Below are positions 1 to 36,784 of a DNA stretch of 36,784 nt, piece after piece. Origin of the DNA: a virus; the IMG/VR virus record IMGVR_UViG_3300025128_000137, positions 1-36,784 of that record, one strand, 5' to 3'. The notes beneath the pieces were generated by a model that was not told where the DNA came from, did no database searches, and was given only the letters and a program-made list of their open reading frames with translations. The position numbers were made by a program, and so were the translations under genes. How positions within the stretch are numbered: position 1 is the first letter of the stretch; each line of letters begins with the position of its first letter.

Positions 1-463
1 ACCCATAACTTGGGGTTGCGCCGCTCTGGGTATAGCCCCCACCAAACTGCGGCCATCCGAAGTTAGGAGCGCCACCTGTAGCGCCCGCCGGGTTAGCCGC
101 TGGATTTATCCATTGCTGACCATAGTTGGCGGTAGGGACATTAAAACCCAAAGCATACGTTGGACTAGTGCCAGTGTTAGGCCCGTAATTTCCGTATGTC
201 TCCTCCCACTGCCCGTCAGTTCCAAGATAGCCGCCCGTGCCCGGCCCGTAATCAACGACGTTGGGATTTACAGCGTCATACCAGCTCCCAGCAACATCAG
301 GAAGCGTGGGGGGTGCTGCTGATTGCTGCATCGTATTGCCAGTCACACCTTTAACCGCTGTTCCCGGCGTCGGCGCCGCAAAGGGCTTAGCCCCCGGAAG
401 TTGTTGCTGCTGCGGCCCCCACCCAGCTGCGTAATTTGAGAATTGATTTGCTGGTTGAACCAT
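1..463 (-). CDS. Gln/Pro/Gly-rich putative virion protein, cut by window end
   Basis: This ORF starts at ATG 463 and runs off base 1. Its start overlaps the stop of the upstream gene as TAATG, with GAGG just before it, so translation is probably coupled. The visible 154 residues are low complexity, rich in Gln, Pro, Gly, Tyr and Asn, with no recognisable domain. A Y-L-G-T-D-G motif resembles Y-I-G-T-D-G in the upstream 343-residue protein, so the two may be related. If the window ends are joined, the reading frame meets TGA at once, giving a 154-residue protein. Its position between the tail hub and the giant internal protein suggests an internal virion or tail component (inference). Confidence 0.7.
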   Translation of the reverse strand, partial: MVQPANQFSNYAAGWGPQQQQLPGAKPFAAPTPGTAVKGVTGNTMQQSAAPPTLPDVAGSWYDAVNPNVVDYGPGTGGYLGTDGQWEETYGNYGPNTGTSPTYALGFNVPTANYGQQWINPAANPAGATGGAPNFGWPQFGGGYTQSGATPSYG

Positions 464-1494
464 TAACCTCGCCCTCTGCGTTGTGGTAAGCGCCTAACAG
501 CCGGTGTAAGAGGGCTGTCCTGTAGCGCTCTCGCGTTTGGATTGCCCCCCATAACCATGGGTACTCCCCGTGGCGCTGCTGGTTTTTTTCTACCCCCTCT
601 TGGTGGTGCGCCGCCGGGCCTGCCGCCTCCTCTGGGTGGAGACTCTTCTTCCTCCTCCTCCTGCGGTGGTGCTGGCGGCGGTGCGATCGGAGGTACTGGT
701 GGCGCAACCGGGGGCACTACTGGCGCGACTGGCGGCACTACTGGTGCGACCGGCGGCACTACTGGTGCGACCGGAGGCGCCACTGGTGCGATTGGAAGCA
801 CCTGTTGGTCAACGTATTCAGGAGGCATCAGGTTAAATGGATCTGGGATTGCGCCAGCGCCCGTAGTCCCCATTCCCCCGTTTGTTGCTGCCCCGTCTGT
901 CCCTATATAACCAGAGGCACCCGGAACCGTCCCGGTGGTTCCGGTGTCAACGTAAGGTATTTGCCCTTGGCTTGTCGCGGTCCCAGCTGGAACCGTCGCC
1001 GCAGGACTTCCCGCAGGATCCCCGGCCCAAACAGGCACATACGTTGGAGTGCCATCAGGCCCAATAATTTGTTGCCACTCGTAGTTCTGCGAGTTCCAGC
1101 CACTAACTCCGCCAGCCGTCCCTGCTGGGACGTAACCCAAGGCCACCTGTTGCTCCAGCGTTTGCGGGGGTGCTGGCTGATAACCCTCTGTGCCTACTTG
1201 GTAACCTGTGTTTCCGCCAGCCCAAGTCTGTGGGGCTCCTCCCCCACCAAAAGCTGGCTGCCACGGCTGCGCAGAGCCAAAGTCTTGGCCAAAAACGTCG
1301 CCAAGAAAACCAAAGCCGTAGTTGTATGGCGCAAGCTGGCTGGGAAGTGGGTTAAGATAGGCTTGCCGGTCAAAATACTGAGGGCCGCCTAGGTTAAATA
1401 ACGAGTTAGCCGAGCCATACAGGTTACTTATGTACGGACGCGCACCCTCCCACGGGCCCGTATTTGCTACGTTGCTTCCACCGCCTCCTGCCAT
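463..1494 (-). CDS. Putative internal virion protein with Pro/Ala/Val repeat linker
   Basis: 343 residues with no recognised catalytic domain. The N-terminal third is rich in Gly, Tyr, Phe and Asn and resembles N-termini common in podovirus proteins encoded after the tail hub (W-E-G-A-R-P-Y-I, then L-Y-G-S). Residues of about 225-275 are tandem units built from P-V-A-P and V-V-P-P. They are followed by a run of Glu and then an Arg/Gly/Pro-rich basic tail. The start overlaps the end of the upstream 148-residue gene by 28 bases. A flexible, extended virion or ejected protein is plausible from context; the function is unknown. Confidence 0.75.
   Translation of the reverse strand: MAGGGGSNVANTGPWEGARPYISNLYGSANSLFNLGGPQYFDRQAYLNPLPSQLAPYNYGFGFLGDVFGQDFGSAQPWQPAFGGGGAPQTWAGGNTGYQVGTEGYQPAPPQTLEQQVALGYVPAGTAGGVSGWNSQNYEWQQIIGPDGTPTYVPVWAGDPAGSPAATVPAGTATSQGQIPYVDTGTTGTVPGASGYIGTDGAATNGGMGTTGAGAIPDPFNLMPPEYVDQQVLPIAPVAPPVAPVVPPVAPVVPPVAPVVPPVAPPVPPIAPPPAPPQEEEEEESPPRGGGRPGGAPPRGGRKKPAAPRGVPMVMGGNPNARALQDSPLTPAVRRLPQRRGRG
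683..801 (-). repeat. 21-bp tandem repeats encoding the Pro/Ala/Val linker
   Basis: About five imperfect copies of a 21-bp unit lie head to tail inside the 343-residue gene (on the plus strand the unit contains actggtgcgaccggc). The unit is a multiple of three, so copy-number change would lengthen or shorten the linker without breaking the frame. Confidence 0.8.
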
Positions 1495-1913
1495 TTCTTA
1501 AGTTCCTTTCTTAAAATTGCGCGACTTTCGACCTTATAGCCGTAGTCCTTCGCTACCATCCAGCCTTTGCGACCCACTCCATAAATAAAATCGCAACCAT
1601 TTCTAATGGCAAAATCGTCAAGGAACTTCAGCATATCGTCAATCCATGACCGGGTTTCGCCACTCTTTCCCGCTACCGCGACCAGCTCGCATCCACGCTT
1701 CTTGGGGAACTGAACAAGCCGGGTAATAAAGGCACCCTTAATCTCGTCGTCCACCGCTGACACCAGAATTGTTAAGTGCCCTGACTCGCAAAGCACTAAC
1801 AAATCGTCAGCATCCATCCCCTCATGGTAGCGCATCGCACTCACCAATGGCGTGTGCAGCTCCTCCCAAACTTCTCTCGCCAGCTGTGCTGGCACCTCAA
1901 AGATTTCAACCAT
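1467..1913 (-). CDS. GNAT-like phage protein (T7 gp13-type position)
   Basis: 148 residues with the alternating strand and helix pattern of small GNAT-like proteins found in podovirus tail modules. It has a central stretch G-A-F-I-T-R-L-V-Q-F, then C-E-L-V-A-V-A-G-K-S-G, a helix, and a C-terminal G-C-D-F-I-Y-G-V-G-R-K-G-W pattern. In T7-like phages a protein of this type (gp13) lies next to the internal core proteins, which fits here. The cofactor-binding loop is not clear enough to claim acetyltransferase activity. Its 3' end overlaps the next gene. Confidence 0.6.
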   Translation of the reverse strand: MVEIFEVPAQLAREVWEELHTPLVSAMRYHEGMDADDLLVLCESGHLTILVSAVDDEIKGAFITRLVQFPKKRGCELVAVAGKSGETRSWIDDMLKFLDDFAIRNGCDFIYGVGRKGWMVAKDYGYKVESRAILRKELKKWQEAVEAT

Positions 1914-1944
1914 ACTACGCTCCCTACTGCCCTTATATCATACA

Positions 1945-2370
1945 TCATGCAAGTCCCCCTGACACAATCCAAACATCCGTCTCAACATGCACGGCCTCTA
2001 CAGTGTTGTATTGGCCCCCGAAATTTGCGGTGCTTGGGGTCTGCACTGTAGCCGCGCCTGAGCCCGAGATCTGCGCCAATCCGGTGCCGTACTGAATCAT
2101 GGTTATTTTTGCGCCAATCGGCCAAGCCACGGCGGACGTCGGGTCTATAACAAATGCGCTGGTTATTGAGTTTTTCCCTAGGACAACGCCGCCCAGCACA
2201 TCGTCCAGCACCAACGTCATAGTTGCTGTTGCCGATATCTCTCGAACCCTCGCAATATCTGGATCCCAAGTTATAAGGCCGGATAATCTTTGCAGTTCTC
2301 CGCTTAAATACCCCGGCAACCCGCTTACATCATTAGGAGGCGCATACGGTATAACTTGCTTGCGGCTCAC
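1945..2370 (-). CDS. Conserved-type phage structural protein, unknown role
   Basis: 141 residues. The N-terminus is Pro-rich (Y-A-P-P-N-D-V-S-G-L-P), followed by a short amphipathic segment. The C-terminal two thirds is Ser/Thr/Ala/Gly-rich beta-type sequence ending V-W-I-V-S-G-G-L-A. That style is seen in small proteins attached to phage tails or fibres. It overlaps the end of the tail hub gene by four bases and so is translated with it. I do not recognise a named family with certainty; a tail accessory role is inferred from position. Confidence 0.65.
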   Translation of the reverse strand: MSRKQVIPYAPPNDVSGLPGYLSGELQRLSGLITWDPDIARVREISATATMTLVLDDVLGGVVLGKNSITSAFVIDPTSAVAWPIGAKITMIQYGTGLAQISGSGAATVQTPSTANFGGQYNTVEAVHVETDVWIVSGGLA

Positions 2371-3878
2371 CGCTCACCTTCTCTAAAGAACTCTAAGTCA
2401 TAACCGTATAGCTTGACGTCGTTAGTTCCTTCGTAAATGAAACGAATGTCGTAGACACGCGAGCTGGCTCTAAAGTCGGTCTTGTAATCTTGCCCAATCG
2501 TAAACGACGCAGAAGCCGTTGTTCTTGACGCATCGCTAAGTGCGTCTTTCGTATATAGCTGAACTTTTAGAGAGTCCCCGTCTGTGCCCTGAACCCACGG
2601 ATAGCACCTCAACACCCTCTTGTAACTGTTAATGTCTTTATCAAGAGGTACGTTCTTGCGCTCAAGGTAGACGTCCATGTTCGCACTGTCCGAAATGCCT
2701 TTGTATGTTTCGCTATTAGAAAAATAAACAATCTCTCGACGGTCGGCCCGCGTTAAAAACGAATACTCCTCTGCGGTGTTGCGTGTCGCATAGGTCGCTC
2801 TGGAGAAGGTATCCGGCAACCTGCCATTCGTGCCTCTTGCCATGGTTCCACCCAAGTCCCTTGGGTACACAGAGTTGCTTTGCCAATTCCAAACTAAAGC
2901 TGCATTAGGGGCAGAAGCCCCCTCCGCCGGGTAGCAAAAAATCATCTCCCTGTTTCGGTTGTCGCGCACCACAAAACTTCTGCGGTAATTATCTGCATCA
3001 ATTCGGTTAAACAGCCAGTCCCTAGTCTTTCGATCTACAACCGACTGCGCTTCGTTCCCGTCATGCACAACTACGTCGTTGTTGGTCACAACAAAGTGCA
3101 TGTTCTTGAAGGCCGACGCGCACTGCTCAGCAAGCATCCCAACCTCACCAAATAATTCTCTAAATGAAAATACATTGGAGCCACCAACATAATCCATTGC
3201 CCAAGTGTGTTGCTCTTTGTAAACAATGTTAGCGCCACGCAATGGCAAGCAATCAATAATCGGATCGCTTGAGTCCGCCAGCGTCACGCGGCCAGAATCA
3301 TTTGCCGGGTCTGTGTAGTCCCAGCTAGAAGGCAACCCCGTGAAGGCAGACGATGACCACCGCAGCATTAGGGGTTTTTTGTCCACACCCTCGGTCACCC
3401 TCAAAGCAATCAGAAAGTTCTTAAATGGTCTGATAACATCGCAAATAGGCGAGCCCGTAAGGATCGCAGTAGCAGTGGCAGGCGTATTGGGGTCCCATGA
3501 AAACGGCTGGAGCTTTCCTCCCCCCGTGTAAACTAAGTACCCATTGTAGGGGCCACCATTAAACCCAATGTCAACGCTAGCGCTAAAACTTGTGTGCGAA
3601 ATTTTTACATGGGCGGCTCCGGCGCTTCTTGCGTAATAAAGATTGTCAGTGTCCCCATAAACGTAGAACACATTAAGGTCGTCATCAGCCACCATATCCA
3701 AAGCGCAACTCCCAGTAACAGAAGTCGCACCAAACACATCATCCCAACCCTGCATCTTCTCTGCGCCACCGTCCCGATAGCGGACGTTCAGGGAATCAGT
3801 CATTACTCCGGGCGGAAGGTTCCACGCCGGAATATCTACGCTCACTCCAAAGTTTAAATCATTCGCTTGGTATCTCAT
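2367..3878 (-). CDS. Tail hub / DNA stabilisation protein, P22 gp10-like
   Basis: 503 residues from ATG 3878. That start forms an ATGA overlap with the stop of the upstream gene and is preferred over an in-frame GTG nine bases earlier. The sequence is beta-rich with repeated W-x-Y, G-G-x-N and L-x-Y-A units. The N-terminus has P-x-N-L-P-P-G-V-M-T-D-S-L-N-V-R-Y-R-D-G, the pattern of the P22 gp10-like packaged-DNA stabilisation family, which builds the tail hub below the portal. The surrounding head-tail and tail genes agree. The overall fold is inferred; no search was run. Confidence 0.65.
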   Translation of the reverse strand: MRYQANDLNFGVSVDIPAWNLPPGVMTDSLNVRYRDGGAEKMQGWDDVFGATSVTGSCALDMVADDDLNVFYVYGDTDNLYYARSAGAAHVKISHTSFSASVDIGFNGGPYNGYLVYTGGGKLQPFSWDPNTPATATAILTGSPICDVIRPFKNFLIALRVTEGVDKKPLMLRWSSSAFTGLPSSWDYTDPANDSGRVTLADSSDPIIDCLPLRGANIVYKEQHTWAMDYVGGSNVFSFRELFGEVGMLAEQCASAFKNMHFVVTNNDVVVHDGNEAQSVVDRKTRDWLFNRIDADNYRRSFVVRDNRNREMIFCYPAEGASAPNAALVWNWQSNSVYPRDLGGTMARGTNGRLPDTFSRATYATRNTAEEYSFLTRADRREIVYFSNSETYKGISDSANMDVYLERKNVPLDKDINSYKRVLRCYPWVQGTDGDSLKVQLYTKDALSDASRTTASASFTIGQDYKTDFRASSRVYDIRFIYEGTNDVKLYGYDLEFFREGER

Positions 3879-5638
3879 TGCACCCACGCACTCCAGTTTG
3901 TGCTGGCAGACGCAACAGCAGTCCAGTTGGTGCTTGCATCGGCAACAGCCGCCCAGTTGGTACTTGCATCAACCACAGGGGTCCATGCAGGACTGGTGTT
4001 TATAGTAGCAGAGTAAGCCGTCATCGACAGCGCTTGCGCGGTAGCCGCAATTTGTCGGCTGGCCTTAATCGCAGCAGCGTAGGTCGTAATGTCTAGCTCT
4101 TGAACCGCAGCCTGCACTTCTCGGATTACGTTTTTTGCTACCGTGGCTTGTTGCTCAGTAAGGCTAAGGGCCTGAGTAGATGTAGCAATACCCCGGTGGG
4201 TAGTAATAGCGGCCACCAGCTCCGTGAGGCTAAGCGCCTGCACGGACGCATTTATGTTTCTGTGCGTAGTTATTGCCGCCTGCGCTTCACTTATTGCAAG
4301 CGCCTGAACTGATGCGGAGACGGCTCTGTGCGTCGTAATTGACGCCTGATACTGGGCAATAGCTAGGGCCTGTGTCGCAGCCGTCACCGACCTAGCCGTA
4401 GATGGTTTCTCCTGCAAGTTAAGCTCAAGCAAAACTAGGTTGCTGTACAGGCGCTCACTTGCCGGGGAGACGTCAGCTTTTTCTTGAACATCTAAATCGG
4501 TACTAAGGGTGTAGGTTCCGCTGACTGTGTTTATGCCACTGTAATAAAGGATTCGCCTATCAGAAGACCCATTGGAAATTTGCATTCCATAGGTATTCAT
4601 CCCACCCCATTCTCCCTCGGCCCCATCATCTTGCATTCGCATCTGGAGCGTCTTATTTGTGTCTCCCGTGGTATAAGCAAAAGCGCCCAAGGCAGCCACA
4701 TCAGCAGCTGAGGCACTAACAACGAAGCCCTTGTTAGCAGCCATTTCTACCCAAGTGTCTTCCGGGGTAACCTCGGTTCCAGTGGTGTTGATATCAGCAG
4801 CAAACTGGGTAAAGGCATTTAGGCGAACCGCCGCAATGCGATTCAGCCCGACCGCAAACTCCCCGGCGGTTCCTGAGTCTGTTTGCATTTGCAGGGTGAC
4901 GGCAGTATCAGAAGCAACAGCTGACAAGACATACATCGCCCCTTGCTGCCAAACCTCTACTGAATCCTCCCCCTCATATTCGGCGTAGGCAGTGGAGGTA
5001 TAGCCACTCAGGTCGCCGCCGAGCCGATACCTGATTGAAGATGACGAACTGTTTACCTCCGGTCGTATGTAAGTAAAAACAAGCCAGCTCGCTGAACCGT
5101 CTCCTATGGTGATCGATGCACCATCAGTCCAGCTGGCCGAACTTAATGCGCTGTGGGTGGTTTCATCTTCCGCGTATTTATAATCTGTGTTTTCATGTAG
5201 CCCGTCATCCGACTCATCCAGTTTAAGTGCTAGTGACCAAGCCCCTGTACATTGGGACTGATAAGAACTGTTCTGTACTTGGAATTGTTGATTAATGTCT
5301 ACCGGGGTGCTGGGCGCTGTATATTTCTGCATATAGAAATAAGCCGCTCCAAAACCCGCCCCCGTCCTTCGGGGTTCCATTCGCTGGTAGCTTCCAGCTT
5401 GCCCGTTAATGGTTTTGCCGGAGATCTCTGTAGTGTCAGCTGCAACACGAAACTCAAATCCGTTTTGGCCAGCGTTGTTGCCATTGACCAACATACCCAT
5501 GAGCAAAAGGTATTCGGTGCTGGCGGTCAGGTCAGCCGCAGGTATCTTTATGGTGGACGAAATGTTCGTCCAAGAGGTGTTGTTACTAGAATGGTTCCCG
5601 TCTGAACCGACCCACGCATAGTCGATAGCCGTCGCCAT
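3875..5638 (-). CDS. Repeat-containing tail or fibre protein
   Basis: 587 residues. Residues 1 to about 400 are beta-type sequence rich in Thr, Ser, Gly and Asn. The segment from about 410 to 550 holds six tandem repeats of 22-24 residues around a core Q-A-L-(A/S)-(I/L), ending I-T-T-H-R in four of them. The C-terminus has three copies of A-S-T-N-W at spacings of nine to ten residues. Start and stop overlap both neighbours by one to four bases. The repetitive rod-like section and the place before the tail hub gene suggest a tail fibre or other surface component (inference). Confidence 0.65.
   Translation of the reverse strand: MATAIDYAWVGSDGNHSSNNTSWTNISSTIKIPAADLTASTEYLLLMGMLVNGNNAGQNGFEFRVAADTTEISGKTINGQAGSYQRMEPRRTGAGFGAAYFYMQKYTAPSTPVDINQQFQVQNSSYQSQCTGAWSLALKLDESDDGLHENTDYKYAEDETTHSALSSASWTDGASITIGDGSASWLVFTYIRPEVNSSSSSIRYRLGGDLSGYTSTAYAEYEGEDSVEVWQQGAMYVLSAVASDTAVTLQMQTDSGTAGEFAVGLNRIAAVRLNAFTQFAADINTTGTEVTPEDTWVEMAANKGFVVSASAADVAALGAFAYTTGDTNKTLQMRMQDDGAEGEWGGMNTYGMQISNGSSDRRILYYSGINTVSGTYTLSTDLDVQEKADVSPASERLYSNLVLLELNLQEKPSTARSVTAATQALAIAQYQASITTHRAVSASVQALAISEAQAAITTHRNINASVQALSLTELVAAITTHRGIATSTQALSLTEQQATVAKNVIREVQAAVQELDITTYAAAIKASRQIAATAQALSMTAYSATINTSPAWTPVVDASTNWAAVADASTNWTAVASASTNWSAWVQ
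3890..4400 (-). repeat. Degenerate tandem repeats within the tail protein gene
   Basis: Six degenerate repeat units of about 66-72 bp encode the Q-A-L-x-I/L repeats. They are followed by three units of about 30 bp encoding the A-S-T-N-W repeats at the C-terminus. The DNA has drifted more than the protein pattern, so this looks like an old duplication kept by selection. Confidence 0.75.
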
Positions 5639-5943
5639 TAAGTTGACTCAACGACTTGCCAGTCTAGTTGATTAGTTTCCCAGTCAGACCCGGTGTAAAA
5701 ATCGTAACGGAGCTGCATCCCGACAGCATAAGCAGCCCGTAGCTCTACCCAAATTTTATAGCGAGATCCGTCAGAGGGTGGATAGTCAAGATCGCCAGAA
5801 CGGTTTTCTTTGGAGTTGGCTTTAATAAACGACACGCATGTGTCACATGCCGCGTCGAAGGCGTCTAGTTTTTGCGCATAAGTTTCTGCGGATTCTTCCG
5901 AAGTTCCGCGCATTTCGTTTCTGTGCCTGACGCGATATGCCAC
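5638..5943 (-). CDS. Small phage protein, unknown
   Basis: 101 residues, charged at the N-terminus and largely helical to about residue 55 (Y-A-Q-K-L-D-A-F-D-A-A-C), then aromatic-rich (Y-K-I-W-V-E-L-R-A-A-Y, W-E-T-N-Q-L-D-W). The start lies one base after the upstream gene and the stop overlaps the next start as TAATG. This puts it firmly in the late operon. No family recognised; a head-tail joining or tail role is only a guess from position. Confidence 0.6.
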   Translation of the reverse strand: MAYRVRHRNEMRGTSEESAETYAQKLDAFDAACDTCVSFIKANSKENRSGDLDYPPSDGSRYKIWVELRAAYAVGMQLRYDFYTGSDWETNQLDWQVVEST

Positions 5944-5944
5944 T

Positions 5945-6190
5945 TCATTCTCCTACTGCTCCATTAAACATCCCAATATGGGCGGCGTCAGCATAAACGT
6001 GTTTACCAGACCATACGACTTTAGGCTCCCCCTTAACGGCAGAACCCTCGTCATCCTGCCAATTCACATGGACCTCTAGCCCGTCCTCGCAACGAATCAC
6101 CAAAGTTTCGTCGCTTTTTAACACCGCCTCAACCGTTTTTCCTGCGAGACGATCTGTCAAATCAGGCAAGAGTAAATACCCCTGAAGCAT
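5945..6190 (-). CDS. Small phage protein, unknown
   Basis: 81 residues with short beta-strand-like segments (V-E-A-V-L-K-S-D-E-T-L-V-I-R-C-E-D-G, then V-H-V-N-W) that look like a compact SH3- or OB-like barrel. The start overlaps the end of the upstream 151-residue gene by 29 bases. Such small beta-barrel proteins occur in many phage head-tail modules, but no named family can be assigned. Confidence 0.6.
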   Translation of the reverse strand: MLQGYLLLPDLTDRLAGKTVEAVLKSDETLVIRCEDGLEVHVNWQDDEGSAVKGEPKVVWSGKHVYADAAHIGMFNGAVGE

Positions 6191-6617
6191 TCCACGTTAT
6201 CACGAGGTCGCCGCTCGTCATGTCAAACAAACCCCCCAGATCCACGCTAAAAATTGCCCTCTTTCCGCTGTCGGAGTTATTGTAACCCACTGCCCAAGTA
6301 GCTGATTTAGGGTTCGACGCATTCTGTGACCAAGTTATGTCTGTTAGATCGAAGGTACAGGTAGCCCCGCTTCGGGTCCAAGGATCTGATGGAGATGCCG
6401 ACACCCCGCCCGTCGCATAGTTTCCTCCCACGGAAACTTGGTTAGAACTCAGGTTCGTTGAGCCGCCGCTTCCCCACCGTGGGTCTGCCACTGCTGCGCT
6501 TTGTGTTGCGGCATTCGTAACCAAAGCAACCCAAACGCTCGCACTTGACAAGTCGTGCAGGCCATCGCCCAATCCCTCTTTGAATTGGTTGTAAACTACA
6601 ACGTCGCCTTGTGCCAT
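6162..6617 (-). CDS. Probable structural protein, unknown
   Basis: 151 residues, starting M-A-Q-G-D-V-V-V-Y-N-Q-F-K. It is rich in Ser, Thr, Gly and Asn, with alternating hydrophobic residues typical of a beta-sandwich virion protein. The end G-D-L-V-I-T-W-N-A-S-G-V-F-T-L is a pattern seen in phage proteins encoded near head-tail genes. It lies nine bases after the head-tail adaptor candidate. A virion surface or tail role is inferred from composition and place. Confidence 0.6.
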   Translation of the reverse strand: MAQGDVVVYNQFKEGLGDGLHDLSSASVWVALVTNAATQSAAVADPRWGSGGSTNLSSNQVSVGGNYATGGVSASPSDPWTRSGATCTFDLTDITWSQNASNPKSATWAVGYNNSDSGKRAIFSVDLGGLFDMTSGDLVITWNASGVFTLA

Positions 6618-6625
6618 ATTTACTC

Positions 6626-7258
6626 CTAAAGATACGGGATTAGCCTGCCAGAGCTTTCCCGTCGATTTGCCTCGCGGCGTAATTCATTAAATTTTTGGCG
6701 CTCCCTAACCACCCATTTCACAGATGCAGCCTCAGCATCTGGGCCCCCTATTGTGTCTTGCAATAGAGCGGCCATAGCCCGTGACCTTATCAACTCCTCT
6801 GCCTCATCCGTCCACGCATTAGACAGGGTGGAAGTAAGGGTAGCAGAAAAACCCCCAATGTCACGCAAATAGGTCATGGTCAATGTGTACACACCATCTG
6901 GAACGGGCCACATGCGAAGATCCAACCCCTCTATTGCAAATTTGTCTGGCTGGCTGGTTCGAGTAGTGTCTGATGTGTTCCGCTGAATCCAGCGATATGT
7001 GGTTTCGTCTAGGTACTCCACATTGTTGCTGGAATAGGTGACAGTCATCATGTCCACCTCAATGCAGTCATTGGGGAGCGCATAATATTCCTGACCGTCC
7101 ACTGTCGAGGCGGTCGCCCTGCCAGTGTTAAAGGTAAACCGCCGGGGCTTGTAGTATTTAACAGCATCAATAATGGAGCTGTTAATCTGTGAGGTAAAAG
7201 AGGATCCCCGGTTAAGGCTGTTTTCAATCCTAGACACCATTGTCGCAACAGTAGTCAC
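6626..7258 (-). CDS. Putative head-to-tail adaptor protein
   Basis: 210 residues from GTG 7258, which overlaps the previous stop as GTGA. The N-terminus is helical (M-V-S-R-I-E-N-S-L-N-R), followed by A-V-K-Y-Y-K-P-R-R-F. A strand-rich middle has Y-Y-A-L-P-N-D-C-I-E-V-D, and the C-terminal helices are charged. This helix, beta-domain, helix plan matches podovirus head-tail connector proteins, which bind below the portal. It lies with tail genes in the late operon. The family assignment is by pattern only. Confidence 0.55.
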   Translation of the reverse strand: MTTVATMVSRIENSLNRGSSFTSQINSSIIDAVKYYKPRRFTFNTGRATASTVDGQEYYALPNDCIEVDMMTVTYSSNNVEYLDETTYRWIQRNTSDTTRTSQPDKFAIEGLDLRMWPVPDGVYTLTMTYLRDIGGFSATLTSTLSNAWTDEAEELIRSRAMAALLQDTIGGPDAEAASVKWVVRERQKFNELRREANRRESSGRLIPYL

Positions 7259-7428
7259 TGCCCAAACCCTCTCATGGTTTTAGCTAATCTCGCCCGCTGG
7301 CCCAGCTTCCCCGGCTTTTTGGCCGCAGCATTGAGTGTCTTTAGGGGAATCTTCTTCCCCTTTTTAATACCAAGCTGGCGCCTCAAAGCGCCCGATTTCT
7401 TTATTGCCCCCTCAATCCAGTTTGCCAT
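7255..7428 (-). CDS. Small basic phage protein (57 aa)
   Basis: 57 residues from ATG 7428, very rich in Lys and Arg. It starts M-A-N-W-I-E-G-A-I-K-K, with later motifs K-G-K-K-I-P-L and K-K-P-G-K-L-G-Q-R-A-R-L-A-K-T. This pattern recurs as a small basic protein in many tailed phages, usually among structural genes. Its stop overlaps the GTG start of the adaptor gene (GTGA), which supports real translation. Nucleic-acid binding or a virion role is possible; neither is shown. Confidence 0.75.
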   Translation of the reverse strand: MANWIEGAIKKSGALRRQLGIKKGKKIPLKTLNAAAKKPGKLGQRARLAKTMRGFGQ

Positions 7429-7476
7429 AACAACCCCAACTCTTAATATAGCTGTCCAAACCCGCGCTTTTTCTTT

Positions 7477-8286
7477 TTACTCCCTTTCGCGTGACCTTGT
7501 TTCTTGCTCTGCTTCCGCTTGTGCATCTTGTGCCCGTACATGAAAAGCGCCTCCTATATACACTCCCCGCTCATCATACCCCACGTTGACATACGCGCAG
7601 GGATTGTCCCCGCCAAGCATATCAGAAAGTTCCCGCGTCCACAGTTCGGTCTGCCAGTATTTAGTCCAGCCATGCCATGGCCCACCCCAAGTAAAATGCG
7701 ACAGGCTTGGGTAAAACTCTTGCGGATTCACCTCGCCCGGTTTTAGTAATTCATTCCACGAGCCGCTTAGCGCCCCAATCTTGTTGTCCGGCAGCCCCTT
7801 GAATTTATGCAGATCCAAGCCGGAGCCCTCCTCTGGATCAATGCTTTTCCAGTATCGGTGGGCACAGGAAATCACCATCAGTGATGACCAGTTTTTTCTG
7901 TCATAGGCGGCCTGTACGCCGCCTAAAAACTTCCGCTCTCCATCGACTACTTTGTGGTTGTGCTTCCTGCATACGAGAGCCTTGTCTGAATTGCGCTGAT
8001 CCCACAATTCGGCAATGTCCCCATCACAAACCATGTCGCAATCCATAAAGATGGCAAACCCCTCGTAGTTACAAAGATGAGGAATCATCCACCTAGCATT
8101 GCTAAAGTCAGTCGAGTCTTTCTCGCCGCGTGGCCTGTCCCATAGGGCGGGCCCCATGGTTTCGTTACCTATGGGCGAAATCAGCACCGGAACCGAGCTT
8201 CTTTCTATGATGCTGTGCGCAAGCACATGCCATGCAATGCGCTCTTTTTTATCGTACCCGATAAAGATTCTTGGTAAGTCAAACAT
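7477..8286 (-). CDS. GT-A fold glycosyltransferase (GT8-like)
   Basis: 269 residues. The N-terminus R-I-F-I-G-Y-D-K-K-E is a nucleotide-sugar-binding start. The segment around residue 90 (A-I-F-M-D-C-D-M-V) contains the D-x-D metal-binding motif of GT-A glycosyltransferases, in GT8-like context. The region S-L-S-H-F-T-W-G-G-P-W-H-G-W near residue 200 looks like the acceptor or closing loop. Its start overlaps the stop of the upstream glycosyltransferase, so the two are coupled. It is the last gene of the sugar cassette. Target unknown: host surface glycan, virion protein or DNA are all possible. Confidence 0.75.
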   Translation of the reverse strand: MFDLPRIFIGYDKKERIAWHVLAHSIIERSSVPVLISPIGNETMGPALWDRPRGEKDSTDFSNARWMIPHLCNYEGFAIFMDCDMVCDGDIAELWDQRNSDKALVCRKHNHKVVDGERKFLGGVQAAYDRKNWSSLMVISCAHRYWKSIDPEEGSGLDLHKFKGLPDNKIGALSGSWNELLKPGEVNPQEFYPSLSHFTWGGPWHGWTKYWQTELWTRELSDMLGGDNPCAYVNVGYDERGVYIGGAFHVRAQDAQAEAEQETRSRERE

Positions 8287-9017
8287 TATGCTGCTAACTC
8301 ATCTGCGATTTCATGAAAGCGCACCTTGTCGCCCCCCTTAACATGAACAAAGTATTTGTTGTTAATAGGCTCATCATCATGCGGCAGGTAATTCCACATC
8401 GAACAGTCCTCAACCTTGATCGACACGGGGCCCCACGCCATGGCGCGTTTAACCTCTCGTGGCGCCTGCTCATCCATAGAGCCACCAACCAATTCCCTTA
8501 GCGCCCATTGGTTGCCGTACCAGTCTTGCAAATGGCTGCCCATTTTTACCAAGCGTTCGCGCATCCAGATAAAAATTTCTTTCGCTTCCATCGTCGGGTT
8601 GGCTAATAAGACGCCATAGTTGTATGGCATTGGCCTTGCAACCCCTACTAACTTTTCCCCGTTTTCATCCAGATACACATGGTCCCGCTTGGTCACTATC
8701 AGGTCTTGGGTCAGCAGGGACAGATCGGCCTTTTTAACCGCCAGTACATCGGCGTCACAAAACAGAGTGAGCCGGTCAAAGCCCTTGTTGACAACGTAAT
8801 GCACTTGACAATGCACGTTGGCAATCATGTGCGGCATCATCTTTTGTATGGGGAGACAGATAACTTCGTCAACGCTGCCGCCTGCAAACACCGGCCATTC
8901 TTGGTCAGCGTAAATTATTATTTTAGCGCCGTCGTATACGCGCTTCATTGTTTCCGCACTACGAACTGCCAGCCCCGCGTATTCTTCCCCTCTCACCCAG
9001 TAAACAACATTTAACAT
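8286..9017 (-). CDS. Putative GT-A glycosyltransferase
   Basis: 243 residues from ATG 9017, chosen over an in-frame upstream GTG because it sits at the end of the methyltransferase gene. The N-terminus N-V-V-Y-W-V-R-G-E-E-Y and the motif T-L-F-C-D-A-D-V near residue 90 (D-x-D) fit a nucleotide-sugar glycosyltransferase of GT-A type. A conserved-looking block P-Y-N-Y-G-V-L-L-A-N-P lies at about 135-145. The C-terminal Y-F-V-H-V-K-G-G-D-K resembles the His ending of GT8-like enzymes. It belongs to a tightly overlapping four-gene cassette. Confidence 0.65.
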   Translation of the reverse strand: MLNVVYWVRGEEYAGLAVRSAETMKRVYDGAKIIIYADQEWPVFAGGSVDEVICLPIQKMMPHMIANVHCQVHYVVNKGFDRLTLFCDADVLAVKKADLSLLTQDLIVTKRDHVYLDENGEKLVGVARPMPYNYGVLLANPTMEAKEIFIWMRERLVKMGSHLQDWYGNQWALRELVGGSMDEQAPREVKRAMAWGPVSIKVEDCSMWNYLPHDDEPINNKYFVHVKGGDKVRFHEIADELAA

Positions 9018-9532
9018 CTCACCCACCAAACGCTGTCAGGCATAACCTCGACAAACATTAAATTAAAAGAATCAGCCACCGCATCCATGACTGTCGGAAA
9101 TGAGTGCTGGAAGTCATGGCCCGCCAAGATGCCGCCATTTCTTACCTTTGGAATCCACAGCTCAATGTCTTGCTTAACGCTGTCGTAATCGTGCGCTGCA
9201 TCAATAAACACAAGATCCTGCGAGCCATCGTCTACAGCAGGTGCCGCTTCTTCACTGGTGCGCCGCAGGAAAGTCAGTCGGTCCTTCCAAGGATCCACCC
9301 TTTCCCAGAAGCTGCTTTCGATTGCATCAAAGTCCCACTGGTTATATACCTCACCGCCTGACACTGGCCGCTGGGAGGGCATTTCGCACCAAGGGTCAAG
9401 CGCTGTAACCTGCACGTTTGGGCACTCTTGCAATATGTGCGCGGTCGTTCGTCCCTCTTTTGTTCCGACTTCTACAAATTTTGTGAAACCCTCCGCGTGT
9501 ATCATCGCCGCTAAAACATCCCACCTACGCAT
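9011..9532 (-). CDS. Class I SAM-dependent methyltransferase
   Basis: 173 residues with the Rossmann methyltransferase plan. Motif I is F-V-E-V-G-T-K-E-G-R-T-T near residue 20. The acidic end of strand 2 is A-L-D-P-W near 45. D-L-V-F-I-D-A-A-H-D-Y lies near 107, and the later G-G-I-L-A-G-H-D-F fits the Methyltransf_24-like group. These are often found beside glycosyltransferases and methylate sugars or small molecules. Here it overlaps the TPR-glycosyltransferase upstream by eight bases and the next glycosyltransferase downstream. A sugar-modifying role is inferred from context. Confidence 0.8.
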   Translation of the reverse strand: MRRWDVLAAMIHAEGFTKFVEVGTKEGRTTAHILQECPNVQVTALDPWCEMPSQRPVSGGEVYNQWDFDAIESSFWERVDPWKDRLTFLRRTSEEAAPAVDDGSQDLVFIDAAHDYDSVKQDIELWIPKVRNGGILAGHDFQHSFPTVMDAVADSFNLMFVEVMPDSVWWVRC

Positions 9533-10976
9533 TTTTTTTCTCCTGTTTGCGGTGCAGGATCTTTTCCAGCCAATCCTTTACATTTGCAACCGGCTCATCC
9601 CACGCGCCATCTTCTGGCGCCCTGAATAAAGATACGTTTTTAGATGGATACCAATACCACCGCTTGCCTTTTAATCCGTACCTCCATGCTGGCCGCTTGG
9701 GTGTTAGCACAGCTGTTGGGTGCCCCATAGCTGCCGAAAGATGCGCCGCCGACTGGCAAACCGTTACAAAGGCGTCAGTAGCCGCTATTAATGCTGCCGT
9801 GTGTTTGTAATTAAAATGATGATTAATTGAGCGCCAATAGCTTACAGAGCCCGGTCGCTTTGTGTTCATCTCGTTTACCATGACGTCCACCTCTTCATAA
9901 TCTAAATTTACAAAGTGATAGCGTTCATCCTGAAGCAGATCATCTAGGTGGTCGGGCTTAACCGAACGATAAAACCTGTTAGTCTTTAATACGCCGCCCC
10001 TAGTTGAAATGCCGATAATTTTTTTACCGCCAGCCATGGCCATTAAGCCGCACCTGTACTGCTCTGTCAGCTTCGGGTCTGGGCTATAAAAAGGACCATG
10101 CTCTTGCCACGCTTTGCTAAAGGCGTTCCTGCTTGGCCTGTACCATTTGCCGAGGTCGGCTATAGAAATAAAATAAGGCGCGAAGGTTCTCTTGACCCAC
10201 GGCGCCTCCGCTGGGTCGTCTTTGCGCGTGGGGTGTGTTTCAAGATAGGGAAATGCCGCTTTGTAAAAAGATCCTAAACGCGGGTGGTGATCCCAGATGA
10301 CGTCGTAGTCCTTGCAGACATCAAACAACATGCTGGCATACATAAGCTCATCACCGATCCCTTGTTCGCCATAGACAATCAGCTTGATGTTCTTGCCTTT
10401 TACGTTCTGGTGTACGGGGTCGGTCAGGTACTTGGCGTTGCCATAGCTTCGCAAAATTCGATCATGGTCCAACCCGGCCTCGTAAAACTCAAAGCCTTTA
10501 CGAAAATTTCCCAGCTCCAAGTGACAAAGGCCCGCGTTCCATTGGGCCCGGTTAAAGGTTGGATCAATTGCCAGCGCTTTGTTGGCGTGTTCAAGCCCGA
10601 TCTCCGGGGTTCCCTCATTAATGTAGCAAGCAGCTAGGTTCGTCCATGCCGACTTGCTTTCGGGGTCAATTTCAACTGACTGGGTTAATACTCTTAGAGC
10701 ATCATCGGCCCGATTTAGCTGGCGATAGGAGGCGCCTAGATTGGCATAGCAAACGGCATTAGGTTCTAGGTCAATTGCTTTTTCATAAGCAACCGCCGCC
10801 AATGTTAGTTTGCCAATACTAAATAAATGATTGCCCGCGTGATACCAAAGCTGGGGAACAAAAGGAAATTGATCGAGTGCTGGCCAGATCAGCCGCTCAG
10901 TTAACTCAGTGTTTTCTGAGGTTATTGAATCCGCTATTTGCTCCACAATGGCGTGAAGCCCGACTTCTACAGCCAT
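9525..10976 (-). CDS. TPR-glycosyltransferase fusion
   Basis: 483 residues. Residues of about 40-170 form TPR repeats (A-Y-E-K-A-I-D-L-E-P-N, L-T-Q-S-V-E-I-D-P-E-S, A-N-K-A-L-A-I-D-P-T). The C-terminal part is a GT-B type glycosyltransferase of the GT9/GT41-like TPR class. It has V-Y-G-E-Q-G-I-G-D-E near 200, G-I-S-T-R-G-G near 320, and C-Q-S-A-A-H-L-S-A-A-M-G-H-P-T near 410. The start has a clear GGGAG site. Proteins of this build transfer sugars to proteins or glycans. It opens a cassette directly behind a strong terminator, so its level is probably set by read-through. Confidence 0.8.
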   Translation of the reverse strand: MAVEVGLHAIVEQIADSITSENTELTERLIWPALDQFPFVPQLWYHAGNHLFSIGKLTLAAVAYEKAIDLEPNAVCYANLGASYRQLNRADDALRVLTQSVEIDPESKSAWTNLAACYINEGTPEIGLEHANKALAIDPTFNRAQWNAGLCHLELGNFRKGFEFYEAGLDHDRILRSYGNAKYLTDPVHQNVKGKNIKLIVYGEQGIGDELMYASMLFDVCKDYDVIWDHHPRLGSFYKAAFPYLETHPTRKDDPAEAPWVKRTFAPYFISIADLGKWYRPSRNAFSKAWQEHGPFYSPDPKLTEQYRCGLMAMAGGKKIIGISTRGGVLKTNRFYRSVKPDHLDDLLQDERYHFVNLDYEEVDVMVNEMNTKRPGSVSYWRSINHHFNYKHTAALIAATDAFVTVCQSAAHLSAAMGHPTAVLTPKRPAWRYGLKGKRWYWYPSKNVSLFRAPEDGAWDEPVANVKDWLEKILHRKQEKKNA

Positions 10977-10987
10977 ACTTGCTCCCT

Positions 10988-11018
10988 TAAAAAACGGGGG
11001 GCCCCGAAAGACCCCCCG
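10988..11018 (-). terminator. Rho-independent terminator inside the late operon
   Basis: On the minus strand a G/C hairpin (CGGGGGG pairing with CCCCCCG, extended by a U-G and a C-G pair) is followed directly by six T. It lies between the putative decoration gene and the TPR-glycosyltransferase. It would cut transcription after the capsid genes and leave only read-through for the genes downstream. Confidence 0.9.
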
Positions 11019-11025
11019 GTGTTAC

Positions 11026-11448
11026 CTAGTCATCACAGTGGTAAGTCACGATCAAAACAAACCCTTGAGAAACAGTCAACGCACCAGCGTCAATTGTTAC
11101 ATCTATGGTGTCATAGAATGGATCAGCTGCATCGCTAAGTGAGTATTGGTAGCCCAAAGCCAAATTGCCAGTAAATGCAACCGAGCTTAAAGTGGAGCTA
11201 CCAAATCGGTTGGGGTCATCCCCGTCACCTATTTGGCACATCATTTGCGCTGGCGCAGACCCCGAAATTGGGGCCGCATAAACCACGCTATCAATGATTG
11301 CTCCAGACGGAACCTTAACGCACTGAATAACGTCTGCTGCTGCGTGAGTTACTTCTGAAACGTAACTTGCCCGAACTACGTTAGCTCCAGTCTCAATCTC
11401 ACGAGGCTGGACACCTGACTTGGCTTTATCTGCTTCATAAGTCGCCAT
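11026..11448 (-). CDS. Putative capsid decoration / head protein
   Basis: 140 residues, starting M-A-T-Y-E-A-D-K-A-K-S-G-V. It is followed by beta-rich sequence with many Ala, Ser, Thr, Val and Gly and few charges, as is usual for head-decoration proteins. It lies 17 bases after the major capsid gene with its own strong Shine-Dalgarno site (GAGGA) and is followed by a strong terminator. That layout fits a protein made in amounts similar to the capsid protein. No specific family is recognised. Confidence 0.55.
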   Translation of the reverse strand: MATYEADKAKSGVQPREIETGANVVRASYVSEVTHAAADVIQCVKVPSGAIIDSVVYAAPISGSAPAQMMCQIGDGDDPNRFGSSTLSSVAFTGNLALGYQYSLSDAADPFYDTIDVTIDAGALTVSQGFVLIVTYHCDD

Positions 11449-11465
11449 TAGATTATCCTCCTCGA

Positions 11466-12545
11466 TTAACTATGCGAAGCCGCTGCCGTGGAAACGACAA
11501 TGGTTGCAAAGTCGGAGCCATTGAAAACTGTCTTCTTCAAGCCCCAGATTGAGCCCGCCGCGACACCCAGTTGGTTGCCGTAGTCGAACATTTCCTCCCG
11601 CCAAGTGTAAGTATTGCGTCCAGACTTGCGCCCGAATGCTACTGCGCCACCTTGCGCACCAGCAAAGATTGCTCGCCTTACAGCCACCCCACTTGCGTTG
11701 GAAGCACTAACAGAACCCGGAGGAACCCTCGTGCTTTCATGCAGGATCACATTGTTGTACATGCCCAGCGAACCCGTAAAGATTGGGTTCTTTAGCACTC
11801 GACCGCCGTTCATTGCTGCTTTCTGAATATCCAGCCACTGTCCAGTGGTGGTATTCGTTCGCAGGTCGTAAACTTGGTAAGGGTGCAGGAACATGCAGTA
11901 ATAGTCATCGCCTCGCAAACGAAGTGGACGAATCGGGTTCGGTGAACCCACAGTCGCCTGTTCGCGGCAAGCATCAATGACCGACAGGTCAAATGTATCT
12001 CCGGCTGAAATCTGCCCCTCATTTGCATGAGCAGAGCCAGCTGCTTGTGAATGGAAAATCACATGGTCAGCATCAGGCTCAGTTGCAGCTTGCATACCAG
12101 TGTATACAGTTGATTCCCTCGTGCTGCCGCCCAGCTGATTAAAGAAGCCTGCGTCAATGCGAGCCGCCCACCAATCGGCGAGTCCGTCGCGGGCTTCTGC
12201 CCTGACGGAAAACGGGACGCGTTGTTCAGACATCTTTCCTTCACTGCGCACAGCTTGACGGAGTTGGTCAATGAAAACATTGTCGGTGTAAATCGACAGT
12301 GCTTCTTCATTGCCCTCTAGGGTGCCATCTCCAGCGATACCGTCACCAGTCAGCTGCATCCTAAGTCCAAACCGAACGCGATCTCCCGCGTTCTTGTTTA
12401 GCTCAGTCTTGATTTGAACGATGGAATCTTTGCCTTTGGACATAAACTGTAACGCATACGTCCGTTTCAAAGCCTCCTTCATCAAATCGGCAGACCAGTG
12501 TTTGACCGCCATCGGATGATTGACACCGAAGTCAGTAGTAGCCAT
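11466..12545 (-). CDS. Major capsid protein, N4-gp56 family type
   Basis: 359 residues beginning M-A-T-T-D-F-G-V. The N-terminal region W-S-A-D-L-M-K-E-A, then K-G-K-D-S-I-V-Q-I-K-T-E-L, G-D-R-V-R-F-G-L, and the later V-R-S-E-G-K-M-S-E-Q-R matches the N4-gp56 group of HK97-fold capsid proteins. Length is in the family's usual range. It follows the scaffold gene, as expected, and has a good GAGAGGA site seven bases before ATG. This is the shell protein of the head. Confidence 0.85.
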   Translation of the reverse strand: MATTDFGVNHPMAVKHWSADLMKEALKRTYALQFMSKGKDSIVQIKTELNKNAGDRVRFGLRMQLTGDGIAGDGTLEGNEEALSIYTDNVFIDQLRQAVRSEGKMSEQRVPFSVRAEARDGLADWWAARIDAGFFNQLGGSTRESTVYTGMQAATEPDADHVIFHSQAAGSAHANEGQISAGDTFDLSVIDACREQATVGSPNPIRPLRLRGDDYYCMFLHPYQVYDLRTNTTTGQWLDIQKAAMNGGRVLKNPIFTGSLGMYNNVILHESTRVPPGSVSASNASGVAVRRAIFAGAQGGAVAFGRKSGRNTYTWREEMFDYGNQLGVAAGSIWGLKKTVFNGSDFATIVVSTAAASHS

Positions 12546-12668
12546 ACCTAAATCCTCTCGATAAAAGTGTCAAAAAACGAATTGTGTCGCACTGTATCGT
12601 AAGTGCCTACGCAGCAATGGTTATCGGACCATCGAACCGAAACGCCCGCAATGCGGCGACCATCCGAA
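12546..12668 (-). other. Spacer between scaffold and capsid genes
   Basis: This 123-base gap is one of the largest inside the late operon. It holds a short hairpin at 12643-12658 (CGCCGC, loop ATT, GCGGGCG with one bulge) without a long T run. Nearer the capsid start there is a TTGACA hexamer. A capsid-specific promoter or RNA-processing site is possible, but no good -10 follows at normal spacing. Confidence 0.4.
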
Positions 12669-13619
12669 CTAATTAAAAACTTCTTTAAGCGCTTGATCGA
12701 ACTCATCTGGCTCCATGTTTAACAAGCCATCAAGTTCTGACGAAGCCCCCGGAGAGCCAAGTCCTTGCGCGTCAGTCTTTGGAACTGCCACACTTTCCCT
12801 GACCGCAGCAATATCTCTTTTTACCGCCGGATCCTCCTGCGCTTGCCCCGGAGTATACCCCAAACTCTTTGCATACTCATAGGCAAATTCAGCTGGATTC
12901 CTGCCTTGTTGCAAAATTTGTGCGGCAGTAGCGAACTCTTCTGCGCGTATATGCTCTGCCAGCTGAGCTGGCGTACCGTCAGGAAAGGCAAGTTTTAACT
13001 GCCCATTCCTTGCGTTCCTCGCATAATCCAATGCCTCCCAATAATCGCTTTTAGTTTGTGCAAATGCCTCTTCTGCTGAACCAGCCATTCTTTGGATAGC
13101 CTGTATCTGCTGCTGTTGTTGCATAGCGCTACTTTGCGCACCCACAGACTCAGTTGTTTGCTCTACAGTTTCCTGTACATTGCGCAACTGATCCAAGGTT
13201 GTACCGACCTTTTGGTCGATATAAGCCTTGGGGTCTTCCAGATAGTCTGGTTCTGGCTGCGCCGACACAGATTCTTTAGCCTGCTTTAGCGCCCGGATCT
13301 CTTCAGCTAGCGATTGATAGCGCGTGTTCTCTTGGCCAAGCTGGTTTATGCGGCCCTCTAATGCACCAATACGCGCCTGAAACTTATTGCGCTCTTCGGT
13401 TAAGACAGACACGGGAATTTTGCCCGCTTCTTTTTCCGTTTCCTCTGCTGCTTGATTCTGCGTTTCTTCTGGCTGCGCCTCTTCTGCTGGCACATCTTCA
13501 GTAGGTTCAGCAGCGCGAGCCTGCGCATCCACAAGCTCCTCGTCGGGCTCAGCATCGCGTGACCCGGTTAACCCCTCAATCCACTCGTCTTGAGGTTGCT
13601 CTTGATTCTCTTCCGACAT
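12669..13619 (-). CDS. Scaffolding protein
   Basis: 316 residues, strongly acidic in the first 60 (many Glu, Asp and Gln). A long coiled coil runs from about 70 to 190, with heptad-like runs such as A-L-E-G-R-I-N-Q-L-G-Q-E-N and Q-Q-Q-Q-Q-I-Q-A-I-Q. A less ordered C-terminus ends D-E-F-D-Q-A-L-K-E-V-F-N. Composition, length and place between portal and major capsid are those of a head assembly scaffold, which fills the procapsid and then leaves. Confidence 0.85.
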   Translation of the reverse strand: MSEENQEQPQDEWIEGLTGSRDAEPDEELVDAQARAAEPTEDVPAEEAQPEETQNQAAEETEKEAGKIPVSVLTEERNKFQARIGALEGRINQLGQENTRYQSLAEEIRALKQAKESVSAQPEPDYLEDPKAYIDQKVGTTLDQLRNVQETVEQTTESVGAQSSAMQQQQQIQAIQRMAGSAEEAFAQTKSDYWEALDYARNARNGQLKLAFPDGTPAQLAEHIRAEEFATAAQILQQGRNPAEFAYEYAKSLGYTPGQAQEDPAVKRDIAAVRESVAVPKTDAQGLGSPGASSELDGLLNMEPDEFDQALKEVFN

Positions 13620-13629
13620 TTTTGCTCCC

Positions 13630-15633
13630 TTACATTCCTGATACTATTTTTCCTGTTTTCGCTGCGGTCTGCCTTATCTTCTCGACGACCTCGCCTGTTT
13701 CGGCTTGCGTTTTCTGCGTCTTCGCTAAATTAAGTTCAACTTCTGACTGGTCCCGCAAGTTAAGCGCCGCATCCCTTGATACCCTTCCTTGCTGATCTAC
13801 GCCCATTTCGGCCATTGTTTTTTGCGCTTTGGCTGTATTTAGCATGGCAATAGACTCATCTTTCTTGATCTCTGCCATCTTATCAGCTTGGAAAATCTGG
13901 GCTTGCTGTTGCTGCTGAGGAGAAGGCCCTTGGTTAAGTAGCTCTTTCCAGCGGTTAGCCAAGTCTTCAGGCAGCGGTGAGAAGTCCAGAATTTCCGGCG
14001 GAATGGGAAAGCCCATTTGCAATAGTCCGGGTAGAAGTGATTGCAATGTTCCCCACACTCGCTCCTTCACATTGGCAGACGTCGGCGCCTCATCAACAAT
14101 AACGTCGTATTCCATTGTTAGTTCGCTTCTAACCAGCGGGATGTATTGCTGCCCGGTTTGAGATGCAATTCTGGCTAGGCGTCCATCTGCAATGTATTCA
14201 CGAATGTAATAGGCAAGCTGCCTGCCTGCGTCTTTGTAATACCGTCGCATTGAATCAAAGGCCCACGCCACCATGGTCATACCAGCTTGCTTTCGCTGCA
14301 TCTCCACAACCCCCGGTTGCACCTTATTAGCCAGCCCCAGAATCTCTAGGTTGATTCCGCTGACCTCTGGTAGCGAGCTAAGAGCAAATGTCATTAGCCG
14401 GTCAAGCCCAGCGGGATAAGTAGCTGGTGCTTTTTCTTTTATCTTTCCTTGGGTAATCGCGCCGTCTTCTACCCAAGTTATTGAATCTGGTCTGGCCCAT
14501 TGGTCCTCAGCCCTAGCCGGGTCCGTGAAGGCGCCTTCCTCGGCCATCAAGCCGCCTTTCGAGCCAGTGGCTAAGGCATCCAGAATTGTAGAAAAAAGTT
14601 TGTTTGTCCACATCTGCGGGTCCCGCAGATTTCTGGCGATCCCATAGAATACATTGTGGTTGCGGTCGCGTTTGCCCGTTACGTTCTGGAAGGTGAAGCC
14701 TTCCTGATACGGGCTAAGCCCCTTTTGAAGAATCGTGCCGCCCCCGCAAAAAATTCTTATGTACTGCTTTTGTTTCGCTTTTTCGGTTTGGTATTCAACT
14801 CCGTTACGATCAAGCACTTCCTTTAATTTTTTCCATTGCGGTTTAGTAAACGACTTCCCACCAAACTGCTCAGTTTGAACAAATACTGAATCCACCATTT
14901 CGTATGTTTCAAACTGAATAATCGGGGTTGTTCCCTCCACATAAATAGAATCTGCGTTGTCATTTTGGTAACGGTAGCCTTGGTCAGCAACATGGATCGG
15001 CATCTCATCCAGATCCGGCTCTATGCCCATGGTGTCTCCACCCATGTTGTCGTATGCGCTCTCTCCCCATCTGTCTATGATGTCTTGCTTTGTCATGCGG
15101 CTAATCCGCATCACCCATCTGGCGTCCCTCCGATTCCTTTTTCTGGAGCGGGGATCCGCATACATTTCCATGGGGTCCCTGCGCTCGATGGCGATTTCAC
15201 CCTGCGGGTTGTTATCAAAGCTGATAGACGTTTCCGTCCAGCCTTCCCCGCAAATGAGCATATCAAGAAACATCTCGGACTCTTCATCCTCGGCATCGCT
15301 CTCATCCCTGACCCAATCTGCCGCCCCGGTAAGCAGCTCATTAACACCGGCCTCTCCAAGCTGGCGTGGAAGGTATTTAATCTCTTGGCGGTTTGTAATT
15401 TGCAAACCCCCGATTGCATCAATATATTTTCCGGCAACATTAAAGGTTACCGCTGGGCGCAGCTGCTCCATCAGCCTCAACCGATCTTCTTCAGACCATT
15501 GGTCGCCAGCAATCATTCCGTACATCTCACGGGACTCGCGGCGCCATTCCTTGGTGTACTGCTCAGCTTGACTGTATCGCTGAGCAATCATCGCCATTAG
15601 GTCGCTGTCTTGCGTTTTTAATAGGTCAGGCAC
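13630..15633 (-). CDS. Portal protein, P22-like
   Basis: 667 residues. The N-terminus has the W-R-R-E-S-R-E-M-Y-G-M-I-A-G-D-Q-W pattern and the following R-P-A-V-T-F-N-V-A-G-K-Y of P22-type portals. The segment I-E-R-R-D-P-M-E-M-Y-A-D-P is also typical. The C-terminus (from about 550) has a poly-Gln stretch and helical Lys/Gln/Ala-rich sequence that would form the portal barrel. The start overlaps the end of the terminase gene by eight bases. It forms the twelve-fold vertex for DNA entry and tail attachment. Confidence 0.88.
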   Translation of the reverse strand: MPDLLKTQDSDLMAMIAQRYSQAEQYTKEWRRESREMYGMIAGDQWSEEDRLRLMEQLRPAVTFNVAGKYIDAIGGLQITNRQEIKYLPRQLGEAGVNELLTGAADWVRDESDAEDEESEMFLDMLICGEGWTETSISFDNNPQGEIAIERRDPMEMYADPRSRKRNRRDARWVMRISRMTKQDIIDRWGESAYDNMGGDTMGIEPDLDEMPIHVADQGYRYQNDNADSIYVEGTTPIIQFETYEMVDSVFVQTEQFGGKSFTKPQWKKLKEVLDRNGVEYQTEKAKQKQYIRIFCGGGTILQKGLSPYQEGFTFQNVTGKRDRNHNVFYGIARNLRDPQMWTNKLFSTILDALATGSKGGLMAEEGAFTDPARAEDQWARPDSITWVEDGAITQGKIKEKAPATYPAGLDRLMTFALSSLPEVSGINLEILGLANKVQPGVVEMQRKQAGMTMVAWAFDSMRRYYKDAGRQLAYYIREYIADGRLARIASQTGQQYIPLVRSELTMEYDVIVDEAPTSANVKERVWGTLQSLLPGLLQMGFPIPPEILDFSPLPEDLANRWKELLNQGPSPQQQQQAQIFQADKMAEIKKDESIAMLNTAKAQKTMAEMGVDQQGRVSRDAALNLRDQSEVELNLAKTQKTQAETGEVVEKIRQTAAKTGKIVSGM

Positions 15634-17209
15634 TCATAAAGCTCCGGTTAATATCTTTGGGCTCGCCATAGCGATCCCGAATGTTCCCTACATCATGTAA
15701 GCGCGGCCAGCTCAGCGACATGTCATGGACTCTCGACATCATATCAATAAAATCGTCATGCACCGGAACTGGAAAGGCCAGCAGCTCCTCTTCAATTATA
15801 GTATCAATCAGCTCGATTGTTTTCTTGTCGTAGGTTGTGCGCCAAATTTCATCAGGCAGCCACCACCTTTCCGACTTGAACTCTGGAATCATACGCCTAA
15901 TGCGATCATTTTTCTTCAGGCCACCCCCCAACTCCGTAATGTTGAACCTGTAGTTTTTTTCTTTTTGCACATATTCGATGTGCTGGATGTCTGAGTCTTT
16001 TCCATATTTTTCATAGCCGACGCGGGGGCGATCCCATTTGCGGTGCATCTCAAACACCGCCTCAGTCCTTTCGTCTAGGTTCAGCCTGTCTCTTAACCCA
16101 TCCAGCAAATAATAATTTCCGTCACGGCCCAAACCGATCACACCGATGGCTGTCCAGTCTGAATGTCGCTTCTTTTCGTTGGCGGGATCTACCAGCAGGT
16201 AGCGGTTCATTTGCTTCCATGTTCCGCGTTTGCGCACATCAGCTGCATCAAAACGCATGATCCATGAGCGACTGAACCCTTCCTGAGTTCCCCGGCTTGG
16301 GTTTTGGCAAAGCTGGCTGGCTGCGGTTACGGGGCCCATTCGCTCTACCCGTTTCGTCCATTCATCTTGCGTCAGGAATACAGGCTTGCCGGTCAAGGTG
16401 CCGTCTTCGGTGCCGGGGTAGATCCTTGGCTTTGCGGCGTTCCTCTTCATTATCTGGTGCCATGTATCAGCCCAGTGATACCGCGTTCCAATGTAACGCT
16501 CGCAAGCTACCGTTGAACAAAGGTTCAAAGATAGCTCCCACATCTCTGTGGTTTTCTGAATCATGTCGGGGGTATTGACAGAGGCGCGAACCACAACGTC
16601 GTCATATACAAGAATGTTAAAATGTTTTGAAGTAGGCTGTCCGTCTACCAAACCCCACGCCTCAACTGTAGCCTCTTTTGGATTGCTTTTTCTAATAACT
16701 ACAATCCCCATATCTTCCGACCACTTAGGGCTGTCAATCTCCGGCCTCGCGTAAAGTATGTCTGGAAAAAGGTCTTTCAGCTTTTCGTTGTACTGAAACT
16801 CTTGCTTGATTTGTCGCAAGAATGCTTTGGCGATTGGTCGCGTGTGACTAAATATGCAGAAAGTCGGCTGGGCCCCGCGCCAGTGAAACAGCGGATCCTC
16901 GCCATGGCTGGACAGAATATCCTGTATGGTTTTGGCGTAAGTAATGATCGTAGACTTATAATGCCCCCGCGCCCATAAGTCTAAGTGTCCGTCTGGTGAT
17001 TCTTCAACTTCCCTGATTCGATCGAACAACCACTGGTTTTCTATGTCCGGTCGGTTCAGGACGTACCTCAGTAGAAAGTACAGATCCGTCCGACACAGAT
17101 GCCTCATCGTCGCGTGTAATTCCGGTTCCGATAAGTTCGTCAAGGATTGCAGAAACACGGGGTAATCCGATAGATTCAGTTTCTTCGTCTTTGGCGGTAA
17201 GGTGTGCAT
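15626..17209 (-). CDS. terL: Terminase large subunit
   Basis: 527 residues if it starts at ATG 17209. The ATPase has a deviant Walker A A-R-G-H-Y-K-S-T at residues 80-87 and Walker B I-L-V-Y-D-D at 199-204. The nuclease half has Y-L-L-V-D-P-A-N with a likely metal-binding Asp, and V-H-D-D-F-I-D-M-M near the C-terminus. It packages DNA into the prohead with the portal. The reading frame overlaps the small subunit gene by about 200 bases, and neither 17209 nor the next ATG at 17107 has a good ribosome-binding site, so the exact start is open. Confidence 0.92.
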   Translation of the reverse strand: MHTLPPKTKKLNLSDYPVFLQSLTNLSEPELHATMRHLCRTDLYFLLRYVLNRPDIENQWLFDRIREVEESPDGHLDLWARGHYKSTIITYAKTIQDILSSHGEDPLFHWRGAQPTFCIFSHTRPIAKAFLRQIKQEFQYNEKLKDLFPDILYARPEIDSPKWSEDMGIVVIRKSNPKEATVEAWGLVDGQPTSKHFNILVYDDVVVRASVNTPDMIQKTTEMWELSLNLCSTVACERYIGTRYHWADTWHQIMKRNAAKPRIYPGTEDGTLTGKPVFLTQDEWTKRVERMGPVTAASQLCQNPSRGTQEGFSRSWIMRFDAADVRKRGTWKQMNRYLLVDPANEKKRHSDWTAIGVIGLGRDGNYYLLDGLRDRLNLDERTEAVFEMHRKWDRPRVGYEKYGKDSDIQHIEYVQKEKNYRFNITELGGGLKKNDRIRRMIPEFKSERWWLPDEIWRTTYDKKTIELIDTIIEEELLAFPVPVHDDFIDMMSRVHDMSLSWPRLHDVGNIRDRYGEPKDINRSFMSA

Positions 17210-17399
17210 GGGCTACGGCCATAATCTTCGGGTGACAATACGGGGCCGCCGCTTTAGCGCAATCAATCCGTACTGATAATTCTTCACCCTCATCACGAAA
17301 CCTGTCTAGCAAAAATTCGACTGGAGTTTGGCCGCTTGCGCCAATCTGGTCCAGCCACTTCTGCGTTATCTTGTTCCTGCTGCCACGCGGTCTTGGCAT
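17004..17399 (-). CDS. terS: Terminase small subunit (putative)
   Basis: 131 residues from ATG 17399 with a good AAGGAG site. The start M-P-R-P-R-G-S-R-N-K-I-T-Q is typical of small terminase or terminase-like DNA-binding proteins. It is followed by helical sequence (L-L-D-R-F-R-D-E-G-E-E-L-S-V-R-I-D-C-A-K-A-A-A-P-Y-C-H split over two helices) in which the A-K-A-A-A-P-Y motif is common in this group. It lies directly upstream of, and overlaps, the large subunit. The long overlap is unusual. Confidence 0.75.
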   Translation of the reverse strand: MPRPRGSRNKITQKWLDQIGASGQTPVEFLLDRFRDEGEELSVRIDCAKAAAPYCHPKIMAVAHAHLTAKDEETESIGLPRVSAILDELIGTGITRDDEASVSDGSVLSTEVRPEPTGHRKPVVVRSNQGS

Positions 17400-17524
17400 T
17401 CATATACTCCTTTTCGGGTAGCCTCTGCATAGCGTCAGATCTGCCCCGCCCTGAGTGGGCCGCCATCCAGTAGCCGGGTCGCAGGGAGCAAATTACCGGA
17501 CCACCTTCAGGCGGCCCGCCCCCA

Positions 17525-17695
17525 TTAGAAGTCAACAGGGTAGTCACTGTCAATGCGCTTAATTGCAAGCTGCCCTATCATCGCTTGTTCCTGAGCTGAC
17601 TTTTCTATTGCTTCTTTTTTTATGCGATCTATTTCATCTTGCAAATCCGAAACCCTTTGTTCCAGTTCTTCTACATTATCCTCATGTTTTCTCAT
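17525..17695 (-). CDS. Small coiled-coil protein (56 aa)
   Basis: 56 residues from ATG 17695, which overlaps the end of the DUF3310 gene by 14 bases. Residues 1-40 form a charged coiled coil (E-E-L-E-Q-R-V-S-D-L-Q-D-E-I-D-R-I-K-K-E). A short tail ends D-S-D-Y-P-V-D-F. The overlap and the clean heptads support a real gene. The 125 bases that follow, up to the small terminase gene, hold no well supported gene. Confidence 0.7.
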   Translation of the reverse strand: MRKHEDNVEELEQRVSDLQDEIDRIKKEAIEKSAQEQAMIGQLAIKRIDSDYPVDF

Positions 17696-17942
17696 CGTAG
17701 TAAATGGAGATTGCCATTTCTAAAGAATGTATAGCCTTCTCCAGATCCTCTTGCCCTTTTCCGGTGGGCTGCCGGTGTCGCGTCAAATATTTAAGAGCAT
17801 TGCTTTCACAATACCCAAACCCGTTCGCTTCCGCATAGTGTACAGGTTGCGCCTCTTGTTTCATATAGTGAGACCCGCCAACCTGTTTTTCAAACGCAGC
17901 GCCAAACAGCAAGACGCTGCCGTTTTTATTGTTACCCAGCAT
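17682..17942 (-). CDS. DUF3310 family protein
   Basis: 86 residues. After a variable N-terminus comes the family signature: G-G-S-H-Y-M near 23, Q-P-V-H-Y-A-E-A-N-G-F-G-Y near 34, N-A-L-K-Y-L-T-R-H, and G-Q-E-D-L-E-K-A-I-H-S-L-E. DUF3310 proteins are common in phages of many hosts. Their biochemical role is not established; some are fused to nucleotide-related enzymes. The start overlaps the end of the metallophosphoesterase gene by 11 bases. Confidence 0.85.
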   Translation of the reverse strand: MLGNNKNGSVLLFGAAFEKQVGGSHYMKQEAQPVHYAEANGFGYCESNALKYLTRHRQPTGKGQEDLEKAIHSLEMAISIYYDEKT

Positions 17943-19056
17943 GGCGTTCTCGCTTCCATGTCAGGTAATCAACTGCTGCCTCTACATCATGGAACACGGT
18001 CACAAGCCCGACCTCGGTAGCGTCCGGGTCAATTATGGTCACCACTGACGGCGAGATATGCTGGTCCCTGAACCCGCGTTCTTTAGCAAACCTGTCGTGT
18101 ATTTTATAACTGCCTACCTGTATGCAGTGACTGACAGTGCCCCCAGCTGGGTCTTTGATAAGTCCATATCCAGAGGTGTGTTTGTGGCCATTAATAAGTA
18201 TGTGATCGTGGAACCCCATCTGGCTGGCCTTCATCGCGCCGTGCGCCGGGTTCCATTGCGAAGTTCCCCGGTGATCGTGTCGGGCGTTAATCCTGCATTC
18301 CCGTCCGTTTGGAAACTTCAAGACCAGTCTGGATGAGGCTTCTTCATAAGCAGCATCAGCTTGGCGCAATATCCATTTGAATGGATCACCAGCCCCCGAC
18401 CAACAGTCGTGGTTACCACCGATCAGATACAACCAGTGGCGTAAGTGATGCTGCCTTTCGTTTTCTGCCATCTTTGCCGGGTCGGTGTCAGGGCAAAAGT
18501 GCAGGAAGTATTCAGCCATTCTCCATGCTTGTGCAGCGCTAGTGGCCTGTTCCCCATAGAGCCGGGACAAGCGCCCGATCCAGTTGTTATGAACGTCCCC
18601 AATGTTTGCACCAAACAAGCCATCGGTCTGCCTTACCAGCTGGCAGTGGTACTCGATAGCAGCGAGATCAGTGCCGTCGTCATCAACGTGTGGGTCACCA
18701 AAGTGAAGGATCCCTATGGCGCCCTCTGTCTTTACATGCACATCCCGAAGTTTTAGCGCCAGCTCATGCTCGTTCTTTTTTTTGTATTGTTTTTTGCGCC
18801 ACTGCCAAAGCTGGGTTACCTCTACATCGTCATCAGGTAGCGGCGAGAACTCCAGCGTGGTTTCTGCTGTTTCAGCGTTCTTGCGTATGCGGTTAAGCAT
18901 GGCGTGGCCGTTGACCGTCCGAATGCCCATGAAGTCGCAGACATCGTTAAAGGTGGGATTCTTATCTATCGCGTCAAGTAACTCTTTTTGTCGGTCAGTT
19001 ACAGCGCCTTTGCGGATATCATCAATGTCCTTCCAGTTTGTGCCGTAATCACTAAT
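17932..19056 (-). CDS. Calcineurin-like metallophosphoesterase with N-terminal HTH, probable ATT start
   Basis: The catalytic part has the full metal-binding set: F-G-D-P-H-V-D, a G-D-V-H-N block, G-N-H-D, a lone H-D-H in A-R-H-D-H-R, and N-G-H-K-H-T. The first ATG is at 18930, but the same open frame continues 42 codons upstream and encodes a helix-turn-helix-like segment (T-D-R-Q-K-E-L-L-D-A-I-D, then D-V-C-D-F-M-G-I-R-T-V). The only plausible start there is ATT at 19056, six bases after a perfect AAGGAG. No ATG, GTG, TTG or CTG exists in this extension. Phage enzymes of this class may cut DNA or remove phosphates; the substrate here is unknown. Confidence 0.8.
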   Translation of the reverse strand: MSDYGTNWKDIDDIRKGAVTDRQKELLDAIDKNPTFNDVCDFMGIRTVNGHAMLNRIRKNAETAETTLEFSPLPDDDVEVTQLWQWRKKQYKKKNEHELALKLRDVHVKTEGAIGILHFGDPHVDDDGTDLAAIEYHCQLVRQTDGLFGANIGDVHNNWIGRLSRLYGEQATSAAQAWRMAEYFLHFCPDTDPAKMAENERQHHLRHWLYLIGGNHDCWSGAGDPFKWILRQADAAYEEASSRLVLKFPNGRECRINARHDHRGTSQWNPAHGAMKASQMGFHDHILINGHKHTSGYGLIKDPAGGTVSHCIQVGSYKIHDRFAKERGFRDQHISPSVVTIIDPDATEVGLVTVFHDVEAAVDYLTWKRERHAG

Positions 19057-19070
19057 GGTCGGCTCCTTTG

Positions 19071-20126
19071 CTAGATAGTTTTACAAGCGATATTTGAGTT
19101 TTCGGATGTAAGTCCATGAATATCTACAGCTTGTACCGTAAAGCAATGCTTGCCATTGTCAAGGTTGGTTACCTCAAACTGCCACGCATCGCCATCTACT
19201 GACGCTATTTCTACGTTGTCTTTTTTTAAAATAAAGGTCGCTATTTCGTTTACCCCAAGCGCTGTTCCGTCAACCCGCTCTGTTGGCCCTACCCAGCTAA
19301 GCATTAGTGATCTGTTTATGACCGGGAGAACTTCCAAGGCGTAGATCTCAAGCTCTACCGGGCCGCTTGCCGGGTAATGCGGCCCTTGGTTTTCGTCACA
19401 TATCGTGCAACTCGCTCCAACCACCAACGGCAAGTTGTTCCTGTCTAACTGATATACAACACTGCTGGTGCCTTCAGTTACCCCGTTGATCTGCAAAACC
19501 AAGCCTGCATCGGAAATAATAATAGTCGCTGTATATTGAGTGTCTTCCTTAATGACTGTTGCTGAAGTGAGCTTAACGGATGGGCGCCCTCCGGCAACGT
19601 CTTGGTTGCGGACATGCACTACACCCCCCTCTACCCATACTGTAAGGTGGCCGCCTTCTCTTTGCCCTCGTTCATCCCTGCTTGCCAAGCCCTGCATTGT
19701 TTCCACATCAGCAAGGGTAAAGGTTATATCCCACCGGACGTTGGCTCTCGATAACACAGATATTTCTGACGGGTATATGGTTGGGGACTCTTCCGGCCCG
19801 AAGGAGATCAGGACTGATTCCTCTGGGGGTTGCGCATCGGCAACCGGGGGCAGCGGCGTTATAAGTTCAGCAGATTCTGGCTGCGATGCCTTGACCCGGT
19901 ACGAACCACCAACTACCCGGAAAGTCTCTCCGGTGTCCAGAGCCTCGTTGTAGCAGCGCTGGAATGCCTTGTCCTGCCGGGTGTGACCAGAGATGCGGGC
20001 GCCACTTGCGTCTTGGCACTCCCATTCGTAATCACTTATCCTTGTCGAGCTTACCTCTTGCGACAGCGCTGCTGCGGGTAGACCTGCTAGGCAAATAAAC
20101 CAAATTAGGTTTACTAAATGCCCCAT
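19071..20126 (-). CDS. Secreted or periplasmic beta-sandwich protein
   Basis: 351 residues from ATG 20126, chosen because AGGAG lies seven bases upstream and a clean signal peptide follows: M-G-H-L-V-N, a hydrophobic core (L-I-W-F-I-C-L-A-G-L), then A-A-A-L-S-Q as the likely cleavage zone. The middle (about 120-260) resembles a LamG/concanavalin-like beta-sandwich. The C-terminal 90 residues look like a fibronectin type III domain (S-L-M-L-S-W near its start, C-F-T-V-Q-A-V-D at its end). Cysteines are paired in number. A role at the host envelope, such as receptor masking or surface binding, is inference. Confidence 0.65.
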   Translation of the reverse strand: MGHLVNLIWFICLAGLPAAALSQEVSSTRISDYEWECQDASGARISGHTRQDKAFQRCYNEALDTGETFRVVGGSYRVKASQPESAELITPLPPVADAQPPEESVLISFGPEESPTIYPSEISVLSRANVRWDITFTLADVETMQGLASRDERGQREGGHLTVWVEGGVVHVRNQDVAGGRPSVKLTSATVIKEDTQYTATIIISDAGLVLQINGVTEGTSSVVYQLDRNNLPLVVGASCTICDENQGPHYPASGPVELEIYALEVLPVINRSLMLSWVGPTERVDGTALGVNEIATFILKKDNVEIASVDGDAWQFEVTNLDNGKHCFTVQAVDIHGLTSENSNIACKTI

Positions 20127-20268
20127 GCTCTTTCTCCTGTGGTAATTTGCGTAAGGGTGGGTGGACCGAGCTGGAACTGTAAGCCCCGCTGTTCTGGTAA
20201 GAGCCATTAACAAATTCCCGCTTTAGCCTTTCCCAGTATTTCTCTGCGTTCTTTTCATCCTTTCTCAT
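20032..20268 (-). CDS. Possible small protein overlapping the secreted-protein gene
   Basis: A frame from ATG 20268 (or GTG 20286) fills the gap between two genes and runs 95 bases into the next one. The first half (M-R-K-D-E-K-N-A-E-K-Y-W-E-R-L-K-R-E-F) looks like a normal charged helix. The second half, in the overlap, looks random. No good ribosome-binding site is seen. It may be a short real gene or chance. Confidence 0.35.
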   Translation of the reverse strand: MRKDEKNAEKYWERLKREFVNGSYQNSGAYSSSSVHPPLRKLPQEKEHGAFSKPNLVYLPSRSTRSSAVARGKLDKDK

Positions 20269-20292
20269 GCGACCCCATGTACCCACAATTGG

Positions 20293-20490
20293 TCAATTGT
20301 CTTTAGACTTGTCTCGAAAGACGTCTATCTCTGGCTCAAAAACTATTACCTCTTCGCACTCTTCCTCTGCAATAGACTCAACCAAAGAGGAAATCCACCT
20401 CTCTATAAATAAAAGCCTAGCCTCTATGCTATCTAGTCTCTCGTTCAGATCCATCGGTAACGGGGGAACCATCTTCTTTTCCCATGTCAT
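20293..20490 (-). CDS. Small acidic protein
   Basis: 65 residues from ATG 20490, which forms an ATGA overlap with the stop of the NinB-like gene. It is preferred over the TTG five codons upstream. The sequence is helical and acidic (N-E-R-L-D-S-I-E-A-R-L-L-F-I-E-R-W, then E-E-E-C-E-E-V). No family recognised. Small acidic proteins of this sort in phages often act as inhibitors or DNA mimics, but nothing here proves that. Confidence 0.6.
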   Translation of the reverse strand: MTWEKKMVPPLPMDLNERLDSIEARLLFIERWISSLVESIAEEECEEVIVFEPEIDVFRDKSKDN

Positions 20491-20882
20491 TGGCGCACCG
20501 TGCAACCAATTTCTGCCGCTATCTGGTGACAGCGTTCTATGAGACAGCTTAACTCATCTATAGAATATTCGTGAGTTGGCTTTGCAATAGCCCTCTGTTC
20601 GCCGTTTAAACTAACCGGCTTAACCGGCCCATAGCTAACCTTTATTAATTCCTTTATTTCCCGTTCGGAGTACCCCGTGTACTTGGCGATCTCCCTGAAC
20701 AATGCGTGTAGCTTCCGGTTTTGTGAGCTGGTGCGAGGGGCCCGGAGATTGGCCAAGGTAAGGCGAAATGGTTTGCCGTTAAATATGCCCCGGTCATGCC
20801 ATTGCAGGACCAGCTTGGACATCTCTTCAGCTGAGCGAATGACAGCGTGTATGGGCGACTCTAGGGACAAGGTAAGGGTCAA
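20487..20882 (-). CDS. NinB-like recombination protein
   Basis: About 131 residues if it starts at TTG 20882, overlapping the upstream stop; the upstream part of the frame covers another gene and is unlikely to be translated. Lambda NinB-type features are the basic block R-T-S-S-Q-N-R-K-L-H-A-L-F-R-E-I-A near the centre and a C-terminal Y-S-I-D-E-L-S-C-L-I-E-R-C. NinB-like proteins bind single-stranded DNA and join recombination with the phage annealing system. Here ERF and YqaJ genes are on the other strand. The start codon is uncertain. Confidence 0.6.
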   Translation of the reverse strand: MTLTLSLESPIHAVIRSAEEMSKLVLQWHDRGIFNGKPFRLTLANLRAPRTSSQNRKLHALFREIAKYTGYSEREIKELIKVSYGPVKPVSLNGEQRAIAKPTHEYSIDELSCLIERCHQIAAEIGCTVRQ

Positions 20883-20883
20883 C

Positions 20884-21078
20884 CTAGGGTAACTCGGTGT
20901 TCGTTGGTGGAGGGACGTTCTCAGCCTTCTCCTTGATGTATTCTGCCCCGTGCTTAACACCAGCCAGAAAAGCTAACTGCATGGCGCTCCTCATGTTAGC
21001 GCTTTGCAGGTACTCGCCGGTTTTAAGCCAGTCGCTAAACCCGCTAGTTAGATAGTCGGACGTCTCCTGATTCCCCAT
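20884..21078 (-). CDS. Small protein, first gene of the minus-strand operon
   Basis: 64 residues from ATG 21078 with a strong GGGGAG site six bases upstream. Helical pattern (Y-L-T-S-G-F-S-D-W-L-K-T-G-E-Y-L, then A-M-Q-L-A-F-L-A-G-V-K-H-G-A-E-Y). It lies just behind the minus-strand promoter and is followed by the NinB-like gene. No known family. Confidence 0.65.
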   Translation of the reverse strand: MGNQETSDYLTSGFSDWLKTGEYLQSANMRSAMQLAFLAGVKHGAEYIKEKAENVPPPTNTELP

Positions 21079-21146
21079 ACTTGCTCCCCAAAAAAATACC
21101 CCCCGCCAATTTTCAGAATAACCCCTAGATGTTCTGAGGTGTCTAT

Positions 21147-21180
21147 ATTATACGCCCCACCCCCCCGCGAAAAACGGCCT
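21147..21180 (-). promoter_or_regulatory. Probable promoter for the minus-strand (late) operon
   Basis: On the minus strand a perfect TATAAT occupies 21152-21147, about 70 bases before the first gene. At 17 bases upstream lies only a weak T-rich -35, and the spacer is a run of G (GGGGGGGTGGGG). A weak -35 suggests help from an activator or from a phage factor. The transcript would start near 21140. Confidence 0.5.
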
Positions 21181-21332
21181 TCCTTTCTGTAGATCGTCAT
21201 TTTCTAGGTACTTAGATCCTCAGTAAAATCAATAAGTTACGTTTACTCCGGTTACTATTAAAGACCCTTCACCTAGAGGTACTACCAACTAGGTTACTCG
21301 GTTCACCCTTTTATCTACCCTTTCGGTTCACC

Positions 21333-21373
21333 ATTGGTGACCATGCTTGACAGACGGCCTTGGGTCCTATCAT
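21333..21373 (+). promoter_or_regulatory. Promoter-like element P1 with adjoining palindrome
   Basis: CCATGC-TTGACA (TTGACA at 21347-21352) is followed after 15 bases by TATCAT (21368-21373). Just upstream is an inverted repeat TCACC-att-GGTGA that could be an operator. The spacer is two bases shorter than ideal, but the same spacing recurs in P2. Confidence 0.5.
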
Positions 21374-21530
21374 GGATTTCTCTTTCTAGCTGATATTTAT
21401 ACTGCGAAGCCATGCAGCAAAGTTTGAGTTCGTTGGTTTCAGTTTGCCAGTCAAACCTGATGAAACACTGGCCCGACTATTAAGCCAGAAGATGACCCAA
21501 ACCACAACCAGAGAACATGAACTAGGTTGT

Positions 21531-21563
21531 CCATGCTTGACAAGACGTACTAGGACATATTAC
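21531..21563 (+). promoter_or_regulatory. Promoter-like element P2, second copy of the motif
   Basis: Again CCATGC-TTGACA (TTGACA at 21537-21542), then GACG, and after 15 bases TATTAC (21558-21563). The shared 12-base block with P1 and equal spacer length argue that both are used for the plus-strand early operon. Confidence 0.5.
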
Positions 21564-21634
21564 CTTGGCCCCTCGATCAACGGGGCTTAACCCAACTTCT
21601 GGAGGCATTATAGAACAGCGTACAATATGACAAC

Positions 21635-21660
21635 GTGCTGAAATCTAAGGGGATTAGCAC
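21635..21660 (+). other. Leader RNA hairpin
   Basis: GTGCT pairs with AGCAC, and inside it AATC pairs with GATT, with a two-base bulge and a short G-rich loop. It lies in the long untranslated leader of the ardC gene. A second fold, GTTGG with CCAAC around 21780-21814, lies nearer the start codon. Function unknown. Confidence 0.4.
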
Positions 21661-21833
21661 TGGGGCGATCAGCTGGCCCACATAACCAAACAGCGATGCG
21701 AACGGCGCGCAATAACGTCTGTGCTGAAGCAGCATCCGGGGCGAAGGACAAGCAAGCCGGGAAAGTCGAGAGTTAGTTCTGTTGGGTATCCCTAGGGGTC
21801 CTGAATAGAACCAACATTCAAAAAGGAAATAAC

Positions 21834-22736
21834 ATGGCTAAGAAAAAGAAACAGAAGTTTGACCCAGATGTGGAAGTAACCAACGCCATCATTGAGGCAC
21901 TGAGTGCTGGCACCAACCCGTGGCAACGGCCTTGGGATGGCGGGCAGATCCTGTCCGGCCTGCCGTTCAATCCGACAACCGGCAAGACATACCAAGGCGG
22001 CAATATCATGCTGCTATTCATGGCGGCCCAAGCCAAGGGTTACAGCAGCAACCAATGGCTCGGTTACAGCCAAGGGAAAAAGATTGGCGGCCAAGTTCGC
22101 AAGGGTGAAAAATCAACCCTGATTATTCGCTCCAAGCCGATCTACGAAAAGGATCCAGTCACGAAAAAGGATGACCTGACCAAGATCAAATTCATGCGGA
22201 CATTCGGGGTTCGCGTTTTCAATGCGGACCAGTTCGACGGGCTACCGGATCACATCGCTAACCCGGAGCAGATTGAGCCCATGCCGATCCCGGACGTAGC
22301 AGTCTGGGCAGCTGAGGTACTAGGGGCCAACATTAAGCACGGCGGCAACAGTGCTTGTTACATCCCGTCGCAGGATGAGATCCATATGCCGGAATATGCC
22401 ATCTTCAAAACGCCAGAAGGGTACAACGGGACCTTGTTCCATGAAGTGATTCACTGGACAGGAGCCAAGGCAAGACTGGACCGACTGAAGGCTGGCGCAT
22501 TCGGGTCGGAGAATTACGCCAGAGAGGAATTGGTAGCCGAGATAGGCGCCGCCATGCTTTGCGCGGCACTGGGCCATCCCTACGTCGTTGAGCATCACGC
22601 CAGCTACGTTAAAAGCTGGCTGCGAGCCATCAAGGATGACCCCAAAGCGGTGCGGAAGGCCGCTCAGGACGCCGCTAAAGCGATGCAATACGTTTTGGAC
22701 CTAGCTGCTAGGGGTGAGGACAAACTCGCCGCCTAG
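21834..22736 (+). CDS. ardC: ArdC-like antirestriction protein
   Basis: 300 residues. The N-terminal half is the ArdC single-stranded-DNA-binding domain, with N-P-W-Q-R-P-W near 25, P-F-N-P-T-T-G-K-T-Y near 44, G-G-N-I-M-L-L, and W-L-G-Y near 71. The C-terminal half is the zincin metallopeptidase-like domain with H-E-V-I-H at 203-207 and a downstream E-E-L-V-A-E with Glu 236 as likely third ligand. ArdC proteins protect incoming DNA from host restriction. The gene is first in the early operon, with an AAGGA site before the start, which suits action right after DNA entry. Confidence 0.92.
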   Translation: MAKKKKQKFDPDVEVTNAIIEALSAGTNPWQRPWDGGQILSGLPFNPTTGKTYQGGNIMLLFMAAQAKGYSSNQWLGYSQGKKIGGQVRKGEKSTLIIRSKPIYEKDPVTKKDDLTKIKFMRTFGVRVFNADQFDGLPDHIANPEQIEPMPIPDVAVWAAEVLGANIKHGGNSACYIPSQDEIHMPEYAIFKTPEGYNGTLFHEVIHWTGAKARLDRLKAGAFGSENYAREELVAEIGAAMLCAALGHPYVVEHHASYVKSWLRAIKDDPKAVRKAAQDAAKAMQYVLDLAARGEDKLAA

Positions 22737-22756
22737 GGCTTCTGAGGCGATTACAG

Positions 22757-22785
22757 GGCCCCACGGATGGGGCCTTGCCTTTTAA
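22757..22785 (+). terminator. Weak terminator or attenuator after ardC
   Basis: GGCCCC (22757-22762) pairs with GGGGCC (22769-22774) around a six-base loop, followed by ttgcctttt. The T run is broken, so termination may be partial. It directly precedes the first hammerhead ribozyme. Confidence 0.5.
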
Positions 22786-22786
22786 A

Positions 22787-22835
22787 CTTGCCTGATGATC
22801 CGCTGGGGAGCGGTGAAAGCCGGAGGGCTAGCAAG
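22787..22835 (+). ncRNA. Hammerhead ribozyme 1 (type I)
   Basis: Stem I is CTTGC (22787-22791) with GCAAG (22831-22835). The core CTGATGA is at 22792-22798. Stem II is CCGCT with AGCGG around a GGGG loop, flanked by a U-U mismatch. GAAA is at 22815-22818, with its last A pairing with T 22829. Stem III is GCC with GGC around GGAG. The cleavage site is after A 22830 (CTA fits the N-U-H rule). All invariant core bases are present. Stem I is the open helix, which makes it type I. Cleavage would leave a 34-base leader before the next ATG. Confidence 0.87.
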
Positions 22836-22864
22836 ACCCAATTAAAAATTAACAAGGAAAAACT

Positions 22865-23101
22865 ATGCAAGTAAACGTTATTAAACATGAATCTTACGGG
22901 GACGCGCCCGCCGGTGCGGGCCAAATTCACCTCACCGGAGGTTTTACTTTTGGCTACATCTACTCTGAAAACGGAGAAGTGGAGGGATATTGCACGAAGC
23001 CAAACGGCCAGTTTATCAGTGAGCTGCACGGCTGGTATCGCACCACCGATCCAGAAGTGGCAGTACAAACCGCTGTCGATTGGCTCGCCAACAACATCTA
23101 A
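22865..23101 (+). CDS. Small early protein, unknown
   Basis: 78 residues with an AAGGA site. Beta-rich start (Q-V-N-V-I-K-H-E-S-Y, then G-G-F-T-F-G-Y-I-Y-S-E-N-G) and a helical end (V-A-V-Q-T-A-V-D-W-L-A-N-N-I). It is the first gene after hammerhead 1 and lies 34 bases upstream of the next gene. No family recognised. Confidence 0.7.
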   Translation: MQVNVIKHESYGDAPAGAGQIHLTGGFTFGYIYSENGEVEGYCTKPNGQFISELHGWYRTTDPEVAVQTAVDWLANNI

Positions 23102-23135
23102 GAAGAATGGCTTACATCATAAAAGGAAATACAAC

Positions 23136-23570
23136 ATGGGAAATAGAGCAGTAATAGCACAGAGAGTTGACGGAGTGCCACGCGAGTACAGCCCCGCGAT
23201 CTATCTACATTGGAACGGGGGCCGCGATAGCGTCGAAGCCTTTCTGAATGCCGCTAAGCATTTAGGCTTGAGGGGCGGCGATTACGGGATGGCAAGATTA
23301 ACCCAAATTATCGGGAACTTTTTCGGTGGTGGCATGAGCCTCGGGACTGGGACTTTATCTGGTCTCGATGCGGACAACTACGACAACGGCCTCTACTGGA
23401 TTGACGACCAATTCGAGATAGTTGACAGGGAGTTCGTCCGAAATCCTGAGCAGACTGGTTACGAACTGGTAGAGACCACAGAATATGTCTTATATCAGAA
23501 CAGACATGCTTTCAATGTTGAGCCTGAGATTATCGAAAGAGCCGAGAGGAGAGAGCTTGAAGCTGCCTGA
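23136..23570 (+). CDS. Early protein of unknown function (144 aa)
   Basis: The start is ATG 23136 with an AAAGGA site; the same frame is open further upstream but overlaps the previous gene. The product begins M-G-N-R-A-V-I-A-Q and contains Y-L-H-W-N-G-G-R-D-S-V-E-A-F-L-N-A-A, G-D-Y-G-M-A-R-L, and D-N-G-L-Y-W-I-D. The pattern is seen in small phage and plasmid proteins of unknown role. Its stop codon TGA at 23568-23570 is part of the catalytic core of hammerhead 2, so translation and ribozyme folding should compete. Confidence 0.8.
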   Translation: MGNRAVIAQRVDGVPREYSPAIYLHWNGGRDSVEAFLNAAKHLGLRGGDYGMARLTQIIGNFFGGGMSLGTGTLSGLDADNYDNGLYWIDDQFEIVDREFVRNPEQTGYELVETTEYVLYQNRHAFNVEPEIIERAERRELEAA

Positions 23571-23619
23571 TGATGGACGCGGGGGCGCGTCCGAAACCGG
23601 CAAGGATGCCGGTCGCAGT
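23562..23619 (+). ncRNA. Hammerhead ribozyme 2 (type I)
   Basis: Stem I is GCTGC (23562-23566) with GCAGT (23615-23619), including one G-U pair. The core CTGATGA is at 23567-23573. One extra T (23574) precedes stem II, GGACGC with GCGTCC around a G-rich loop. GAAA is at 23593-23596. Stem III is CCGGC with GCCGG around AAGGAT. T 23613 pairs with the last A of GAAA, and cleavage follows C 23614. Every core base is intact. The cut leaves a 35-base leader for the next gene, almost the same as for ribozyme 1. Confidence 0.87.
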
Positions 23620-23649
23620 ACCCAGTAAAAACCATAGGAGAAAAGTGAC

Positions 23650-23847
23650 ATGAGCAACTGGACACTAGAGAAAGACGACGAAGACCACTTCGTTCTTGCG
23701 AACAACAAGCCCCTCTCGTGCGGCTTCGTACATCGCCAGATTCAAGGGTTCATCGACGCAGACGTGAAGTATCAGTCCCGCAACCCTGCGCCGTACAAGT
23801 GCGGCAAATGCGGGGAGCTATTCTATCACCCGGAGGAAGTGGCATGA
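23650..23847 (+). CDS. Small zinc-ribbon-like protein
   Basis: 65 residues with a TAGGAGAAAA site. The C-terminus has Y-K-C-G-K-C-G-E-L-F-Y-H, a C-x-x-C half-site with a following His that could bind zinc. The N-terminus is charged and includes C-G-F-V-H. It ends in an ATGA overlap with the next gene. A nucleic-acid or regulatory role is possible. Confidence 0.7.
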   Translation: MSNWTLEKDDEDHFVLANNKPLSCGFVHRQIQGFIDADVKYQSRNPAPYKCGKCGELFYHPEEVA

Positions 23848-24116
23848 AATTACCTAAAGAACGTGACTTTGTTGTGTACAACGAAATCGTGCGCAGAAAC
23901 ATGACGATCAGGGGCGTTGCTCTTGCGTCCGCCGTTAGCCCTTCCACGATCCGACGCGCTGTGGATAGGGTCGCGGATTTTAATCGCCAGAGATTTGACA
24001 TCGAACTATCCGGCGCCGAGCTTCAAGACGTTTTGACATGTCTGCGCGGCAATGTCTGGTCACGCACTTCAGCTAATTTGGCTGACAGACTTGAAGAAAT
24101 AATTGGGGGACAATGA
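23844..24116 (+). CDS. Small helix-turn-helix protein
   Basis: 90 residues from ATG 23844, overlapping the previous stop as ATGA. Residues of about 15-45 form a helix-turn-helix (N-M-T-I-R-G-V-A-L-A-S-A-V-S-P-S-T-I-R-R-A). The rest is helical (L-S-G-A-E-L-Q-D-V-L-T-C-L, then L-A-D-R-L-E-E-I-I). Likely a DNA-binding regulator; the target is unknown, although the divergent control region is an obvious candidate. Confidence 0.7.
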   Translation: MKLPKERDFVVYNEIVRRNMTIRGVALASAVSPSTIRRAVDRVADFNRQRFDIELSGAELQDVLTCLRGNVWSRTSANLADRLEEIIGGQ

Positions 24117-24117
24117 C

Positions 24118-24309
24118 ATGAAGGAAATAAAAACATATATACAGGGGCGCGAGTACGACCTGAGCAACCGCGACGACCTAGCGCAGCTCGGCACACTGAT
24201 AAGCGACTGCCAAAACCGACACGCACCGAATGACCTCGCGTTAATGGCTAACTCGCTCTTAATAGTGATTATTGAACTGATAAACGCAATCGATCCCGCG
24301 CGCCCTTAA
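24118..24309 (+). CDS. Small early protein, unknown
   Basis: 63 residues from ATG 24118, chosen over an in-frame TTG because a GGGGGA site lies seven bases upstream. The N-terminus is charged (K-E-I-K-T-Y-I-Q-G-R-E-Y-D-L). The C-terminal third is hydrophobic (L-A-L-M-A-N-S-L-L-I-V-I-I-E-L-I) and may pack in a helical bundle or at a membrane. It ends six bases before hammerhead 3. Confidence 0.65.
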   Translation: MKEIKTYIQGREYDLSNRDDLAQLGTLISDCQNRHAPNDLALMANSLLIVIIELINAIDPARP

Positions 24310-24314
24310 ACCAA

Positions 24315-24379
24315 TGTTGAAACGCCGAGCAATCGGCGTCTGGGTCAGCTGGCTACTGACTCACTGATGAGACAAGCCA
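24315..24379 (+). ncRNA. Hammerhead ribozyme 3 (type II, with pseudoknot)
   Basis: Order: 3' strand of stem II TGTT (24315-24318), GAAA (24319-24322), stem III CGCCGA/TCGGCG with a GCAA tetraloop, T 24339 and C 24340 (cleavage after 24340). Stem I follows, TGGGTCAG/CTGACTCA with loop CTGGCTA, then CTGATGA (24364-24370) and the 5' strand of stem II GACA. Stem II is open, hence type II. Loop bases TGGCT (24350-24354) can pair with AGCCA (24375-24379), a five-pair pseudoknot. The next gene's GAGGAG site starts two bases later. Confidence 0.92.
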
Positions 24380-24395
24380 AGAGGAGAAAAACAAC

Positions 24396-25247
24396 ATGCA
24401 ATACAGCCTTAGCACACTAAAGCTGCGCAATGGTGGTTTTAAAATAGCGAGCTTAGAAATAATCGAGGGCGCTCTGAAATGCGGTTACACCGCCCATCTC
24501 GAAACCGAGCTTGGGGTGTGCGCCATACGCCCCTTTAACGTAACCGAGGAGGAAGTAAGAGAACGGATTGCCTTGGGGCCAAAAGCGAATAAGTGGCTCC
24601 ATCAGGATAATGCAGGACAGAACTGGTTGGTGGAGTTTTATACGCGAAATAGCATTCGGGAAATCAGTCTGGATGAAGTGCCGCATTACCGTGGTGATGA
24701 TTTAACCGATGCCAAGATGTTCGCCTTTTGCAATCTGAACCGCAGTGACGATGTGGAGGCCGGCCACGAACAGGCACTCAAGATCAACGAGCGCTGGACC
24801 GGCCCTTGCTACTATCCACAGACGCTTTCAGCCCACATCAAAGAGTACCGGCGAAAGTGCAAAGCCGCCCGCGATGCAGCGCAACGTGAGTGGAAATTGA
24901 AGGGTGAACGCAAGGCTCATGCAGCTGGAGTGGGTATGAGAATTTTCGCACAGGCCGACGGTGCTATGGGCAATGCTATTTACGATGCCACTTTTGAACA
25001 GTCTCACGACGAGTGGATGCCGCAAAGCGCCCTCACGGTGAGAGATCTGCGGGAGCGAGCAGCAGAGTATAAGACACTCAATGAAAAGGAAAATTTAGGC
25101 ATAACGCATCTGAGCTTGGATCACGAAGTTCGGGTCTACACTAGCTTTGGAGAGTGGATGAAAGACTTAGATGGTTCTGACCCCTTAGACCATATGTTGG
25201 AGCAGGATTTTGTCGAACACAACATTCCGCTGGCGGCATTCGATTAA
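24396..25247 (+). CDS. Early protein of unknown function (283 aa)
   Basis: 283 residues with a strong GAGGAG site. No family recognised. Mixed alpha/beta start (S-T-L-K-L-R-N-G-G-F-K-I-A-S-L-E-I). A long charged helix lies in the middle (I-K-E-Y-R-R-K-C-K-A-A-R-D-A-A-Q-R-E-W), and the end is acidic (D-L-D-G-S-D-P-L-D-H-M-L-E-Q-D). It is bracketed by the two type II hammerheads, so its RNA could be released as its own piece. It is the largest early gene after ardC. Confidence 0.75.
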   Translation: MQYSLSTLKLRNGGFKIASLEIIEGALKCGYTAHLETELGVCAIRPFNVTEEEVRERIALGPKANKWLHQDNAGQNWLVEFYTRNSIREISLDEVPHYRGDDLTDAKMFAFCNLNRSDDVEAGHEQALKINERWTGPCYYPQTLSAHIKEYRRKCKAARDAAQREWKLKGERKAHAAGVGMRIFAQADGAMGNAIYDATFEQSHDEWMPQSALTVRDLRERAAEYKTLNEKENLGITHLSLDHEVRVYTSFGEWMKDLDGSDPLDHMLEQDFVEHNIPLAAFD

Positions 25248-25258
25248 CAGCAGGAGCA

Positions 25259-25335
25259 GTCGAAACACGGACATGGCCTAGGCTTTGTCCGTTTCTGACC
25301 TGAGCTGGCTACTCGGTCACTGATGAGACAAGCCA
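25259..25335 (+). ncRNA. Hammerhead ribozyme 4 (type II, with pseudoknot)
   Basis: Same plan as ribozyme 3. GTC (25259-25261) pairs with GAC (25327-25329) as stem II. GAAA is at 25262-25265. Stem III is ACGGACA/TGTCCGT with a longer loop and one C-U mismatch. T 25294 and C 25295 are the cleavage site. Stem I is TGACC-(T)-GAG with CTCGGTCA, with one bulged T. The loop is again CTGGCTA, and CTGATGA is at 25320-25326. TGGCT (25306-25310) pairs with AGCCA (25331-25335). The helices differ from ribozyme 3 but stay paired, which is covariation support. The leader left after cutting is about 107 bases. Confidence 0.9.
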
Positions 25336-25402
25336 AGTGTCCACCCGAGATGACAGGGATATGGACAGCTGATACAATTGCAAAAACAAAGGGAGAAAAC
25401 CA

Positions 25403-25648
25403 ATGACAGAGTACAAATTTAAGCAGGGTGACAAGGTGACCTATCGCGGCGTCTGGGGCACAGCGCCAGAGTCGGACCCGGTTGAGATCACAAGCACTGG
25501 GACAAAGAACGGCGAGCGAGTCTATGGGCTCTCCGATAATCACTGGTGCTACGAGAATCAGATTTGCGGAAAATACACGGACCCGAAAGAGGCCGCACAA
25601 TTTCGCTGGCAGGCTCACGCCGACCGCGACGAACTTGACTTGCACTAG
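25403..25648 (+). CDS. Small SH3/KOW-like early protein
   Basis: 81 residues with a GGGAGAAAA site. The start F-K-Q-G-D-K-V-T-Y-R-G-V-W-G and later strand-like segments resemble small SH3- or KOW-like beta-barrels. It includes H-W-C-Y-E-N-Q-I-C and a short charged end. Such proteins are common in phages but have no fixed function. Confidence 0.65.
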   Translation: MTEYKFKQGDKVTYRGVWGTAPESDPVEITSTGTKNGERVYGLSDNHWCYENQICGKYTDPKEAAQFRWQAHADRDELDLH

Positions 25649-25657
25649 GGGGAGAAA

Positions 25658-25852
25658 ATGAGATACGAAGAACTGAGTTTGCTGGAAATAGGGTTTATGG
25701 CCTTCCTGATTGTCGGAGCCGTCAGTGCCGCTTTCGGAATAATGGGCTACTGTTCCGACTATTTGTTTCCACGATACACGGACCGAGCGGTTAGACGTTT
25801 AATAATATGGGCTGCGAATCGCAGGAGGGAGCGCCGCCGTGGAAGAAGATGA
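25658..25852 (+). CDS. Small membrane protein with basic tail
   Basis: 64 residues, GGGGAG site. One clear membrane segment at about residues 10-30 (I-G-F-M-A-F-L-I-V-G-A-V-S-A-A-F-G-I-M-G) and a strongly basic C-terminus (R-R-R-E-R-R-R-G-R-R) that should stay in the cytoplasm. It overlaps the next small gene by 14 bases. Role unknown; an inner membrane partner for superinfection control is only a guess. Confidence 0.7.
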   Translation: MRYEELSLLEIGFMAFLIVGAVSAAFGIMGYCSDYLFPRYTDRAVRRLIIWAANRRRERRRGRR

Positions 25853-25991
25853 CTTGCACTGCGATCGCTGCGATCTCGATCTGGAGGCCGACGAATGCTC
25901 GACCACCACGCACCCGGATATGTACGCAACGGGAGACTCACCGGCAGAAGTGATTTATTACTGCCCGATGTGTCGGGGGCAGATTGATTAG
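25839..25991 (+). CDS. Small zinc-ribbon protein (50 aa)
   Basis: 50 residues from GTG 25839 with GGAGG ten bases upstream. Two C-x-x-C knuckles, H-C-D-R-C near the start and Y-C-P-M-C near the end, separated by about 30 residues, make a classic zinc ribbon. The rest is acidic. The next gene starts four bases after its stop. Spacing, overlap and motif support a real gene. Confidence 0.8.
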   Translation: MEEDDLHCDRCDLDLEADECSTTTHPDMYATGDSPAEVIYYCPMCRGQID

Positions 25992-25994
25992 CTG

Positions 25995-26267
25995 GTGAGA
26001 CACGCAGCCAGAAACGATGCAAACCAGCCTGAGATTGTCGCTGCCCTGCGCGAGCGGGGCGCGACGGTCTGGGTCATCGGTTTGCCGGTTGACCTTCTGG
26101 TCGGCTACAAGGGCGTTAATACGCTGATGGAAATTAAACCATCACCAAGAGAGCAGCTGACCAAGCTGCAAACAAAATTTTTTGACGACTGGCGCGGCCA
26201 AGTGGCGCGAGTTGAGACTGTCGAGCAAGCGTTCGAGGTCGCAGGGATTAATAAGGGGCTCGCCTAG
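25995..26267 (+). CDS. VRR-NUC-like nuclease
   Basis: 90 residues from GTG 25995. Helix Q-P-E-I-V-A-A-L-R-E-R-G-A, then G-L-P-V-D-L-L-V-G-Y and N-T-L-M-E-I-K with the D and E-x-K of a PD-(D/E)xK nuclease, then L-T-K-L-Q-T-K-F-F-D-D-W-R-G. This is the pattern of small phage VRR-NUC proteins, possibly junction-resolving or repair nucleases. The usual P-D is here P-V-D with one inserted residue, so activity is not certain. Confidence 0.8.
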   Translation: MRHAARNDANQPEIVAALRERGATVWVIGLPVDLLVGYKGVNTLMEIKPSPREQLTKLQTKFFDDWRGQVARVETVEQAFEVAGINKGLA

Positions 26268-26318
26268 GCGTATGGACCGAACGGACTGCTTCCCCCGCAG
26301 TTCTGGCGAGCTTTTTTT
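26258..26318 (+). terminator. Probable terminator after the VRR-NUC-like gene
   Basis: GCTCGCC (26258-26264) can pair with GGCGAGC (26305-26311), which is followed by seven T. Inside sits a second hairpin, GGACTGC with GCAGTTC. The outer arm includes the stop codon of the nuclease gene, so translating ribosomes may affect termination. Confidence 0.6.
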
Positions 26319-26340
26319 AAGGGGGCAGGAGAAAACACAA

Positions 26341-26649
26341 ATGGCAGATTGGTCACAAGTCCCCATTGAGGTGGGTGACATCAAAAAGGAAACTGACAAA
26401 GCATATTTAATTCAGCTACCGCATGAGGCTGCACGGAACTTGGACGTTCCCGCGTCCACCAGTTTTTGGTTTCCGCGCAAGCTGGTGAAGGGTGAGAGAG
26501 GCAACCTGATGATGAGCTTGCCGCCTGACTTCGAGTTCAGGATGTTCACGAGCAGCATGAGTATTGACGGCGGCAAGTGGGAGAAAAAACCGCAAGGCGC
26601 TTTTAGCTCTGCGCAGCTGGTTGAGAACTGGGGTCTGCCATCATTCTAG
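26341..26649 (+). CDS. Small early protein, unknown
   Basis: 102 residues from ATG 26341 with GGCAGGAG upstream; the longer open frame upstream overlaps another gene and a terminator. The product has D-W-S-Q-V-P-I-E-V-G-D-I-K-K-E, A-Y-L-I-Q-L-P, F-W-F-P-R-K-L-V and K-W-E-K-K-P. It looks like a compact beta-rich domain. No family recognised. Confidence 0.7.
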   Translation: MADWSQVPIEVGDIKKETDKAYLIQLPHEAARNLDVPASTSFWFPRKLVKGERGNLMMSLPPDFEFRMFTSSMSIDGGKWEKKPQGAFSSAQLVENWGLPSF

Positions 26650-26661
26650 GGGAGAAAAAAA

Positions 26662-27174
26662 ATGAGCGGAATGGATACCGTGAGACTTTGGTCGGTGCGG
26701 CTGCTAAAGAGCCGCCAAACCATTTGGTGCCAGACAAAAGGCCAAGCGCAACAGCTGCGCAACGAAAGCGAAGAGGGGGCGTTCATCTATGGCCCCCACA
26801 TTGTCGAGCGAAACAAAGCTGGCTTGGTCGCGTTCTTGAATACGGAGGTGGAAAAAAATGAGAAAAGTAAAGGTGACGGTGACCGTCGCGGAGGAAGAGC
26901 TGCCAACATTTCTGAACCGGCTGCTGAAGGACAAGGTGGAGTGGAACACCGTGACGCGGCGGGCCGCAACGAATGTGAAGCTGAAGATGACAGTGAAGGA
27001 GCTGGACCTTCTGGAGCTGCTGGACGGGCTGAGCGGCGCCGGGATCCGCTGGAACAGCATAGTTCCGATAGTCGGACGGCAGCGGCCAAGCGCGGAGTAT
27101 GCAGAGGTAGTGTATCAGTTGCTCGCCAAGGGGCGCACCGTGCGGGACATATCAGAAGTTACATCCGTCTCTAA
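26662..27174 (+). CDS. Small protein whose frame runs into the next gene (A-tract)
   Basis: Start ATG 26662 after GGGGAG. Residues 1-63 look like a normal protein (T-V-R-L-W-S-V-R-L-L-K-S-R-Q-T, then A-F-I-Y-G-P-H-I-V-E-R-N-K-A-G). At 26852-26858 a run of seven A (A-AAA-AAT in frame) precedes the start of the next gene. After it the frame becomes Arg/Gly/Glu-rich with no fold and overlaps a well supported HTH gene for over 300 bases. A -1 shift on the run would give TGA at once and a 66-residue product ending in an ATGA overlap. Either a sequencing indel, slippage or a true long overlap. Confidence 0.55.
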   Translation: MSGMDTVRLWSVRLLKSRQTIWCQTKGQAQQLRNESEEGAFIYGPHIVERNKAGLVAFLNTEVEKNEKSKGDGDRRGGRAANISEPAAEGQGGVEHRDAAGRNECEAEDDSEGAGPSGAAGRAERRRDPLEQHSSDSRTAAAKRGVCRGSVSVARQGAHRAGHIRSYIRL

Positions 27175-27253
27175 AAGTACGGTCAGCAACATAGGCCGAG
27201 ATCCACAGAAATACGGCCTATCCCACCCACCCATAGGGAGGAACATTCATTGA
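26858..27253 (+). CDS. HTH protein
   Basis: 131 residues from ATG 26858 with GGAGG upstream. The N-terminal 75 residues are charged and helical (V-K-V-T-V-T-V-A-E-E-E-L-P-T-F-L-N-R-L-L). The C-terminus has a clear helix-turn-helix (V-Y-Q-L-L-A-K-G-R-T-V-R-D-I-S-E-V-T-S-V then S-K-S-T-V-S-N-I), like resolvase or sigma region 4 HTHs. Probably a transcription regulator. Its stop overlaps the TTG start of the next small gene. Confidence 0.75.
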   Translation: MRKVKVTVTVAEEELPTFLNRLLKDKVEWNTVTRRAATNVKLKMTVKELDLLELLDGLSGAGIRWNSIVPIVGRQRPSAEYAEVVYQLLAKGRTVRDISEVTSVSKSTVSNIGRDPQKYGLSHPPIGRNIH

Positions 27254-27378
27254 ACGATTACATAGTTGTGCGCAGAAACACCCTCAAGGTACTGGCGTAT
27301 GCGCTGGGCGCCGCAGTGTTTGCGGTAACCTTCGCCGCCATGCTGGTGCTTGGTAACGTCATCTTGAAAATTACATGA
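27250..27378 (+). CDS. Small membrane protein (42 aa)
   Basis: 42 residues from TTG 27250, eight bases after GGGAGG and overlapping the stop of the HTH gene. After N-D-Y-I-V-V-R-R-N-T comes one membrane segment (L-A-Y-A-L-G-A-A-V-F-A-V-T-F-A-A-M-L-V-L). The stop forms an ATGA overlap with the next gene. The two overlaps support translation; function unknown. Confidence 0.65.
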   Translation: MNDYIVVRRNTLKVLAYALGAAVFAVTFAAMLVLGNVILKIT

Positions 27379-27776
27379 TAAGGCGAGCTACTGGCGGCCT
27401 GTACTGCGAGGTAAGGATAGGGGAAAACAAGATTTGCGGCGTCCAAGGTTACGCCGGAAAAGACATCGTGCCCTACTGGGTGGGGCCGGGGAAAACCGAG
27501 TGGCGCTGCGCATCCTGCGCGGCCAAAAAATTGGGAGCATTAAAAAAAAATGGGACATCACAATACAACGCACGAAAAAGGAAAGACCCTCCATCAGTTC
27601 GAGATGGTAGCGATTACGCAAGAGCAGACAATCCTGAACTACTTTCACCGCAACCCGGCAAGCAAGCTGTCACCGAGCAAGGTGCGACGACTAGCGTTCG
27701 ACCAGTCACGACCGCCGGAAATCACCAGCGTAAGGCGGGCGATGAGCAACCTGACCAAGGGGGGCTCTTTGACTAA
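27375..27776 (+). CDS. Zinc-ribbon protein whose frame overlaps the next gene
   Basis: Starts at ATG 27375 as an ATGA overlap. Residues 1-55 hold cysteines spaced like a zinc ribbon (L-Y-C-E, K-I-C-G, then W-R-C-A-S-C-A-A-K-K). A run of nine A at 27542-27550 follows, just before the start of the winged-helix gene. The frame then runs 227 bases over that gene and ends Q-G-G-L-F-D, which resembles a beta-clamp-binding peptide but may be chance. Loss of one A would fuse the ribbon in frame to the winged-helix protein. The 3' end is uncertain. Confidence 0.55.
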   Translation: MIRRATGGLYCEVRIGENKICGVQGYAGKDIVPYWVGPGKTEWRCASCAAKKLGALKKNGTSQYNARKRKDPPSVRDGSDYARADNPELLSPQPGKQAVTEQGATTSVRPVTTAGNHQRKAGDEQPDQGGLFD

Positions 27777-27879
27777 GACAGATCTAAAAGCCGAGGGCCC
27801 GCACGGGCGCCCTGAATACTGTTGGGCACTGAAAGAAAAAGCGCAGCACCCATACCGGGAAGGCTGGAAGAACAACTAG
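27550..27879 (+). CDS. Winged-helix DNA-binding protein
   Basis: 109 residues from ATG 27550 (a second ATG at 27604 is possible). The pattern I-T-Q-E-Q-T-I-L-N-Y-F, then S-P-S-K-V-R-R-L-A-F, P-E-I-T-S-V-R-R-A-M-S-N-L-T-K-G-G and G-R-P-E-Y-C-W-A-L is the standard phage winged helix of helix, helix, recognition helix and wing. Probably a regulator or replication-linked DNA-binding protein, just upstream of the recombination genes. Confidence 0.75.
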   Translation: MGHHNTTHEKGKTLHQFEMVAITQEQTILNYFHRNPASKLSPSKVRRLAFDQSRPPEITSVRRAMSNLTKGGSLTKTDLKAEGPHGRPEYCWALKEKAQHPYREGWKNN

Positions 27880-27901
27880 GCATTGCAAGAAAAACAAATT
27901 T

Positions 27902-27960
27902 GGGGGTCTGCGGACTGGTTAAGTTTGCCTAAACTTTTAAACGCCGACCCGTGGGCCCCC
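27902..27960 (+). other. Structured spacer upstream of the ERF gene
   Basis: A run of G at 27902-27906 and a run of C at 27956-27960 bracket a perfect hairpin AAGTTT-gcct-AAACTT (27921-27936), with further pairings (GGGT with ACCC, CGG with CCG). There is no T run, so it is not a standard terminator. No hammerhead core is present. It may shape the 5' end of the ERF/YqaJ mRNA. Confidence 0.45.
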
Positions 27961-27982
27961 GCTTAATCAAAAGGGAGAGAAA

Positions 27983-28618
27983 ATGAAAACACAATTCAGT
28001 GAGAACCGAGATGAGTTGTTTGCGGCCTTGTCGAAAGCACAAGCAGCGATGTCTGGCGTGGAGAAGGAGGCGGAAAACCCTTTCTTCAAATCGAAATACG
28101 CCGACCTGAACAGCTGCTTGGAAGCGATGCGCAAGCCATTTGCAGACAACGACCTGTGCCTGACGCAAGCCACCAGCAACGAGGGCGGCAGCGTTACGGT
28201 TGAGACAACGATAGGCCATGCTTCCGGCCAATGGCAGTGCGGGACGTTGACGATGACACCCGAAAAGGCTGGGCCACAAGCGATGGGCAGCTGCCTCACC
28301 TACGCAAGGCGTTACGCGCTGACAGCGATGGTTGGCTTAGCGCAAGTGGACATGGACGCAGAGCCAGCAACTAACCGCACGAAAAAGAAAGACGGCGAGA
28401 AGCAGGTTGAGGTTATACCTGAGCAGGTGTGGGGCGATGCAGAGCTGGCAGCACGGGGAGGATTGAAAGATCTGGAGGCATGGTTCACCAGTCAGCCCAA
28501 ACCTGTGCGAGCCCTGACAACCAAGGATGCCAAGCGCTGGGCCACATTGAAAGAACGCGCTTCTGCTAGGAGTGCAGCCGGGGCAATCAAAAGGCCACCA
28601 GCAGAGGACGCGGCGTGA
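27983..28618 (+). CDS. erf: ERF-family single-strand annealing protein
   Basis: 211 residues, AGGGAGAG site. The ERF signature is clear: N-P-F-F-K-S-K-Y-A-D-L-N near residue 35, L-T-Q-A-T-S-N near 60, then A-M-G-S-C-L-T-Y-A-R-R-Y-A-L near 105. ERF proteins bind single-stranded DNA and anneal complementary strands in phage recombination. The gene overlaps the YqaJ exonuclease gene as GTGA, giving the usual exonuclease and annealing protein pair. Confidence 0.9.
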   Translation: MKTQFSENRDELFAALSKAQAAMSGVEKEAENPFFKSKYADLNSCLEAMRKPFADNDLCLTQATSNEGGSVTVETTIGHASGQWQCGTLTMTPEKAGPQAMGSCLTYARRYALTAMVGLAQVDMDAEPATNRTKKKDGEKQVEVIPEQVWGDAELAARGGLKDLEAWFTSQPKPVRALTTKDAKRWATLKERASARSAAGAIKRPPAEDAA

Positions 28619-29208
28619 AGCTGACCAGCTCACGATTCGCCGCAGCCATCGGGCTTAATCCCTATTGCTCTCGCCAAGCCCTGTTCAGGCAGCTGACAGG
28701 GCAGGAGACGGTTCCTTTCGTCGCTGCCATGCAGTGGGGTATTGACCATGAGATGGACGCTGTGGGGGGCGCTGAGGCTTTCCTAGGGATGATGTTCAAC
28801 TATACCGGGCAGGATCAGCGACACTTCGTCAAGAAGCTGTGCGGCTACGAGTTCGGTACCACCCCGGACGGCATTCGGGAGCGCATAGAGGTTGGGAGGC
28901 TGGCGCCGAAGCGCGTGGGGCTTGAAGTGAAGTGCCCGCAGAAGATGTGGGATGAGGTGCCCCCGCATTACGTTCCGCAGTTGATTGGTCAGGCTAAGCT
29001 GGCTGATTTGCAGGAGATCTTCTTCAGTGCGTGGACCCCGGATGAGCAGAAGGTCTGGCTCTACTCCTACGACCCCGCGCATTGGGATTGGATGGAACCC
29101 CTGCTCGAACAGTTCATGGAGAACTGGGAAGCCGGAACCGAGCCCAAGCGCCAAAAAAAGCCTGCATTACCGGAGCTGAGTATTGAAATGCTCACCGATT
29201 CCAACTAA
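28615..29208 (+). CDS. YqaJ-type recombination exonuclease
   Basis: 197 residues from GTG 28615. Family features: S-S-R-F-A-A-A-I-G-L-N-P-Y at the start, W-G-I-D-H-E near 41, G-T-T-P-D-G-I near 80 (catalytic Asp), G-L-E-V-K-C-P near 102 (catalytic Glu and Lys), and P-P-H-Y-V-P-Q-L-I-G-Q near 116. It is slightly short for the family but has all motifs. It chews DNA ends to make single strands for the ERF partner. It is the last gene before the first of two identical terminators. Confidence 0.88.
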   Translation: MKLTSSRFAAAIGLNPYCSRQALFRQLTGQETVPFVAAMQWGIDHEMDAVGGAEAFLGMMFNYTGQDQRHFVKKLCGYEFGTTPDGIRERIEVGRLAPKRVGLEVKCPQKMWDEVPPHYVPQLIGQAKLADLQEIFFSAWTPDEQKVWLYSYDPAHWDWMEPLLEQFMENWEAGTEPKRQKKPALPELSIEMLTDSN

Positions 29209-29239
29209 TATATCCGGGCATGTTGGTTTTTTCCTTTTT

Positions 29240-29269
29240 CCCCCGGTCTTCGGATCGGGGGTTTTTTTT
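29240..29269 (+). terminator. Rho-independent terminator T1
   Basis: CCCCCGGTC pairs with GATCGGGGG around a TTCG tetraloop, followed by eight T. It ends the early operon after the exonuclease gene. The same 30 bases recur at 29790. Confidence 0.95.
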
Positions 29270-29300
29270 GGGTCACATTTTTGTGCAATCCTTGCGCGAT

Positions 29301-29344
29301 CAATAACTTACAAGCGCCCTTTTCACCAACAAACAATAACTTAC
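29301..29344 (+). repeat. Direct repeat caataacttac, 33 bp apart
   Basis: The 11-base word starts at 29301 and again at 29334. A 33-bp step is close to three turns of B-DNA, so two bound proteins would face the same side. It lies just upstream of the cassette promoter. Confidence 0.7.
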
Positions 29345-29355
29345 GCTCGCAAAGT

Positions 29356-29419
29356 GGTTAAAAAATAACCAGAAAAAGGCGTGTGTTATAATAACACCTG
29401 TGTAATCAACGTGTTACAC
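29356..29419 (+). promoter_or_regulatory. Promoter with three palindromes
   Basis: A perfect -10 TATAAT lies at 29387-29392 inside a 15-base palindrome GTGTTAT-A-ATAACAC (29383-29397). Upstream is GGTTA-aaaaa-TAACC (29356-29370), covering the -35 place, where the hexamer itself is weak. Downstream is GTGTAA...TTACAC (29400-29419). The arms share a TTA/TAAC theme. This is a tightly regulated promoter, likely repressed or activated by a dimeric protein. Confidence 0.65.
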
Positions 29420-29442
29420 CGCTCTTTAACAATTTGATAAGC
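29420..29442 (+). promoter_or_regulatory. boxA-like antitermination element
   Basis: CGCTCTTTAACAATTTG closely resembles the boxA of gammaproteobacterial rRNA leaders (TGCTCTTTAACA core), where NusB/NusE bind the RNA. It lies about 30 bases after the -10 and so would be near the 5' end of the transcript. Function here is inferred from likeness. Confidence 0.6.
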
Positions 29443-29491
29443 ACGCATGCAGGGCGCGCATCCCGTGCGCCCGATATAAAAAGGAAGTGAA

Positions 29492-29782
29492 ATGGAAGAA
29501 GTGAAATATTCTAAAGACCTCAAAGCTCTTGGCCCCGCGCCAGCGGGTCATAAGTACGCCGGTCACAGTTTCGCGTATTGGAGAACCCATCCTGATGATG
29601 CGTTTGAGTGTTACGACTCTTGCAAGTGGGATTGCGGCGGTAAGAAACAACAGACGTTTGTAGAGGTTGTTCCTAATGTTGACCTGAAGTTCTATCAGGG
29701 CAGCGGCCCCTCATGGAGTTTAGACGACCATGACAGCACCGACTGCGAACACTGTGGAGTGATCTACCAACGCATTAAGTAA
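29492..29782 (+). CDS. Small Cys-rich protein with its own promoter and terminator
   Basis: 96 residues with an AAGGAAG site. It contains E-C-Y-D-S-C-K-W-D-C-G-G-K near residue 40 and D-C-E-H-C-G-V-I-Y near the end, so five cysteines that could bind one or two zinc ions. The middle is hydrophilic and aromatic (S-W-S-L-D-D-H-D). No family recognised. It is set apart from both operons, with separate promoter, palindromes, boxA-like leader and terminator, the usual layout of a phage moron gene. Confidence 0.75.
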   Translation: MEEVKYSKDLKALGPAPAGHKYAGHSFAYWRTHPDDAFECYDSCKWDCGGKKQQTFVEVVPNVDLKFYQGSGPSWSLDDHDSTDCEHCGVIYQRIK

Positions 29783-29789
29783 GCACCAG

Positions 29790-29820
29790 CCCCCGGTCTT
29801 CGGATCGGGGGTTTTTTTTT
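29790..29820 (+). terminator. Rho-independent terminator T2, identical to T1
   Basis: Same 9-bp stem and TTCG loop as T1, with nine to ten T. It lies eight bases after the stop of the Cys-rich gene and blocks plus-strand transcription from entering the convergent lysis genes. Confidence 0.95.
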
Positions 29821-29856
29821 GCTTAGAGCTACTGAGAGGCCGTTAGCCGCATTTAA

Positions 29857-29884
29857 AAGGGGACCCCCTACCCTTACCCTCCCC
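29857..29884 (-). other. G-quadruplex motif and weak terminator after the lysis operon
   Basis: On the minus strand, just after the last lysis gene, four G runs occur in 21 bases: GGGG-A-GGG-TAA-GGG-TA-GGGGG (29884-29864), a full match to the four-run quadruplex rule. Directly after comes AGGG-GGTC-CCCT-TTT, a weak hairpin with a T run. No stronger minus-strand terminator is seen in this gap. Confidence 0.6.
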
Positions 29885-29896
29885 TAAATCGCAGGA

Positions 29897-30199
29897 TTAG
29901 TGACCGTTCTTCACCAGCTTTTCAACAGCCGTCACTCGCTCATTCACGGCATCGAGCTTGGCGACCACCACTTTATTGTGAAGTTCAATTGTCTCCAGCA
30001 GCTGGCCCCGGCTGTCTTCCCGCTGATCCCTGTCTTCCTTCCTTTGCTGTTCGAGGTGTTCAAGGTTCTGCTCCAGCAGCGCCTGCCGAGCTTCGAGCCC
30101 GTTCACCTTTCGATGGCAGCCAACAAGGACACCCACAAGCGCCACCCATGCCCACTCAAGGATTTTGCCCAGCGCGGTTTCAGCGTCCACGGCCATCAC
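29897..30199 (-). CDS. Membrane-anchored coiled-coil protein of the lysis cassette
   Basis: 100 residues. One membrane segment at about 13-28 (I-L-E-W-A-W-V-A-L-V-G-V-L-V-G-C), then a long charged coiled coil to the end (L-E-Q-N-L-E-H-L-E-Q-Q-R-K-E-D). This plan fits an inner-membrane spanin-like or DUF2730-like phage protein. It overlaps the preceding holin candidate by four bases. No outer-membrane spanin lipoprotein was found. Confidence 0.6.
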   Translation of the reverse strand: MMAVDAETALGKILEWAWVALVGVLVGCHRKVNGLEARQALLEQNLEHLEQQRKEDRDQREDSRGQLLETIELHNKVVVAKLDAVNERVTAVEKLVKNGH

Positions 30200-30519
30200 T
30201 TGTCACGCCACTCAATTAATCTTTTGAGCCCAAAGACAGCACCCGTGATTCCGAGCCAACCAACTACATACCAGTCCGGGGTGGCGCCGTTCAGGATTGC
30301 GAACCCCTCTCGAACGTAGGGTTGCAGCTTAGGGATGAAGGACATGATGGCAGGCAGTGACCAGAGAAGGACTAGGTATTCGTCTTTCCAGCCGCTCTGG
30401 TCGGAGGTGTTTTTCAGGCGTTCAATTTCAGCTTCAACCTGCGCCTCTTTTACGCGGGCTTTCCTTTCGGCGCGCTTTGAAAAGAAGCTAAGTATTGCGC
30501 TGCCGACCGTCCCCCACAT
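30196..30519 (-). CDS. Holin candidate (3TM-like)
   Basis: 107 residues. A basic and acidic amphipathic N-terminal part (F-F-S-K-R-A-E-R-K-A-R-V-K-E-A-Q) precedes W-K-D-E-Y-L-V-L-L-W-S-L-P-A-I-M-S-F-I-P and a second hydrophobic part W-Y-V-V-G-W-L-G-I-T-G-A-V-F-G. This type, with W-K-D-E-(Y/W), is common near phage lysozymes and is usually called a holin of the three-helix group. It lies directly after the 62-residue membrane gene. Confidence 0.6.
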   Translation of the reverse strand: MWGTVGSAILSFFSKRAERKARVKEAQVEAEIERLKNTSDQSGWKDEYLVLLWSLPAIMSFIPKLQPYVREGFAILNGATPDWYVVGWLGITGAVFGLKRLIEWRDK

Positions 30520-30708
30520 TTACCTGTCCATCGGCAACACGGTTTCTTTTTTCAGGTATCCGGCAAGTGCAGTTACGAACGTCACACTAGCAGCGACCAG
30601 CGTTGCCCTCGGTTGGAGGACGTCGAACTGAATTAACAGCTCGAAAAAAAGAGTCATACCCATGCCCGCAAGTGCGGCTGCTGTGATTGTTGATGACGGC
30701 TGTTTCAT
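30520..30708 (-). CDS. Small two-helix membrane protein, holin candidate
   Basis: 62 residues from ATG 30708, overlapping the stop of the 35-residue gene as ATGA. Two hydrophobic helices (A-A-A-L-A-G-M-G-M-T-L-F-F-E-L-L and A-T-L-V-A-A-S-V-T-F-V-T-A-L-A-G) with a charged tail K-K-E-T. A class II holin or holin partner is likely from size, topology and neighbours. Confidence 0.65.
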   Translation of the reverse strand: MKQPSSTITAAALAGMGMTLFFELLIQFDVLQPRATLVAASVTFVTALAGYLKKETVLPMDR

Positions 30709-30812
30709 GCTATGGCCGCCCCCAGAATTACACCGAACACAAAGCCAGCCAGAACAATGGCGGTGGCTTCTCGCCTGTACTTTTCAATAATCACTTCCAA
30801 GTTCTCTAACAT
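30705..30812 (-). CDS. 35-residue membrane peptide in the lysis cassette
   Basis: From ATG 30812 with GGGAG upstream, two bases after the lysozyme stop. Charged first half (M-L-E-N-L-E-V-I-I-E-K-Y-R-R-E) then one membrane segment (A-I-V-L-A-G-F-V-F-G-V-I-L-G-A-A-I-A). The ATGA overlap with the next gene supports translation. It may modulate the holin. Confidence 0.7.
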   Translation of the reverse strand: MLENLEVIIEKYRREATAIVLAGFVFGVILGAAIA

Positions 30813-30813
30813 T

Positions 30814-31230
30814 TCATTCTCCCTTAATCATTGCCGCAATTCTTGCGGCTCGCTCTGGAGTTTGTCGTGCCCACCGACTGTCCAGCGCCTCTTGAGCTGC
30901 GGCCAAGCGATCATTCCTTTCCAGAGCCAGCAGCATCCTTTTGAAATTCAATACGCCCCTAACCCCAAGCTGATAAGACATGTTAGCCAACGCCAGCTGG
31001 ATCTCCATGTCCTGTTTCGAGAATGGCTCCCAAGCCTTCGCTATCTCTTCCGCTCTTTCCATGGCTAGTATTTCAAGCCATAACTCTCCCACCGCTTTCG
31101 GCAGCTTTACACTGCGCCGCTCATCAATTAAAAAACCATAACCAATCGTGAGGAAACCACGAGTGTCCCGGTACGGATGCCCCGACCACCCCTCATCCCT
31201 CTTTAGCGCACCTATCAAGTCACTAATCAT
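30814..31230 (-). CDS. T4-type lysozyme (GH24 endolysin)
   Basis: 138 residues, GGGAGCAG site. The catalytic triad is in place with the exact T4 spacing: Glu 13 (K-R-D-E-G), Asp 22 (Y-R-D-T) and Thr 28 (F-L-T-I-G-Y-G). It cuts peptidoglycan between MurNAc and GlcNAc. No signal peptide or signal-arrest-release helix is present, so it needs a holin to reach the wall. Followed by small membrane genes. Confidence 0.92.
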   Translation of the reverse strand: MISDLIGALKRDEGWSGHPYRDTRGFLTIGYGFLIDERRSVKLPKAVGELWLEILAMERAEEIAKAWEPFSKQDMEIQLALANMSYQLGVRGVLNFKRMLLALERNDRLAAAQEALDSRWARQTPERAARIAAMIKGE

Positions 31231-31306
31231 CTTCTGCTCCCTGCGCCCACACGCTCGTCAAGTAAATCAAAACGAAGGGCGTTACAAACCCAATTACAAA
31301 ACACAT
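31223..31306 (-). CDS. Possible 27-residue hydrophobic leader peptide before lysozyme
   Basis: From ATG 31306, directly after the stop of the giant gene, to TAG 31223, overlapping the lysozyme start. The product is M-C-F-V-I-G-F-V-T-P-F-V-L-I-Y-L-T-S-V-W-A-Q then G-A-E-D-D, one membrane segment. There is no strong ribosome-binding site. It could be a small lysis peptide or only a coupling ORF. Confidence 0.4.
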   Translation of the reverse strand: MCFVIGFVTPFVLIYLTSVWAQGAEDD

Positions 31307-31307
31307 T

Positions 31308-34300
31308 CTACCGCAAGTACGAACTTGAAATGGCTTTTGCTGACTGCCGATAGTCGCGGACCGCTGTAACAACCTGCGGGTTTTCCCATAGGAAGCGCTG
31401 CCTTACCGCGCTCCCGATGTCATTCCACGCCTTGTTCAAGTAGTAGCGAGCCATCTCCGGGTTTTGCTGCATCAGCCCCCTGAACTGGGGTGACTGAACC
31501 ATGGGCGTAAGGTGCTGGAAGCGCGCCTTGCCCATCACTTCTGCGTACTTTCGGTAGTCCTCGCCGCTAAGTTCAACCCCCATAATTGAGCGACCGGGCT
31601 TTCCTTTGAACAAGCCCAAGTCAAGCAGCGCGCTTACCAGTGGTTGGTTTTGTTGCTGGCTAACTTTGGTCGGCACCCCCGGTATCGGGCTCGTTATGTT
31701 TTCGATGGGCTCCCCGGCAACATCCAATACCTCTTGCAGCTTTTGTCTTTCACCCGGAATGCGAGCCCTAACTTGATCGACAATGGTTCTCGCCTCACGC
31801 AGAAACGGGTCGGCTTTCCATGTGGGTTGCGCCACGATGTTTGGCATTGCAAAAGAGCCCGCCAGCCTGCCAATGTACTGGCTTGCGTATCGGTCAGGAT
31901 CCGTCATGGCTTCGCCAAAATCAAAAATGCCCCGCAGGAACGTCTTGTCCCCTAGGTTCGACATCAGCGAACCCATTATCATGGAGCCCAGCTTGTCTGT
32001 TTCGGGTCCGGTCGAATACTTGGCGATCTCTGTTGCATCAGCAGCAACGCCGAGCAACATACCGACAGGCTCAAACCGATTGTATTTAATCCATTTGTCC
32101 CCGACCTTTATGCTATAAGGCTGCCAGCCCTGCGCCATTAGCAGCCTCTTCTCGTTATCATCTTCAGGGCCGTTGCCTGACATTTCGCCATCGTCCGTTG
32201 CAAGGGCGACTGCAAGGTATACCCCGGTTCCCACAAGCCAGCGACCCATCTGAATAGCCTTCGCGTCAGCGCCGTTTTTGCCAGCAAGATCATCCCTGAC
32301 TTTCTGCATCATAAACCCGGCGCCGGGAGTGAACCTTACCGCTTCTCGCACTATATTCGTGGGAGTGCGAAGGAAAGGTACGACAAACTCACCGATCTTG
32401 CTTTGCCTTAAAAAGCGCTTGAGTGCCCGCGTGTTAGGCCCCATCGGGGTAGTAAAGGTCATCCTAGCCGCTTCTGTTTTGGCCTCCTCTACAATCTCCG
32501 GGTGATCCTGAAGGCGCCCCATAATCTGGTCATAAATACCTTTGGTTTCCTGCCAGCTATTACCCTCAGCTTCGGCCTTGCGCATTGCCAGCTCAGACGC
32601 CGTGCCGTAATAACCAATGGCCTTCCAAAATTCATCCTCTGCCAACAGCAACCTGCCCGGAGTCCTGACGATACTTCCGAGCTTGCCCTCAATTGCTTCC
32701 CTGTGTTCGAGCATGGTGGCGCCGCCAAGCTGGGGCTCCCCGGTAACGAGCGCGTTTTTAAACAGCTTGGCCCCTGCGCTCAATCCCGATATAGAGCCCG
32801 ACCATCTGGCGGCCATCTGCCTGAGGGTGGGGCTTCCCTTCATGGGGGTAAGAGCCGCCGCAGTTCGGGAAACATTTTCCAGCAACTGAAAAGCCATGTT
32901 GGAAATGTTATTAACTGCATGGGTGTCTGGCCCACTCAGGATAGAGTTAATCCAGTATTCATAGAATTTATCCCACAGTCCCGGCGTGTAGACCTTCTCG
33001 ATATTGCTCGAAACCTCGGAGGCGTTATTCTGCGCCTTTTGGATTTGGTCAACAAAAGCCATGGCGCTTTCAAAATTGCCCATCGTTCCTGAGCCCAGCT
33101 TATCCATCACCGCACTTGGAATTGCCTCCAGAACTTTTGATGCCTCGGCAAACTCTTTCGCTTGGGTCTGCAATGCCCTGAGCTGTCGTCCAGCTTCGGT
33201 CCGTTGCCCAAGATGCGGTGCCATCAAAACGCCAAACTTGGAGGCAAGCGACATCGCTGTAGCAGCATTAGCCTCAGTGCGATCATTGGCAGCTACGTTT
33301 ACAGCGTCTATCATCTCTTTGTAGGTGTTCATTACCAGCTGCCCGCTAAGCGCTAGGTCCTCTGCGTTCTGCCGGTCGGTCGCAGTCCTCTCAAGTAAAG
33401 CGCGAGTTTCTTCAGTCGGGTTTTGCAGGAACCGCTGCATCGCGTCGAATTGCAACTGGTTCTGGTCTTGAGTGCCGCCCCGCTGCGACCGGATGTTATT
33501 TTCAAACAGATCAGCCATGAACTGAATCGGCGCTGCCTCATTTGGCCGGATCCCGGCAATTCGGTACTTGCCATCGGCCACATCGACTTGCGCGGTTGGC
33601 GCGGTTGCTGGCTGGACCGTGGGACTAAGCGCTGCCTGAACAGAAGGCGCTACATCAGGATAGGTAACCTGCCCATCCCTCATGACCTGCGAAATATCTT
33701 CCGGGTTAAAGAGAACATAAAATTCTTCACCGCCCGGTACATCCTGCCCCCTTTGCGATCCTGAGACCTCTCGAACACCAACCTTTACGCCGGGGATCTT
33801 GTTGGCTGCCAGAATCCTGCTTGCTTCCTCAGCCCCAACTTGCGCCTCCAGCTGCTCTAAAAGATCACCTCCAGTATCAAAGCGCTGGGCGCCACTACCC
33901 GGACCCAAATACTCATCTCTAACAAAATTCTTGACCGCTTCGGGCTGCTTGTTAAAAGGAGCCTGATAGTCCAGCATGTTATCTATTATCTGGTCAGGAA
34001 TATCGACGGTGTAGGTATGCTCTCCCGAATACCGGCGGTGCAAGTCAGTCAGGTTATTTTGGACCTCAGCTACCTTTGCCGCGCTAAACGCGTCTCCGCG
34101 CCCCTGCATTGCCTGCGCAAACAGCTTCGGTTCGCCATACATGATTGCTTCTTCATATATTGATGACAGCTCCATGTCCCCAGCCGCTTCTGCTTGGTTG
34201 GATAGGTCCGCTAACTCCTCGTAGAACCTTGGCATTCCCGTTATGAATTGACCAGCTGCTTCCGGCGATTTGGAAAAGTAAAAGCCTTTGCCATATACCT

Positions 34301-36170
34301 GCATTCCCTGCCCGGTCCCAATGTAAGACCTGTCAAACTGATCGAACTTTGCTCCGCTTCCATGGAAAACGGTCTGTGGTTGCACTGGCCCTGTCGTTTC
34401 TGCCTGAACGCGCTCTTGGGTCAGGGATCTTGCGGCGTTAGCCAACAGCCCATTGAGGTCCCCTCTGGAGAACTTTGTCTTCATGCCGCTCTCACGCAGC
34501 CACTCGCGGATCCACACAAGCAAGCGCTCGAAAGCATTGTTCTTTTTGAAGGGCCTGCTTTCCGCGTATTTTGCAATAACCTCTTGTACCAAAACCTGAT
34601 CTTCACCGAACTGCGCTATGGCAGGCGCATAGTCTCGGCGTACTTCTTCAGCTATCCGTTTTATATCTGCATCGCGCTCAATCAGATCTAGTACCTGCTT
34701 GCGCACTTTTGAAAATTTCTTTTCCCCCAGCATTGTTTCTAAACCAAAATGACCTACGGCTTCATGCGCCAAGGTCTTTTCTACATCGGCTGGCGTGGTA
34801 AGCATTTCGGCGTTAAGGAAAATCTCATTACCTTTGCGCAGCCCTCTGGCGTTTATTGCGCGCTCAGGGCCTACGCTATCCATCAGCTCATTCCATGTTT
34901 CCTGCGGCATACCAGTAACGAACTGCGGCACCACCGCAACACTTAACCCCTTCCACTTCTTGATGATCGGGTCAATCTGAGCCTGCACACTTTCTGCGCG
35001 CTTCTGCGCAGCAGCGGTTTGCTCTTCAGTTGGCACGAACGGAGTGGGTGCCTCTGGTATTGGGTTGCCTTGCGGGTCTACAACGGTGGACGTCTGACCG
35101 CTTGTTGACGCAGGCATTTTCCTGCCATCGGGACCTAGTATTACGCTCCAGCCCTGCCCCTCTGTTGGTGCTGCCTCATCAACCGGACCTTCATCGGTTG
35201 CCAGCCCTTCCAGATCGGAGCGTATAGCCTCGCTTCGCTCTTCTCGTGTTGGGAGCGCTGACCTTTGCAATCCTGCGCCTAACAAGAAAGCCGGAGCTAT
35301 CACAGGAAGCCCACGCTTGGTTGCTGTTAGCGGATCTTCACCTGTAATTAAAGCCTCGGCAGGCTCTTCCGCCAATTCAGTTGCCGCTTCCGCAATTCCG
35401 GTAGCCGCCTTGCCTCCCCATTTGCGGGTTACTGGCGATAACATTCTGCCTAGGGGGAGGGCACCCAAGGCTGCGGTTGCCCCAGTCATTTTCCAAGCAT
35501 CTTCTCTGGCTTGCTCGCGTGAAACCCCTGCGTCCAGCTGGTCAAAATAAGTTCCCCCGAACCCCTCCTGTGGAGCGCCGAGGGCAAGACCAAGTGGTAG
35601 GGCTGCCGCAAGAGGCGCCCCGGCTGCCATCGCTCCCGCGCCAGCAGCAAACGGAAGCGCTATTGATGCAGCCCCTTGGCCAAGCGCAGAAGCCAGCCAA
35701 TCGCCACGAAGCACCGCGTCCCAGTTATACTCTCCTGTGTCTTCGTCATACCACTGCTGGCCGACCGCAGTTTCTGGCCGGTTAGCTTGCTGAACCCCCC
35801 GGCCATAGTCTATTAATTGCTGGCCAAAACCCCTCATCTTTGGGGTGTCAGCGTGGGCGTCAATCATGCCTCCGACAGTAAGAGGGAGATGGCCTAACCC
35901 GGTCTTAATGCCCCGCAGCGCATCCTGATACCAAGGCAGCGTGTTGTAGTTTCGTTCGTAAGCGCTGTCAATTTGTTCATCCGTCGCACCCGGCACGGCC
36001 TGTCGCGCTCGCTCACGAAAGTCTGGCAGAGTTGGCCCGCTTGTGAACACAGGGGCACGATCAAAGTTACGCTTATAAGCTGAGCGAATCTGGTCTAAAG
36101 ATGCAGGGATCCCCGCCTCCCTTACGCCTGCATTAAACTCCTCAAAAGAAGGGGTGCGGGGCTCAGCCAT
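31308..36170 (-). CDS. Giant polyvalent internal virion protein
   Basis: 1,620 residues. The N-terminus has two related helical units, each ending S-A-Y-(K/E)-R-N. An Ala/Gly-rich hydrophobic stretch follows at about 165-200. A zincin-like motif H-E-A-V-G-H is at 469-474. A fold resembling ADP-ribosyltransferases spans about 600-825, with F-H-G-S at 602-605, Y-G-K-G-F-Y-F-S and a closing E-E-F-Y-V-L-F-N-P-E-D. The C-terminal 550 residues include V-V-P-F-L-R-T-P-T-N-I near 1258, typical of polyvalent-protein-associated domains. Such proteins ride in the virion and enter the cell with DNA. The start has no clear ribosome-binding site. Confidence 0.8.
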   Translation of the reverse strand: MAEPRTPSFEEFNAGVREAGIPASLDQIRSAYKRNFDRAPVFTSGPTLPDFRERARQAVPGATDEQIDSAYERNYNTLPWYQDALRGIKTGLGHLPLTVGGMIDAHADTPKMRGFGQQLIDYGRGVQQANRPETAVGQQWYDEDTGEYNWDAVLRGDWLASALGQGAASIALPFAAGAGAMAAGAPLAAALPLGLALGAPQEGFGGTYFDQLDAGVSREQAREDAWKMTGATAALGALPLGRMLSPVTRKWGGKAATGIAEAATELAEEPAEALITGEDPLTATKRGLPVIAPAFLLGAGLQRSALPTREERSEAIRSDLEGLATDEGPVDEAAPTEGQGWSVILGPDGRKMPASTSGQTSTVVDPQGNPIPEAPTPFVPTEEQTAAAQKRAESVQAQIDPIIKKWKGLSVAVVPQFVTGMPQETWNELMDSVGPERAINARGLRKGNEIFLNAEMLTTPADVEKTLAHEAVGHFGLETMLGEKKFSKVRKQVLDLIERDADIKRIAEEVRRDYAPAIAQFGEDQVLVQEVIAKYAESRPFKKNNAFERLLVWIREWLRESGMKTKFSRGDLNGLLANAARSLTQERVQAETTGPVQPQTVFHGSGAKFDQFDRSYIGTGQGMQVYGKGFYFSKSPEAAGQFITGMPRFYEELADLSNQAEAAGDMELSSIYEEAIMYGEPKLFAQAMQGRGDAFSAAKVAEVQNNLTDLHRRYSGEHTYTVDIPDQIIDNMLDYQAPFNKQPEAVKNFVRDEYLGPGSGAQRFDTGGDLLEQLEAQVGAEEASRILAANKIPGVKVGVREVSGSQRGQDVPGGEEFYVLFNPEDISQVMRDGQVTYPDVAPSVQAALSPTVQPATAPTAQVDVADGKYRIAGIRPNEAAPIQFMADLFENNIRSQRGGTQDQNQLQFDAMQRFLQNPTEETRALLERTATDRQNAEDLALSGQLVMNTYKEMIDAVNVAANDRTEANAATAMSLASKFGVLMAPHLGQRTEAGRQLRALQTQAKEFAEASKVLEAIPSAVMDKLGSGTMGNFESAMAFVDQIQKAQNNASEVSSNIEKVYTPGLWDKFYEYWINSILSGPDTHAVNNISNMAFQLLENVSRTAAALTPMKGSPTLRQMAARWSGSISGLSAGAKLFKNALVTGEPQLGGATMLEHREAIEGKLGSIVRTPGRLLLAEDEFWKAIGYYGTASELAMRKAEAEGNSWQETKGIYDQIMGRLQDHPEIVEEAKTEAARMTFTTPMGPNTRALKRFLRQSKIGEFVVPFLRTPTNIVREAVRFTPGAGFMMQKVRDDLAGKNGADAKAIQMGRWLVGTGVYLAVALATDDGEMSGNGPEDDNEKRLLMAQGWQPYSIKVGDKWIKYNRFEPVGMLLGVAADATEIAKYSTGPETDKLGSMIMGSLMSNLGDKTFLRGIFDFGEAMTDPDRYASQYIGRLAGSFAMPNIVAQPTWKADPFLREARTIVDQVRARIPGERQKLQEVLDVAGEPIENITSPIPGVPTKVSQQQNQPLVSALLDLGLFKGKPGRSIMGVELSGEDYRKYAEVMGKARFQHLTPMVQSPQFRGLMQQNPEMARYYLNKAWNDIGSAVRQRFLWENPQVVTAVRDYRQSAKAISSSYLR

Positions 36171-36175
36171 AACTG

Positions 36176-36784
36176 CTATCTAGGAAGTATTTGAGAAAGG
36201 GCGTCTAACTGGGCGTCAACGCCTTGTGGAACTCTCGTCGCCCCGCCGCCAAAATAACCGCCCCCAAGCAGGCTGCCGCCAGAAGCATAGCGCGGCACAA
36301 GTAACCCCTCTATATATTGTTTTCTTTGCATTAGTCGCGCATAGCTTGGATCATTTTTGTCTGTGATTTGAGCCATTTTGTTTTCAATGTCAATCAGCTC
36401 TTTTGCGTACCTGTCTTCCCAGCGCTCTGATTTTTCCAGTTGTTGTTTTGCAAAGTTTCTTGCATATGATTGAGCTTCAAGCTGACGCGCATCTGCTGTC
36501 TGTCCTATGTAAGCATCAGCCAAACTTTGCCCAAAACCTTGGCCTTTGCTTGCGTTGCCCAGCATCCTTAGCCCGGTCATCATCATGTTTATGTTGGGAT
36601 CTCCCCCACCAAAACCAAACAAACGCTCTTGCCATGATTTAGCTGGCTCTCCAGTCGCCCCCCTTTGTTGCGGAAACCCAGATGTGTCTATTTCGGTGAG
36701 GCGGGGTTGCGGAAGCGTAGACATATCTATTGGTGTAACGCGTTCTTGCGACACTGCGACTTCTGTTGCTGGCCCTTCTGATTC
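36176..36784 (-). CDS. Putative internal virion protein, 5' end cut by window
   Basis: The frame is open to base 36784; the first start inside the window is GTG 36754, but joining the ends gives ATG two codons further up at base 6, for a 204-residue protein. The sequence has P-x-x-S-W-Q-E-R-L-F-G-F-G near residue 55, then Q-G-F-G-Q-S-L-A-D-A-Y-I-G-Q, a coiled coil (Q-Q-L-E-K-S-E-R-W-E-D-R-Y), and a Gly-rich end. No family recognised. It lies before the giant virion gene and probably helps form the ejected complex. Confidence 0.7.
   Translation of the reverse strand, partial: ESEGPATEVAVSQERVTPIDMSTLPQPRLTEIDTSGFPQQRGATGEPAKSWQERLFGFGGGDPNINMMMTGLRMLGNASKGQGFGQSLADAYIGQTADARQLEAQSYARNFAKQQLEKSERWEDRYAKELIDIENKMAQITDKNDPSYARLMQRKQYIEGLLVPRYASGGSLLGGGYFGGGATRVPQGVDAQLDALSQILPR

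Follow-up and report, generated by a model that had tools for sequence, protein, structure and literature searches.

The question raised by this locus is what several complete hammerhead ribozymes do between the genes of a single phage early operon. The window (the whole stretch analysed, 36,784 nt of IMG/VR virus record IMGVR_UViG_3300025128_000137) contained four of them on the sense strand, of which HH1 and HH2 were type I and HH3 and HH4 were type II. The initial annotation had placed four complete motifs on this strand, all between genes, and the sequence, a three-helix descriptor and covariance models agreed with its placements, the cut positions being exact to the base. The ribozymes and the genes around them are shown in Table 1.

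Table 1. Hammerhead ribozymes and neighbouring genes of the early operon (positions in the window).
Feature	Position	Strand	Elements	Cut after (H17)	Basis
ArdC-like antirestriction gene, upstream of HH1	21834..22736	+			Pfam; PHROG
HH1, type I hammerhead	22787..22839	+	stem I CTTGC 22787-22791/GCAAG 22831-22835; core CTGATGA 22792-22798; GAAA 22815-22818; stem II CCGCT/AGCGG with U10.1-U11.1 mismatch and GGGG loop 22805-22808; stem III GCC/GGC; ACCC tail 22836-22839, could pair with GGGG loop	A22830	Sequence; MFE fold; descriptor; R2
Small gene after HH1, 78 aa	22865..23101	+	predicted leader 34 nt after the cut		ORF list
144-aa gene between HH1 and HH2	23136..23570	+			Family common in viral contigs
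HH2, type I hammerhead	23562..23623	+	stem I GCTGC 23562-23566/GCAGT 23615-23619; core 23567-23573; extra U 23574 after A9; GAAA 23593-23596; stem II GGACGCG/CGCGTCC with GGGG loop 23582-23585; stem III CCGGCA/TGCCGG; ACCC tail 23620-23623	C23614	Sequence; MFE fold (z -3.23); descriptor; R2
Three tightly packed small genes, HH2-HH3	23650-23847, 23844-24116, 24118-24309	+			ORF list; sequence
HH3, type II hammerhead with predicted pseudoknot	24315..24381	+	stem II TGTT/GACA; GAAA 24319-24322; stem III CGCCGA/TCGGCG; stem I TGGGTCAG/CTGACTCA 24341-24363; core 24364-24370; pseudoknot of loop CTGGCTA 24349-24355 with AGCCA 24375-24379	C24340	R1; descriptor
283-aa gene between HH3 and HH4	24396..25247	+			ORF list
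HH4, type II hammerhead with predicted pseudoknot	25258..25337	+	stem II GTC/GAC; GAAA 25262-25265; stem III ACGGACA/TGTCCGT after C-U mismatch; stem I TGACCTGAG/CTCGGTCA with bulged U; core 25320-25326; pseudoknot of loop CTGGCTA 25305-25311 with AGCCA 25331-25335	C25295	R1; MFE z -2.56
81-aa gene downstream of HH4	25403..25648	+	leader 107 nt after the cut		ORF list

The CTGATGA and GAAA segments, the A15.1-U16.1 pair and the H17 base were intact in all four motifs. HH1 and HH2 combined this core with three helices in type I order, while HH3 and HH4 had the core CUGANGA ... GAAA with helices in type II order (stem II open, stems I and III closed) and covariation in relatives. The strict three-helix descriptor recovered HH1, HH2 and HH3; HH4 failed it because of the bulged U in stem I and the C-U mismatch in stem III, and was caught by the covariance model despite this. 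The models R1 (type II) and R2 (type I) were built solely from sequences of other phages, with the window sequence excluded. R1 scored HH3 at 75.6 bits (E 3.7e-20) and HH4 at 51.1 bits (E 6e-13), and R2 scored HH2 at 55.2 bits (E 3e-13) and HH1 at 39.2 bits (E 8.6e-9). MAFFT misplaced stem III when aligning the type I and the full type II sets; small sets without gaps were therefore used to build the models, one R2 sequence (L115) being brought to equal length with N.

Chance hairpins that merely resemble hammerheads would fit the outcome of the Rfam search. The Rfam 15 hammerhead models, proposed as a check in the initial annotation, gave no match in the window at the gathering score or at E<=10; taken literally this outcome went against the claim, whereas the independent models found HH1 to HH4. 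The gathering thresholds of RF02276 and RF00163, which were not reached in the window, are a detection cut-off and not a biochemical feature, and the four ribozymes are not assigned to these curated families themselves. The Rfam search did find hammerheads elsewhere (L042, L044, L015, L057, and L126), and RF02276 matched other phages of the set, which shows that the tool works; the curated models were therefore judged too narrow. Rfam also missed or under-scored sister motifs outside the window, and RF00163 missed a whole type I subgroup. When window DNA was dinucleotide-shuffled to a total of 220.7 Mb, the strict descriptor gave six type II and two type III matches and none of type I; other real DNA (478.5 kb) yielded no match. 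Against these counts and the E values of the independent models, chance resemblance is refuted at the sequence level and retains next to no probability. Relaxing the descriptor produced false positives in AT-rich coding sequence (40 in 6.5 Mb shuffled), and matches from this version were accepted only after inspection. A type I pattern with GCCTGATGAT was tried and rejected; 22 of its matches were chance matches and one was real.

The MFE fold of HH1 reproduced the same three-way junction. HH1 may be slow because of its short stem III and mismatched first stem II pair; the U10.1-U11.1 mismatch is a reported natural variant (Perreault et al. 2011, PMC3088659). The upstream gene ends within the catalytic core of HH2, its stop codon being TGA at 23568-23570. 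Both ribozymes share type I topology with the viroid hammerhead, and HH2, like the viroid, has one extra base after A9. In HH2 this base is U; in the viroid hammerhead, a tested analogue, replacing A10 by U made cleavage 3-4 fold faster (PMC3705267). Where the viroid hammerhead has a loop-loop tertiary contact, HH1 and HH2 have a putative pseudoknot between GGGG of loop II and the ACCC after stem I. The same GGGG and ACCC were present at five outside loci (L087, L096, L107, L115, and L117), for which ACCC was not part of the search pattern, and L137 carried a GAGG/ACCU version; independent changes were few overall.

HH3 and HH4 share the core, the open stem II, the closed stems I and III and the predicted loop I-tail pseudoknot with the type II hammerhead of Rfam RF02276 (crystal structure PMC11300833), although the RF02276 model itself finds neither of them, and HH4 differs in its bulged stem I and longer stem III. 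The UGGCU/AGCCA loop-tail pairing was present in both, and a loop-tail pseudoknot is predicted for each of HH1 to HH4. In the type II family 98.5% of helix cells were paired, with 461 double-sided changes compared with 143 in shuffles, in an alignment that had been fitted to the model. The putative pseudoknot covaries across phages: 38 of the 41 type II matches not chosen by the search pattern had at least four complementary bases, while 1000 swaps gave a mean of 19.4 and a maximum of 28. The MFE folds of HH3 and HH4, calculated without the pseudoknot, favoured competing helices, which is a point against.

The gene upstream of HH1 matched Pfam ArdcN (3e-31), Pfam MPTase-PolyVal (1.4e-42) and PHROG 7245 anti-restriction (5e-77). 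The small gene after HH1 had no family match in Pfam or PHROG, and no family or phage relative was found for the 283-aa gene. Nucleotide and protein searches with the operon returned no annotated relative, except for weak matches of the 144-aa gene. For this gene 184 related stretches were found, with hammerheads beside its relatives in L137 and L167-L170. Most of 80 relatives of the same gene had no hammerhead nearby, and none was seen in the DNA examined from near relatives of the phage; the hammerheads are therefore not essential. Between 22787 and 25335 every longer spacer did hold a ribozyme, as had been claimed, and of those lacking one, two measure 34 nt and 1 nt and the third is a 4-nt overlap.

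Other phage contigs carried up to 18-19 co-oriented hammerheads in one contig, in places one per gene, where gene counts are approximate because the simple gene caller used on the contigs misassigns some frames. Some contigs combined hammerheads with pistol or twister ribozymes, and in every contig with several R1 matches all matches lay on one strand. For 90 distinct type II motifs, the median distance between ribozyme and upstream stop codon was 0 nt; in 86% an RBS and start codon followed within 40 nt, compared with 13% at random and 2% on the antisense strand, leaving almost no spacer besides stop codon, ribozyme and RBS. Members of the type II family generally lie between cistrons. BLAST searches for the ribozymes in annotated phages gave only chance matches.

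With several co-oriented hammerheads in the spacers of one gene run, the window holds a cluster of a kind already known since 2011, and the earlier statement that hammerheads are known in single copies was wrong. Perreault et al. 2011 (PMC3088659) first reported clusters, in prophages "on many occasions", and proposed the same operon-processing role; three tandem sets cleaved in vitro in their tests, and one of these cleaved in E. coli as well. The prophage clusters (Clostridium scindens, Azorhizobium caulinodans, Agrobacterium tumefaciens) are co-transcribed and flank single genes or short blocks, as here; hammerhead types are mixed in them as in the window, and an antirestriction gene lies nearby in both (ardA in the prophages, ArdC-like in the window). 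Cleavage in E. coli was shown for the A. tumefaciens cluster. The numbers here are four in one viral record and the 18-19 of one other contig. What is added beyond the known clusters is breadth, in other phages, and position statistics.

The best explanation is that HH1 to HH4 are self-cleaving spacers of the early genes, cutting the RNA into one- to three-gene messages (probability about 0.75). Their structure and position can be read directly from the sequence, and we infer their cleavage from the intact cores and from the published tests of related clusters. Each hammerhead would fold and cut itself once during synthesis of the polycistronic RNA, releasing products of about 784 nt with two genes (22831-23614), 726 nt with three genes (23615-24340) and 955 nt with one gene (24341-25295), followed by the downstream remainder. 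Upstream pieces would have the stem III hairpin at their 3' end, terminated by a 2',3'-cyclic phosphate, and downstream pieces would begin with a 5'-OH, which after the HH3 and HH4 cuts would be capped by the stem I hairpin and pseudoknot, with the RBS directly next to the HH3 cap and the HH4 cap about 65 nt ahead of the start. Cutting may affect RNA stability and expression, and the messages would likely gain defined ends and independent lifetimes, as with the insulator RiboJ in E. coli. RiboJ, a satellite-virus hammerhead that raises transcript about two-fold (PMC6206723), is alike in that cutting of the leader leaves a hairpin beside the RBS; it is engineered, in single copy and at promoters, whereas the window hammerheads lie between genes.

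Since the ribozymes lie directly between stop codon and RBS, and HH2 has the stop codon in its core, competition between ribosome and ribozyme for shared bases is to be expected. The hammerheads could on this account form a regulated switch, in which cleavage exposes or hides the RBS or ribosomes at the stop and start govern folding and couple translation to cutting. Such a switch is unlikely; no ligand-like domain was seen, and predicted RBS accessibility changed on cleavage by a median of 0.0006 in 86 cases, 12 going up and 3 down by >0.1, in a folding model that ignores pseudoknots. This calculation gave no support to general RBS unmasking, so that the separate control suggested in the initial annotation, if any, would need to act via RNA stability or translation coupling. 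The intact core bases of HH1 to HH4, the stems and predicted pseudoknots kept by compensatory change across phages, and the tightly kept stop-RBS position also make it highly improbable that the motifs are inactive relics, which would drift, or self-propagating elements of no use to the phage, even though their distribution is patchy, near relatives do not have them, and some copies within one phage are near-identical, which suggests recent duplication.

Because neighbouring type II hammerheads have halves that can substitute for one another, it is conceivable that circular or spliced RNAs are made, the 955-nt HH3-HH4 segment being ligated into a circular single-gene message by a hybrid ribozyme (HH4 5' half and HH3 3' half) or by host RtcB. 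The substrates of RtcB are 5'-OH and cyclic-phosphate ends, which the predicted cleavage ends would suit. Stem II strands from the two ribozymes match each other (HH4 GTC with HH3 GAC), and in almost every type II copy stem II was GTC/GAC or GCC/GGC, mostly one form per contig. However, a common stem II sequence may stem from duplication or pseudoknot geometry alone, the stems I of the two window type I ribozymes cannot be exchanged (3 pairs between GCUGC and GCAAG), and Perreault et al. (PMC3088659) sought spliced or circular cluster products and saw none. Ligation of this segment is thus quite improbable, and there is a similarly slim chance that dense type II arrays might cut and also rejoin, giving circular or recombined single-gene messages during infection.

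Self-cleaving spacers are the preferred reading and, since intercistronic placement is general in the type II family, processing of the early polycistronic RNA, as the initial annotation suggested, would be the best account of the locus. The four-ribozyme window is compact enough for testing as one construct. As Rfam misses HH1 to HH4 and the type I subgroup with a U insert, Rfam-based counts of phage ribozymes are too low. In 2017 a review (PMC6155905) still regarded the function of prokaryotic and phage hammerheads as open; the stop-ribozyme-RBS placement across unrelated phages, together with arrays of at least 18, argues that the ribozymes are routine intercistronic spacers.

The window is a single viral record of 36,784 bases. 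Its late genes (terminase, portal and major head protein) were located on the minus strand, and the plus strand carried a run containing an ArdC-like antirestriction gene, small unknown genes, an Erf-like annealing protein and a RecE-like exonuclease, called early because of these gene functions. At 22787-25337, four spacers of this run each contained one hammerhead ribozyme (HH1 to HH4), and the cut sites read from the sequence agreed with those proposed in the initial annotation. A strict descriptor (core, GAAA, A-U pair, H17 and three uninterrupted helices) recovered HH1, HH2 and HH3, while HH4 was missed only because of a bulged U in stem I and a C-U mismatch in stem III. The descriptor matched type I 0, type II 6 and type III 2 times in 220.7 Mb of dinucleotide shuffles, and 0 times across 478.5 kb of other real DNA. 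The U10.1-U11.1 mismatch of HH1 is described as a natural variation with activity in the text of Perreault et al. 2011 (PMC3088659).

Hammerhead ribozymes of the window, with distances and scores from covariance models R1 (type II) and R2 (type I)
Name	Type	Cut after	Strand	Upstream stop to ribozyme	Cut to start codon	Score
HH1	type I (stem I open)	22830	+	about 50 nt	34 nt	39.2 bits (R2)
HH2	type I (stem I open)	23614	+	overlapping	35 nt	55.2 bits (R2)
HH3	type II (stem II open)	24340	+	5 nt	55 nt	75.6 bits (R1)
HH4	type II (stem II open)	25295	+	10 nt	107 nt	51.1 bits (R1)

The Rfam search called for in the initial annotation gave no hammerhead in the window with Rfam 15, even at E<=10, and RF02276 and RF00163 run singly gave no match. 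The same search detected hammerheads in other phages, so the failure is specific. The U-insert type I subgroup escapes the curated RF00163 and RF02276, as do several type II copies, and both models could be widened with sequences from this analysis. The signature of HH3 and HH4 (GGCTA, 6-16 nt, CTGATGAGACAAGCC) was present in 54 viral contigs, nearly all with the full type II structure; R1 was built from five of these and none from the window. Type I search patterns (CTGATGAT and a GGGG loop) led to sequences L087, L096 (Paenibacillus), L107 (a Clostridiales genome), L115 and L117, the last two being the source of R2. In all five, stem I has 5 bp and ACCC comes directly after it, a sequence outside the search pattern.

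Analysis of 86 distinct type II sequences showed that 98.5% of paired positions pair, with double-sided changes in 461 cells vs 143 in shuffles, figures biased towards the model because the alignment was fitted to it; pairing fell to 31-41% when partners were slid one column. Among 41 matches outside the search pattern, 38 had at least 4 complementary bases between loop I and the tail, vs 19.4 on average and 28 at most in the tail-swap control. The pseudoknot pairs varied (UGGGUU/AACCCA, UGAGA/UCUCA, UGCGC/GCGCA), and the GGGG/ACCC of the type I group was GAGG/ACCU in contig L137. Contig L171 carried four AT-rich type II hammerheads (+, at 3489, 3799, 4807 and 5775) with cores CUGAAGA or CUGAUGA, in which the pseudoknot pair differed (loop UUGAAC, tail GUUCA).

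Placement was determined for 90 distinct type II matches from diverse phage contigs, of which 3 are probably false and truncated. The median distance from the ribozyme to the closest upstream stop was 0 nt. An RBS and start followed within 40 nt in 86%; the corresponding values were 13% for random positions and 2% for the antisense strand. The window fits this stop-ribozyme-RBS placement, and the UGA stop upstream of HH2 forms part of its CUGAUGA core. The hammerheads split the run into a two-gene block, a three-gene block and a single gene, followed by the remainder, with gene gaps inside segments of -4, +1 and +34 nt. These distances and the tight packing indicate that the ribozymes stand in for intercistronic spacers.

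Two further plus-strand features were noted. Between the ArdC-like gene and HH1, 22757-22783 reads GGCCCC-ACGGAT-GGGGCC and then TTGCCTTTT, which looks by eye like a terminator hairpin and was absent from the terminator scan's list for the window; if it is real, HH1 lies just beyond a terminator. The spacer at 26257-26325 matched the int-alpA RNA motif just below threshold (RF02996, 35.0 vs 35.8 bits, E 0.00097), ends in a T-run and may be another structured element in this operon.

The gene at 23136-23570 (+), positioned between HH1 and HH2, encodes a 144-aa protein that belongs to no Pfam or PHROG family yet has 184 related stretches among viral contigs, and it may represent a new phage family. 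Its relative in L137 was likewise flanked by two type I hammerheads, and in L167-L170 a hammerhead lay about 82 nt upstream; most relatives were without one. Close relatives of the window phage also showed no hammerhead in their sequence examined, so the trait is patchy.

Larger arrays were found in other phages. Contig G016 (L126, IMGVR_UViG_3300033112_000310) contained 18 type II matches by R1 over about 13 kb (874-13934, +), in places one per gene, and an additional hammerhead by Rfam at 8726-8807; it was the densest of the contigs examined. R1 matched G009 11 times, G018 6 times and L055 nine times in the stretch examined, and in each contig with several matches all were on one strand. Contig L052 (3089-6813, +) combined four type I hammerheads and one of type II with three pistol ribozymes in 3.7 kb of a single strand. 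In L200 (700-1723, +), a type II hammerhead lay on the same strand as a type-P5 twister, at a distance of about 0.9 kb.

The initial annotation held that only single copies were known, which is wrong: the text of Perreault et al. 2011 (PMC3088659) reports clustered prophage hammerheads, type II hammerheads with a pseudoknot, a triple set flanking ardA and the operon-processing idea. According to a 2017 review (PMC6155905), hammerheads often lie near one another, flank small ORFs of unknown function and are persistently linked to phages, and their role is an open question; a pseudoknot hammerhead crystal structure is available (PMC11300833). The window set is thus a well-formed addition to a known kind. 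Relative to the published accounts found, with that of 2011 judged from its text, the present analysis adds a quantified rule of placement, the large arrays and a type I subgroup that Rfam does not detect.

The ribozyme architecture of the window is intact, its placement strict and its orientation uniform, and fold and pseudoknots are conserved in relatives. Self-cleavage in the window phage is probable because natural clusters cleave: according to the same text (PMC3088659), three did so in vitro, and one of them in E. coli as well. Unmasking of the RBS by cleavage was not supported, as accessibility was unchanged (median difference 0.0006 in 86 cases, precursor vs product) in a folding model that ignores pseudoknots. 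After the cut, the upstream piece would end 3' in the stem III hairpin and a cyclic phosphate, and the downstream piece of HH3 or HH4 would carry the stem I hairpin right at its 5'-OH end. This geometry would be expected to hinder 3' exonucleases and decay that depends on the 5' end. It also resembles that of RiboJ, which raised transcript about two-fold (PMC6206723), and cutting may have a consequence for expression in the window phage.
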